Of a DNA stretch of 64,000 nt, positions 1-64,000 are shown one piece after another. The notes under the pieces were generated by a model, which was given only the letters and a program-made list of their open reading frames with translations, searched no databases and was not told where the DNA came from. Location: NCBI GenBank assembly GCA_018343915.1, contig JABRWF010000007.1:868001-932000 (forward strand), written 5' to 3'. Numbering within the stretch: position 1 is the first letter of the stretch; each line of letters opens with the position of its first letter. Made by a program: the position numbers and the translations under genes. This stretch comes from Agroathelia rolfsii (lineage: Eukaryota > Basidiomycota > Agaricomycetes > Amylocorticiales > Amylocorticiaceae).

Positions 1-165
1 CCATGCGAGGCGGGAGAGGGCAGGAAGAGTGTTTGCGGAGGCGACTTGAGGTCGGCGCTTTGGCACACGATCGCCGGTGTCGTTGCGTGGGCCGTCAGGA
101 TACCAGTACGAGACCATGCCAGGGGCCTAGTGGAATCGTCACTCTTGTGTACTCGCAGTTATTGA
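1..165 (+). CDS. possible 3' end of a gene cut by the left edge
   Basis: The frame beginning at base 1 is open for 54 codons and stops at 163-165. It reads as plausible protein with a hydrophobic stretch (LWHTIAGVVAWAVRIPV) and GC-rich third positions. A second open frame (3-242) overlaps it, and I cannot choose between them on sequence alone. No family is recognised. The GC-rich composition, which drops after about base 240, is the main reason to suspect coding sequence here. Confidence 0.25.
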   Translation, partial: PCEAGEGRKSVCGGDLRSALWHTIAGVVAWAVRIPVRDHARGLVESSLLCTRSY

Positions 166-568
166 GATGGGCTGAAGATCATGGTGCGTACGCACGGACG
201 GTTTGGTTCAGTGAGTGGGATGTAATGCCACCATTCATGTAATGAAGACGATTCCTCTTTTGCTTTTCCCTTATTCATGACCAGGACAAGTGGGGATAAT
301 TTTTGGAGTGTCTTATTTGTGTCCGTGGGCTTCACTATGGTGCCCTCTTGCGATGGTATTTTGTAGGGAAGGGCCTGGGTATGTATGATTTGTATATAAG
401 GTGTGTCTCATGCGGTGATCACAACACCGACTGCCCTCCAAATGCGGAAATTGCACGATCACGTGTGTGAAGAGTGACATGATGTAATGACACTCTCAAG
501 TAGCCTTGAGTTTCTTCTTGACTTGCTGCGACTGCACTTGCCAGTGTCTCGTAGTAACACTCATTGAC
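166..568. other. intergenic stretch upstream of the Coq11-like gene
   Basis: No gene is supported here. The stretch would hold the 3' UTR of any left-edge gene and the promoter of the gene starting at 569. A TATA-like run (tatataagg) lies near 394, about 175 bp upstream of that start codon. Confidence 0.4.
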
Positions 569-1958
569 ATGGAGCCATTAGCACACAAAATCATTGTTGT
601 CGGTGGGAACGGCTTCCTCGGCTCTGCTGTATGCAAGGCTGCCCTGGCAAGGGGCATGCAAGTAACAAGCATCAGGTGCATCACCTTGACAATATAATAC
701 GCCTGCTCTAGTAATCTCTGGTGTCTCATACGGAATCTCTGAAAAAGCTCGTCTGGACGCCCGTATACTACACCCAAGGGACATACACCCGCCTGGGTTT
801 CTAAAGTAAATATTTTACTGCTCCCACGAACCTTTGTGTCTTCTTTTCATCGTTCTCTGGAGATTGACTCTTGACGTATGCCTATTTCTCTGGGCACTGT
901 CTGCATTTCAATAGGTTAATTGGGTCAAAGCCGATGCACTGGTACCTGCGACATACTCACATCTGCTTCCCACCGCAACGGGTGTCGTTCATACGCTCGG
1001 TACACTTTTAGAAGATCCAGGAAAGTACAAGAAAGCTATAAAGGAAAGCGACATCTTCGGCCTGCTGGGCAGTGTACTGGGAGGTGGGAGCAGCAGTAAT
1101 CCATTGAAGAGAGGTTCTGGACAGAGCGCGTACGACATTCTCAACAGAGACTCCGGTCAGTTATGCCCCCCGCATCTGTTTCAAAAGTGTTTTAATATAC
1201 TAAGTTGTGTGTACATTTCATACAGCTTTGCAAGTCGCACAAGCCTTTGCAGAGAGCACACCCGAATCCCTACCCCTCTCTCCACGCCCGTTCGTCTTCG
1301 TCTCTGCCGAGGACATCTTCCGCCCCGTCGTTTCCGCGCGTTACATCGAAAGCAAACGCGAGGCCGAGGCGGGTATCGAGCGTCTCGCACTCGCTCACCC
1401 CGACCGCCTGTACGGCGTGTACATGCGTCCCAGTAAGTCCCCTCACCATTACACAAGAACTTTCTTTCTCAAACATCTGATAAACGCGAACATCGACAAT
1501 CTTCACAAGGTCTGATCTATCACCCACACTTCCGGCCACTCTCCACACCCTTCGCAGCGGCACTCGACCTCTCCGCGACGCTACACCGGAACGCCCCACG
1601 GACGTTGCCAACGCCTGCGTCTGTCCTACGCGCGCTAGCGCCTGTGTTACCCGCACCACCACCACCACAGCAGCAGCAGCAGCAGCAGGATCAGCAACGA
1701 GGCTCGTCTTCGCCGCTGTACTCAATCGCCAACGCGCTCACGATCCCACCCATTCACGTCGAGCACGTCGCGGAGGCGATCTGTGTCGCGCTTGGTGGTC
1801 GTCCTAGACAACACCTGCACCATGAGGAAGTAGGGGCGGATGCGGAATATCAGCAGCATGTGAGCGGCGTGGTAGATGTAGCGCGTATGCGCGAGCTCAT
1901 CGGATGGGCGGACAAGGGCGCTGGCGGCTCTGCTACTGGTGTGCATGTGCATGCGTGA
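569..1958 (+). CDS. COQ11: Coq11-like mitochondrial NAD(P)-binding protein (atypical SDR)
   Basis: Five exons can be read. Exon 1 starts at ATG 569 and encodes the Rossmann dinucleotide-binding motif VVGGNGFLGSAVCKAAL near residues 10-26, followed by QVTSISSSGRP across the first intron (676 to about 748). Later exons give NRDSALQVAQAF, FVFVSAEDIF and RYIESKREAEAGIERL, the helix carrying the YxxxK-like pair of atypical SDRs. The C-terminal part has HVEHVAEAICVAL and ends MRELIGWADK plus a short tail. This pattern matches the yeast Coq11/YLR290C family and the 39 kDa complex I subunit-like SDRs. Coq11 associates with the coenzyme Q biosynthetic complex in mitochondria. A seven-residue polyglutamine run (CAG repeats near 1669-1687) interrupts the region before the C-terminal helix. 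The gene is convergent with the adenylate kinase, with 426 bp between the stop codons. The family call is firm; the exact substrate is unknown. Confidence 0.82.
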
Positions 1959-2384
1959 CTTGAAGGAGCAGAATGGGCGGGGTACTAGATGTATCTTGCA
2001 TCCCTAAAATTATCATCACGCATCTTTTCAACAAAAAGAAAAGGAAACGAATATCCATTTTTGCTCTAATCGTAACTATGATACAAATGTACACATTATC
2101 CATGTGCATGAAAAGGTTGATAATTATACAAGGAAAGTTGGCGAGCAAACGAGAAAAGTCGAGACAGTGGTGTGAGCAAATCAAGAAAAAAGTGCATCAG
2201 GTAGCCAGCCGCGTGGCAAAATTTATGGAGAGAGAAAAATAAATAAATAAGGTCATTATAGGTCAGAAACCCCATAGCCATCGCGGCACCCTGAACAACA
2301 ACAAAGAAAAGAGATGAAAAACGGTAGCATCAAAAGTCATTATCATCATCTACGACGATAACAAGCAACAAAACGATAGTTGCT

Positions 2385-3633
<1,249 letters not shown>

Positions 3634-6191
3634 CCAAAACCAGCAAGATGGTTGGAGGAAAAGGGAAGAGAAAGGGTAGGGGGAGATATAAGCTGGGCGT
3701 TGGGATAAGCGGCTGCGGGGTTATAAGACGTATCATACGCGGCGGCCTATGAGGCCATGCACACCAAGAATTGCAAGAAAGTCTTGCCAGTGGGAAATTG
3801 GGCCCCCACCGTTGGGGATGCGCCCTTTGATCATTCACACGGCGCTTAGTACGGCGCCGAGTCGTACGATGCACTGTAATGATTTATTCGTACGTTTACA
3901 GAACTGCTCGAGGCATTCATGGACTGCTGCATCCCTGGACAGGCAGGGTATTGCCGTTACTACTATAAAATATTCAAAACATTATTGCTTCTTGCAGCGT
4001 CATGCGACCATTACATGCGGATTTTGCGCGGCTTTTCTATGACTTCATCATCATCAATCCTAAGCTATTTGAATTGTGCCACAGGAGCATCCATGTTATT
4101 TCTGGGTGTGGATCGTGTAGAGCGAGTATATGCAAACAGCTATCAGGTCTTCCTGAGGCAAAGTACTACTGGGTAGTGTCTTCGAGGCAACTCACGGGAG
4201 CCACAGAAGTAAGCATCTGACCTTTGTTGTTGCGTCAAATTCAACTTGCGGTGGACTAGCTGCTGAGATCTTTTATTGCTTCATTGCACTCCCATGGTGT
4301 ATACAAGCCACTAGAATCCTCCATCTGGCCTGTCAAACTGTTTGAGTTACACACACACCGTTGTCTATTCCTTCATCCAACCAGATTCAAACCCAATTTC
4401 GCCATTCCGCATACATATCGCGCAAACATTATTCTCTCTCCAGGGTCTTATATGACTGGTTTTTACATACTGATTAATTGTTCCGCTTGTCTTGCTTTCT
4501 TATCTGAACAGCCCTGACTCGAATCATGTCTCAGCACAGCACTCGTTCCCGATATTGTCACAATCGATTCTACACTCGGAGTTTTGGAGCAGATAAGCGA
4601 ATTGAAAGTGATAAATCGTCTCGTTGAGTAGTCACACTGAAGGTTCGTGTCTTGAAGCTCACGAGGGCGGAAGCTTGCATTTCAATGATTCAGCTCGTCT
4701 AGGCTCCCCAAGCTCGGATGCGAAGAGCATGGGTTTTACCGTAGTATCTCTTTGTCCATTAGCTTCCTGTCTACCTGCATCTGGTATCTTCGTCTGGTAC
4801 ATGTGTTATCGTGTTGAATTTCGGCATGCATAAGTCATTAGGAAGTACCCTTGTCGATACTAGATCAATCGAGGCAGTCCTGTAGCTCGTCCGAACGAAA
4901 ACCTGGGTCTCAGACTTCAGTGGAATGGCCCGTCTATCAAAAACATTTTTATTCCCGGCATTTCGAGACTGTGCAGTGATCACGGAAAGCTAAGGGCTTA
5001 GAATGAATGCCGTGCCAGTGGGTTCTGTAGATCACCTCACTTGGGTACCGCAAACTCTTATAACATTCAATTTCCTCATTCAAGATGTTGCTTTTTGAGC
5101 ATCGCCCTATCCTTACCACGCGGGGACCACGAACGCCTTAGCTGCTATCGAAGAGAGTTACGTCAGTGTCAGCCACCATCAAAATCAACATTCCCATGCC
5201 ACGCTCAAACAGCTAGAACGACCTACTAATGCTTTCGGTTATCAAGCTAAAGATATCAAGACGCAAACCATGTGTAGTGGTACTTTTATTTATATCTTTC
5301 TCACTAGTGCCAGAGAATACCCCTGTTACAACAAATATCATCAGATTTGACTGTCCAGGAGATCTCGTTGAATTTGTTAGAAGGTTGTCGCGATCAATTG
5401 ACAAGATCTTTGTTTCGGCTCATCAACGCATCAACCACATACGCAACGCAAGTCGTGGCCTATGTTGCTCTGCGGCTTTACGCTCAACCATTTTTTTCTG
5501 TTGATCTCAGTTGCCATAGCCAGTTCATTTTATTCAATCGCTTGATGTAGCGCATAGCATCTGGACTGTTGTCAATGCTATCACAGACTTGACAGTTGTC
5601 AGTTACAGCTTTGATTTATTTGATTTCAAGACTGTATGGATCATAGAGGGCTTGTTTATGACCCGTCATATGCATAGTCAAGGAATGAATTGATCGTAGT
5701 GAATGCTGTGCCAACTCAAAATGTCACTATAGCAAATTCGCTAGGTTTCGTGGCCAAGAATTCATTTCTTTATTTGGGTCCCTTCTCCTCCAGACTTATC
5801 TTGACAAGGGACCTATACGGGTGTTACTAAGAGTACCGCCGACAACAAGCCTTGAGGACGTTAATGTTACTTTATCGGTACATGTATTGCTGTCCAAGTG
5901 AACTGGCACCGCGGCTCCAGTAACACCTGAATGCGATAACGCCCATGGTATCTTCGACGCCAATGTATCCAAACCCTCCATAATAAGTATACCAACCAAG
6001 AGCCCGAACATACGCATTCCTCGGAGTGGTACTATCTCTGCACGCGACGCCTGACCAATGGTAACGCTGTCGATTAGCAAAATTGTGGCTGTCAAGTATA
6101 CCTATATATGTCTATTGATGCAAACTTGAACAAACCAGGGTAGAACGGAGACAGAGTCCAAGAATGGTGTCATTACATTTTACATGCATGC
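3634..6191. other. gene-poor 2.5 kb interval
   Basis: Only short open frames are present (under about 100 codons), without recognisable motifs or convincing exon chains. Composition is close to 45% GC with no obvious terminal repeats. Candidate exons near 5229-5550 (+) and 5796-6095 (-) could be gene relics, but I could not join them into a protein. The first part (3634-3750) is the promoter of the adenylate kinase gene. Confidence 0.4.
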
Positions 6192-7754
6192 TCACATGTA
6201 CATATCATCCAAAGTATCGTCTTCTGATGGTGGTGGTATTGCTGTTGCTGGAGGCGCTGGTGACTCCGCCACCGTCGTCGTAGCAGCTGCCTTCCGTTTA
6301 GCATCGTTATCTCGCTCTATCTCGTCCATAACATCCCACATCTCTTCATCGTCATCAGCCGCCGCCATTATCTTTGGCGCCGATGAAGGTTGGGCGCCAC
6401 TCATCCGAGGCGCGGATGGCGGTGCGTCCAGGACGGCCCACATCTCCTCGTCCTCGTCGTCGACATCAGGTGCCCTTGATAAGCTTGCGGCCGAAGGTCC
6501 TGACTTGGCCGAGGCATTAGGGACAGATTGTAGAGCCGCCAAGCGCGCCTCTTCAGCACGGATAATCTCGTCCAGATCAAAATCATCCCGCCCCTCCGGT
6601 GCACCAGACGAAGCGGACGCCGAAGATGGTGCCTGCGTTCCAGTTCGTTGTCTCTGGCGTTCCTCCTCGGCGCGAATAATAGCATCGATGTCGAAGTCAT
6701 CATCGTCTTCTGGCTCAGATGACGGTGGAGGCAAGGTGGGTGTATGTGCAGATTCACCACCATCTGATTCAGTGCCGCCTAAACGGAGTTGATCCCGTGT
6801 AGCTGCTATTGTATCCCCTCCTTCCTCGTCTTCATCTTCGTTATCTGACCCCTGGGCAGGTGGTCGGCCGTTAATAAGACCCTTGGCTTCGTCGTGCCAG
6901 ACGCTCAGGGCGACCTAGATGTTAAGAGAAGGCAGGTCAGCAGACTGTATATGTAGATAATAAAAGAATATATGAATGAGCTATTCACATTCATCCGTTT
7001 GGAATGACACAGTTTCTCCACTCTATCGACCGTATCTCGGAACTGGGTCTTGGGGTAGAGCTTATGCGCCCAAAAGTGATATACTTTTAGCAGTCTCGCT
7101 AAATCAGCCTCCTACACGAACCAATAGAAACGCAAAAGATTAGAATTGAAAGAGCCGCATGATAATCAAAGAAAGCATGAAGCCCGCGCGTCCTACTTCA
7201 TGACCCTTGCCTTTGACCTTGAACCCCTTCAAGTTCTTGATTAACGCCGGGAAGCCATCCTCGCTCAGGAGACGGGCTTCATTCAATGGCGGTGCCCGTT
7301 TGATAGGTTTCTTCTCCCCGGTGGAGTCCTTGTCCTTCCCCTTAGCCGTCGTGCCAGCATCGCCCATGTCACGGGGAGGTGAGCTGCTGGGCATGATACG
7401 ATGTCTGCCAGGCATTGAAGATGGTGGTGCTTGGCTGCTCCCCATATTCTGGGCATTGCGAGCATCCGCCTGGCGCTTGAGCGCGTCTAGGCCGAGAGCA
7501 GGGGCAAGCGCCCTCAGCTCCCCGTCATCTTCGAGATCGTCGAGATCGGCAAAAAGTGCATCGATATCAGCACGCGCCGAAACTGCGCGTGAGGAAGATG
7601 GACGGGTAGGCGTTTTAGGCGCTGCCGCATGGGCATTTCCAATAGTGTTGTCGTCATCAGGGTCAGGTAGGAAGAGCGACTCGGTGGAACGGCTTGCTTG
7701 GGCTATGGTGTTTTCTACGGGGTTGTCCCAGATGTCATCGAGCGAAGCAGACAT
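6192..7754 (-). CDS. CSM3: Swi3-domain replication fork protection protein (TIPIN/Csm3 homologue)
   Basis: Three exons. The first (7754 to about 7201) encodes an acidic, Ser/Pro-rich N-terminus and the start of the Swi3 domain (LNEARLLSEDGFPALIKNLK, then GFKVKGKGHE). The second gives EADLARLLKVYHFWAHKLYP and DTVDRVEKLCHSKRMN, the core of the Swi3 domain. The third gives VALSVWHDEAKG and a long acidic tail with three similar Asp/Glu-rich motifs, two of the type DFDLDEIIRAEEAR / DFDIDAIIRAEEER. Csm3/Swi3/TIPIN proteins pair with Tof1/Swi1/TIMELESS to stabilise stalled forks and support checkpoint signalling in the nucleus. The start at 7754 gives MSASLDDIWDNPV, a typical beginning for this family. 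The gene is divergent from the methyltransferase at 8012, sharing a 257 bp intergenic region. Confidence 0.85.
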
Positions 7755-8011
7755 GAGAACGATTAGGTTTATTTTTCTTTAATCAGATATTTTCGAATAG
7801 CAATAATCCCAGTAAATGAGACTAATACGTCTGCTTCAGCTTAGAGAAGAAGGCGCGGGCAGAGGTCGAGCGCGTTGTTTGTCTCTGTTGACGCGTTTGC
7901 CACTTCGAGGGTACAAGAAGTTGGTCACGATCATCATCATTATCAAGTCAAGAGAGAACTCGACAAGCACTTCTGCATACACTCTTGGTTTCTACGATTC
8001 TGGGATTGACA

Positions 8012-10645
8012 ATGGACGTCGAGCAAAAAGGCATACCTGATCCCGATGTGAAATTTGGCATTGATTACTGGACTCAACAACCCGCTAGCCTGGATGGCGT
8101 CTTGGGTAAGTGCAAAATATCCTGGACACACCATGCGGTGGTGATCTATCCTCCACCTACTTCCCGTATATTATCGCCTAACGTCGATCTTGTACGGTAA
8201 TTTTTACTGGGAGGATCAACACGGCTCTTCTGTATTCTTTGTTGATTCTGTTTTTCTCGCTGTGATCAGGCGGCTTCGGCACTGGTGTAAGTTGTTCGCC
8301 ATCATCATCTTTGTTTATTATCTACCTCCCTTCATTTCCTCGGGGCGAGAAAAAAAAAAAAAGAAGGAATCATTACAGCTATACATGAAATAATTTCCTG
8401 TTGTTCTGTGCCTAAATGACCTTGCTCCCTGCATCTCTGCATATCCTGAAATCATACATGGCATAGACAAAAAAAAATTATGCGATTCAGTCCTCGCACT
8501 CAAAATACATTTTTCATGATGCATAATGACTGGCAACAGTGCCAGTGGCACTTTTGGGAATGCAAAAACATCCGCTCATTTGCATTAATACCTTCTTCAT
8601 GATTCATGAAAAAGAAGCCTATTCATATCATCTTCATATAAAAAAGAAAAAAGAAAAAATACAAGTGTAATAATGATGACATGTTTGTTAATTTTCATAT
8701 TGGCATCATTTACAGAGTCTTCCTCGCGTCGATGCTCTGGGATCACGCCAGTTCCTGCTTTACCTGCGACCGGACCTGTGCACGGTCCCTTCTGCCATCA
8801 GACCGCTCTCTTCCACTAGGCTATTGGGAGTACAAGAAGAAAAACAGGATCAAGGGAAAGGAACGCCGGGACCTCCTTCGGCCTCTCTTGGCACCAGCAG
8901 CAGGGTGGGGAGGAGGAGAATACGAGCCCTCGACGTGGGCGCCGGCATCGGCCGTGTGACGTCAACAGTGCTCCTTCATCTCGTCGACGATGTGGTCCTG
9001 CTCGAACCTGTGGAACCGTTTATCCAGCGCGCTATTGCCCTGGGTCGTGCGAGCGAGACGGACGAGGAGGATGTTGGGTACACACCTCCGACGAGTAAAA
9101 ATCATGGCACTCCTGCAGTTTTCGGATCGACAGCATGGCACGGCGAAGCTGCGATGGGAACGGAGGTGTCAGGTCGAGTGGAAGCGGAAGGGGATGATAA
9201 TGATGATGATGATGAGAATAAGGCTAGGGAGGAAGCAGATGAGCCAAAACAGCCGAAGTGGAAAGGCATCGAAAACAAAACGAAAAGCGTAACGTTCATC
9301 CAGGCCACGCTGCAAGACTTTGATCCGTTGCACCCGCCTCAAGCATTGGCGCGCGTCGGCTATGTTCCACCTGTCACACAAAGCTTGCTCACTACACAAG
9401 AAAAACCGGCAGCAACTTCTTCAATTAGTGAGGACACGGGCACGAAGCAACATGGGATGCTAAATGAGGGAGTGGAAGTAGGCTTCGATGTGATCTGGTG
9501 TCAATGGTGCCTCGGCCACCTAAGTGACGTCGACCTCGTCTCTTTCCTTGAGCGCAGTCGTTCAGCTCTGCGCGATGACAGCCTTCAAGGAGGAGTAGCG
9601 GGAGCAGGTAGGCCGCTCATCGTTGTGAAAGAAAACGTATGTACGGAACCGGAGGGTGTGCCGCTCACGGTGTTCGACCCAGAAGACTCAAGTTTGACGA
9701 GGTTCGTTTGCCTCCTCACTACTTGTTCCGTTCCTGATCCTTATCTCTTCCTACTTCCATCTTTTTCCCCTTTCTTCTTCCTCTCGTCTTCTGTTGCTTC
9801 TTCGTACCCTTTCCCTGTGTTCTTTCAACTTTCTATTCATCTCCTGTTACGTTTTTCTTCGCCTTTCGCACTCCTAAAATTCCTTTTTTTCGGAATGGGG
9901 TATGCCGCCGATGCTACAGGCACCTCGGTACACACCTATTTGGATGCATTCACATTCACACAACAAACAAGCCATGGATGATTTATTAAAAAAAAAAAAA
10001 AAAAATCCATCACTGTTTTGTCATCATGATTTGCTAATTGATTCTTCCCTCCCTCCGGTGATCTTCGCTTGGATACTAACAAACCATTGCATCCGTATAT
10101 GACACACACATACAGAGGCGACCTCGCGTGGAAGAAGATATTCGAAACGGCCGGTCTCAAGATCGTACGGGAGCAAGTGCAAGAAGGGTTCCCAGAGGGG
10201 ATTTACACTGTGAAAATGTAAGTTGATGCTTCTTTCTATTGATGAAGTATGTCATGTACGCCCTATCTGTCATGACCAAAGTTCAGTCTATCAATGTGCA
10301 TTGTGTGCACGAGATTCAGAATGGTCAAAAAATGGACGGCGGCGTCTGATTAATATCATGCACACACGTATAACATGCTACTCTTTTCGTTTTCCCCACC
10401 CCCACCTCCCTTCCATACGCACTAGACCACTTTCATGCATATTTCCAAACAGGTCGTTTTGGCCTACTAGTGCGTGGGTTTGGAGCGGTGGTCTGGTTGT
10501 GCCTTGATGATTTTGATCTTTTTGGCTGTTCGCTCCAGCTCCCCGCCCTGGCTTATTCTATTCTGATGATCTGTCCATGGTCCATATTTCCATTTCCCGC
10601 GGGCTAATAACGGTTGTTCACATTTCCAGGTATGCGCTACGGTAG
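8012..10645 (+). CDS. NTM1: alpha-N-terminal protein methyltransferase (NTM1/Tae1 family)
   Basis: Exon 1 (ATG 8012) gives FGIDYWTQQPASLDGVLGG, the typical start of the family. A short exon gives GFGTG, and the exon from 8716 gives SLPRVDALGSRQFL. The SAM-binding motif is ALDVGAGIGRVT, followed by VVLLEPVEPFI. The catalytic-region motif DVIWCQWCLGHLSDVDLVSFL and the VVKENV strand are present. The last steps are DLAWKKIFETAGLKIVREQV, then a 412 nt intron (10218-10629) and a 16 nt final exon completing KMYALR-stop, which matches the conserved family ending. These enzymes methylate the alpha-amino group of proteins exposing X-Pro-Lys after Met removal. Oddities: a long acidic, low-complexity insertion (about residues 110-165, around 9060-9290) between SAM-binding and catalytic parts, and long introns near 8300-8715, 9700-10115 and at the end. 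Confidence 0.87.
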
Positions 10646-12376
10646 AAATTGGTTGTGTTCTATATACCCAAGAGCTACAAGAGAAAAACACAAGGAACGG
10701 GCTTTTTTCATGTCATACATGTCGGTGTGTATCATAGCCGTATAGACTCGTTCTGTGTGTAGCCACAGATAGAGCCGATGTGAGTGTTGGCGAAGCAACC
10801 AAAGCGCGCACGGGCGTGGCGGAGCCGCCGATGAAAGCAAAAAATAGAGCGAGGTAGATATAGAGACAATGAAAGCAAACGGGAGAACTGCGCTTCGTTA
10901 AGCTTGCCTAAGGAAGGATCTTGCTTAGCAAAGCGCTCTCGCCCACACAAACTTACGCGCGCGGCCATTATCAAACCGGTTCCGGCACAAGTAAAGTCAA
11001 AACAAACACCCCATTGATAGCTGATGCAGATTTTTTGTGTCAGTTCCGCTAACTTTTTTTCTGCTGTTCTTCCTCGTCTTTTCTATTCTTGGCTTATGCC
11101 TCGTGGTGGTGGTAGGTTGTGGGCAGTGTGCATCGGAAGGTCCTCATGGAAATAAGAAGAGGTGCCCGATGATGGCCATCCAATGACAATATCGTCTCTC
11201 TGGCATTCACTGGTCCAGGCCAGCAGGCCGTTGGTATGAGAACTTCGCTTTCCCTACTATACCTACACATTCCACTGGCACGTTTTGATGAATGATGATC
11301 ATGTTTTTGTCAACGGTAGTGTAGCAGCAGCCACAAAGCAAGAGTGCGCTTGGTGCCGGCGACTGATGATGCTGATGTTCTCATGTGTGTGCCTGGTGCA
11401 AGGGCACCAGCGGGGCGGATGCGGATGGCAAGATAGATCTCTGGAAGAAAAAAAAAAAAATGGGTGCGGATGTAGTGGGCCGGAAGCATTCACCCCAAGT
11501 ATGGTGTGATGCTGCGGGGTATGAATTCGCCGGAGTTGAATGTGGTGGAATATGAAGCCTTTTACCTTTTTTGGTATTTATGCCCTCTTCCCCTTGCACC
11601 AATGGCCGAAATCTTTCCAGCCACTGTATTCTCCGCTTTCGGGGACGCGCCTGATATGGGTTAGCCTATTTGCTTAGCTACCTTTGGTCAAAGCAGTCCC
11701 GGGTTACTTTACAGGGGAACTGGAAAGCCGCTTGAGGAGGTGAAGCCAAAGGGGAAAAAAGCACAAGACTGTTTAATTGAAGAAACAACTCAAGTGTCAA
11801 ACGCCAATGCTGCCACGCTCAGGGGCGATTTCCCTCTGGTATGACGATATAACGTATCCTATTCAGTGTGATACATGGGTAGGGCCCTGGATTACCGCCT
11901 TAGGCATTTTCATTTGATGGGAAAAAACTTCAAGTGGGCAACTGGATTGGTTTGGCGACGGCATAAACAGATTTTTCTTGCCCAGATCGAATCTATGGGA
12001 TACTATCAACTGCTAATCGCCGGAGACGAGGGCCGCGTCGTTCGCTCGCTGCTGTCTATTCCGACGACGATGATGAACGGATGGGCAGATGGCGGATGCC
12101 CCATCACCGATTTTCTGCTCTTCTTTCACGTGCTTCGCTGGGCCTTGCCCAGGACCAGTCCAACAGCGTTACAATCAACCTTGAGCCGAAAGAAGGAGCC
12201 AAACTGATATCTCGTTGCCCCAGTTATTAGTGCACTATATAGAGCAGCCCATCTGTGCTCATCCTACATCTTCGTCTTCACCGGGCCCCCGTTCACTCTT
12301 CCCTCTCACTGTACTTTTTCGCAGTCCATCATCTCTCCCGGCTTTCTTCCGTCGTCTCTGCTATTGTTTGCCAACC
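10646..12376. other. 1.7 kb intergenic region upstream of the MFS transporter
   Basis: No gene is supported. Open frames of up to 110 codons (for example 11875-12207) lack motifs. The last 140 bp are pyrimidine-rich, as is common for fungal promoters and 5' UTRs. Homopolymer A runs occur near 11448. Confidence 0.45.
12236..12242 (+). promoter_or_regulatory. probable TATA box of the MFS transporter gene
   Basis: The sequence TATATAG lies about 135 bp upstream of the start codon at 12377, followed by a CT-rich leader. The position and the leader suit a fungal core promoter. This is inferred from sequence only. Confidence 0.4.
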
Positions 12377-14492
12377 ATGACTTCCCCCACGTCAGACAAG
12401 CAGAGTGACCATTCGGTCCAACTCCAGAAGAAGCAGGAGCTTGATATTGAAGGCTCCCTCCTCGCTGCCGACAACATCGCGTCTATTGAGGAGCGTGCTC
12501 GTCTGGAGAAGAAAGTCTGGAGGAAACTGGATCTATGGATTCTGCCTATTGCAACGATGTTCTACCTCTTGTCTTTCCTGGTGAGAAATTTTTTCACTGC
12601 ACCGAGCGCCCTGGGCGGCCGATGAGCAATGCAAATGTGATTGCTCCAGCAGCTGGCGCTGGCAATGTGATATGGACCCATTCATTCATGATGATCCCAT
12701 GCTACTTGCCGAACTGGTTGCCGTCGCATGATCGGGCTTGGATTACGTACTAATGTGACTGCGTTATTCTTAGGACCGGAGCAACATCTCCAACGCCCGC
12801 GTGGCCGGCTTACAGAAGGAACTGGGCATGACCAACAAGCAGGTCTGTATTTCTCTCTCTTCTCTGATATTCAAATGCCATGTGCTCATGCCATACTGCA
12901 AATTTACAGTATAGCATTGCTTTGACTGTCACTTATGTGTAAGGATCAGTTTCATATGTTTCACCGAGCATCATCCTCCGTCGGCACTAGTAACTGAGAA
13001 CTATTCACTTCGCCCAGGCCCTACATTGCTGCCGAGCTTCCCAGCAACCTTCTTCTCAAGGTACAGTTATTGATGCGAAGTGATAGCGTAGTCATGGCTA
13101 ACCTTCAATGTCCTTTCTTCTTTGCAGGCGGTTGGCCCTAACCTCATGCTGCCCTCTATGCTCATGCTCTGGGGCTTCGTTACCATCATGCAGGGCCTCG
13201 TCAAGTCCTACTCAGGCCTCCTTGCCTGCCGTTTCTTCCTTGGTCTCTTCGAGGGCGGTCTTTTCCCCGGTCTTGTCCTCTACCTATCCTGGTTCTACCC
13301 AAGATCCCGCTTGAATACTCGGTACGTTACTTGCTGATCGATGCTTTGCGTCTCTGATCCCTTCATGCCTGATTCTGATATCACTTATTCAATGTAGTGT
13401 GTCTACCTTCTTTGCATCTGCGTCTCTGTCAGGTGCATTTTCTGGTCTGCTTGCGGCTGCTATCATCAACCTCAACGGCAAGGGCGGTCGTCCTGGCTGG
13501 TCCTGGATCTTCATCCTTGTAAGTTTCCCCCCGAAAGCACGCTTACATGCCGGGCATTTACTAACTCACGTCGCAGGAAGGTCTCTTCACTTTTCTCTTT
13601 GCTCTGATCTCGTATTTCATCCTGCCCCGTTCCGTCGAGCGTGCCCGCTTCCTCAGTGAACGCGAGAAGACCTACGTTCTGTCTGTCCTCAGGGCTGATG
13701 GTGCCGTCGGTGGCAGTGACTCCGAAGATGTCTTCAGCAAGACCGAGATGTTGAAGGCATTCCTCTCACCCCAGGTCTGGTTCATGGCTCCCATCCTCTT
13801 CTTCAATGGTGTCACCCTCTACGGTCTTGCATAGTATGTCATGATTCTCTTCTGGCCCTCAATACAATATACTGATCTATTCTTTATCTAGTTTCGAGCC
13901 TAGCATTGTTGCCAGCATGGGTTACACTGGCACCAAGGCCCAACTCTACAGTGTCCCGCCCTTCGCCGCTGCCTTTGTTATCAGCATGATCTTCGCCTTC
14001 ATCTCCGACCGCTACCGTGCCCGTGGCATCATCACCGCGTTCTCCTCGGTGCTTGCCATCATCGGCTTCTCCATGTTCTACGCAGCCAAGCACAACAACA
14101 TCCGCTACGCCTCCCTCTTCTTCAGTGTACCTGGTGCCTATCTCAGTGCACCGACCATCACTACCTGGGTCGCCAACAACTCCGCACCCGCCACGCGCCG
14201 TGCTACGGCTGTGGCAATCGCCTTTATCCTCACCAACGCGGGCGGTATCACCGCTACCTGGTTGCTCGGCTCCATCTCCCCTGCGCCGTACTACAAGAGC
14301 GCGACGCGCGACTTCATCATCATGAGCGTGCTCATGTTTGTGTTCTCGATCGTCAACACGACCTACCTCGCGCTGGAGAACAGGAAGAAGAAGGTCATCC
14401 GTGAGCAGGCCGCTGCCGAGGGCAAGGAGAAGACCTCGGCAGAGGAGCCTGGTCTTGGTGACAAGAGCGCCTGGTTCGTGTACACCACGTAA
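12377..14492 (+). CDS. MFS transporter, anion:cation symporter (Dal5/allantoate permease-like)
   Basis: Exons join to a protein of about 500 residues with 12 predicted membrane segments. The N-terminal cytosolic part ends with RKLDLWILPIATMFYLLSFL, then the split loop motif DRSNISNARVAGLQ that marks this family (intron between FL and DR). Further marks are TYVPYIAAELPSNLLLK, RFFLGLFEGGLFPGLVLYLS, the central loop with LSEREKTYVLSVLRADG, and VWFMAPILFFNGVTLYGLAYF. The last exon runs from about 13890 to the TAA at 14490. Relatives carry organic anions such as allantoate, nicotinate, pantothenate or other vitamins across the plasma membrane, so the substrate cannot be named. The start at 12377 is preferred over an upstream in-frame Met at 12215, because that one lies before the TATA-like box. 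Confidence 0.9.
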
Positions 14493-15472
14493 ACAGGAAC
14501 CCACCACCGGCCTGCTTCTGGCGCGCTGTACATTCTGTATACCCATCTACAACGCACACCTCACGAATACGCATCCATCGGAAAAAGAAGAAAAAGTCGA
14601 AAAAAAAAACCGTATATATGTTCAACTCTATGACGCGAAGAAACGACCAACGGGGACCTCCCCCCAGCTCTCTCTCCCCCCTTGTAATTCGTAATCAATC
14701 CCCACCTATCTATTTCCGCCATATCACTGCTGGGAACCCGTTTTCTAAAGTGTTTTTGTTTTTCCCTGCGACGCCTTCATCATCTTCACCGTCACTGCTC
14801 TTCTGCACGATATATAAACGAAGTTGCTCTGAATTTACGGACATCATACATGTTTGCTTTTGCTGCTGCTGTTGTTGTCGTGTCATGATCATCACCTCTG
14901 GTGTTGTCGTATTTGTTGTTGTCCCTTATAACTATTTGCCTCCTTCCCCTTTCTTCTCGTTCTCCCTCTTCATCTCCTACACCGTGCGTTCTTCGACACT
15001 TCTACTTGTTTATATTCTTTTTATTACCCACTCCTCTCGCTCTTCTTCGTCCATCGAAGAAGTTGCCAACACCCGGGGGTTGTAATCAGGGAAGGAGAAC
15101 GGTACGAAGCAGAAAGGAAAATGGGAAAGAGGAAGTAGATAAACGGGACAAATGTTTTTTCCCCCTTGACTTCTTTTTTCTCACCTCATTCTTCCTTGAA
15201 AAGTTTTATCTATCGTATTTAATCGTTGGTTATACGTGGAATTTTTTTCTCTTACAGGCATGTATAAGTACTTTACTAGGGGACTTGTTTTTGTTTTACT
15301 TCTAATGGCATTTGAACCTTTTCTTACTAAACGGTCTTGGTTGTGAATGTGAATGGATAAGAGGGATGGGGTTGTGGTTATATGCACTGGTATGCTTACA
15401 CGACGAACAAAATTGTGTCCAATGTAAGATGTCCTTGTTGTGTCTACGTCGCTGATAAATAAATAATAAATA
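14493..15472. other. 3' flank of the transporter gene, pyrimidine-rich
   Basis: Long CT/T-rich tracts and no supported gene. The open frames here are low-complexity artefacts. It holds the transporter 3' UTR and leads into the fold-back element at 15473. Confidence 0.4.
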
Positions 15473-15755
15473 ATGCAATGTTATGTGATTCTACGGGTGC
15501 ATGAAGAAATTTGGAAATTTGGACGCACACATTATGTAAGGTTTTTTCAGAGTTTTTAGTATCTCGGCATCAAGCAGACAATGGGGTACAGCAGCCGGGT
15601 ATTAAGAATACAAGTATTGCGCAATACAGTGTCTAGAAAAATCTGCTTGTGAAAGGCCCTGCATGACACAGAGATACTAAAAACTGAAAAAAAAGCTTAC
15701 ATAGTGTGTGCATCCAAATTTCTTCATGCACCCATGAAATCGCATAATATTGCAT
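15473..15755. mobile_element. MITE-like fold-back element, about 283 bp
   Basis: The two ends are imperfect inverted repeats of about 100 bp. The left arm starts atgcaatgttatgtgatt, then gggtgcatgaagaaattt. The right arm, read on the minus strand, starts atgcaatattatgcgatt, then gggtgcatgaagaaattt. Both arms then share cgcacac/tgcacac, atgtaag and agtttttagtatctc. The interior is too short for a transposase. A target-site duplication is not clear, so the superfamily is open. Confidence 0.75.
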
Positions 15756-16023
15756 AGTATCGACATGTAAAAAAAAACAGTAATCTACACCATGCATCTA
15801 GAAAATCGGTCTCGCGACATAGCATTACGTTAGTACTTTATGGCCAGTATAGTCACCCGGGCCGCTTGTATTCGAGCTAGTCACCATTGTTGCAATACAG
15901 GTTGCGTACAATTGAAAAGCAAGAAAAAAATACAGTTTTGTCCCCTAGCCCACGATGCTCCTACCATGTTTTGACGATACATGTATATATATATATATAA
16001 AGATACCATCAAATTAATTAAAA

Positions 16024-16527
16024 TCACTTAGGCTGCCCTTCCGATACTGCGACTGGCACTACATCATCTTCCGCAAAATCTGCAAAATCAAGCTCATCCT
16101 CATTTGTAATGGTGATCAAAGATGTGCAGTACGATGACAGGTTTCGGCGTACGCATCTTATCTGTATGAATTGTGTTTTGAATATTCTGTAAAAGTCTCT
16201 GCGTGACCGTTTCTGTGACTCAAGGTAAAAGAATAGGTAAAAGGGCCATTTGTTTACATACATATTTACCTTGGGTGAAAGAAATGGTCGCAGATGATTT
16301 TTTACTGAGTATGCCACCTTTGATAATAATAAAAAAGATAAAAAAAATAATGATTTACCAACTGTAGGCAGGGCCATTTTACCGAAATTATTATGGGTAA
16401 ATCTATTGGCCGAGGTCGATTTTTCTCTATTAGTAAAATCTGCCTCTACGTTATATTTCCCAAGTGGTAAACATTTTGGTAAAGTGCAACCATTAAAAAA
16501 TACTCTTTTCTCTAATATTTTTCTCAA
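16024..16527 (-). other. 167-codon AT-rich open frame, doubtful gene
   Basis: An uninterrupted frame lies in AT-rich DNA carrying many scattered TTTACC/GGTAAA words. The translation has one possible membrane segment (LFFLSFLLLSKVAYSV) but no recognisable domain. The recurring GGTAAA words suggest a degenerate repeat or a non-coding element rather than a protein gene. Confidence 0.15.
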
Positions 16528-16887
16528 GGTAACTATTCTCGTAAATTTGTATTATTTGAATTTGGTAAAACCTTCTTAATTACTCAAATATTTATTCAAG
16601 ATAAGAGATTATGTAACCTGTATAGTAGAAATCGCTTTTTAACTTCAAAACTCCAGCGTGGATTGCAATTGATTGGGATATTTTTGGCACATCTGATGAT
16701 TGTAACATATCAATTTGTTGCTCCCCTTGTCCCTCGATTTAAAGAGACGGGCTATGCCCTTAACATCTCCCTGCTCTTGATTCTCCATAAGAGCAGTCCA
16801 GGGATTCTAACTTATCACTATATCTTACTGTTATCTACTCCGGCTCCCTAACGGTACATCTGGCCGTCGCAAACTACCAGTGATAAC

Positions 16888-18546
16888 ATGACTAATTCTC
16901 GGGCACCAGAAGAAGCTATTGCATTGTATGTCCGAGCTTGTTTTAGCTATCTATACCGGTAATCCTGAAATATGCTGCTAGCTTGGGACCGCAGCTTGTA
17001 GGTGTGGTTTTCAACTGGCTTCTGTTAGGCATATTGATTATCCAAGTCTGTTCGTCATAAAAATATCTAATCCTACCGGAGAAAAATCTTTCTAAGCATA
17101 CACTTCCTTAGATATATACTCTCAAAATTTCCCGGATGATTCTTGGAGGATTAAATTTCTCAGTAAGCTTCTGTAGCTCTTTCAAGCCATGTATCAAAGA
17201 ATTGAAAAATCCTCGATTGTCAGTCTATGGCCTTATTGTTCTGGAATGCATCCAATCTGGGCTTCTCCTAAATGATACGTTTCAATGGGCTGTCTATGGT
17301 TGGGGAATTACTGGAGTCACCGAAAAAGTAGAGACAAATTGGATCAATGTTCCCATTATGTCGGGAATTATCTCTACTGCAGCTCAATTATTCTTTGGAT
17401 GGAGAATTTGGATCCTGAGTAATTCCATCATATTCACTGGGATTGTTTCATTAGTTCGTTTTGTACACCGTCTATAAGCATTCATGAACTGATTTGCTAC
17501 CAGGGAGCAGTGATACAGGGTTCGGCTGCTGTAGCAGCAGGAATTTTGGTAAGAGAATTGTGGACATAACGAACATAGCTCGATCAAGCTAAGCGCCGTA
17601 ATCAGACTGAGATTGGGGGCTCACTGGCGTTTATACACAAGTATGAAAAGGCTTCAATGGTCAGTTGATCTCGAGTTATTATGACTTGAAGCCCAATCAA
17701 TGATGTGTTTTCATAGACATGGTACTACTTTCATAAAGTACTATTTATTTAACATTATTAACTTACTTTTGGAAGGCTGGTAACAAGTGTTATCACTGAC
17801 GTGGTTATTGCAATTTGTATGACATACCTGGTCTGCTGAAAATTCATTTCTCGTTAATATCTCCTGGTTGACGCCTCATGTACTACTTAGTTATTGCGTC
17901 ATAAAACCCAAGGGATTACTGGAAGTCGTATAAATGTCGCAATACGCGGTCTTATTAGACTCACAATCGAGACCGGCACATTAACAGGTGTTGACTTATT
18001 GCATTAACAACAATGTCAATATTCTGAACTTGAAGATATTTCGCTCACAGCATCGATGGCTATATTGAACCTGATCTTTCTCTCGATATTTGCTGTATGT
18101 GACTCAAGACATTAATAGGAACATTATAACTTACCATAATTTTGTTTAGCACACGGGCTATTTCCTTGCGCCGTGGGTTACTGAAGTCAGATTTGTCTTA
18201 ATAACACTATTGACTGAACACCTTTTGCTAGGGCGATCATACAGACAAAATTGTACGTACATTGTCATACTAGTAGCCATCTTACATAAATTTTGTGACG
18301 AACGGCTGATTTATTTATTTATTTTTACGGGATAGGTACTCAAATTCCTTGCTTGTCATGTTCAACAATCGGGCTGCACTTCGAAATAGGGCTTTCACAA
18401 ACACGGTCATGAGCTCCAGTAGCGGGGCGCACCGTGGCGCGCGTGATCTAGTCTTCAAAGTTCCTACTGGCACCATCCCCGAAACGCAACCATCTAATAT
18501 TGCTGAGGCTGAGCTGGGAAACCTCGCCAGCGTGGCTTGCGATTGA
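16888..18546 (+). CDS. DUF6534-type integral membrane protein
   Basis: About ten short exons join to a protein with roughly seven membrane segments. Readable pieces in order are LGPQLVGVVFNWLLLGILII, IYSQNFPDDSWRIKFLIYGL, LIVLECIQSGLLLNDTFQWA, VPIMSGIISTAAQLFFGWRI, TWLVTSVITDVVIAICMTYL, GLIRLTIETGTLTA, FLAPAIIQTKLYSNSLLVMF and NNRAALRNR. The KLYSNSLL...NNR ending is the hallmark of the DUF6534 family, which is greatly expanded in mushroom-forming fungi and has no known function. One exon junction near 17046 is abnormal: the frame needs a donor after CAAG, but the next bases are TC instead of GT. The gene may therefore be recently damaged or use an unusual splice site. It lies in an element-rich region. 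Confidence 0.75.
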
Positions 18547-19351
18547 TTTACAGGCTCTTTCCGGTACTGCAATGGCTTGAGTGGTTTTTGACGTCAGATT
18601 ATCCAATGATAAAGCATTCATCATTGATTGGGTTTTGAAAACTCCTATTCTCGAAAGACTAACACTCATACAAATGTAACAAAGCCAAAGACGGACAGGT
18701 TCCGCTTCCAACGGTTGGATTGAGCCACTGAGAAAACTTGTGCCGCCAGTACGGCATGGCAGGGCACATTACAGTGACGCGCAAAAAGAAAATTCCGCCC
18801 CCACCCATTCTAGTCAAATCAAACTTGAAAGGGCTTGTTGGAACTACAATCCATGCGATTAAGTAAATTAGATGCATAAATTTCTCTCGATGTAAATATC
18901 TCGTATTTTATCCGTTTGCCTACGCACAACCATGTACAAGGACAAACGGAACGATAACCTCATCCTGAATTATTAACAGGGCTCTACAACCTACATTTCT
19001 TCTTGTTTGGATATACATTTGTTTCTGTAGATCATGTACCATCCCAAGTTTGCACTCTGTCAGAGTCGGACATTCAGTTATTAATTGAAGTAAGAGAGGA
19101 AGAAAAAACTCGACACCATGGTTTCAGCCACAGTAATGTCACAAGCATAGATTGCTCTTTCTACATGCAGGCTATTATGCGGTAGGCTCAGGCATGAGAG
19201 TCGAAGGGGGTTGAAGTTAAACTGACCAGAGGTCCGTGTTAAGCGACCTTTATATGCGATTGGCTCTCCTAATAGTAGATACTAGGGGTGTTGTTTATAA
19301 GCATCATTAGCCCCGGTAGTTAATACTGTTTCTATTCGACAAGTCATTAAC

Positions 19352-19467
19352 ATGATAAGTAGGGTCCTGTAAGAAAGTCCCTACTGAATTGTAAGTTAAG
19401 ACACATCCCTTTACTTACAATTCAGTTTCTCCTTTTTGGTACTTTCATACAGGACCCTAATGATAAG
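19352..19467. mobile_element. 100 bp hAT-like MITE with its 8 bp target-site duplication
   Basis: The element occupies 19360-19459. Its ends are TAGGGTCCTG and CAGGACCCTA, perfect inverted repeats, and the arms extend inward (actgaattgtaagt against acttacaattcagt), so most of the element folds on itself. It is flanked by an exact 8 bp direct repeat ATGATAAG at 19352-19359 and 19460-19467. An 8 bp duplication and TAGGG-type ends are typical of hAT transposons. No coding capacity: a non-autonomous derivative. Confidence 0.9.
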
Positions 19468-20299
19468 GCCTTATTGGCAGGGTAAAGAACAAAGAGAGAT
19501 AGGTTGGATTATCCGATCAACCAAGTTAGATCTCAATACCAATGCACTACATTGCTTGGATCCGAGTTCATCCGGTCGTTCTGAAGTGCCAGAGTGCAGG
19601 TTGACAAAAAGGTCGACCAGAAATATGAATTGTTAGACTATGTACAGTGGATAGTGTTCTCTAAAAGGTGCATAGCGTCATGTACGTTATAGATCACCAG
19701 TTACAAAGGAGATGATAGGTGGTGACAGATCTCTAGAAAAACGCGAAAGATAGGGAACTTAAATTAGTGACGTGTTTCGGATTATAGTTTATTCATTGTA
19801 GCGATGGCCACGGCAAAAGGCCCTGCGAAAGGGCAATCAACTGCCTCTGGTATAAGCTAAAGATGCCATCATATAATATAGTGCTGGCAAATTATTGTAC
19901 TACCGTAACATGACCATCACGTCCGTCATCATTTCTGAGTCAGGGTTGTAATGACGCAACACCAGGCAAGATACTACTAGTATATTGTTATGCTGATGCA
20001 TGATGACTTACGAAAGATCCGGACCCCGATTACATGTAGGACAGAGAGACATCTTATATTAGGGAATATCAGTGATAAGAGTGCTATATTAGCTGAGATA
20101 TTCGAGTATGTGAATATATGCTATCGATGATTAAGAGCTCTAAGATCTACAAGTACATGCTGGCATAATATTAGCATGCTTAACTGTCAAGCTTTGTTCT
20201 CACGAAGTCACTTAGCTAGATGGACAAACGACTTGTATTCAAATATTTAAATTATGAAGCGACATGAACGTTGTAGTATAGATACATCCAAGAAGCTTA

Positions 20300-20791
20300 C
20301 AGTATTATATAGTGCCCACCGAAAGTCTGTCATGTTTTTTGTTCCTTTATACCTCATCCACTTCCACATTGTTTTGCTTCAAATAAACATTTATGTAGTA
20401 TGATATAAGCAGAGTTGGATTTGAAATATTTGGCGGTTAGCTATTGATGTACAAATCAAATGTGCTGCTGAAAACCGCTGAAAAAAATATCCGTCAATAT
20501 AGTGTATTTTAAGATGTGAGTATTTTTTCGACGTTAGTGTATACTATATCTGATTTAAGGGGAAAAAGATACTCATACACTATATTGACGGATATTTTTT
20601 TAGCGGTTTTCAGCGGCACATTTGATTTGTACACCAATAGCTAACCGCCAAATATTTTGCACATCCAACTCTACAGGCACATATAGGACACTTATATCAT
20701 ACTATATAAATTTTTATTTAGGGAAAAACGATGTGGAAGTGGATGAGGTATAAAGGAACAAAAAGCAAAGAAAGACTTTCGGTAGGCACTG
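20300..20791. mobile_element. 492 bp fold-back element flanked by TA (Tc1/mariner-like MITE)
   Basis: Ends are CAGT...GCCCACCGAAAG on the left and CTTTCGGTAGGCACTG on the right, bordered by TA at 20298-20299 and 20792-20793. The arms match over most of their length: cctcatccacttccaca, gcggttagctattg, tttgatttgtac and gacggatattttt all recur inverted. A short insertion (attatatagt) separates CAGT from GCCC in the left end only. TA flanks with CAGTG ends suit Tc1/mariner elements. There is no transposase, so it is a non-autonomous element that would form a long hairpin if transcribed. Confidence 0.85.
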
Positions 20792-20898
20792 TAGACTAGC
20801 AGGGAGTAATGCTAATAACAGCATGGATATCGCAGGATTGGGATAAAATATTTGAAACTGAATATGAAATTAAAAAACAAAGGGACCGGTTCAATGAT

Positions 20899-22210
20899 CT
20901 ATTGTGGTAGTAGATCTTGGCCGAAAACCGTCGTTTTATTATCATCAATATTGAGGGTTGTATCAAGTTGAGATGCCAATGAACGTATTTGCAGGTGTTC
21001 GGCTTCAGATTGCATATTTGACGTGGTTGTATGGGCGTTTTCGCGGGGCAAAAAAATGATTGATTTTGTTGTACGAGTCAGCTCTTCTGAGGTTGTATGT
21101 GTCCATGCACTCCCTTGTGCAATGCGTAAAATGATGAGTTGCGGGAATAGTGCCTGTGAGAGTAAAAAACGAGAGGTTTCAGAGGTCTACTAATATGCAA
21201 AAACACTGACGTTCCAACTCACAAGAGACATCGCCCATATGGGAAACAGTCCATATTCCCAGATATAAGGGACTGATGATAATGAACTCGGAACAGAAGA
21301 GATTATACCGAGAACGGCACAGGGCGCAGCTGACTCGACAAATATAGCCACCACGCCAGTGTATAGTCTTGTCAATTGGGGATCTACAGACTTGCGCACG
21401 CGATAAAATATAGACAATATCTGAATAGAAATTATGACAGTAGTCGTAACATTAGTGAAAGTGGAGAGTGCAATGCCGGCTGAGTCAATATTGCTGAAGA
21501 GCTTATATGCACTGGCACGATGACCGCCCACTGGTAATAAGAGGCCAAGTGGAATTGTTGCTGTAAATACGGCTTTGTGGGAAAGTCACTCGTTAGAAGG
21601 CATAATGTGCGTAAGTGTATAGAACTCACCAAAGGTGGCAATAGAGCTCAGAACTGGAAGTACCAGTATTACGACCCAAGGGCTGGAGCCAAGGATAACA
21701 TAACAGCGATGTATCTATATAAGCACATTCGGATGCTTATTGAGTCGTCAAGCCAAGCTTCAGCGACATATAGAAACCCACTAGTAGGGCATCACTCATT
21801 AAAATGGCCAAATTCTGGGTAGCATCACCGAGTACAATGTAGCTGGAACTGATATACTGAAGCTCAAAATACTCCAGTGGGCCACCAGTATACTCGTTAC
21901 GGTTTACAATCCACATCATTTGACCCATTAGTGGCAAGGAAAGGAAGAATACTGTGTTGAGTAGCCATTGAATGACTCCATAGGATACGTATATAGTTCG
22001 TCGACGATAAGAGAAGTTAGGACTTGAGTATATGGTGCTGATGGACAAATAAACAACACCGCAATAAATGCCTGAATGTTCCATTGATTAGCTTATGCTT
22101 TTGAGGCGTAAGGTAGGCATAATGATGGCCTAACCATAAAGGACTGCAGAAATAATTATTCCAATATATAAGGATTCTTCGATATAGAGATCAGTCGCTT
22201 GCTCGGACAT
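20899..22210 (-). CDS. agaricomycete seven-transmembrane protein of unknown function
   Basis: The ATG at 22210 begins MSEQATDLYIEESLYIGIII. Further exons give YCGVVYLSISTIYSSPNF, GVIQWLLNTVFFLSLPLMG, GDATQNLAILMSDALL, then IHRCYVILGSSPWVVILVLP, the position of the family's usual YRCY-x-IW motif. Next come GHRASAYKLFSNIDSAGIAL, STFTNVTTTVIISIQIL, LTRLYTGVVAIFVESAAP and LFPQLIILRIAQGSAWTH. The C-terminal tail is cytosolic-looking and ends at TAG 20899. All splice sites I could place are canonical. This family is abundant in mushroom-forming fungi; its function is unknown, and a receptor-like role is only a guess from topology. It is separate from, but similar in layout to, the DUF6534 proteins on both sides. 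Confidence 0.75.
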
Positions 22211-24435
22211 AAGAACTAGGAGATGTTCAAGCAAAGCAAAGCGAAGGTTGGTATGCTGAATGGTTGGTACAAGCCTCACCCTAGTGATGGTAGTTAGCTA
22301 ACTTGAAGTGTTATAGGTACCAGTTGTGTTTGTCATGATTTATATCCGATAAGCCATGATAAGGGCTCAGTACTCAGCAACAGCCTGAGAACAAACAAGA
22401 CAGATAGGATCACTCTAATCAATCAAGTTAGATGCACTGCCCTTTTTAGGTTTAGGCATCTATCCCAGGATAACAGAGTACAGGTCCGGACAATGAAGCT
22501 TGAACTCACTAGCAAAGCCACATAGTACGGGTATCGTGCTAGTGCCAGTGGCAGGATAATACCAAGATCTTCTCATTAACCGTGACAGAGGTCAACATTA
22601 CGTCAACATCCAGAGTCAGCATAGTAATGCATAATCAGCGAGCAACACATCCCTTGAGAGTAGCACAGAGGTATAGATACAAAGTCTGCAGGCAGCTTGC
22701 AGTTGCACTGCCAATGGCAATATAATCATATGATGCAAGATGAGACAAGACACTCACACAGCTCAAACAGGTGAACGGAGTGAATGATTCAATCTGCCAA
22801 GTAAAGTTGCGTGCCTTCCGCCAAGAGAACAGGAGAAGGAGTTGCTGGTCGGGCTCACCGAAGAGTGCAATAATTCAAATACGTTCAAGTCCAACCCAAA
22901 TAATATCGTATCATAGTGCTATCACATGTCTAATGCGCTTCAAAATAAAGACCAGAATATCTTATTCGGAATGAGAATGTCGATTTTAGAACGACTCGGA
23001 GTCGGTAGCAACCATATTGCCAGTGAGCGATGACGGAATGATAGGGTAAAATCCATCTCCGGCATTTTTGAAGGGACGCGAAATTCAAACTTTTGTGTAG
23101 TAGAGCATACTTGAAGCTTGAAGACTCAGTGACAGCATATAAGCGAGTGCATAAGTAATTCCTCAGGTCTCAGGCTCTGAAGCAATCTGACACTTGGAAT
23201 GCACAGTACATATTACCTGATCCAACGAACCTAGGAACTTGAATAAGTACTTACCCCGATCATCGGACTATTTTTGTTGCTAGTCGTTCCAGCGGAAGCT
23301 CGATACAGGTTTGCACAGTAGTGCCAGGACTCTTTGCCAAGGATACACTCCAGGGCAATTTTTCAACTGGGGGGGGGGTCATCAGCATGCATTAATGCTT
23401 GGCCTGCCGGGAAAGTTAGAATGACTAGGACGATTCACAGTGCCAACAAAAACAAAAAGCCGGCTTTCGTAATCCACTTTTTAACTTCCATTTCGTCCCT
23501 TTGAGACAATAAACGTTCACGCGTGCTACATTGTTGTGCGCTAGTCTAGTGATTCAAACGTTCCGAGAGATCTATAGAGTTTTCCCGAATCCGGGTGGGA
23601 TGCATCGTCATCACCCTCATACCATCTATTTAGCACGACAAGAACCTAGTGTGCCGTCAAGCTTTGGCATGTTAGCTTGGTATGTACTTCGTCGCGGTAG
23701 AAAAAAAATGGGGTATAGCGGTAGGCATTAGCCTGAGTGCGCTAATTTCAGGTTATGAGACGTCTGCACGCATACACTCACCCTCCAATGACCACCAAAT
23801 GCTAAAAAATTTAGAAACTTCCATTCGCGTATCGCGTAGCGTCGGTCGGCACGATTCACGCACTTTTTCACACACACAACAGGCGATCTATGAGCGCTCG
23901 TGAACGAGAATAGAGATTATGCAATTTTCGTTCTTTACCCTAAAAGCAAAAAACAATCTAGGCATCGTATCGTAGGGAGAAAAAACAAAGCAGTATTGCG
24001 ATCAGACAAATCCCGGTCTAGAAACCGCAGCCCACATAGAAGACGGCATCGTCATCGCCGTCGTGAAATCCAGCAAAAAATAAAACTGCACCATTGATCA
24101 AAACGTTCTCGCCCTCATTGGAGACGCGGTTTCCTTAGCGAAGAACGTTGGCACTGCCTTCAAGACATGCAGTTCAATTTTTTCACACACTTGGAGAAAC
24201 AGAGAAAAGAAAAATTATAGTTTTTTTTATAACTTTTGGTGGTATAACGCCACTGGCGCTTGAATGAGTATGTGCACGACGTGTAGGCCCGTCTCCCGCT
24301 CGGCGGCCGAGACAATCATCAGATGAGGAGCAAAGAAAAAAAAATAAAAGAAATCACGGAAGTAAGTGGTATGAGGTGGCGGTTGATATAATGGGGTGCG
24401 AATGCGCAAATCCATGATCATGTAGACCTGCTCAT
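22211..24435. other. 2.2 kb without a supported gene
   Basis: Only short open frames with no motifs. The composition is AT-rich and uneven, with a run of nine G near 23371 and A-rich tracts after 23690. No clear terminal inverted repeats were found. The part next to 24436 is the 3' flank of the secreted protein gene. Confidence 0.4.
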
Positions 24436-25805
24436 TTAGAGGAACTTCCAAGCAACTGGGTAGAGAGGAACATGTCAATTGATGAAGCTGAGTACAGACT
24501 ATAAAGACAACTTACGATCGAACTCGCCCTCGGTTTCTGTAGCGAGAGCGGTGAAGGCACCCACGGAGAGATCAATCGACTGAGCATTGTCACAGGTCGG
24601 GCACTCATCGGCAACAGTCACAGTGACGGTTGCGCCGGTAGAAATGCGCTTGATCTCAACCTGACGACCGCAGTTGGCACCATTGGCATATGTCTCGGTT
24701 TCTGTATATCAAAATAATTAATGGAAAAACATATTTAAATCACACATTACACTTACGAAGAGCGGCAATGAGAGCGGTATCGGGGTGAACAGTTCCGCAA
24801 GCGCCAGCGACGCCATTCTGGTAGAAGAAGGTAGCACTGGAAAATCATACTTAGCATTTATCATTGAAATAGGGTGCATCAGCTTACATTCCACCAGTTG
24901 TGAATCCAGAGTTGGAAGAGCTGGAAGAAGCCGTCGAGGTAGCAGCCGCAAATGAGGAAGAAGACCAAGACGTTGTGGGCTCAGGAGTCCAACTCGAGCT
25001 GGAGCTGCTGGTCCACCATTCATCGGCGCTCAAGGCGAGGGTGGGAGTAGCAATGAAAGTGTTGGCAGTCTGGGTGGAGGAAGGAACGAAGCTCGAAGAC
25101 TCGGTGGACGAAGGAACGAAGCTCGAAGACTCGGTGGATGTAGGGACAACAATCGAAGACTCGGTGGATGTGGGAACGGCAATCGAAGACTCGGTCGAAG
25201 TAGGGATGAAGCTTGAGGACTCTGTGGAAGTGGGGACGAAGGCCGATGTGGACAATACAGCCGACCAGCTAGTGCTCTCGGGCTCGTCAGTGCAGTCATC
25301 ATCGGTGGGTTCAGCGGAGTAGGTGCTCCAGACAGAAGATGCAGAGGACGAGGCAGGGGTGGAGGGCGTGCACTCCGCAGGACGAGAGCTCAAGGACTCG
25401 GTTGCCTATTATTATTGTTCAAACAATAATTAGATCTATGAAAGTTGGTCGCCATTGCAAGTGCATCTACATACCAGCAGGGGGTGGCAGCACGTATCAA
25501 AGAAAGTCGTGTTGTGCTGGTCTTGGCAATCGAGAGCCAAATACCGGATGTGGTAAGTATTGTAGTCCTAAAAGGAGGTTTGTTTAGGCTCTCAGATGGC
25601 GTAGACTTTCATGCCGTGGAAATTTACAAACCTCAAGGTAGCCGTAAGCCCATCCAGGGGGAGGCTCCTTGCGAGCCTCGTTGGCACGAGCCTGGATAGC
25701 ATGGTGAGAGCGACGAGTGTGGGAATTGCCGAGGTGAGGAAGGGAGAGAGCAGAAACGGAGCTGGAAAGCGCAAGGGCGACAGAAAAGACAGCAGGGGAG
25801 AACAT
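24436..25805 (-). CDS. secreted Ser/Thr-rich protein with C-terminal double-psi beta-barrel (RlpA/expansin-like)
   Basis: The start at 25805 gives a signal peptide (MFSPAVFSVALALSSSVSAL). Exons 1-3 then give GWAYGYLE, DYNTYHIRYLALDCQDQH and FFDTCCHPLLATE, a cysteine-containing N-terminal domain. A long Ser/Thr linker follows, with five tandem copies of a 10-residue unit (type STESSSFVPS). After an intron the barrel begins: ATFFYQNGVAGACGTVHPDT, YANGANCGRQVEI, ATVTVTVADECPTCDNAQ and SIDLSVGAFTALAT. A final short exon completes EFDLAWKFL-stop (TAA at 24436). The barrel matches the RlpA-like/expansin-type domain of fungal secreted proteins; the Asp of SIDLS corresponds to the conserved acidic residue. 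The linker is probably O-glycosylated, suggesting a cell-wall or extracellular role. Divergent from SCAMP. Confidence 0.85.
25075..25250 (-). repeat. tandem 30 bp coding repeat in the secreted protein's linker
   Basis: Five 30 bp units encode STESSSFIPT, STESSIAVPT, STESSIVVPT, STESSSFVPS and STESSSFVPS. Two adjacent units are nearly identical in DNA (gaagctcgaagactcggtgga twice on the plus strand), indicating recent expansion. Flanking degenerate units extend the array at both ends. Confidence 0.85.
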
Positions 25806-26400
25806 GGCTGATTCTTGTCAAGAGAGAGTGAGTAAAGAGGGAGTGTGAGAGCGAGACTGCTGGTCTCGAAGATCCTTAAAAAATACGAGGAGGAGGAGGA
25901 GAAAGGGGGGAGAACCAAGACGGGTCGCGGAGGGATGAGAGAGATGAAGAGGGTTGGATGTTTCGTCTCACTAGCGACCGGCGCAGTCCTTTATACCGGG
26001 ATACCATATTCCCCGTGGAGCAACGGACCTGCCGAGACTTTCTGCGTTTGGTATCCTCCGGGCGGCTTTCAATCGCCGTTGGGTATTGCGCTTGTCTCTT
26101 GTCCCAAGTAAGTCCTTCACCTATTCATTATTCAGACGTCGGTAGAACAAGCATTCCCGCACGTAGAAACTGTTGCAATCACATCAGCATCGTTGTATGT
26201 ACAACTACGTTTATGTAAATTTGAATCTGATGATAGAGCCACTCCCGACCCCCGTCTCTCGACAGTCGGAATAGACGGCCACGGCCCCATCAGCCCGGCA
26301 CGGCCTTGCACCGCTTTCGTCACCTCCGCCCACGGACCTGGTTCCGTCACGGCGCCCTTGGACTTGTCGTAATTCGTCGACGAATCCGCCGTTGACCACC
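25806..26400. promoter_or_regulatory. divergent promoter region between the secreted barrel protein and SCAMP
   Basis: This 595 bp interval separates two genes transcribed away from each other, so both promoters must lie here. Open frames in it (for example 25845-26111 on plus) have no motifs and are probably chance. A purine-rich tract near 25880-25950 corresponds to a CT-rich leader for the minus-strand gene. Confidence 0.5.
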
Positions 26401-27731
26401 ATGTGTATGCATTATTACTGCCTCTCCTATCGACATAGTACATTGATCCTAATATTTCACAGCCCAGCTCACCGAGAATCCATTCGCCTCGACGCAATCG
26501 CTCGACAGAAATCCATTCGAAGATCCTGCCCCCTCTTCAAATTTCGCAAACGATGCGCGCGCTGCGCAGCTCGCACAACGAGAACGAGACCTCGAACGAA
26601 GAGAACAAGAACTTAATCAGCGTCAAGAACAAATACGCACGCATGGCAAGAGCAACTGGCCACCCTGTACGCCCTTGTTTCCTCTTCTATGCATTCACTA
26701 TCATCAACGTGTTCAACGACGGTCGTGCAGTTTTCCCACTCATCTATCATTCCATTGCCGACGAGATCCCATCCGATTCACAGCCGCTGATTACAAGACT
26801 CTATCAATTATGGCTCGTGCTCGGAGCAACTCTTATAATCAATGCCGTTGCTTGTCTGTTTCTACTCCTCGCAGGAACCTCTGATGGTGGCAAAGATTTC
26901 GGTGCCAGCATGGGGTATGTACGATCACCGAGGTTAACCATACACTTTCTCACCCAAGTCCCAAGATATATCTTTGTCATTGGATCTCTTTCTTTTTTGC
27001 TATGGTATAGGTATGCCGTGTATGAACCATACTTATACTTTCTCCTAACCTGATGACTTTTGCCTAAAGACCAATCTATAATGGCTACATGAAAGTATGT
27101 CAATATCTCACAAATAATCTGGAAACATGTATTGAATATATCTAAACATAGGAGCAAGCCCTCTATTATTGTCAGTATATGCACCATCACAGCAACCAGC
27201 GGAATGATCAATCCCATTTCCAGATTTCTACTTTTTCTTTGGTGGATTCCACCTTTTATTCAGCGTGTACATGTATGTTGACACCACATTCACTCCATTC
27301 GTAGCTCACATATCTTGTATAGGATAATTGGCATACCCAGGCACGCATCTTGCGTCATTACCCCTTTTTCTAGCGACTCATCCTAGTTTATAGCACTGGT
27401 TCTGCTGGCCTCATCCAAACAATTCAAATGTTTGCCCGCGGTTCGCTAGCGGCCGCTATTCTTGGTCTCATTGCAACTATTGGCTGGGTAGTACAAGGCT
27501 TAGGCAATGCATTCTACTATCGCCAGGTGAGCCTCTGCACATCAGTCATCTATTTGGAACTACTGTAACACTTACCATAGATTTGGGCTCACCATACGGC
27601 GGCTGGTCACACAATGGACAAGGTATGTGTTATCTACTCATCTCTGCATCGCGGGCAATTCTGACCTTGCCCCACAGGCTAAAACCGAGCTGGCGGCGCA
27701 CGGCGCAAAGGCGTACTTTACGCGTAATTGA
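26401..27731 (+). CDS. secretory carrier-associated membrane protein (SCAMP)
   Basis: The first coding exon is only four bases (ATGT); after an intron (26405 to about 26461) translation continues MSQLTENPFASTQSLDRNPF. The N-terminus has two NPF motifs, which bind EH-domain endocytic proteins, and a charged coiled coil (AQLAQRERDLERREQELNQR). The SCAMP core follows: KSNWPPFFPLIYHSIADEIP, then LYQLWLVLGATLIINAVACL, RPIYNGYMKEQALYY, FFFGGFHLLFSVYM and STGSAGLIQTIQMFARGSLA. Next are AAILGLIATIGWVVQGLGNA and FYYRQIWAHHTAAGHTMDKA. The C-terminus is KTELAAHGAKAYFTRN-stop. Four membrane segments and the conserved NWPP and IGIP/GSAG motifs make the family clear. SCAMPs act in post-Golgi and endosomal vesicle recycling. 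At least eight introns are present. Confidence 0.9.
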
Positions 27732-28401
27732 GCGGAGCGAGCTTGCTTGTGGAAAGGCGCGATTCAGATAATTCGATGTTTCATTTCCGGGACTCTCTGC
27801 GCTAGTCTATACGATATCCCTGTGTCCGTATTTTGCCCAATGTAATCGAGATTCTGCCATCAAGACGACGCATGCCCTGCCTTGCGTATTACTTACTCGA
27901 GCGTTCCAAATTACCCTGTGGCGTAATAAGACATGAGCACTGTCGGAGTTCTAAATTGTGGCGCCATGCATTTTGAGGCAAGCGTCTCATGCTTTCGGGC
28001 TGTTCTCCAACCACCATCCCATCAGGTCAGTCGCCCTCGCCATCCGCTCTTTGGGATCGCGCGTACGCTATCGATGGGTTGTTCACTGATCTTTTATCGC
28101 AGATAAAACCCAATTGTCTAAAGAAAAAAAATCAAAAAATCATAAACTTTTTGTTACATATACAGAAAATTGCGGTTGCCTTGTCTCTCGTCCTGTGTGT
28201 GTATTTTCTTTTCACCTCTCCCATGCCGTTTCCATTGTCCCAGATCGCAAAGCTGACCTTCGATCGCCCACAAATAGTTGCAGAAAAGTCACAAAGCAGT
28301 AACGACCACCTCTAAAAATCTATAAGTTCCCCATACCTGTCCATCTGTCCTCATCCAGAAAACATCGCATCTCCTTTTCATCCACTTGAGATCGTTCCAT
28401 A

Positions 28402-30804
<2,403 letters not shown>

Positions 30805-31527
30805 GCGGCTGTGCGCTCTCTCATTGTGGGACCAATTTCTGGACCTTTTTTTGGAACACTTGATTTGCTTTCTTTTGCTTTTCTTCCGTTCCGTCCCTTC
30901 ATTTCCCCCATTCCATTCCTTTTCATGATATATGCTCAACTTTTTCGTCGTCGTTGACCGCTCTGTTTCACGGATTGCTTATTATGCTTTTCCTGGCTCT
31001 TTCTGCTGCGCTTGACCAGATGACCGCCGCTACCCACCGTGGTATTTTCTTCCTTTTTTCATTTTGAGCCGCTTTTTTTTTGTCGCCGCCGTGTGCCTCT
31101 TTTATTGTTGCCGCGAGTCCTCGTCAACAACTTCTTTAAGACATTTGGCTTGATGCTACATTGCATTTTCCCTCCCTTTCTTTTATCTGATGGTTATGTG
31201 GTGGTGATGATATTCAGCAGGGTGGGCTTCTACTTTTTTGGTGGTCATAGCTTGCCTTTGTGTATAATAAATTTGTGGTAGTTCACCCCTTTTTGCAATC
31301 GATCAACAGAGCTGTTGTGCACCGATTTGTTTCTGGAGAGTGTGATAAATGTGCCAGCCAGAGTTTGATCTTGGCAAATGTCATTATCTTGTAAGGCCCA
31401 AGTGATTTTTACATGAAACATAAATACATGTGATGCAAATACAAAGAGTCGTAAAAAGGTTATGCATATATGCGTATGTTTGTAATGCAGTCGTCCTCCG
31501 TCGCTGTTATCAACGAAAACATTAAAA

Positions 31528-33882
<2,355 letters not shown>

Positions 33883-34009
33883 CGTGTAATAGCAGTCAGT
33901 AATGATACAGCCTCGTTTGCTTCCGATAGTATACTAATGGCTGCTTACATACTCCACTTGTTATCCCAGCAACCAATTAGTAGTCTGAGTTCACACCAAT
34001 ATACATGAT
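33883..34009. promoter_or_regulatory. compact divergent promoter between SRP54 and SPT8
   Basis: Only 127 bp separate the two start codons, so the genes must share control sequences or overlap in their 5' UTRs. No canonical TATA box is evident. Confidence 0.6.
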
Positions 34010-36395
34010 ATGGCTGGTTCAGACTCGGAAGATGACCTCTTCGACTCCGAGGGCGATGTAGAAGAAGAGCTCATGGAGGGCCTGGACGACATCGAGGTCG
34101 AGGAGGGCACCGAGGCCGGCGATGTAATTTGTGCTACCCGCAGTCAACGTCCTGGCCCTTGTTGCTAATTCACTGCTGTTCATTAGCTGCAGTCTGGCTC
34201 TGAAGACACCACTTCAGAGGATGATGATGATGATGACGAAGACGACGACGACGATGAAGATGATGATGTTATGGCGAACAACATTACGCCCGTGAAGACT
34301 GAGGATGTGCCCAAGATCTTGCCGCCAAAGCCTCTGAGCACAACCCAGCCGGCAATCCGTCAGCTCACGCCGCCCATCGAGAGTAAGTAGTATGTAGCAC
34401 CCTTATTTCGTGCTCTCCCAACTATCCTAAAGCATTGTTCCAGAGTCTGAGACTATCATCCCTACCACCGTTGCACGGGAGCCATCCCCTCCCAAACGTC
34501 CACGATCTCCTTCACCAGCTGAGCTTCGTCGACGGGGGCTATTGGCACCCATTGGGGTTGGTTCCCGCACCTACACAGTCGAAGCTATCTGTGCAATACC
34601 CCATCCCACCCCCACGCACGCGCTTGCATCTTCGGCATGCATTACGCATCTATTGACGGGCTCAGATGATGGCTATATTCGAGATTACGATGTCTTTTCC
34701 GCTGTGAATGGCAAGAATTTCCTCACTGCACCACAAAGACACCATACAGGCGTGGTTGAAGGTCTCATGAAGGCTGGACAACTGCGTTCATGGTGGGAGA
34801 ACCCTCCGGCCGCACCAACCAAGGTCGAAGACGACGAGCTTGTAACGTCCCCGGTATACAGCCTGGCATGTCATTCCGACGCGCTCTGGGCTCTGGCTGG
34901 GTCTGATGTGCGTATCTATAATTTTCCTACCGTAATATCGGTTGCTCAAAGCTTGTTTGTTAGGTTGGACATGTGAACCTTTTCACAGTCCGTCACGAAC
35001 CTGGACGGTTCATTCACAGTCTTGCAGGACACCGCGGACCAATATCTGCTTTAGCTATTCAGCACGATGAAAAGGGCTTTTTCAGTGCTGGATGGGATGG
35101 CCTATGCCTGGTAGGCGTCCATCTATTCTAGTATTATCACTGTCTAATCATGATACATGAACCAGCAATGGGACCTCAACACAGGGCAATTTGTGCGCAA
35201 CTTTGTCGCCCACGGCGCCCAGCTTACAGGCGTTGCCGTTCGCCCAATCGCCCCACCTTCCGCATCTATTCTTGCCCCGAATAACCACTCCATACAGGCC
35301 ACGGAACGAGTACAATCTACACAGCCAATGCAAACTGATACACCCCAAGCACCAGAATCGGCAGTAATGGACGTCGACGCCAAGTCTGACGCATCTTACG
35401 ACCCTTTATTCGATGATGACGACGACCCCGCCGCCGCAGCAAACGGAAACGACAAGAAGGGTGGTGCAAGCGATCTTCAGCTCCCCTCTTCGGAATCGAA
35501 GCCGAACATCGTATCACTCGCCATGCCTGGCCAGGGGCAACAACAACCATCTGCAGGACGCGCGGCTATACCGCCTAAAAATGCGCCTCCATTGCTGGAT
35601 CATGATGCCTATTCGACGTTCTCGCCCGATATACTCATGACGAGTGCCGTAGACGGGCAGGTTATCCTATGGGATCGGCGAGTGAATACGCCGGGAAAGG
35701 GGGTAGGCAGGTTGTGGATGAGTGATAAAACTCCTCCCTGGTGTCTTTCTGCACGTCTCTCTTTTCACATATTCCTCTTATCCTCTAACACGTACGCGTC
35801 TACTCTAGGCATGCTGGTCAGCCGACGGCGGTCAGATCTATGCCGGTAGACGTAACGGCACTGTCGACATCTGGGATACACGTCAGATGGGCCAGATGGG
35901 CCCTTCCAACACGCCGACGCTACTCAAGACGCTTCGGAATCCGGCCAGCTCAGGTGTGGTGTCGTGTGTGGTAGCATTTCCGGATTGTCGGCATATTGCT
36001 TGGTATGGTTGCATGCATGTTGTCCATTATATCGTGGTTTATTCATGTCATTATTTCTTGATATTATTATTAGTGCTTCTTCGGATAACATCCGTCTGTG
36101 GAACGCTGCAGAGGCGGGAGAGACGGACAGTGGAGGTATAGGTAGTAAGAGCAGGTCAGGGGCGCAGTTCAAGATTATTCCGGGACATCATGGAGGATAT
36201 GTTTCTCAAATGCGTGCGTTACCTGCCTTTTCCCACTGTTTTAACGAAAACATAAAGAGACTGATGAGGTTTTTGTCTGGGATGATAGTCATCGATCCGG
36301 GCGCACGATTCATGGTCACCGCCAGCAGTAACCGCGGCTGGCATGGTGAATCTACAAAAACTGTATTCATTCATGACATTAAACTTAGCCCTTAA
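34010..36395 (+). CDS. SPT8: SAGA complex WD40 subunit Spt8
   Basis: The N-terminus (ATG 34010) is strongly acidic (DSEDDLFDSEGDVEEELMEG and a long Asp/Glu run), as in yeast Spt8. WD40 blades follow: ITHLLTGSDDGYIRDYDVF, VYSLACHSDALWALAGSDVG, ISALAIQHDEKGFFSAGWDG and LCLQWDLNTGQFVRNFVAHG. A disordered insertion with an acidic patch (about 35330-35600) comes next, then LMTSAVDGQVILWDRR and GRRNGTVDIWDTRQMG. The conserved end is KIIPGHHGGYVSQM, ARFMVTASSNRGWHGESTKT and VFIHDIKLSP. Spt8 links SAGA to TBP and influences start-site selection. Seven or more introns. A broken copy of its last exons lies at 42364-42795. Confidence 0.92.
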
Positions 36396-37120
36396 GAGGA
36401 TGTAGGGAATTTAGCTCTGTACACTATTTTTGCGATGCATTCTGTGAATACTTTGAACATGTGAGCTGTGTTGGCACATGAATAAAATGAAGGTTTTTTT
36501 TTTGACTTCAACGAATTGTCCAAAGTTTCAAAAATCTTTGTTAGACCGAGCGTTCAGATACAAAGAACCTAGGTACTCCCGAATAGACTCACTAAAGACG
36601 AATTTGCAAAAGCCGGGGGTTCAAACTCAGATAACCGATGATACTAGGTTTCGGAGATAATGCTCATATATTTAGTTCAGGCATGTCAGTCTCAAGTAAA
36701 AAAAAAAAAAAAAAAAAAATGCAATTGCTTCCATTGCGCTAAGGACACATCAATGAGTATATTGTAAGAAAAGCGAGCCAGCCAGTATTAATTCAAAAGC
36801 AAGATTGCATTGTCCTTGTCCTTGTACTTGGACGCGGTACGCGGACAAACGAATAAAGTAACTACTATAGAAATTCATGGCTACATACTACAGTCATGCT
36901 CTGCGTGACTGTGACTTCGTCACTCCTATCGAGGCATGGATTACCTATACCAACATATATTGTTGTAACTACCAAACTTTTGCTGCTAAGCTTACCAGCA
37001 TCAAGGATCTGTGAAGGAATAAAAAATCGTTAAAATTGTCAGGCGACAGAAATCATGATAACTAGATATAAACTTCGAGAAAAAGCTATTTTACAAGATA
37101 ATAGAACCACTCCGTGTTCG
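36396..37120. other. intergenic DNA between SPT8 and the ATPase array
   Basis: Contains no supported gene. The outstanding feature is an uninterrupted run of 22 A at 36698-36719. This stretch separates SPT8 and copy A by 725 bp, while the equivalent stretch beside copy B is only 134 bp. Confidence 0.5.
36698..36719 (+). repeat. 22-base poly(A) tract
   Basis: An exact A-only run of 22 bases, the longest homopolymer noted in the window. It could be the tail of an old retroposed sequence, but I found no target-site duplication or recognisable body upstream. Confidence 0.9.
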
Positions 37121-40100
37121 TTATGGCAGATTCCTTTCTTTGTTGGCCATAAGTGCTCGCAAATCCGCACAAATATCTGCCATTTCGTTTTGATAGTTCT
37201 TAGTCCCGCCCAACGCAAACGCAAACATTTCCACTACAGGAATACTGTTAATTAAATATTAACAAGCTAAACGTGAAATAGAGCGAACGTGGCTTCACTA
37301 ATCCAGGGGAAACATCCTCGAATTTTGCGCTGGCAGGTAAGGAGATAATAAGGATTGCCTTCAGAAAAAAATCTCTTATTTATACGCTGTAAGATGCAAA
37401 AAAAAAGACTGTAGGCATACCTTGTCCTGACTCGCACACATGCTCTGCACTTCGGTTTTCACCAGAGAACTTGCATTTGACACAACTACCACAAGAGATA
37501 GCTTTGGCGCATATGGGGAATCGTTTCCAATTAACAACCGAACTATTCGGGGCACATCGAATTATTAGTATGTTTCACGCTAAGAGATCTTATCTGAATT
37601 CCATACTGTAAGGCCAGCTCTGTACTAATTTATTCTCAGAGATTGCGATGGGCATCAAGTTCTTAATCTAGAATAATACGTAACATAAAGTCAATATTGC
37701 ACATGTAGTCAAGACGCACTTGAACTCACTCTTTCGATGATCAGTGGTTTGGAAGTGCAGACAGAACAGCCAATGTAATCAAGTTGAAGGCCACCCGGCA
37801 CTATCGTTTCTTTGATGAAGCCATATTTAGTTAACTCATTCCTAATGTTCAAGACCACATTGTTTTTGAGGCTGCCGCCCAAAGTATTTAAAAATTCTTT
37901 AGCACTGGCGAGAGATGTTTGATTCTGGCCCTGTGTATGACGCCTAATAAGGAATTCAAGTAACTGTTGTGCGTGGCGTGAAAGGGTTGATGGTATCTCG
38001 TCATTATGCTGCCGAGGGGCAGGACCGTCATGTCCTAGCTGGGTCTGTGGTGTAGGAGACTCTGCTATTGAGTGTGAAGGTGTTTCTTTGTCGTCGGGGT
38101 TCTTGGTAGGCGTTTGCGTAAGATCTGGGCGACTAGCAGAGCAACCAATGTAGCGGATCATGCTTGCACCGCCAGCCGTGGTTTCTTCTCGGGTCAAATC
38201 GCGTGATAACAAGCCAAGCCTAGTCATACGAATAAGTTGTTCTGTGAACGAGATCGACTTTTCTTGTAGATGACTGCAGATTTCTTGAAGACTTGTATGA
38301 TCTAGACCTTGAGTGTGACGATCCAGAAGGTATTGTAATAGATGCTTAGTGAGATCACTCATGGTCGGGAGTATTTGGCCTTCATGTTGCTGGCGGTCAA
38401 AGCCATTAACGCATGAAAGAGTACGCGGTATAGCGATTTGGGGTGTCTCTTGGCTATCCTGTGTTTCAACATCTGCCGGACTACAGATACGGCACCCAGT
38501 GTATCGTAGCCATACAGAATCGACATCAAGCTCAATCTCGTTCTCCCCAGACCTTTCATCGTGTACTAAATCATGTTCCATTAGTTCGTGCCAAGAAGAA
38601 AACAGGTATCCGAATGTAGCAGGCTGGCCCACGCTTTTGAGGTGCGTTTGGACATCGCGTAGGATCGTCTTATTTTCATTCGTAATATGGCGTGCGATTA
38701 GGTACTGAAGCAGGCATTTGGCCGTGCTTGATAGCCTAGATGTCCTCGAGAAACAATGTACCCCATATGGAAGTTCTTCGGGATCGGAAAGAAAAGCACT
38801 TCTTACTTCCATTAAGGGTCCTTGCTCTTGCGTATGCGAGACACGATCTGGAGCTTCCGTAGCTTCAGGATGAGAGGTTTCAGGCTCATCGGCCACCCCA
38901 CTGGCATGTACGGCATCCTTTTCTTCCTCTATCAATAGCAAGTTACAAGCTGCTGCCTCTTGCGGAATGTAGACAACGAAACTTCTGTTATCAACAAATT
39001 TCGTGGATATTGAAAAACCACAAGTCACCGCATCTTGCACGACTTTATTGAGAAGTGTTTCATCGAAGATGAACCCTCGCAATGCAAAATACATGCGGAC
39101 CTCATGTGTCGAAGTTTCGTTCTGGCCCTGAGCCGCCTTTTGCGCAAGATAGCGCACTAAGGGAATGGTCTGGTATGGTAGAGCCGGGACAGGGGCATTT
39201 GGGCTTGGATTAACTGAGGTAGATTGCAGAGCTTTAGCTGGCAACTTCTCAAAGCCTTCCATCATCCCCGATGACCCGACAGCGGGGCCCTGACTAACGT
39301 CAACCGTCCATGATAATTGTGAAGGGTAAGGGGAAGAAGGCCTAGATGCACTGGAGAGTCTCTTGTTATGCCCAGAATCCGTCGTTGATATCATGGATAC
39401 TGCGTCTTCGAGGTTTCGAACGGCCAATATGGACTGACCTCCGTCATGAGTGATCCGTTGTCGAGAATGCACGATAATATACCCTTGGCCGAGAGGTAGG
39501 ATGTCTGGTTTGGTGCTTGACCGTGAAGGGCCGTAATATACCGCTGCAGTCGAGGATGGATCGGGGATACGTGCACAGAGAGCACTGGGAGAGAAAAGAA
39601 TTGCTTGGCCAGTGCGAAGTGATATGATCTAGGGGATTTCATTTGAGAAAAAAATTTGCAGTAGGAAAGAAATTAAGCTTACCTTGGACAAAAGCTCATC
39701 CATTGAGGAGTCGGCAGCAGACATATGCTTCGCTAAATGCTGAAGCCATTTTGGAGAGGAAAATCTGTGCGCGATGATGAAAGAACATAACTCTAGGAAC
39801 TTGGCAGGTACGACTGTCGGTTCTTGCGTCGAGATGACGACTCTGGTCCCAAGGTGGCGTTGCTGACGAATAACTGATAGCAAGGATTCTGTGAGACGCG
39901 ATCCGCCACCGTTTTCCGATAGGTACTGTTTATGATAACATCAGGAATGATATATAGTATTGTTCATATATAAAAGGTAAAACCTTATGTGCCTCATCAA
40001 GAACTAAATATCTCCGTGTAAGACCAATTATTTATAGGTTACCCACGTAAAGACCTACCGACGATCTTCCCAGATGCACTAGTGTTGGCCTCAATAAAGA

Positions 40101-41352
40101 GGCCAAGTATGATATCAAAGAAGCCACACGCAGATATAGAATCCATATATGGAGATGAAAGGCTGGAAAATATTAAAATACAAGCTCTAGTAATTAGAAG
40201 TAAATCTACGCACTCAATAATCGTTAAATGGCCCTTCTTGAAATAATTGGAGATCCGATTTTGCGAGTTGCCACCCGCAAGGCAAGAGTCCAAGAGAGCC
40301 AGACGAATATTTAGCATGGCTTTTTGGCTCGGGTTAAATTTCTGCTCAGAAAGCTTGCTGCGAAAGTTATCGTAGTCGAATGTATCCTCTGAGTCCATGG
40401 ATCGTAAAATAGCCATGATGGCCTCCATATACAGTGGCATTTCTGATGGAATTGTAAGAGTTTACTAATCAATGAGACTCGTCGTAATGCTTACGAGTGC
40501 CATCGTCGACTTTCATCATAGCCAAAAGACGTTCCCCGCTGATGTCCTCGGCCGCAAAGTGCAGTGGCCGGACTTTCACATGCGGCAGATCTTGATAAAC
40601 ACGAGTCATAGAACGTAAGGATGAAGGTCTACGAATAAATCAAAAAACAAGGTACTGTATGTGCTGAAGAGGCTTACAACACAAGCACTGTTACTTCTGG
40701 TGCTTGGGCACCACCGCCTCTTGAAGCATGAAGCGAGGAGAGATAGGCAGCTTCGCATGGTTGAGCGCTTGCACTACCTGCTGCCGAATCAAAATGAAAC
40801 CTGAATGGTATCCGGTAGGTTAATCATCCCAAGAAGTGCTTTCTTGACAAACGTACAAGATCCCACTAAGTGGCTCGGGGAGCGTGCCAAGACGTGAGTC
40901 CGTTATCAGACAACTCTCGAGCAACACCGACGTCGAATGGCTCTTCCCAGACCCCTGAATCCAGTTATCAGCTATAAGGCTATAATGGAACAACATAATG
41001 GTTGAGCCTCAACAAAACCTACCTGAACTCCGCAGACAACCGCACTAAATGGCGCATTCGTATTCACATACACACACGGATTGATCACGTTCGACGCCTC
41101 CCCTGATACGCCCAATCTCTGGCTCAACAAGCGCCCATAGACGGCCTTCTGTGGAAAACTGGTCGACCCTAGGACATCGAAAGCGTCCTCTGTGAAGATG
41201 GGCGCTGTTCTGACGCTATGGTCGCCCACGTGTTGATCATTGTCATCGTCACCATTCTCTTCTAGAATATCGTCATCGATAAGTTCGTAGTCTGGGATAT
41301 GATCTCGTCTGCGTCCACGGCTGGTAAAGTTAGATGATGGCAGAAGAGACAT
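37121..41352 (-). CDS. ATPase array copy A: HerA/FtsK-like P-loop ATPase with winged-helix-like repeats
   Basis: Roughly 1,150-1,200 residues from a dozen or more exons. An acidic N-terminus (PDYELIDDDILEE) precedes VYGRLLSQRL and the Walker A motif AVVCGVQGSGKSHSTSVLLE (about residues 104-123, split by an intron after GVQ). Walker B is GKIVVLDEAHKYL, spread over three exons, followed by RHLGTRVVISTQEPTVVP, comparable to the ISTQ-x-P motif of HerA/VirD4-type ATPases. After SRQRITHDGGQSILAVRNL comes a long exon (about 39430-37720) with four modules of about 80 residues. These begin LLQYLIARH / LLQYLLDRH / LLEFLIRRH, and the last three end YTGCRIC, YIGCSAS and YIGCSVC. The C-terminal domain starts IKNLMPIAISENKLVQSWPY and ends with VEMFAFALGGTKNYQNEMAD and DLRALM. 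Stop TAA at 37121. The superfamily is inferred from motifs; the biological role is unknown. Confidence 0.75.
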
Positions 41353-42363
41353 GTTCTAGCGGACAGTTAGTTGTCCTCGATAGGTCTGGGAGGAGAAGAG
41401 AGGTGGATTGTGTGATTGGATCAACTGGTGCATAACATAAATTTGTGGGCGCTTAATTTATGGCGGTGCGGCTGGGATAATCCGGCCAAAGTCCACAATC
41501 ATCGCCATATCTGTAAAGGTGCAGATCCTCCATTTCAGATGTCGTCATTACGTAGAAAGATCCAGGCAAATAATAGTACTGGGCATCTTGAACAAAGCTT
41601 AGACACTAGCAAATAGCAACCTGAGCAAGTCGAACATGGTTGTTCTCATGACTGTTACATCTCCAGCTGATAATCAAACTTCTACTGATTTTTGACAAAT
41701 CAATGATTATTGGCTGGTCGAAGTCGTAATTGAACAAGTGAATAACTCCGATGTCCAAATAGAACGCTCCGCCGCTACTCGGACTGCCTCCATCTCTACA
41801 AATAGACAATAGAGTATCCGAGTCATAGCGTCCGATATGGAGTTGCATATCCATGATGTAAACAAATACTTTAATATACTACATTCTTGAATTTGGCTAC
41901 TTCAACTTCAAACATAAATTGGTACAGCGTATATAGGCATAGACCCTGTGACTTTTCCGAGTCGACAGAGACAGGAGCTGCAAAAACTGAGAAAGCCAGA
42001 CGTTCACTAAAACTAAACGTTGAAATCCATAAAGTTTTGTTCTACATGCCTAAATAGAATATGTAACGTATGCTGTACCAACTTTTGATTAAAGGGAAAC
42101 GGCATAAAAGTGACCGAGATCCAAAAATGAAGGGTATTGGACTGGTAGGTCCAAGGGTAGGAAGGAGTGACCCTGAAGGGGTCACATGATAGGGTTGTAG
42201 AGTCACGTGATAACTTAGTATTTAGGGCCGTGTGGCCACCTCATGTACCTACATCTGCACTTGTACCGTACTACGACGGTTATCCACTTGTGTTAGGTCC
42301 TCTAGGATCCCTTTGGGAGGCCCCAGGGCCTCTCCAGTATTGAAATATATTATAATAATAATG
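41353..42363. other. upstream region of copy A and spacer to copy B block
   Basis: No gene is supported. The first 200 bp resemble the upstream DNA of copies C and D (shared gattgtgtgattggatcaa-type and ggataatccg words). The rest has no recognisable feature apart from a short GTGACCC/GGGTCAC hairpin near 42163. Confidence 0.45.
41505..41537 (-). promoter_or_regulatory. upstream element conserved in the ATPase array (copy A)
   Basis: Plus-strand words ccatatctgtaaaggtgc and agatcctccatttc lie about 155 bp before the start codon of copy A. Similar sequences occur at the matching distance before copies B, C and D. It may be a promoter or 5' UTR element; that role is inferred from conservation and position only. 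Confidence 0.45.
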
Positions 42364-42795
42364 AAGTGTGGTTTCGTGCGTGGTAGCGTTTCCAGATTGT
42401 CGACATATGATCGTAGTTGTACGCATTGCTTGTCAAATCGTGGTTAGTTTAACATTGCTTATTGATAGTGTTTCTTCGGGTAACATCCGTCTGTGGAACG
42501 CTGCGGATGCGGGAGAGACGGACGACGGGGTGTAGGTAATAAGAGTCGGTTTGGAGCACAGTTCAAGATTATTCCGGGACATCATGATCATGGAGGATAT
42601 GTTTTTCAAATGCGTAAGTTATCCACATTTCTTTCCCTCCATGATGGTGGAAGCTTCAAGAGACTAATTGGAATACTTTTCTGGGGTAGTTGTCTATCCA
42701 GGAGCACGGTTTATGGTCACCGCCAGCAGTAACCGCGGCTGGCACGGTGAATCGACAGGGACGGTATTTATCCATGATATCAAACTCAGCCCTTG
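42364..42795 (+). pseudogene. broken copy of the 3' end of SPT8
   Basis: This matches the last exons and introns of SPT8 (about 35953-36395) at high identity. Shared segments include catccgtctgtggaacgctg, cacagttcaagattattccggg and accgccagcagtaaccgcgg, and the final sequence cagcccttga. Relative to SPT8 there is a small deletion after gagacggac that shifts the frame into a TAG, an in-frame gatcat insertion, and a three-base loss near 42690. The upstream WD40 region is absent. It is a dead fragment carried along when the neighbouring ATPase gene was duplicated. Confidence 0.92.
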
Positions 42796-42929
42796 AAGCA
42801 ATTGCGAGATATTTCAGCATGCACCTCAAGAGAAGATGTCATTATGGACATATCGGTAATCCACGTAGCCATAAATGTTGTACAATATAGTTAAGAGATT
42901 GAATAACATTTTGTCAAGAAATGATTCTT

Positions 42930-45900
42930 TTAAAGAGCTTTAAAATCTCTATAGACATCTACGATTCGAGCTTGGAAGTCCTGAGTACCGCCCACGGTAA
43001 AAGCTAATATTTCAACTATGGGAATTATCATTAGTAACGATCTAGTCTGCTTAGAATTGAAAAGAGACAAACGCGGCTTAATTAGATGCGGAGAAGCATC
43101 TTCAAACTCTGGTACCATATCAAAACCAAGTTGAAAAAGAGGTATTTCCTTGATGAGGAATATTAATGTTAGATGTACGCAGAGCGTGAATAATAAAACA
43201 CTGAGGCATACCCTGTCTGGATCCCAGCACATCCTCTCTGCATCCTGTATCATATCTGAGGTTTGGGAGAAGAGGACTACAAGAGATAGGATAGGCGCGT
43301 CCTTGGAATGAGATTCGATCGAGGATCCAGCTAATAAGAAGCATTATGGATTGTTGTCCTGATAGGAATTTATTTTATTCTGAGTTCTTACCGTAAGCCC
43401 AGCTTTGAATTAATTGATTCTGGGAAATAGCCATTCTTATCAATTCTTTGATCTGTAAATGAGCCGTTAGTCATATCAGTCTTTTGCTTTTTTATTTTAT
43501 TTCTTTTCTAATAACAAGTTTACCTTATCGGTAAATGATAGCTCGGGCGGCGGCGTATTCTTTTCGGAAGCCGAGTCGGCTTGAGGAGGCTGACCTCGAG
43601 GTATAGGGTATGACGCGCAGATAGAACAACTAGTGTAACAGAGCAAGACAGTCCCAGAGTGTGGCATCTCCTCTCGCACAAAACCTCGTTCGATTAGCTC
43701 ATGCCTTGTTCTCCGCATACCATTCTTCGTGACGGCCACGCCTTGATCGCGCAGAAATGCTTTAACGTCCTCGAGATTTATCTCGTTTTCGCCATTTTTG
43801 TGAGCTTCAATGATATAACTAAGTGCTTGCTTCGCCATATGTTTAAGGGTCGGTGATACTGGATCACCAGGACAATGATCAGTATCAGTAAGGTTTTCAA
43901 ACTGCAGTGCAGGATCCTTGGTAACTGAGGTCCGGAGATTCTCGGTGTTTGAAGTTCGTCGATCAGCGTTCAAGAAGTTGCTAGCAGAGCAGCCGATGTA
44001 ACAGAGTAATGTTGACCCATCAAGAACTTTCATTAGATTGCGTGATAATAAATCCAGCTCAGCCATATTGATCAACGGTTGACTCGAAAGGGCCGCATCG
44101 TATGTTTCTTGTAAATGGTTTTGAATTTGTTGCATACCCACGTGGTCTTCGCCTTTCATGTGCTGATCGGTCAGATACCGCAACATATTCTTGCTGAATT
44201 CATGCATGGTTGGAAGTACCAAGCTATCATGTTGCTTGCGACTGAAACCGTTCGCGCATAGATCAGTATCTGAGATACCAACACCGGCAGATACTTCCTG
44301 ATTATCCTGTATCTCTCGAAGATTCTGTGGCCCCATGCTGCTCTGCATTTCTGCAGTATACGCTGTACGCAAGTCATCTCTGGTGGTTGTTTTCTCTAGC
44401 ATAGACGAAGGCCCGAGCCGATAAAGTGTATCGGCTACGAAGTCATCGGATAACCGTATCTCATGACTGGGCATAGATACTTCTCCTAGGTTTTGGACGG
44501 CAAGTACTGACTGACCTCCATCACAAGTGATCCGTTGGCGAGAACGTACGATTAGATACCCCTGACCGAGCGATACGATGTCCGGTTTGGAACTCGACCT
44601 CGAGGGGCCGTAACATACCGCTACAGTTGTAGATGAATCAGGGATGCGTGCACAGAGGGCGTTGGAAGAGAAAAGGATAGCATGGCCGGTACGAAGTGAT
44701 ATTATCTAACGAATGATGTCGTAAAAATATAATACACCGTATAGTTGACAACACTTAGCTTACCTCAGACAAAAGCTTATCCATAGAAGAGTCAGCAGCA
44801 GAGACATGTTTTGCTAGATATTGAAGCCATTTAGGGGAAGAAAACCTATGTGCAATGATGAAGGAGCAAAGCTCTAAGAACTTGGGAGGGACGACCGTCG
44901 GTTCTTGGGTCGAAATCACGACTCTGATCCCAAGATGGCGCTGCTGACGAATAACTGATAATAGGGCTTCTGTGAGACGCGACCCATCACCATTCTCCGA
45001 TAGATACTGTTCATGATAATATCAGGGATGACATGCATAGGGGCACCGATATATGCCGACGGAAAGCAAACCTTGTGTGCTTCGTCTAGAACTTGAGACC
45101 GCTATGTGAGATCAAGTATTTATAGGTGATTCATGCGAAGTCCTACCAACGATCTTGCCGGATGCACCAGTGTTTGCCTCTATAAAGAGGCCAAGTATGA
45201 TATTGAAAAAGCCGCACGCAGAAGTAGAGTCCATATACGGCGATGAAAGACTGGGCCACTTCAAAAAATTTCCTTCAGAAAGGAGGATACTGCTTACTCG
45301 ACAATGGTTAAATGTCCTTTTTTGAAATAGTTTGATGCCCGATTCCGTGAGTTTCCACCTTCCAGGCACGAGTCTAGCAAAGCCAAGCGAATGTTTAGCA
45401 TGGCTTTCTGGCTAGGATTGAATTTTTGCTCAGAAAGTTTCTGGCGGAAGCTATCGTAGTTAAACGTGTCCTCCGAGTCCATAGACCGCAATACAGCCAT
45501 GATTGCCTCCATGTATAGTGGCATTTCTACCAGGATCGTTATTTTCTTTTAATTGAATTGTTATATTCACTGCTTACGTGTAGCATCGTCAACTTTCATC
45601 ATAGCTAATAGCCGTTCGCCACTGATGTCTTCGGCAGCAAAATGGAGGGGACAAACATTCACTTTCGGCAAACCTTGATAAACTCGAGTCATCGAGCGCA
45701 ACGATGAGGGCCTAGTAGAAACTCAATGACATTCAAGAATATGGGATTAAAAGACCTTACAATACAAGCACTGTTATTTCTGGGGGCTTGGCACCACTAC
45801 CTCTTGAAGCATGAAGCGAAGAGAGATAAGCCGCTTCGCATGGTTGGGCAATGCCATTCCCAGTCGCAGAGTCAAAATGAAAGCTAGCAGATGTTTAATA

Positions 45901-46407
45901 GGCAATCTTGACAAAAGGTGTTGCCTTGAAAAACGCACAGAATACCGCTGAGTGGCTCTGAAAGTGATCCGAGGCGAGGATCAGTCATTAGACAACTCTC
46001 AAGTAGCACTGAAGTTGAGTGACTCTTCCCAGAGCCCTAGTTTCTCAGCATTGGTCAGACCAAACAGTACGGATCGACAGCCATCATACAAGTGAACATG
46101 CCTGTACTCCACAGACTACTGCGCTGAACGGAGCATTCGTGTTGACATAAACACATGGGTAGATAAATTGAGACACATTGGCTGATGCATCAAGTTTCTG
46201 GCTTATCAAGCGTCCATAAACAGCTTTCTCTGGGAAAACGTTTGGACCTAAAGCATTGTAAGCGTCTTCAGTGAAGACAGGTGCCGTTCTGGTGCTATGG
46301 TCTTCTCTTAGCGGATTTTCATTACCGGTGGCTTCTGGATCTCCGTTGTCTATAAGATCGTAATCCGGAATCCTGCGTGCGCTTCGACGAGATGGAAAGA
46401 GGGGCAT
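42930..46407 (-). CDS. ATPase array copy B: shorter paralogue
   Basis: Same exon plan as copy A. The start at 46407 (MPLFPSRRSARRIPDYDLID) is preferred to the in-frame Met at 46449 because it aligns with the other copies. Walker A (GVQ joined to GSGKSHS by splicing), Walker B (VVLDEAHKYLSENG) and LGIRVVISTQEPTVVP are intact. After RQRITCDGGQSVLAVQNLGE the protein is much shorter than its paralogues. It has two winged-helix-like modules (NMLRYLTDQHMKGEDH ... YIGCSAS and ALSYIIEAHKNGENE ... YTSCSIC), lacking the first two found in A, C and D. The C-terminal domain ends VEILAFTVGGTQDFQARIVD and DFKAL, with TAA at 42930. The SPT8 fragment lies 134 bp beyond its stop. Probably functional, since no break was seen. 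Confidence 0.72.
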
Positions 46408-47389
46408 TACAGTGAAGGGGCTGAAAGGCCAAGGGGAAGTCACGAACAACAGAAGAACGTATGAAGTTAAGAATGGTTGTCAGTATCAGTGCAGAGTGCT
46501 GAGCAGACATATTGATAGTAACACACGTTAATAAGAGCCTAAGACGGCTGCCAATGCATGGCAAGCACAATAACCATATATGTGAAAGCGCAGATCTTGT
46601 AATTCTTCCATCACTAACCTGAAACCACTGGCACTCTGGGGTTTTCAACAGAAAAATGTCGTTTCTACCGATCTTTGGATACTTCGGATAAAGGATTTGG
46701 TAAAAAAATATTGTCACGTGACCTACTTTTAGGCCAAAATATGCTCACGTGCTTTCCGCTTTTACCGACCCTTTTACTCAAAGTAAAGTGGTTGGTAGAA
46801 GTATTGGTAGAAACGGGACTTTTCCCATGGAAACTCCGGAGTGCCATGGCATGCGGATCACAACTGAAACTGGAAAGTTACGGAAGCTTTTAAGACTTTA
46901 AAACTTTCTACGGGTTGGAAAAGACTGTCAAGCTGATAGAAATCCAATTGAGCGTTCACACAAACGACAAGTACGTGTACAAGAAAGACGAATACACGAG
47001 GCCTGGCGCGCTTGACGCAGCGGCAAGTTGGTTGCACTCTTCCCAATTAGTAATTCAAACTCAGATAATTGAAGCTTTCAAGCATTTCGAGCATTGCACA
47101 CATGTTGACACAACATGATGTAGGCCAAATTTCGAAGATGAAATACATTTAGTTCAAGATTTCTTGTGGAAAGTAAGCATGCCTTCATTAAGTTACATAG
47201 CATTAGTATTACTGGCCCTCGCAGTCAAGCTTGTCATCCTTAGTAGACCAAGAAAATAAAAGAAAAAATACAATTTCTGAACCGTAACCAAACAATGGCA
47301 AACATACGTCTCATGAAAACGGTGTTTGACGAAATCAAGTATGTTTGTCCAAATAGACTGCACTGCTGCTTGAGAAGGTGAAGTTCTAC
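46408..47389. other. spacer between copies B and C
   Basis: No gene is supported. The upstream element of copy B lies at 46573-46598. A possible small fold-back sits at about 46660-46815 (cgtttctaccgat at one end, attggtagaaac at the other), with no clear target-site duplication. Confidence 0.4.
46573..46598 (-). promoter_or_regulatory. upstream element conserved in the ATPase array (copy B)
   Basis: ccatatatgtgaaagcgc followed by agatcttg on the plus strand, about 166 bp before the start at 46407, resembles the element before copy A. Confidence 0.35.
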
Positions 47390-50300
47390 CTATCTATCAG
47401 TGGTAGGTTGTAAGTCCATGTAAATGTCCTCAATCTCGTTTTGGTAGTTCTGAGTTCCACCGGCCGCAAACGCAAATATCACCACTATAAAAATGCTATT
47501 AGTTGAGGTTTGATTGGACAGTCTATGATATAAAACGAACGTGGCTTGATCAGACTAGGAGAAACATTCTCGAAATTTGCGTTAGCAGACAGGGAAATAA
47601 GATGGATGGCCTGACAAGAATTCGTCTTGTTTAGAGCGGTGAAATATAACATGACTGGGAACATACTCTATCCTTATTCGCACACATGCTCTGGGCTTCT
47701 ATTTTTACAGAAGAGCTCGCATTCGACACAAGCACCACAAGAGCTAGCTTGGGTGCTGATCTAGAATGGCTTCCGATCAATAGTCGAACTATAGGGTTTG
47801 AGGTATGTCAAATCGTTAATATCTTTAAAGCAGAGGGTCGTATCTGGAGTTCATACCATAAGGCCAGCCCTGTATCAATTTGTTCTCGGAAATGGCAATT
47901 AGCATCAATTGTTTGATCTAGGAATGATAGATTAACCCCCATATAGCGTCTCCGTAGTGGACAAGGCAGATTTAAGATTGCTTACCCTATCGTTCATCGC
48001 TGGTTTGGGAACCTGGTTAACTGCTTGAGGGGCGACTTGAGGTGTGGTAGGGAGATCACTTATGTGCGAAGTGATAGACATGATGTCTTGTGACATCGGA
48101 GGAGATTGTGCGTCGTGCGTTGACCTCGTTTCGCAAACGGAGCAGCCAATGTAGCGCATAAGTACGATACCCGGTTGAGGCTTTTCTTCCTTTGTAAGAT
48201 TGTGTTCCTTCAACTCGTCTCTAATTTTATGGCTAAGACCTCTTGGTACAAAGCCTTTAGTGGTAAGCTTTTGCAAATGTTTAATGATGTCTGGGATAAT
48301 TGTTGTGTCTTGTCCGGCTGTATGTCGCTCAATGAGAAATTCAAGTACTTGTTGAGCGAGTACTGAGAGGGTTGTTGGTACTGCGTCACCATGCCATCGG
48401 GCAGCGGGGTTGGCATCACTAGATCGGGATTTAGGTAGTCGAGGTATTGCGAGCGAACTTGGGGGCGTGTCCCAGCCACTGACAGACGATGCGTCCCAGT
48501 CAATGGCAGGCTCGGCAGCCCAATCATTGACAGTCGAATAAGGCGATGCATCCCAGTCAATGACAGGCTCAGCAGCCCAGTCATCGACGGCTGAGACAGA
48601 TGGTAGGGTCGAGTCACTGACAGCCGCTGTATCCCAGCGAGACATTTGCCTACTAGTAGCAACGCTATGGGCAGGTTCGGAACAACCAATGTAATAGAGC
48701 ATAATTGCGCCACTAGCAGTCGTTTCTTCTCGCACGAGATTGCGAGAAATCAAATCCTGCCTCACGGTACGAATACGTCCTTTAGATATCACCTCCGCTG
48801 GATTAAATGTATCCTGTAGATGATTTCGGAGTCGTTGAAGGGCTATCGAGTCTACACCTTTGGTGTGTTGGTCTAGCAAATACTGCAACATGCACTTGCT
48901 TAAGATGTTGTTCATGTTTGAGGGTATCATGCTTTCGTGCTGCTCACGATTGAGACCTTGCGCACAAACATCAACATGCGAGACCTGTGAGGGAGTGATC
49001 TCGGGTTTCTCCGGCATTTCTTGACATTCTTCCGTAGTCTTGACTTCCGAGTGTATCGAATTACAAATTCGACAACCAGTATAATGCAGCCATATGGAGT
49101 CGACATCGAGCGCTAAGTAGTTATCGTCTAGTCTTTCATCTCGGACAAGGTCGTAGTCCATGAGCTCATGCCAAGAGCTGTATAGATTCGAGAATGTACC
49201 AAGTCTACCTCGATCCTTCAGCCGTACCTGTACGTCTTGAAGAATTGTCCTATTTTCGCCCGAAACATGACGTTCAATAAGGTGCTCGAGCATGATTTCA
49301 GCGCTGCTCGATATTCTCAATGGTCTCGAGGTATGACAATGTTCACCGAACGGATGTTCGTTGCTATCGGAGGAAACACTTGTTACTTCCTCTATCTGTT
49401 TTTGCGTCTGGATAATATGTTCTGTGGATGTCGGAGTTTTCACAAGAGAAAATTCATGTTGTTCTGGCGTATCAAATGTATTTATGATCTCCTCTTCATC
49501 GACTAACAGGACGTTACACGGCGCAGATCCTTTTGGAGTATACGCAACATATCCTCTGCTATTAAGTGTTTCCATTGAAATATCAAAACCACAAGACTCC
49601 GCGTCCAGTACGACTTTAGTGAGAAGTGATTCGTCGAAGACAAGCCCTCGCAAAGCAAAGTATTCTTGGATTTCCTTATATGTGGCTCCTTTTGCGCCTT
49701 GAGCCGCCCTCTGCGCAATATAGCGCATGAAAGGAATTGTATGGCGTGGCAAAGCCGGGATAGGAATATTTAGGCTAGGACTGGCGACTCTAGATTTTAG
49801 AGCTTCGGAGGATAGTTTTCCAGCGCTCCCTGCTGTGCTAGATGATCTAGCGGCGGAGATCTGGTTGATACCACTCTTCCATGACAAGTGTGATGAGGAG
49901 GACGAGGAAAGTCTGGTTGCATGGAACAACTTCTCGTTATGCCTATTAGTGGTCGCCGCCATAGATACTATGTCTTCGGGGTTTTGAACGGCCAGTATTG
50001 ACTGACCACCGTCACGAGTGATTCGCTGTCGAGAACGAACAACTAGATACCCTTGGCCGAGAGGCAAGATGTCTGGCTTAGAGCTCGACCGTGAGGGGCC
50101 GTGATATACCGCTGCGGCCGCGGATGGATCGGGGATGCGTGCGCAGAGGGCACTAGGGGAAAAGAGGATAGCTTGACCAGTGCGGAGAGAGATTATCTAT
50201 TCGATACCGTCTGAGAACACGATATACAGTTGTAATAAAAACATCATTAAGCTTACCTTGGACAGAAGTTCATCCATTGAAGAATCAGCAGCAGACATAT

Positions 50301-51922
50301 GCCTTGCCAGATGCTGAAGCCATTTCGGAGAAGAGAACCTATGCGCGATGACGAAAGAACATAGCTCAAGGAACTTGGCAGGTACGACCGTCGGTTCTTG
50401 AGTTGAAATAATGACTCTAGTCCCGAGATGGCGCTGCTGGCGAATAACTGATAATAAGGATTCCGTAAGACGCGACCCGCCGCCATTTTCCGATAGGTAC
50501 TGCTCGTGATAATATCAGGGATGATACACATAAAAATGCCTATCTATGGAGAAGACAAACTTTGTGTGCTTCGTCGAGAACTAGAAATCGCCATATGAGA
50601 TCAAATATTTATAGCTAAATCATACGAAGACTTACCAACAATTTTCCCGGATGTACCAGTATTCGTCTCAATAAAAAGGCCAAGTATGATATCAAAGAAG
50701 CCGCACGCAGACGTGGAGTCCATATATGGTGATGAAAGACTAGATGCTATTGAATTCCAAGCTCTAGTAATTAGAACCAGATATACGTACTCAATGATCG
50801 TTAAATGTCCTTTCTTGAAATAATTAGAAATCCGATTCTGTGAGTTACCGCCCGCTAGGCAGGAGTCCAATAGAGCCAAACGTATATTTAGCATCGCTTT
50901 TTGACTCGGATTGAACTTCTGCTCGGAAAGCTTGCTGCGGAAATTTTCGTAGTCGAAAGTATCTTCCGAGTCCATAGATCGTAGAATGGCCATAATGGCC
51001 TCCATATACAATGGCATTTCTGATGGAATTGTAAGAGTTTACTAATCAATGAGACTCGTCGTAATGCTTACGAGTGCCATCGTCGACTTTCATCATAGCC
51101 AGAAGACGTTCACCACTGATGTCCTCTGCCGCAAAATGCAATGGGCGGACTTTCACATGCGGTAAGTCTCGATAAACACGAGTCATAGAACGCAAGGATG
51201 AAGGTCTCGTGAGAAGTCAGGAAAGAAGATGGACTAAAAATAAGTTTGTCTCACAATACTAGAACTGTGACTTCTGGTGCTTTGGCACTACCCCCTCTTG
51301 AAGCATGAAGTGAGGACAGATATGCAGCTTCACATGGTTGAGCGCTTGCACTGCCTGCTGCTGAATCGAAATGAAACCTAAATCGTGTTATTTGGTAAGC
51401 TCTCGCCTCAAGAAGTGTTCTCTTGGAAAACTTACAAGATTCCACTGAGTGGCTCGGGAAGTGTACCGAGACGTGGGTCTGTTATTAGACAACTCTCCAG
51501 TAACACCGATGTAGAATGACTCTTTCCAGACCCCTGGTCCAGTATCAAATACCATTAAGCTATGTTCAAATAACAAAACGGCTCATCCTCAAACTTACCT
51601 GAACACCGCAAACGACCGCACTGAATGGCGCATTCGTGTTCACATACAAACATGGATTGATCGCATTAGACGCTTCTCCCGATGCACCCAGTCTCTGATT
51701 CAGTAAGCGTCCATAAACGGCCTTCTGGGGGAAATTGGTTGGCCCTAGGACATCAAAAGTGTCCTCCGTGAAAATAGGCGCCGTTCTGACGCTATGGTCG
51801 CCCATATATTGATCGTTGTCGTCACCATTTTCTTCTTGGATATCATCATCGATAAGTTCATAGTCCGGGATATATTGTCTGTGTCCACGGCCATTTAAGT
51901 TGGAAAGTGACAAAAAGGACAT
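47390..51922 (-). CDS. ATPase array copy C: HerA/FtsK-like P-loop ATPase with winged-helix-like repeats
   Basis: The longest paralogue. The start at 51922 gives MSFLSLSNLNGRGHRQYIPD. Walker A (GVQ spliced to GSGKSHSTSVLLES), Walker B (KIVVLDEAHK by splicing) and RVIISTQEPTVVP are intact. The large C-terminal exon (about 50160-47980) carries four winged-helix-like modules; the last three end YTGCRIC, YIGCSEP and YIGCSVC. A short acidic/aromatic repeat (DDWAAEPVIDWDAS, NDWAAEPAIDWDAS) lies between modules three and four and is absent from the other copies. The C-terminal domain ends VVIFAFAAGGTQNYQNEIED and MDLQPTTDR, with TAG at 47390. Its 5' half is nearly identical to copy D in places and to copy A in others, as expected after gene conversion. 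Confidence 0.75.
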
Positions 51923-52089
51923 TTCAGTCCTGGCAGATCGTTATCCTGAAGGTTTGAGAGGCCGACTCGGAGTCAGAGAGAAGAAGAGGTGTAGATTGTG
52001 TGAAAGGATCGATTGGTGTGTAACATGAGTTATGGGGGAGGGGGGCGGTGCTGGGGTAATCCGATTAAAGTCCACACTAGACAGTTATT

Positions 52090-52120
52090 GCTATATCTGT
52101 AAAGCCGCAGATATTCTATT
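52090..52120 (-). promoter_or_regulatory. upstream element conserved in the ATPase array (copy C)
   Basis: gctatatctgtaaagccgc followed by agatattctatt lies about 168 bp before the start codon of copy C, matching the element before copy A in sequence and distance. Confidence 0.4.
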
Positions 52121-52602
52121 TCCGTCATGATCATTGCATGCAACAAGAACTGCGCGACCACAACTCGGTGCCTTGAATAAAGATCAGACAAACAAGTAAT
52201 AGCAGGAAGTCAAACTTTGAACGATAAGCTTCAGTGGCCCATATATATATCATGCTCACTTCTCAGCTGATAATCAAGCTTCGACAGATTTTTGACGAAT
52301 GAATATGAGCGAATATTGGGTGATGGAAGTCACGATCAGATTTGAACAAGGAAAATGATGCAAATATTAATAATGGTTCTAACGTCCTACCAGAATATTC
52401 CGTCGCTGCACGGAGTCACAGACCGACTTCATCTCTACAAACAGACAACAATTCATCATAGCATCCAATACACTCAATCCAATTCAAGCTCGAATTACCA
52501 GTGTTTGTTTTCAAGTAAATTCGCCCAGAGAGGAACTAATCGAGAATCGTTTCCCGGAAGATTGGACTGCTAAGAACCTCCGCATGACGAATACCATGCT
52601 TT

Positions 52603-52948
52603 GTTGGTGGCGGTGTTGCACGCGGTTTCGTCGCTCACGCATAGTCACACACCACCGTGTTGTCGGAGTGTATTATTTTTAGGCTCCGCAGGGCTTGGAA
52701 ACTTGAATGAAATCATCCCCCCTTGAGCGTGACAACAGGGTGACTACGCCTGTATTTGGATGATTTTGCTCCCACACTCTAAATCTCAACTTCCTTCTAG
52801 TTGAAGTATTTTTCTTTTGACAGTAATCAATTTCAAGAGGCATTTTAAATCAAGACCCCGAAGTATAGAGCACTTAGATTCAAATTGCGTTTGTGTATAA
52901 CAGTTAAACACTCATCGCGACAAAACCGTGTGCAACACCGCCACCGAC
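52603..52948. repeat. inverted repeat with 32 bp arms
   Basis: The left arm 52603-52634 (gttggtggcggtgttgca, then cgcggtttcgtcgc) is inverted at 52917-52948 with four mismatches. The 280 bp between the arms has no coding capacity. It may be a small non-autonomous element, or it may form a stem if transcribed. No clear target-site duplication was found. Confidence 0.75.
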
Positions 52949-53194
52949 GAAACGAGGGTAGGGCACTGCAGGGTATGACCACGAACGCGTGTACAATGGA
53001 TTTGGACACAAAAGGTATCAACGTTACCCCCGAATTAGTAATCACGCTCAGAAGTTGAAAGTCGGAGTACTAAGTGTCAGTGGCTGACAAATAATATGAT
53101 GGATATGCATGTTTCTAAAGAAAAAAAAAAGTAAATGCATTGGTGTGGTCAATCTTGTATCATAGAGCCACGTATTACTCAAAATATTACCTTA

Positions 53195-56100
53195 CTACGA
53201 AGACGGATTTTTCACTCCTGCAGTGAGAGCGCGCAAATCTGTGCAAATTGCCGCGACATCATTCTGGTAGGTCTGGCTACCGCCAACCGCAAAGGCAAAT
53301 ATTTCCACTGGAAAAACATTGATATTAATGAGTATTATACCTACTCAATACAAGGTGAGACGAACCTGGTTGCACTAAGCTTGGAGAGACGTCCGCATAT
53401 TTTGCGCTGGCAGGCAGGCAAATAAGAAGGATACCCTTGGAACAAATAATATTAGACACGATCACCACAATTTTCAAGACGGAAAACATACTCTATGTTT
53501 ATCCGAGCACATGCTCTGTGCATCTTTCTTCACTAGAGGCCTTGCATTTGACATAACAACCACAAGAGATAGTTTAGGCGCGTGTTTGGAGTGGTTTTCA
53601 ACTAATGACCGGACTGTTTAAGGCACGTTTAATGGTCAATATTTTTCATTACATAGGGGCCTCCTAGTATACATACCGTATGGCCAGCTCTGTACTAATT
53701 TATTCTCGGATATGGCGACTGCCATTAGGTTCCTAATCTAAGAAAAATGCGTAAACGCTGGCCCAGCGTATCTATGTAAGAAATAAATATTGGAGCTTGC
53801 TTACCCTGTCAGCGATCGGCAATTTAGGTGTTGAATTCCTTGGTGGAGAACTAAATTGGGGTGTGGTAGGACGATCGCTCATATGCGATGTAACGGACAA
53901 GGCGTCTTGTGACAGGGATGGAGGAGGTTGTGGATCGGAAACTGGCTTCGATTCGCAGACCGAGCAACCGATATAACGTATTAGGACGATGCCCGGTCTA
54001 GGTGCTTCTTCTTGTATAAGACCATATTTGCTCAATTCGTCTCTAATCATACGGCTGAGAGTTTCCAGAACAGATTGCGCTGAGATAAGATTTTCCAAAT
54101 TTTCATCAAAGTCTGGAACCGTTATGGTATCTTGTCCAGCTGTATGCCGTTCAATCAAGAACTTAAGTATTCGTCGAGCGAGTGGTGTAAGGCTTGACGG
54201 TGTAGTGACATCATGCGACCGGGGCACAACGTTGGTATTATTTGATTGGGATTGGGGTAGAGTGACCGCAGCGACTGAACTTGAGGGTATATTTGTGCTC
54301 TGATCAAATAATCGCACAGTGGTAACGCCGCGGGCAGACTCGGAACAGCCAATGTAGCAGAGCATGATAGAATCATCATCAGCAGTTTCCTCATGCACGA
54401 GATTACGCGACATGAGATCCCTCCTGGCAATACGTATACGCGATGGGGGTATCACCTCTGCTGGATCGAATGTTTCCTGTAGATGACTTCTGACTTCCTG
54501 AAGTGTTGTCAAGTTTACGCCTGTAGCGTGCCGGTCCAGCAGGTATTGCAGCATATGCCTGCTTATATCATCCATGTCGGGGGGTATTATGCGATCATGT
54601 TGCTCGCGAGCGCGACCTTCCGCACAGACATCAACACGAGGAGCCGACGAGAGAGCGGCGTCTGGCATCTGTTGACGTTTTTCTATCTTGGATTCCACCG
54701 AGCCACATATTCGACAACCAACATAATGAAGCCATATGGAGTCGACGTCAAGCGCCAAGTAATTGTCGTCCCGTCTCTCATCTCGGACAAGACCATAGTC
54801 CATGAGCTCGTGCCAAGAGCTGTATAGGTTCGAAAATGTACTAGGCTTGCCCCGATTTCTAAGCCGTACTTGAACATCTGGTAGATTTGTCCTGTCTTCG
54901 CCTGCGATATGTCGTTCAATGAGGTACTCGAGCATCCCTTCAGCGCTGCTCGATATTCCCAATGACATAGAATAACGACAATGTTCGCCGTACGGATGTT
55001 GGTTACCGTCAGAGGAAAAGATGCCCCACTCATCCTTCTCTTGCTCCTGGATCTGTGTTACGTGATCCGTAGCCATGGAGGCTTCCGGAAGAGAAGATTG
55101 ATGCTCATCGGACGTATCAAGCGTATTGAAACTTTCCTCTTCGTCGAAGAGCAGTGCGTTACAAGGCGCAGCTTCTTGTGGAATGTAAATGATCAATTTT
55201 CTACCGTCAACGAGTTTGATGGAAATGGAAAAACCGCAAGAGACTGCATCCTGCATGACTTTAATGAAGAGCGTTTCGTCGAAGATGAGCCCTTGCATGG
55301 CAAAATATTGTTGGACTTCCTTCGCCGCAGTTTCGTTGTAACCTTGAGCCGCCCTCTGCGCAAGATAACGCACGAAGGGAATCGTCTGACTTGGAAAAGA
55401 CGGAGGAGGGACTTTTGGCTTAGAACCAACGGCTGCAGATCTTGATGACGGTTTGTCAGCACCCTTTGTTTGCCTAGCTGACTCCACGGCATGTGCACAA
55501 TCAGCGTCGCTTTTCCAGACAGTTTGTGGAGAAGGGGGCAAAGACGAATGAGATGAGCGAGGAGAAGGTGGGCTAGAGGTACTGGAAAGTTTGTTGCTAT
55601 GTCCGGAATCCGTGGTCGCTATCATAGAAACTACGTCTTCCAGGTGTTGAACGGCCAATATCGACTGACCGCCGTCATGAGTGATACGTTGACGAGAACG
55701 GACGATCAGGTATCCTTGGCCGAGGGGTAGAATATCTGGCTTGGTGCTCGATCGCGAGGGACCGTAATATACCGCTGCAGTCTCGGATTGGTCACGTATG
55801 CGTGCGCAGAGGGCACTAGGAGAGAAAAGGATAGCCTGGCCAGTGCGCAGTGATATAATCTATGAAATATAGTATGAGAACATGATATACAGTACATGAG
55901 GTACATCATTAAGTCTACCTTTGACAAAAGCTCATCCATCGAAGAATCAGCGGCTGACATGTGCTTCGCAAGATGCTGAAGCCATTTCGGGGAGGAAAAT
56001 CTGTGCGCGATAATGAAGGAGCATAGCTCCAGAAACTTGGCGGGTACGACCGTCGGTTCTTGAGTTGAAATAATGACTCTAGTCCCGAGATGGCGCTGCT

Positions 56101-57599
56101 GGCGAATAACTGATAATAGGGATTCCGTAAGACGCGACCCGCCGCCATTTTCCGATAGGTACTGCTCGTGATAACATCAGGGATGATACATATAGAAATG
56201 CTATTTGTGGTAAGGCAGACCTTGTGTGCTTCATCGAGAACTAGAGATTGCCGTATGAGATCAAGTATTGATAAGCCACTCATGGAGAGACGTACCAACG
56301 ATCTTTCCGGATGCACCGGTGTTCGTCTCAATAAAGAGGCCGAGTATGATATCAAAGAAGCCGCACGCAGACGTGGAATCCATATATGGTGATGAAAGAC
56401 TAGACGGTATTGAATTCCAAGCTCTAGTAACTAGAACCAGATATACGTACTCAATGATCGTTAAATGTCCTTTCTTGAAATAATTAGAAATCCGATTCTG
56501 CGAGTTACCGCCCGCTAGGCAGGAGTCCAATAGAGCCAAACGTATATTTAGCATCGCCTTTTGACTCGGATTAAACTTCTGTTCAGAAAGCTTGCTGCGG
56601 AAATTGTCGTAGTCGAAAGTATCTTCCGAGTCCATAGATCGTAGAATGGCCATAATGGCCTCCATATACAATGGCATTTCTGATGGAATGATTAGGATTT
56701 GTTCGGTAATGTAATGAAGATCCTAATGATGCTCACGAGTGCCATCATCCACTTTCATCATAGCCAGAAGACGTTCACCACTGATATCCTCTGCCGCAAA
56801 ATGCAATGGGCGGACTTTCACATGCGGTAGGTCTTGATAGACACGAGTCATCGAGCGCAGCGATGATGGTCTACAAAGAACTTAGGCGACCACATGAAGC
56901 ATGTATTGAAGAGCCTTACAGTACTAGCACTGTTACTTCTGGAGCTTGAGCACCAGCCCCTCTTGAAGCATGAAGTGAGGACAGATATGCAGCTTCACAT
57001 GGTTGAGCGCTTGCACTGCCTGCTGCTGAATCGAAATGAAACCTGGATCGTGTTAGTTGGTAAGCTCTCGCCTCAAGAAGTGTTCTCTTGGAAAACTTAC
57101 AAGATTCCGCTGAGTGGCTCGGGAAGTGTACCGAGACGTGGGTCTGTTATCAGACAACTCTCCAGTAACACCGATGTAGAATGACTCTTTCCAGACCCCT
57201 GGTCCAGTATCAAATACCATTAAGCTATGTTCAAACAACAAAACGGCTCATCCTCAAACTTACCTGAACACCGCAAACGACCGCACTGAATGGCGCATTC
57301 GTGTTCACATACAGACATGGATTGATCGCATTAGACGCCTCTCCCGATGCACCCAGTCTCTGGCTCAGCAAGCGTCCATAGACAGCCTTTTGGGGGAAAT
57401 TGGCCGACCCTAGGACATCATAAGCGTCCTCCGTGAGGATGGGCGCCGTTCTGACGCTATGGTCGCCCACGTGTTGATCGTCGTTATTGCCATCGCCTTT
57501 CTCTTCTGGAAAGACACTGTCATCGATAAGCTCGTAGTCCGGAATATGTCGTCTGTGTTCGCGGTTGGTTGAGTTGGACGAGGATGGCAAGAGGGACAT
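53195..57599 (-). CDS. ATPase array copy D: HerA/FtsK-like P-loop ATPase with winged-helix-like repeats
   Basis: The start at 57599 gives MSLLPSSSNSTNREHRRHIP. Walker A (AVVCGVQ, then GSGKSHS after an intron), Walker B (SGKIV, then VLDEAHK) and RVIISTQEPTVVP are all present. The large exon (about 55750-53810) has a Ser/Pro-rich linker, then four modules. The first begins IPFVRYLAQRAAQGYNETAA; the other three end YVGCRIC, YIGCSES and YIGCSVC. The C-terminal domain is easiest to read here: IRNLMAVAISENKLVQSWPY, VRSLVENHSKHAPKLSLVVV, MSNARPLVKKDAQSMCSDKH, then GILLICLPASAKYADVSPSL, IFAFAVGGSQTYQNDVAAIC and TDLRALTAG, ending at TAG 53195. All splice sites examined are canonical. Long identical blocks with copy C mark it as the most recent relative of that gene. 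Confidence 0.76.
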
Positions 57600-58745
57600 T
57601 TTCTACCAGTAGTAGACAGTTTGCTGTCCTTGAGCGCTCTGGGAGGAGAAGAGGGGCAGATTTTGTGATTGGATCAATTGTAGTGTAACATGAGTTTATG
57701 GGCGCTTATGTCATGGTCATGATGCGGCTGCGATAATTCGGCCGAGGTCCGGGGTAGCGATCGTCATAGCTGCGGCAGATCCTCCATTCTGAGCATGATT
57801 ATTATCGCAAACACTAGCACGATATCTGTAGAAAATATCATGGGTATCCTAAAAGAAGCCTAAACTTGAGCAAATCGCAGCAACTTGAACGCATTTATAA
57901 ACTTCAGGATCTCTCATTCTTGTATATAGTGTCTATTCCTCCGGCCGACAATCAAGCTCAAGTTAATCAAGCTCTGAATGATTTTCGACAAATGAATATC
58001 AAGGAACGCTAGACATCTAATAGAAGTCGTAAGCATGCAGGAAATGATTCTAGCATCAAATTAGAACGCATCGTCGTTACTCAGATCGCCCCGATCTCCA
58101 CAGACAAACAACAGAGCATTTTGACGTCTGATGATACATCTAAATATTCTTTGAGGAAATGTGCTACATACCAGCGTATAATAATAATAATAGTACTAGT
58201 AGTAGTAAAAAGAGGTGGCCTCGAAGCATCATGGATACATGTACTCAGTAGCGAGTGTAAACTCCAGTACAACTGGAATGTCATGATCATTGGAACGTTA
58301 GAGACGAGAACAAAACTCTGAGGTCATGATGAAAAGGGACGGCATGCTACTAGTAATGGTCTGAGAGGATGATGATATATGGCTCAGTTCCAAGGAGTAA
58401 GGAATGAAGAGAATGGTAATAAAGATACGTACAGACATCAGGAGAATACAGGCGGATATCGTGGGCGAACAGTACACTAGTGGAGGAATCATACATCGGA
58501 GGAGTGAGAAGGGGAGTGCAAGTGGTAATATAGAAAAGGAATAAAGAGGGGTGGCGAAAACATCTTATGCGGACATTACAACAGCAAACAGATGAGAAAC
58601 CTAAAAGAAGCGAGAATACAGAGAGCATGAAAAAGGTCACACAAAGCCGTCAGGGAGTGGAGGGGGGTGTTCCAAAGAAGAAGAAAAAAAGCGCGGGGGG
58701 GGGAGCCAGCCGAGGAAGTCATCAAAATTAATCGCTACAAATGTC
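57600..58745. other. upstream region of copy D and 3' flank of the next gene
   Basis: No gene is supported. It holds the copy D promoter and short trinucleotide runs (ataataataataat, then tagtagtagta) near 58178-58206. A G-rich stretch (gcggggggggg) at about 58692 lies just past the stop of the next gene. Confidence 0.45.
57763..57790 (-). promoter_or_regulatory. upstream element conserved in the ATPase array (copy D)
   Basis: tcatagctgcggc followed by agatcctccattct lies about 165 bp before the start of copy D. The second half is identical to copy A; the first half has diverged. Confidence 0.35.
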
Positions 58746-60737
58746 TCATGAAACTTCGAGAATGCTAATCTCGAGTATCCGCAATTGCGCCGCATCCTTA
58801 CTGTGCTCCGTCCAGCCAACGACTTCGCGCCAGTTCATCGTATTGGCTTCCTTTTCACCAGAAGCGGAAAAGTCGCCCATTTCGTCCTCGCTGATGCCAC
58901 GATAGATCAGGAACAGACGCGTAAACGTGCACGAGGCCGCGTTGAGTGAAATGTCGATAGCTTGTGCGATTCGTGCTGGTGATAGGAATCGGTATGCGAT
59001 GTTTTTATGAGTCGAGAAAGCGGCGAGGTTGTTGCTAATTTCAATACATGATGTCAGTTTTGATAGCTGTAGAAAGTAATTCACCAGCTTACTTGATGAA
59101 CTGTGTGCGAGCATATACGGATAGGCCTAGTTGATCGAGAACCATAGACAGATGGGGCACAAAGTCGATGAAAGACATGGCAAACGAGTTTCTTGGTGCA
59201 ACGAATTGGTCCGCTTCAATCATGTTAGGGTTTGGTCTGCAAAGATTATATCAACCATCTGATAATGCGAAACTAAAATCGATGAACTTACATTGCCTCA
59301 TAATACAGCGATGTCACCACCAATTGCGGATCAAACATCTCCAGCGCACCACCCGGATTCACACGGAGCTCATACCTGACTCTATGGGGCGTCACCTCCA
59401 CTGGCACAGGCCACATCACGCCCTTATCCCAATACTCGCTAAACGTGAGGTGTACATCCAGATGCTGTGTCATGGGGCTGAGGATGCTGAGATGACATCT
59501 CGCGGCGGGCGGCTTTGATACGATCGCGAGCTTGTTTAGCACGCGCGAGTCCATGAGCATGCCCGGCGTGAGGTCCTCCACATTCGTAAGCCTTGTGCCG
59601 GTGAAGTCCACCTCATGCTTGCTGCCCTCGTGAATGATCTCGAGCTTGCCCCAGAAGACGCCGTCGACGGTTGTTCCATCTTCCATGCGGGCGAGGTCGA
59701 CTTGGTCGTCGGATGAGAGAGTGGTGTCAAGCGCTATGTGTTGTCCTGGGACGAGCTCTAGGTTGAAGACAGCGGGCATCTCAAGAATAGGAGTGGGACT
59801 GGGGTGATAGTGAACATGTGTTGGGTAGAGAGGAGCAAAAATTGGTGTTGCTTACGGCCGTCTAGAAGGGAAATCGTTGGAAACGCAGCGATGTTAACAA
59901 TCTTGTATCAATTTAGGCTCAAATCAAAACCTACGGTGGTTCCTCTGGAGGCGGGGGCGAGTCACTAACAATTTCGACACGCATTCCTTGTACGCCACTA
60001 GCCGCAATAGCATATGAATCCTCGTCAACAAGCTATCGAGAAGCATTCGTAAGCCACGACGATATTGACTCCAAGGTAAAACTTACATAGATGTAATCGC
60101 CGCCCACCAATCGCTGCAGATAGTCAATACTCGGATAGGATGCGCATAATATGAAACGCTTACGGCAGCCTGAATCGACGCAAACTCGACAGGCACTCTT
60201 AGATAGAACGTTGAATCGGGGCCTGGCTTGACCCAGTCTCGGGCGACAGCAATGAGCTCCTACGTCATAGTCATGAGCATGATTGATAAAAATATATGAA
60301 TAAATATTATCTGTCTCCCCCACCTCGAATGTGTGCGGTAGCTAGCGCGGTCAAGGAATGTAAGAAAGCGACATGAGCAAACGACAAAAAAAAAACGCAC
60401 AAGTTTTATCGTTTCCATCTCTTCATGGACGAGAGTGAGCAGGCGCTGCCTAGCAAGGGCGTTCTGGGGGCCTCCTCTGGGCTTATCCCTCTCTCTTGAC
60501 TCGTCCTTGTCTTTCTTGCCATTGTTGGACTTCAATCGCCCCCAGTTGAAGAGGTGTGCGTTCGACGGTCTGTCAAGATCCAGGTTGATATGTTGCAGAT
60601 AGTGACGGCAGAAGAAGACGAGAAATTAATTTGCACGCGGTGGGTGATTAAATGTCGACATCAGCACTTGAGATCGACGAAGAGAGAGAAAATTAGAAAC
60701 GAGGCAAAAATCCTCACGCAGGAGATCCGAGCAGCAT
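58746..60737 (-). CDS. conserved-looking protein of unknown function
   Basis: I do not recognise the family. About nine exons can be chained. The ATG at 60737 gives MLLGSPAPSNAHLFNWGRLK by splicing into the exon ending near 60550. A Lys/Glu-rich helix follows (QNALARQRLLTLVHEEMETI), then ELIAVARDWVKPGPDSTFYL, RVPVEFASIQAARLVGGDYI and LVDEDSYAIAASGVQGMRVE. A proline-rich bridge (SDSPPPPEEPPRPPTPILE) leads to MPAVFNLELVPGQHIALDTT, GVFWGKLEIIHEGSKHEVDF and LYYEAMPNPNMIEADQFVAP. Near the end are SFIDFVPHLSMVLDQLGLSV and HKNIAYRFLSPARIAQAIDI; the C-terminus is LRILEISILEVS. There is no signal peptide or membrane segment, so it is probably an intracellular scaffold or adaptor. The joining of the two halves rests on a tiny exon near 59863 and could instead be two genes. 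Confidence 0.6.
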
Positions 60738-62504
60738 CTAGTAGGTGGGAGATGAACGAGTAGTTGGAATAGATATGGGAGGGCAAGTGGCGGGCATACA
60801 ACGGGAGATATAGATTGGAGAGAAGAGCTGTGCAAAAGCAAACACGCCTCGGCAGCGGCAGAGAGAAAGGCAGGTCACAGCGAGTGAGCGCAAGGCGAGC
60901 AGCCAATGTCCACGCGAGAAACACGAGGCAGGCCAGCCTCTTTGATCTGAGCCGCGATAATCCAGCACCTTCTGGATCTCTCTTCATTCTTGATTTCTAT
61001 CATTTATTGCATCGTGTGTGAGAGATGGAGTATTTATTCCACTCGTCCATCAAGGTGGTATATCCGATTCGTTGTGTCTCGTATTTCGCGATCCAACTAA
61101 GTAATCGATAACGATGACGTCGTCTTGTGATAACTACCTATTTTGGTAATTAATGCCAGCCGCAATGGTTTCACTCGAACTAAACCTTGAATTACGCTTT
61201 ACTCGAACACTTGCACAAATGAAACCGGATTCGAAACTTCCCAAGTTACTCTTTACTCGGAGCGTGCTCGTTAATTCCTCTTTCTAGTCCCGGTCCCCGT
61301 GTCCGGGGTCTTCATAGCTTCACAGCCGCCCAACTTTATTTACCACCACAGCCCACTTGGGCACGACTTTTTAGAGCGGAACTAACGTCGATTCGTAGCT
61401 CTTTCCTGGCATTTAAAACAACGAATACATTCATCTTCACTGCTATCGGTGTTGCGAACTCAACATGGGTAGAGTAGTGCCGTGCGGCGAAACGTGTACT
61501 AGTAGAAGAGAACAGCCGGCTGTTCGCTACTATTGCCACAGCACAACAAAGCTACATACAAACTCCACGCATAGCGAAGAATAACTTGTCCGAGTAAATC
61601 ACCAGAATCAGGGACTCGGAATCACTATGGTGATCGCATTAATATCCCAAACCAATCAGTATGACAGAGTACTAGTATTGACAGTGACATAGACCTTCGA
61701 TCTGAATGAGAGAATAATATTTATGTTTGGCTAGAGTCCTGAATATTGGTCTATTTCTTGTTAGCATTCGACACGGCACGCAGCCTAACTCGGGCAAGAC
61801 AGTCGATTGACTACGTGTAAGGGTACAAACGCATGGTGTACATCAAATAAAACCTACCTGTATATATACTAGGTAGATAATAAAATTTTCATGAAGAGAA
61901 AAGGGAACGTACGGAACCAAGACACAGACGGAACGACGACGCTCGCCAAAGCGGTTCAAAAACTCGGATTCAAACATCAACATTTTTCTCATACAATGAA
62001 GTGCCCAAGCCTGAGTAAGCCGACGCAACACTACCAACACAGCACTAGTTGCACTCGTCGAGTTATTTGTCCTGTGCAACACCACATTGTAGGAGCGTCT
62101 AGCGGCTTCTCATCTTAGACACTCGCAAAGGCCTCAAAGCGCTCGCGAAATTTTACAGCTGGAGGAGTAGGCATGATGTACTAAAGCTCATCACGTTCAA
62201 CTTGTTACTATTCGTCAGTCTGAGTTTTGCTCATATCACCTGTGTTATTAACTAGAGTTCTGGTATTTAATTGCGTGGCTCTCGCTGTATATAACAATCA
62301 TGCCTGAAGTCAGGCCGAGGTTTTGTCGCTGGCATCCGGTTTAGGTGCAAATACCGAGTTAGCTAAACACGGTCTGATTGTTATTAATTATCCAAAGAAA
62401 CGGTACACGTTTTTTTTTTTGAAAGAGCTATAAAACAAGACTCTGACACCACTGGGTGCGCTGCGTCGGGCCTGAGTGAGGATCAGTATCTCATAGATAA
62501 AGGT
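60738..62504. other. 1.8 kb without a supported gene
   Basis: Contains the promoter of the gene at 58746-60737 and AT-rich DNA beyond 61000. Open frames of up to 108 codons on either strand show no motifs. No terminal inverted repeats were found. Confidence 0.4.
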
Positions 62505-63720
62505 CCTAGTGGAATGACTCGTGCTTCAACCTAAATAACGGTTACTAACTTCTGTGACAATAAATAGAGTCAAAAAAAAATAATACAAAGAGACACATGT
62601 TCAAGGGATTAGAGCTGTCCTGGAGGTCAAATTACATGTTAGAAATAAATGGACGATCCAGATGCATTGTCTTCTCCTCAGGGCTGCTCAACTTCTATTC
62701 TGTAATTACATTCATTTCTCGGTTCTGCGATCAGTTTCATCACGATTGAACTGATTATCCAATTAAAACTGTTTTGAAACCGATATAAGAACGTGTAAAT
62801 ACAAAACGTTAGTTGAACATACTGTTGGTAGAACGCTCACTGCCAATGACTAGGTCTGAAACTCGGTTACAAACGTGTCCAATCCCTCGTGTAAAACATC
62901 ACGGAGTCCCTGTCGTCCAAGAAGGGTATGCAAGACAGGTATTGTGCATATATGAGAGAAGGAGAATTGTATCCCAAAACTAAGGACACCATCAGAAATT
63001 GTAAGCAAAGGAATCCTTATTGGAGTAGCCTACCCATAGCCTTTTTGAGGCAATATATTAACAGTATCTATTTTAGCTTGGGTGTAATCAAGTGCTATAA
63101 ACAGAACGGTGGAATCGTTGAGTCCGCTGTGTTAAGTGAGGTGGTATTTTTCAAATAAAGATTACTAGCAAAGTGACTCAATGATTGAACTTAAGCAACA
63201 GTTACTGATTCTTGTGATAATAAAGAACAAAATCAAATAATACAAGGAGAGAGAGACATTAAAGGAATTAGAACTGTTCCAGCAGCAAAATCATACTAGC
63301 AATAGATAGACAATCTTTATAAGCTATTTTCTCCCTAGGACTATTCAGCTTCCAATCTACGGTCGTGTGTGACAGTCAATACTTGATTCCGCAGTCTGGG
63401 TGCATTACGACCTAGTCTATTATCTAATGAAGACTGTTTTGAACTGATGTAAGGACATAATGATAATTACAAAGAGTCGATTAGACACACCGCTGATAAC
63501 ACATCTGCCGCAAAGAACGAGGTCTGAAACTCAGTTACAAACGTGCCCGATCCCTCATTGAGAATGTCACGGAGTCTTTGACGGCCAAGGAGAGTATACA
63601 AGACAGAGATTGTATATATATGAGAGAGGGAGAATTGCATTGCCCAACTAAGAACACTATCAGAGATAGCAAGGGAATCCTTATCGAGTAACCTACCCAT
63701 ATGCCTTGCTTTGAATAGCT
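62505..63720. repeat. diverged tandem duplication, two units of about 560-660 bp
   Basis: The unit at about 62505-63070 is repeated at about 63163-63720, offset about 660-670 bp. Shared words include ggtctgaaactc-ggttacaaacgtg / ggtctgaaactcagttacaaacgtg and tatgagagaaggagaatt / tatgagagagggagaatt. Non-coding stretches upstream (caataaatagagtc against gataataaagaac) are also shared, so the duplication is of DNA, not of mRNA. Confidence 0.8.
62815..63060 (-). pseudogene. broken duplicate of a DUF6534-type C-terminal exon
   Basis: On the minus strand this matches the last exon of the gene at the right edge. It has lost the reading frame: an inserted base after AAGGATTCCTTTGCT leads to TGA, and later the frame runs into TAG after TFVTEFQT. 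Recognisable pieces in shifted frame are IQFSFSHICTIPVLHTLLGR and RDVLHEG. It is a relic left by the local tandem duplication. Confidence 0.75.
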
Positions 63721-64000
63721 GAAAACTGACGAAAACCTCTCAAAATATGCTATTATAAGTGAAGTAAGATAAACTCACAATAACTAGGGCTAAAAACACA
63801 CAGATTGCTGTACACGACCCAGTTTTGATAGTTGTCCGTAGTAAACAAGAGATCATGGTATCAGAACTGCGCAAAACACTCTTTCTGCGCAGGAAGTAGA
63901 CTATTAGGACAGTCACAATACCGAGATCACACATACTTGTCTGATTAACAGGTAAAAATATGAAATAAAATAAAATAAAACATTAGCAGGCAAAGCAGGA
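63467..64000 (-). CDS. DUF6534-type membrane protein, C-terminal part (runs off the right edge)
   Basis: Two C-terminal exons are inside the window. The first gives DLGIVTVLIVYFLRRKS and MISCLLRTTIKTGSCTAICV, corresponding to the family's late membrane segments. After an intron (about 63690-63765) the last exon gives LLDKDSLAISDSVLSWAMQF and SLSHIYTISVLYTLLGRQRL, with the -xIYTxSVLxTLLGRQRLR- ending found in this group. Stop TAA at 63467. The N-terminal membrane segments lie beyond base 64000. A broken copy of the last exon sits just downstream. Function unknown. Confidence 0.65.

What the first reader, a model, noticed from the sequence alone, without database searches (positions are those of the whole stretch)
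37121..57599. Four-gene tandem array of HerA/FtsK-like ATPases fused to winged-helix-like modules
Four adjacent genes on one strand encode the same unusual layout: an acidic N-terminus; Walker A GVQGSGKS; Walker B VVLDEAHK; an ISTQEPTVVP motif like the sensor region of prokaryotic HerA/VirD4 ATPases; two to four modules of about 80 residues; and a shared C-terminal domain. HerA/FtsK-type ATPases pump or process DNA in prokaryotes, and a eukaryotic expansion with winged-helix-like repeats is not something I know as a characterised system. All four copies look intact, so they have been maintained by selection. Possible roles (genome defence, DNA translocation, signalling) are speculation.
Basis: partly seen in the sequence, partly recalled or inferred. 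Interest (0 to 1): 0.88.

Follow-up and report, generated by a model that had tools for sequence, protein, structure and literature searches.

The report
Fungal DNA-pump gene array, HerA type
Four neighbouring fungal genes encode intact copies of a bacterial-style DNA-pump motor carrying two to four winged-helix domains; the motor family was noted in print in 2024 without a known job, and in this array copies appear to share motor sequence while their tails drift apart.

Summary

The family is not new. A 2024 paper (PMC10853773, sections 22 and 26 read) describes eukaryotic clade-6 HerA/FtsK proteins, widespread in fungi, with winged helices and the signature hxhxxRxRhsxDsGx[ST], present in all four copies. 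Function is unproven.

New here: up to four winged helices plus an extra C-terminal domain; a differently ordered array on the second haplotype with one copy reduced to a remnant; motor sequence apparently exchanged between copies 3 and 4 (dS 0.13-0.26 against 0.50-0.88 between alleles) while tails diverge. Best reading: a DNA-translocating ring with winged-helix docking arrays, perhaps in conflict with foreign or mobile DNA; that role is inferred.

The parts
37121..41352 (-). Copy 1, 13 exons, 1181 aa: motor, four winged-helix modules, C-terminal domain
   Evidence: exon model with 12 GT-AG introns; modules
42930..46407 (-). Copy 2, 13 exons, 926 aa: motor, two modules (m3- and m4-like), C-terminal domain; intron 1 GC-AG
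   Evidence: same-length protein P0001 from a contig shorter than the genomic span
47390..51922 (-). Copy 3, 13 exons, 1277 aa: motor, four modules, tryptophan-rich linker between modules 3 and 4, C-terminal domain
53195..57599 (-). Copy 4, 13 exons, 1235 aa: motor, four modules, C-terminal domain
55662..57599 (-). Copy 4 N-terminus and motor (exons 1-8 and the start of exon 9, ending at the RQRITHDGGQS signature, residue 495)
   Evidence: fold from the model of the copy-2 variant P0001
55143..55400 (-). Copy 4 module 1 (the most divergent module type)
54699..54962 (-). Copy 4 module 2
54330..54590 (-). Copy 4 module 3
53949..54206 (-). Copy 4 module 4, the one modelled as a winged helix
53195..53737 (-). 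Copy 4 C-terminal domain, exons 10-13, fold unknown
37751..39184 (-). Copy 1 modules 1-4 and linkers
43611..44222 (-). Copy 2 modules (43974-44222 and 43611-43862)
48127..49755 (-). Copy 3 modules 1-4 and linkers
42366..42794 (+). Duplicated fragment of the SPT8-like gene (from 35954-36393), so that copy 1 lies between two copies of it
   Evidence: 75% identity over 452 columns; SPT8 Pfam match of neighbouring frames

Best explanation
The array is a lineage-specific tandem expansion within the eukaryotic clade-6 HerA/FtsK ATPases. Shown: an intact HerA-type P-loop motor with the clade-6 core-end signature, followed by two to four winged helices and a C-terminal domain not found outside the species; within this genome one copy is lost on one haplotype, copy order differs, and motor sequence appears homogenised between two copies. 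Inferred: the motor forms a ring, as HerA does, and moves along or pumps double-stranded DNA with ATP; the winged-helix array docks it on DNA or on a DNA-bound partner; the motor is kept uniform by purifying selection and by exchange between copies, while modules and linkers change faster, as expected if the tails choose what is engaged. My most likely role is an intracellular conflict function (recognising, blocking or silencing foreign or mobile DNA), because many close structural matches are anti-phage ATPases and the locus shows copy turnover. No nuclease is fused, so the outcome would depend on a partner. Identity of the family: about 0.93. Conflict role: about 0.35.
Confidence: 0.55

Rival explanations
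1. Genes of a selfish or mobile genomic element; the proteins serve their own mobility, as suggested in PMC10853773.
For: The paper calls the eukaryotic members 'novel genomic elements' and names mobility as an example. Copy 1 sits at different places in the array on the two haplotypes, flanked on one by a duplicated SPT8 fragment. One Pyrenophora relative is joined in its record to DUF3723, a gene reported as prevalent in Starship giant transposons (passages of PMC12134995).
Against: Both haplotypes carry the array between the same flanking sequence. The missing copy 2 on C6 is an internal deletion that leaves exons 10-13, not an empty site. The duplicated SPT8 fragments are only 75% identical and the junctions of copy 1 are not sharp. 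Genes have 12 introns. No transposase was recognised in the few frames scanned.
Confidence: 0.17
2. A housekeeping DNA-repair, replication or chromosome-segregation ATPase of fungi, duplicated here.
For: Very strong constraint on the motor and wide presence in fungi. Archaeal HerA works in DNA end processing (recalled). FHA domains, known from DNA-damage signalling (recalled), precede the motor in Ceratobasidium and Rhizoctonia relatives. The module resembles ORC winged helices among others.
Against: Accessory parts differ between lineages; nine Phanerochaete proteins form their own clade, i.e. separate expansion or homogenisation. A copy is reduced to a remnant on one haplotype. No NurA-like nuclease was recognised in the protein or the frames scanned.
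Confidence: 0.25
3. RNA-silencing factor that binds Argonaute through tryptophan motifs in its linkers.
For: Copy 3 has a W-rich linker (6 W in 70 residues, reached in 0 of 500 shuffles; 8 WD/DW in its tail) and four Phanerochaete relatives have 4 to 8 GW/WG in their tails (P0003, P0004, P0005, P0011).
Against: Copies 1, 2 and 4 lack it. Clustering beyond the tail's own composition holds for copy 3 and weakly for P0011 (26 of 500), not for P0003 (467 of 500) or P0005 (84 of 500); the test of P0004 was void because its tail was cut wrongly. Five other Phanerochaete relatives have 0 or 1 GW/WG.
Confidence: 0.05
4. A regulatory NTPase of signalling type in which ATP hydrolysis acts as a switch, without DNA movement.
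For: Variable parts fused to one conserved NTPase is the plan of STAND proteins (recalled).
Against: Fold and motifs are HerA/FtsK; RxQRH and TQxP motor residues are invariant in 22 aligned rows.
Confidence: 0.08

Closest known systems
Eukaryotic clade-6 HerA/FtsK proteins (PMC10853773; sections 22 and 26 and found passages read, the rest not)
   Same: HerA/FtsK motor, four-helix insert, hxhxxRxRhsxDsGx[ST] end of the core, C-terminal winged helices, presence in Basidiomycota
   Different: Paper gives 1-2 C-terminal wHTH; three of these copies have four, plus a C-terminal domain for which one search found only the same gene of another strain. The wHTH-derived N-terminal extension is not evident here. 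Tandem arrays, haplotype differences and motor exchange are not mentioned in the sections read
DndH HerA/FtsK domain (PDB 7es4)
   Different: No restriction or SWI2/SNF2-like parts recognised; eukaryotic; wHTH array attached
Bacterial SIR2-HerA and DUF4297-HerA antiphage ATPases
   Different: No SIR2 or nuclease domain in the protein; partner genes not found in the few frames scanned
Archaeal HerA (PDB 4d2i)
   Different: 16% identity; long wHTH tail; no NurA recognised

Membership tests
HerA/FtsK superfamily | P-loop motor with HerA-type fold | tested here: met
   Pfam-A gives only sub-threshold matches (Zot 15.3 of 20.3 bits, DUF87 12.5 of 23.2)
HerA/FtsK superfamily | Walker A, Walker B with DE, and conserved arginine/glutamine motif after Walker B | tested here: met
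   GVQGSGKS, VVLDEAHK, RQQRH..RV.ISTQEPT; invariant or at least 90% conserved key columns in 22 rows
HerA/FtsK superfamily | Hexameric ring and DNA translocation | not testable with these tools
   inferred from structural kin only
Eukaryotic clade-6 HerA/FtsK (PMC10853773) | Core ends with hxhxxRxRhsxDsGx[ST] | tested here: met
   4 of 4 copies
Eukaryotic clade-6 HerA/FtsK (PMC10853773) | Four-helix insert in the motor | tested here: met
   helices 207-214, 224-237, 244-252, 258-275 in the model; that these are the paper's insert is my reading of the topology
Eukaryotic clade-6 HerA/FtsK (PMC10853773) | C-terminal winged helices | tested here: met
   two or four modules per copy; one modelled
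Eukaryotic clade-6 HerA/FtsK (PMC10853773) | N-terminal extension derived from a wHTH (most members) | tested here: inconclusive
   only short elements in residues 1-55 of the model
Eukaryotic clade-6 HerA/FtsK (PMC10853773) | Branching with clade 6 in a tree with prokaryotic HerA/FtsK | not tested
   only a fungal tree was built
DndH / restriction systems | Nuclease or Dnd parts in the protein | tested here: not met
   no such Pfam domain in copy 4 or in 9 relatives
DndH / restriction systems | Linked nuclease or Dnd genes | tested here: inconclusive
   none recognised, but only 10 single frames of the window were scanned
Transposon or other mobile element | Precise ends, target duplication, empty site on the other haplotype | tested here: not met
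   copy 2 absence is an internal deletion; junctions of copy 1 not sharp; one pair of haplotypes only

The most novel reading that the evidence does not exclude
A fungal genome-defence system built like a receptor family: one DNA-pumping engine kept alike between tandem copies by gene conversion, with private winged-helix arrays that choose which foreign or mobile DNA is engaged, so that individuals differ in their repertoire. It would be a eukaryotic use of the bacterial HerA/DndH type of counter-invader motor, without its own nuclease.
Probability: 0.22. Interest if true: 0.85.

Novelty: new variant of a known kind. Interest (0 to 1): 0.52.

Why it matters
The eukaryotic HerA/FtsK proteins are widespread in fungi and strongly conserved in their motor, and I found no experimental characterisation in the searches I could make. 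This locus shows a lineage that keeps four intact copies (one with transcript support), apparently exchanges motor sequence between two of them, and has a different array on its second haplotype. That makes a directly testable question: what do fungi pump or bind with a HerA motor, and do the winged-helix tails set the target?

Tried and rejected
Pfam naming failed: only sub-threshold Zot, DUF87, AAA and similar matches, and PF01935 found nothing in the whole genome. OST-HTH/LOTUS identity of the modules, suggested to me by relatives' modules, found no Pfam support, and no such chain is named in the lists for the modelled module; left open, not excluded. MADS MAD8 kinship was dropped after the profile proved promiscuous. 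The C-terminal domain gave nothing in Pfam (0 of 7 members), PDB sequences (best E 0.33) or one protein-database search with the tail of P0001 (only P0001 itself); its model was poor. A prokaryotic scan gave 359 pattern stretches and one confirmed relative, a HerA-like ATPase in a Gordonia MAG, 31% over 106 residues, too little for placement. Positive selection in the tails: not found. The DUF3723 joining in P0060 may be a merged gene model; not followed. In one search the paper PMC12134995 was listed for 'Hera', which is an author's name there. One search, a paper search on MADS, listed nothing relevant.

Dropped or partial: the tree used 39 of 120 relatives, 7 array genes and 5 other genomic copies whose cores were chained roughly from tblastn pieces. 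Alignment A1 held P0001, 60 relatives and 6 exon-9 rows; A4 held 22 rows. Sliding dS compared copy 2 with copy 1 only. A C5 piece (L028) was fetched but not searched. Paper lists were capped: 20 of 43, 15 of 513, 5 of 1,709.

Full report
What is there. The window lies on contig C7 (868001-932000) of a 37.67-Mb assembly with 8 contigs. Four minus-strand genes fill 37121-57599, exactly as reported. From frames, splice sites and alignment of the copies I built 13-exon models for all four: copy 1 41352-37121 (1181 aa), copy 2 46407-42930 (926 aa), copy 3 51922-47390 (1277 aa), copy 4 57599-53195 (1235 aa). None has an internal stop; 47 of 48 introns are GT-AG, one GC-AG. GVQGSGKS, VVLDEAHK and ISTQEPTVVP are in each.

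Splicing support. P0001, from a 3116-base contig, encodes a 926-aa protein that differs from my copy 2 at 6 of 926 residues. Copy 2 needs 3478 genomic bases from start to stop, so this contig is most simply spliced RNA of another strain. It supports all 12 junctions of copy 2, the GC-AG intron and the small C-terminal exons included. The other copies have no such evidence here.

Already in print. PMC10853773 (NAR 2024; found passages and sections 22 and 26 read) describes clade-6 HerA/FtsK domains in 'novel genomic elements' widespread in fungi and in some other eukaryotes, with a four-helix insert, the core-end signature hxhxxRxRhsxDsGx[ST] and 1-2 C-terminal wHTH, and suggests a function such as mobility through an unknown partner. 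All four copies carry the signature and four helices lie at a fitting place in the model. My other paper searches listed no functional study of the fungal proteins, but several lists were capped and subscription papers are not held.

Relatives. The protein search gave 124 proteins at E<=0.001, 120 listed; by my reading every row whose printed source name gives an organism is a fungus. Many Ascomycota members end with the core and carry long N-terminal parts, others have tails of about 150-400 residues; most Agaricomycetes members have tails, the FHA-bearing ones do not. Domains found include FHA before the motor in Ceratobasidium and Rhizoctonia and, in one Pyrenophora record, DUF3723 and zinc fingers. 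The tail of P0001 finds only itself in one search. In a quick tree of 51 cores the seven array genes, with P0001, form one clade (support 100) and nine Phanerochaete proteins another (82), so the expansion here is lineage-specific or homogenised within the lineage. Four records with close locus numbers on one Phanerochaete sordida contig suggest a cluster there too.

Two haplotypes. Test pieces show C6 and C7 as homologous (85-93% identity), likewise C1 and C2 (93%); a C3 piece matched only C3 itself. I read G000 as a partly phased two-haplotype assembly; this is an inference. On C6 the order is copy 2 remnant, copy 3, copy 1, copy 4; on C7 it is 1, 2, 3, 4. The three C6 genes have open frames and 36 of 36 introns GT-AG (for the C6 copy 1 the transferred model ends just before a stop codon is reached, so its end is not verified). 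The copy 2 remnant lacks the part matching window 43650-46514. Copy 1 on C7 lies between an SPT8-like gene and a 440-bp duplicate of part of it at 75% identity. Both haplotypes have a further two-gene group (C7 312-318 kb, C6 360-365 kb) and C3 has one divergent copy. This looks like array turnover by deletion and ectopic exchange; I saw no sharp ends or empty site of a transposon.

Selection and exchange. Between alleles, dN/dS is 0.03-0.07 in the motor, 0.20-0.24 in the modules together (single modules 0.10-0.55), 0.44-0.61 in linkers and 0.13-0.27 in the C-terminal domain. Nothing exceeds 1. In the motor (alignment columns 70-380) copy 3 is closer to its neighbour copy 4 (dS 0.13-0.26) than to its own allele (0.50-0.88), while from column 490 on it is closer to its allele (0.19-0.50 against 0.69-2.04). 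The simplest explanation is gene conversion of the motor between copies 3 and 4. The windows overlap and no formal test was made. Copy 1 shows no such pattern; copy 2 was compared only with copy 1 in the windows and with copies 1 and 4 by region.

How it probably works. Shown: intact motor, winged helices, constraint, a different array on the second haplotype. Strongly suggested: exchange of motor sequence. Inferred from HerA and DndH: ring assembly and DNA translocation. Inferred more weakly: the tail selects the target; the setting is conflict with foreign or mobile DNA. Housekeeping and selfish-element readings remain open.

Results against my reading. The PADLOC mad8 match looked like a link to a bacterial defence system but the profile rings widely; antiphage-HerA profiles match weakly and far below the curated cut-off. 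Tryptophan-rich linkers are limited to copy 3 and some relatives. No sign of positive selection was found. The neighbourhood was scanned only thinly.

Noticed in passing
window 34431-36395 and 42366-42794: SPT8-like (SAGA WD40) gene left of the array; a 440-bp piece is duplicated on the other side of copy 1 at 75% identity.
   Followed up: partly
G000 C6:929130-930433: Remnant of copy 2 on the second haplotype: exons 10-13 and the end of exon 9 kept, the rest deleted.
   Followed up: partly
G000 C7:312-318 kb, C6:360-365 kb, C3:3961-3962 kb: Further family members: a two-gene group on both haplotypes, and one divergent copy on C3 that joins FHA-type and other relatives in a quick tree on a long branch.
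   Followed up: partly
window 48385-48666 (copy 3 linker between modules 3 and 4): Tryptophan-rich stretch with WD/DW repeats, reminiscent of Argonaute-hook motifs (recalled); also GW/WG-rich tails in four Phanerochaete relatives.
   Followed up: partly
P0060 (Pyrenophora tritici-repentis): Record joins DUF3723 and C2H2 zinc fingers to the HerA-like motor; may be a real fusion or a merged gene model.
   Followed up: no
window 63057-63956: Member of a repeat family with further copies at C7:935 kb and C6:951-965 kb.
   Followed up: no
window 29410-30801: Poly(A)-binding-protein-like frame (RRM and MLLE), in a stretch that is 93% identical on C6.
   Followed up: no
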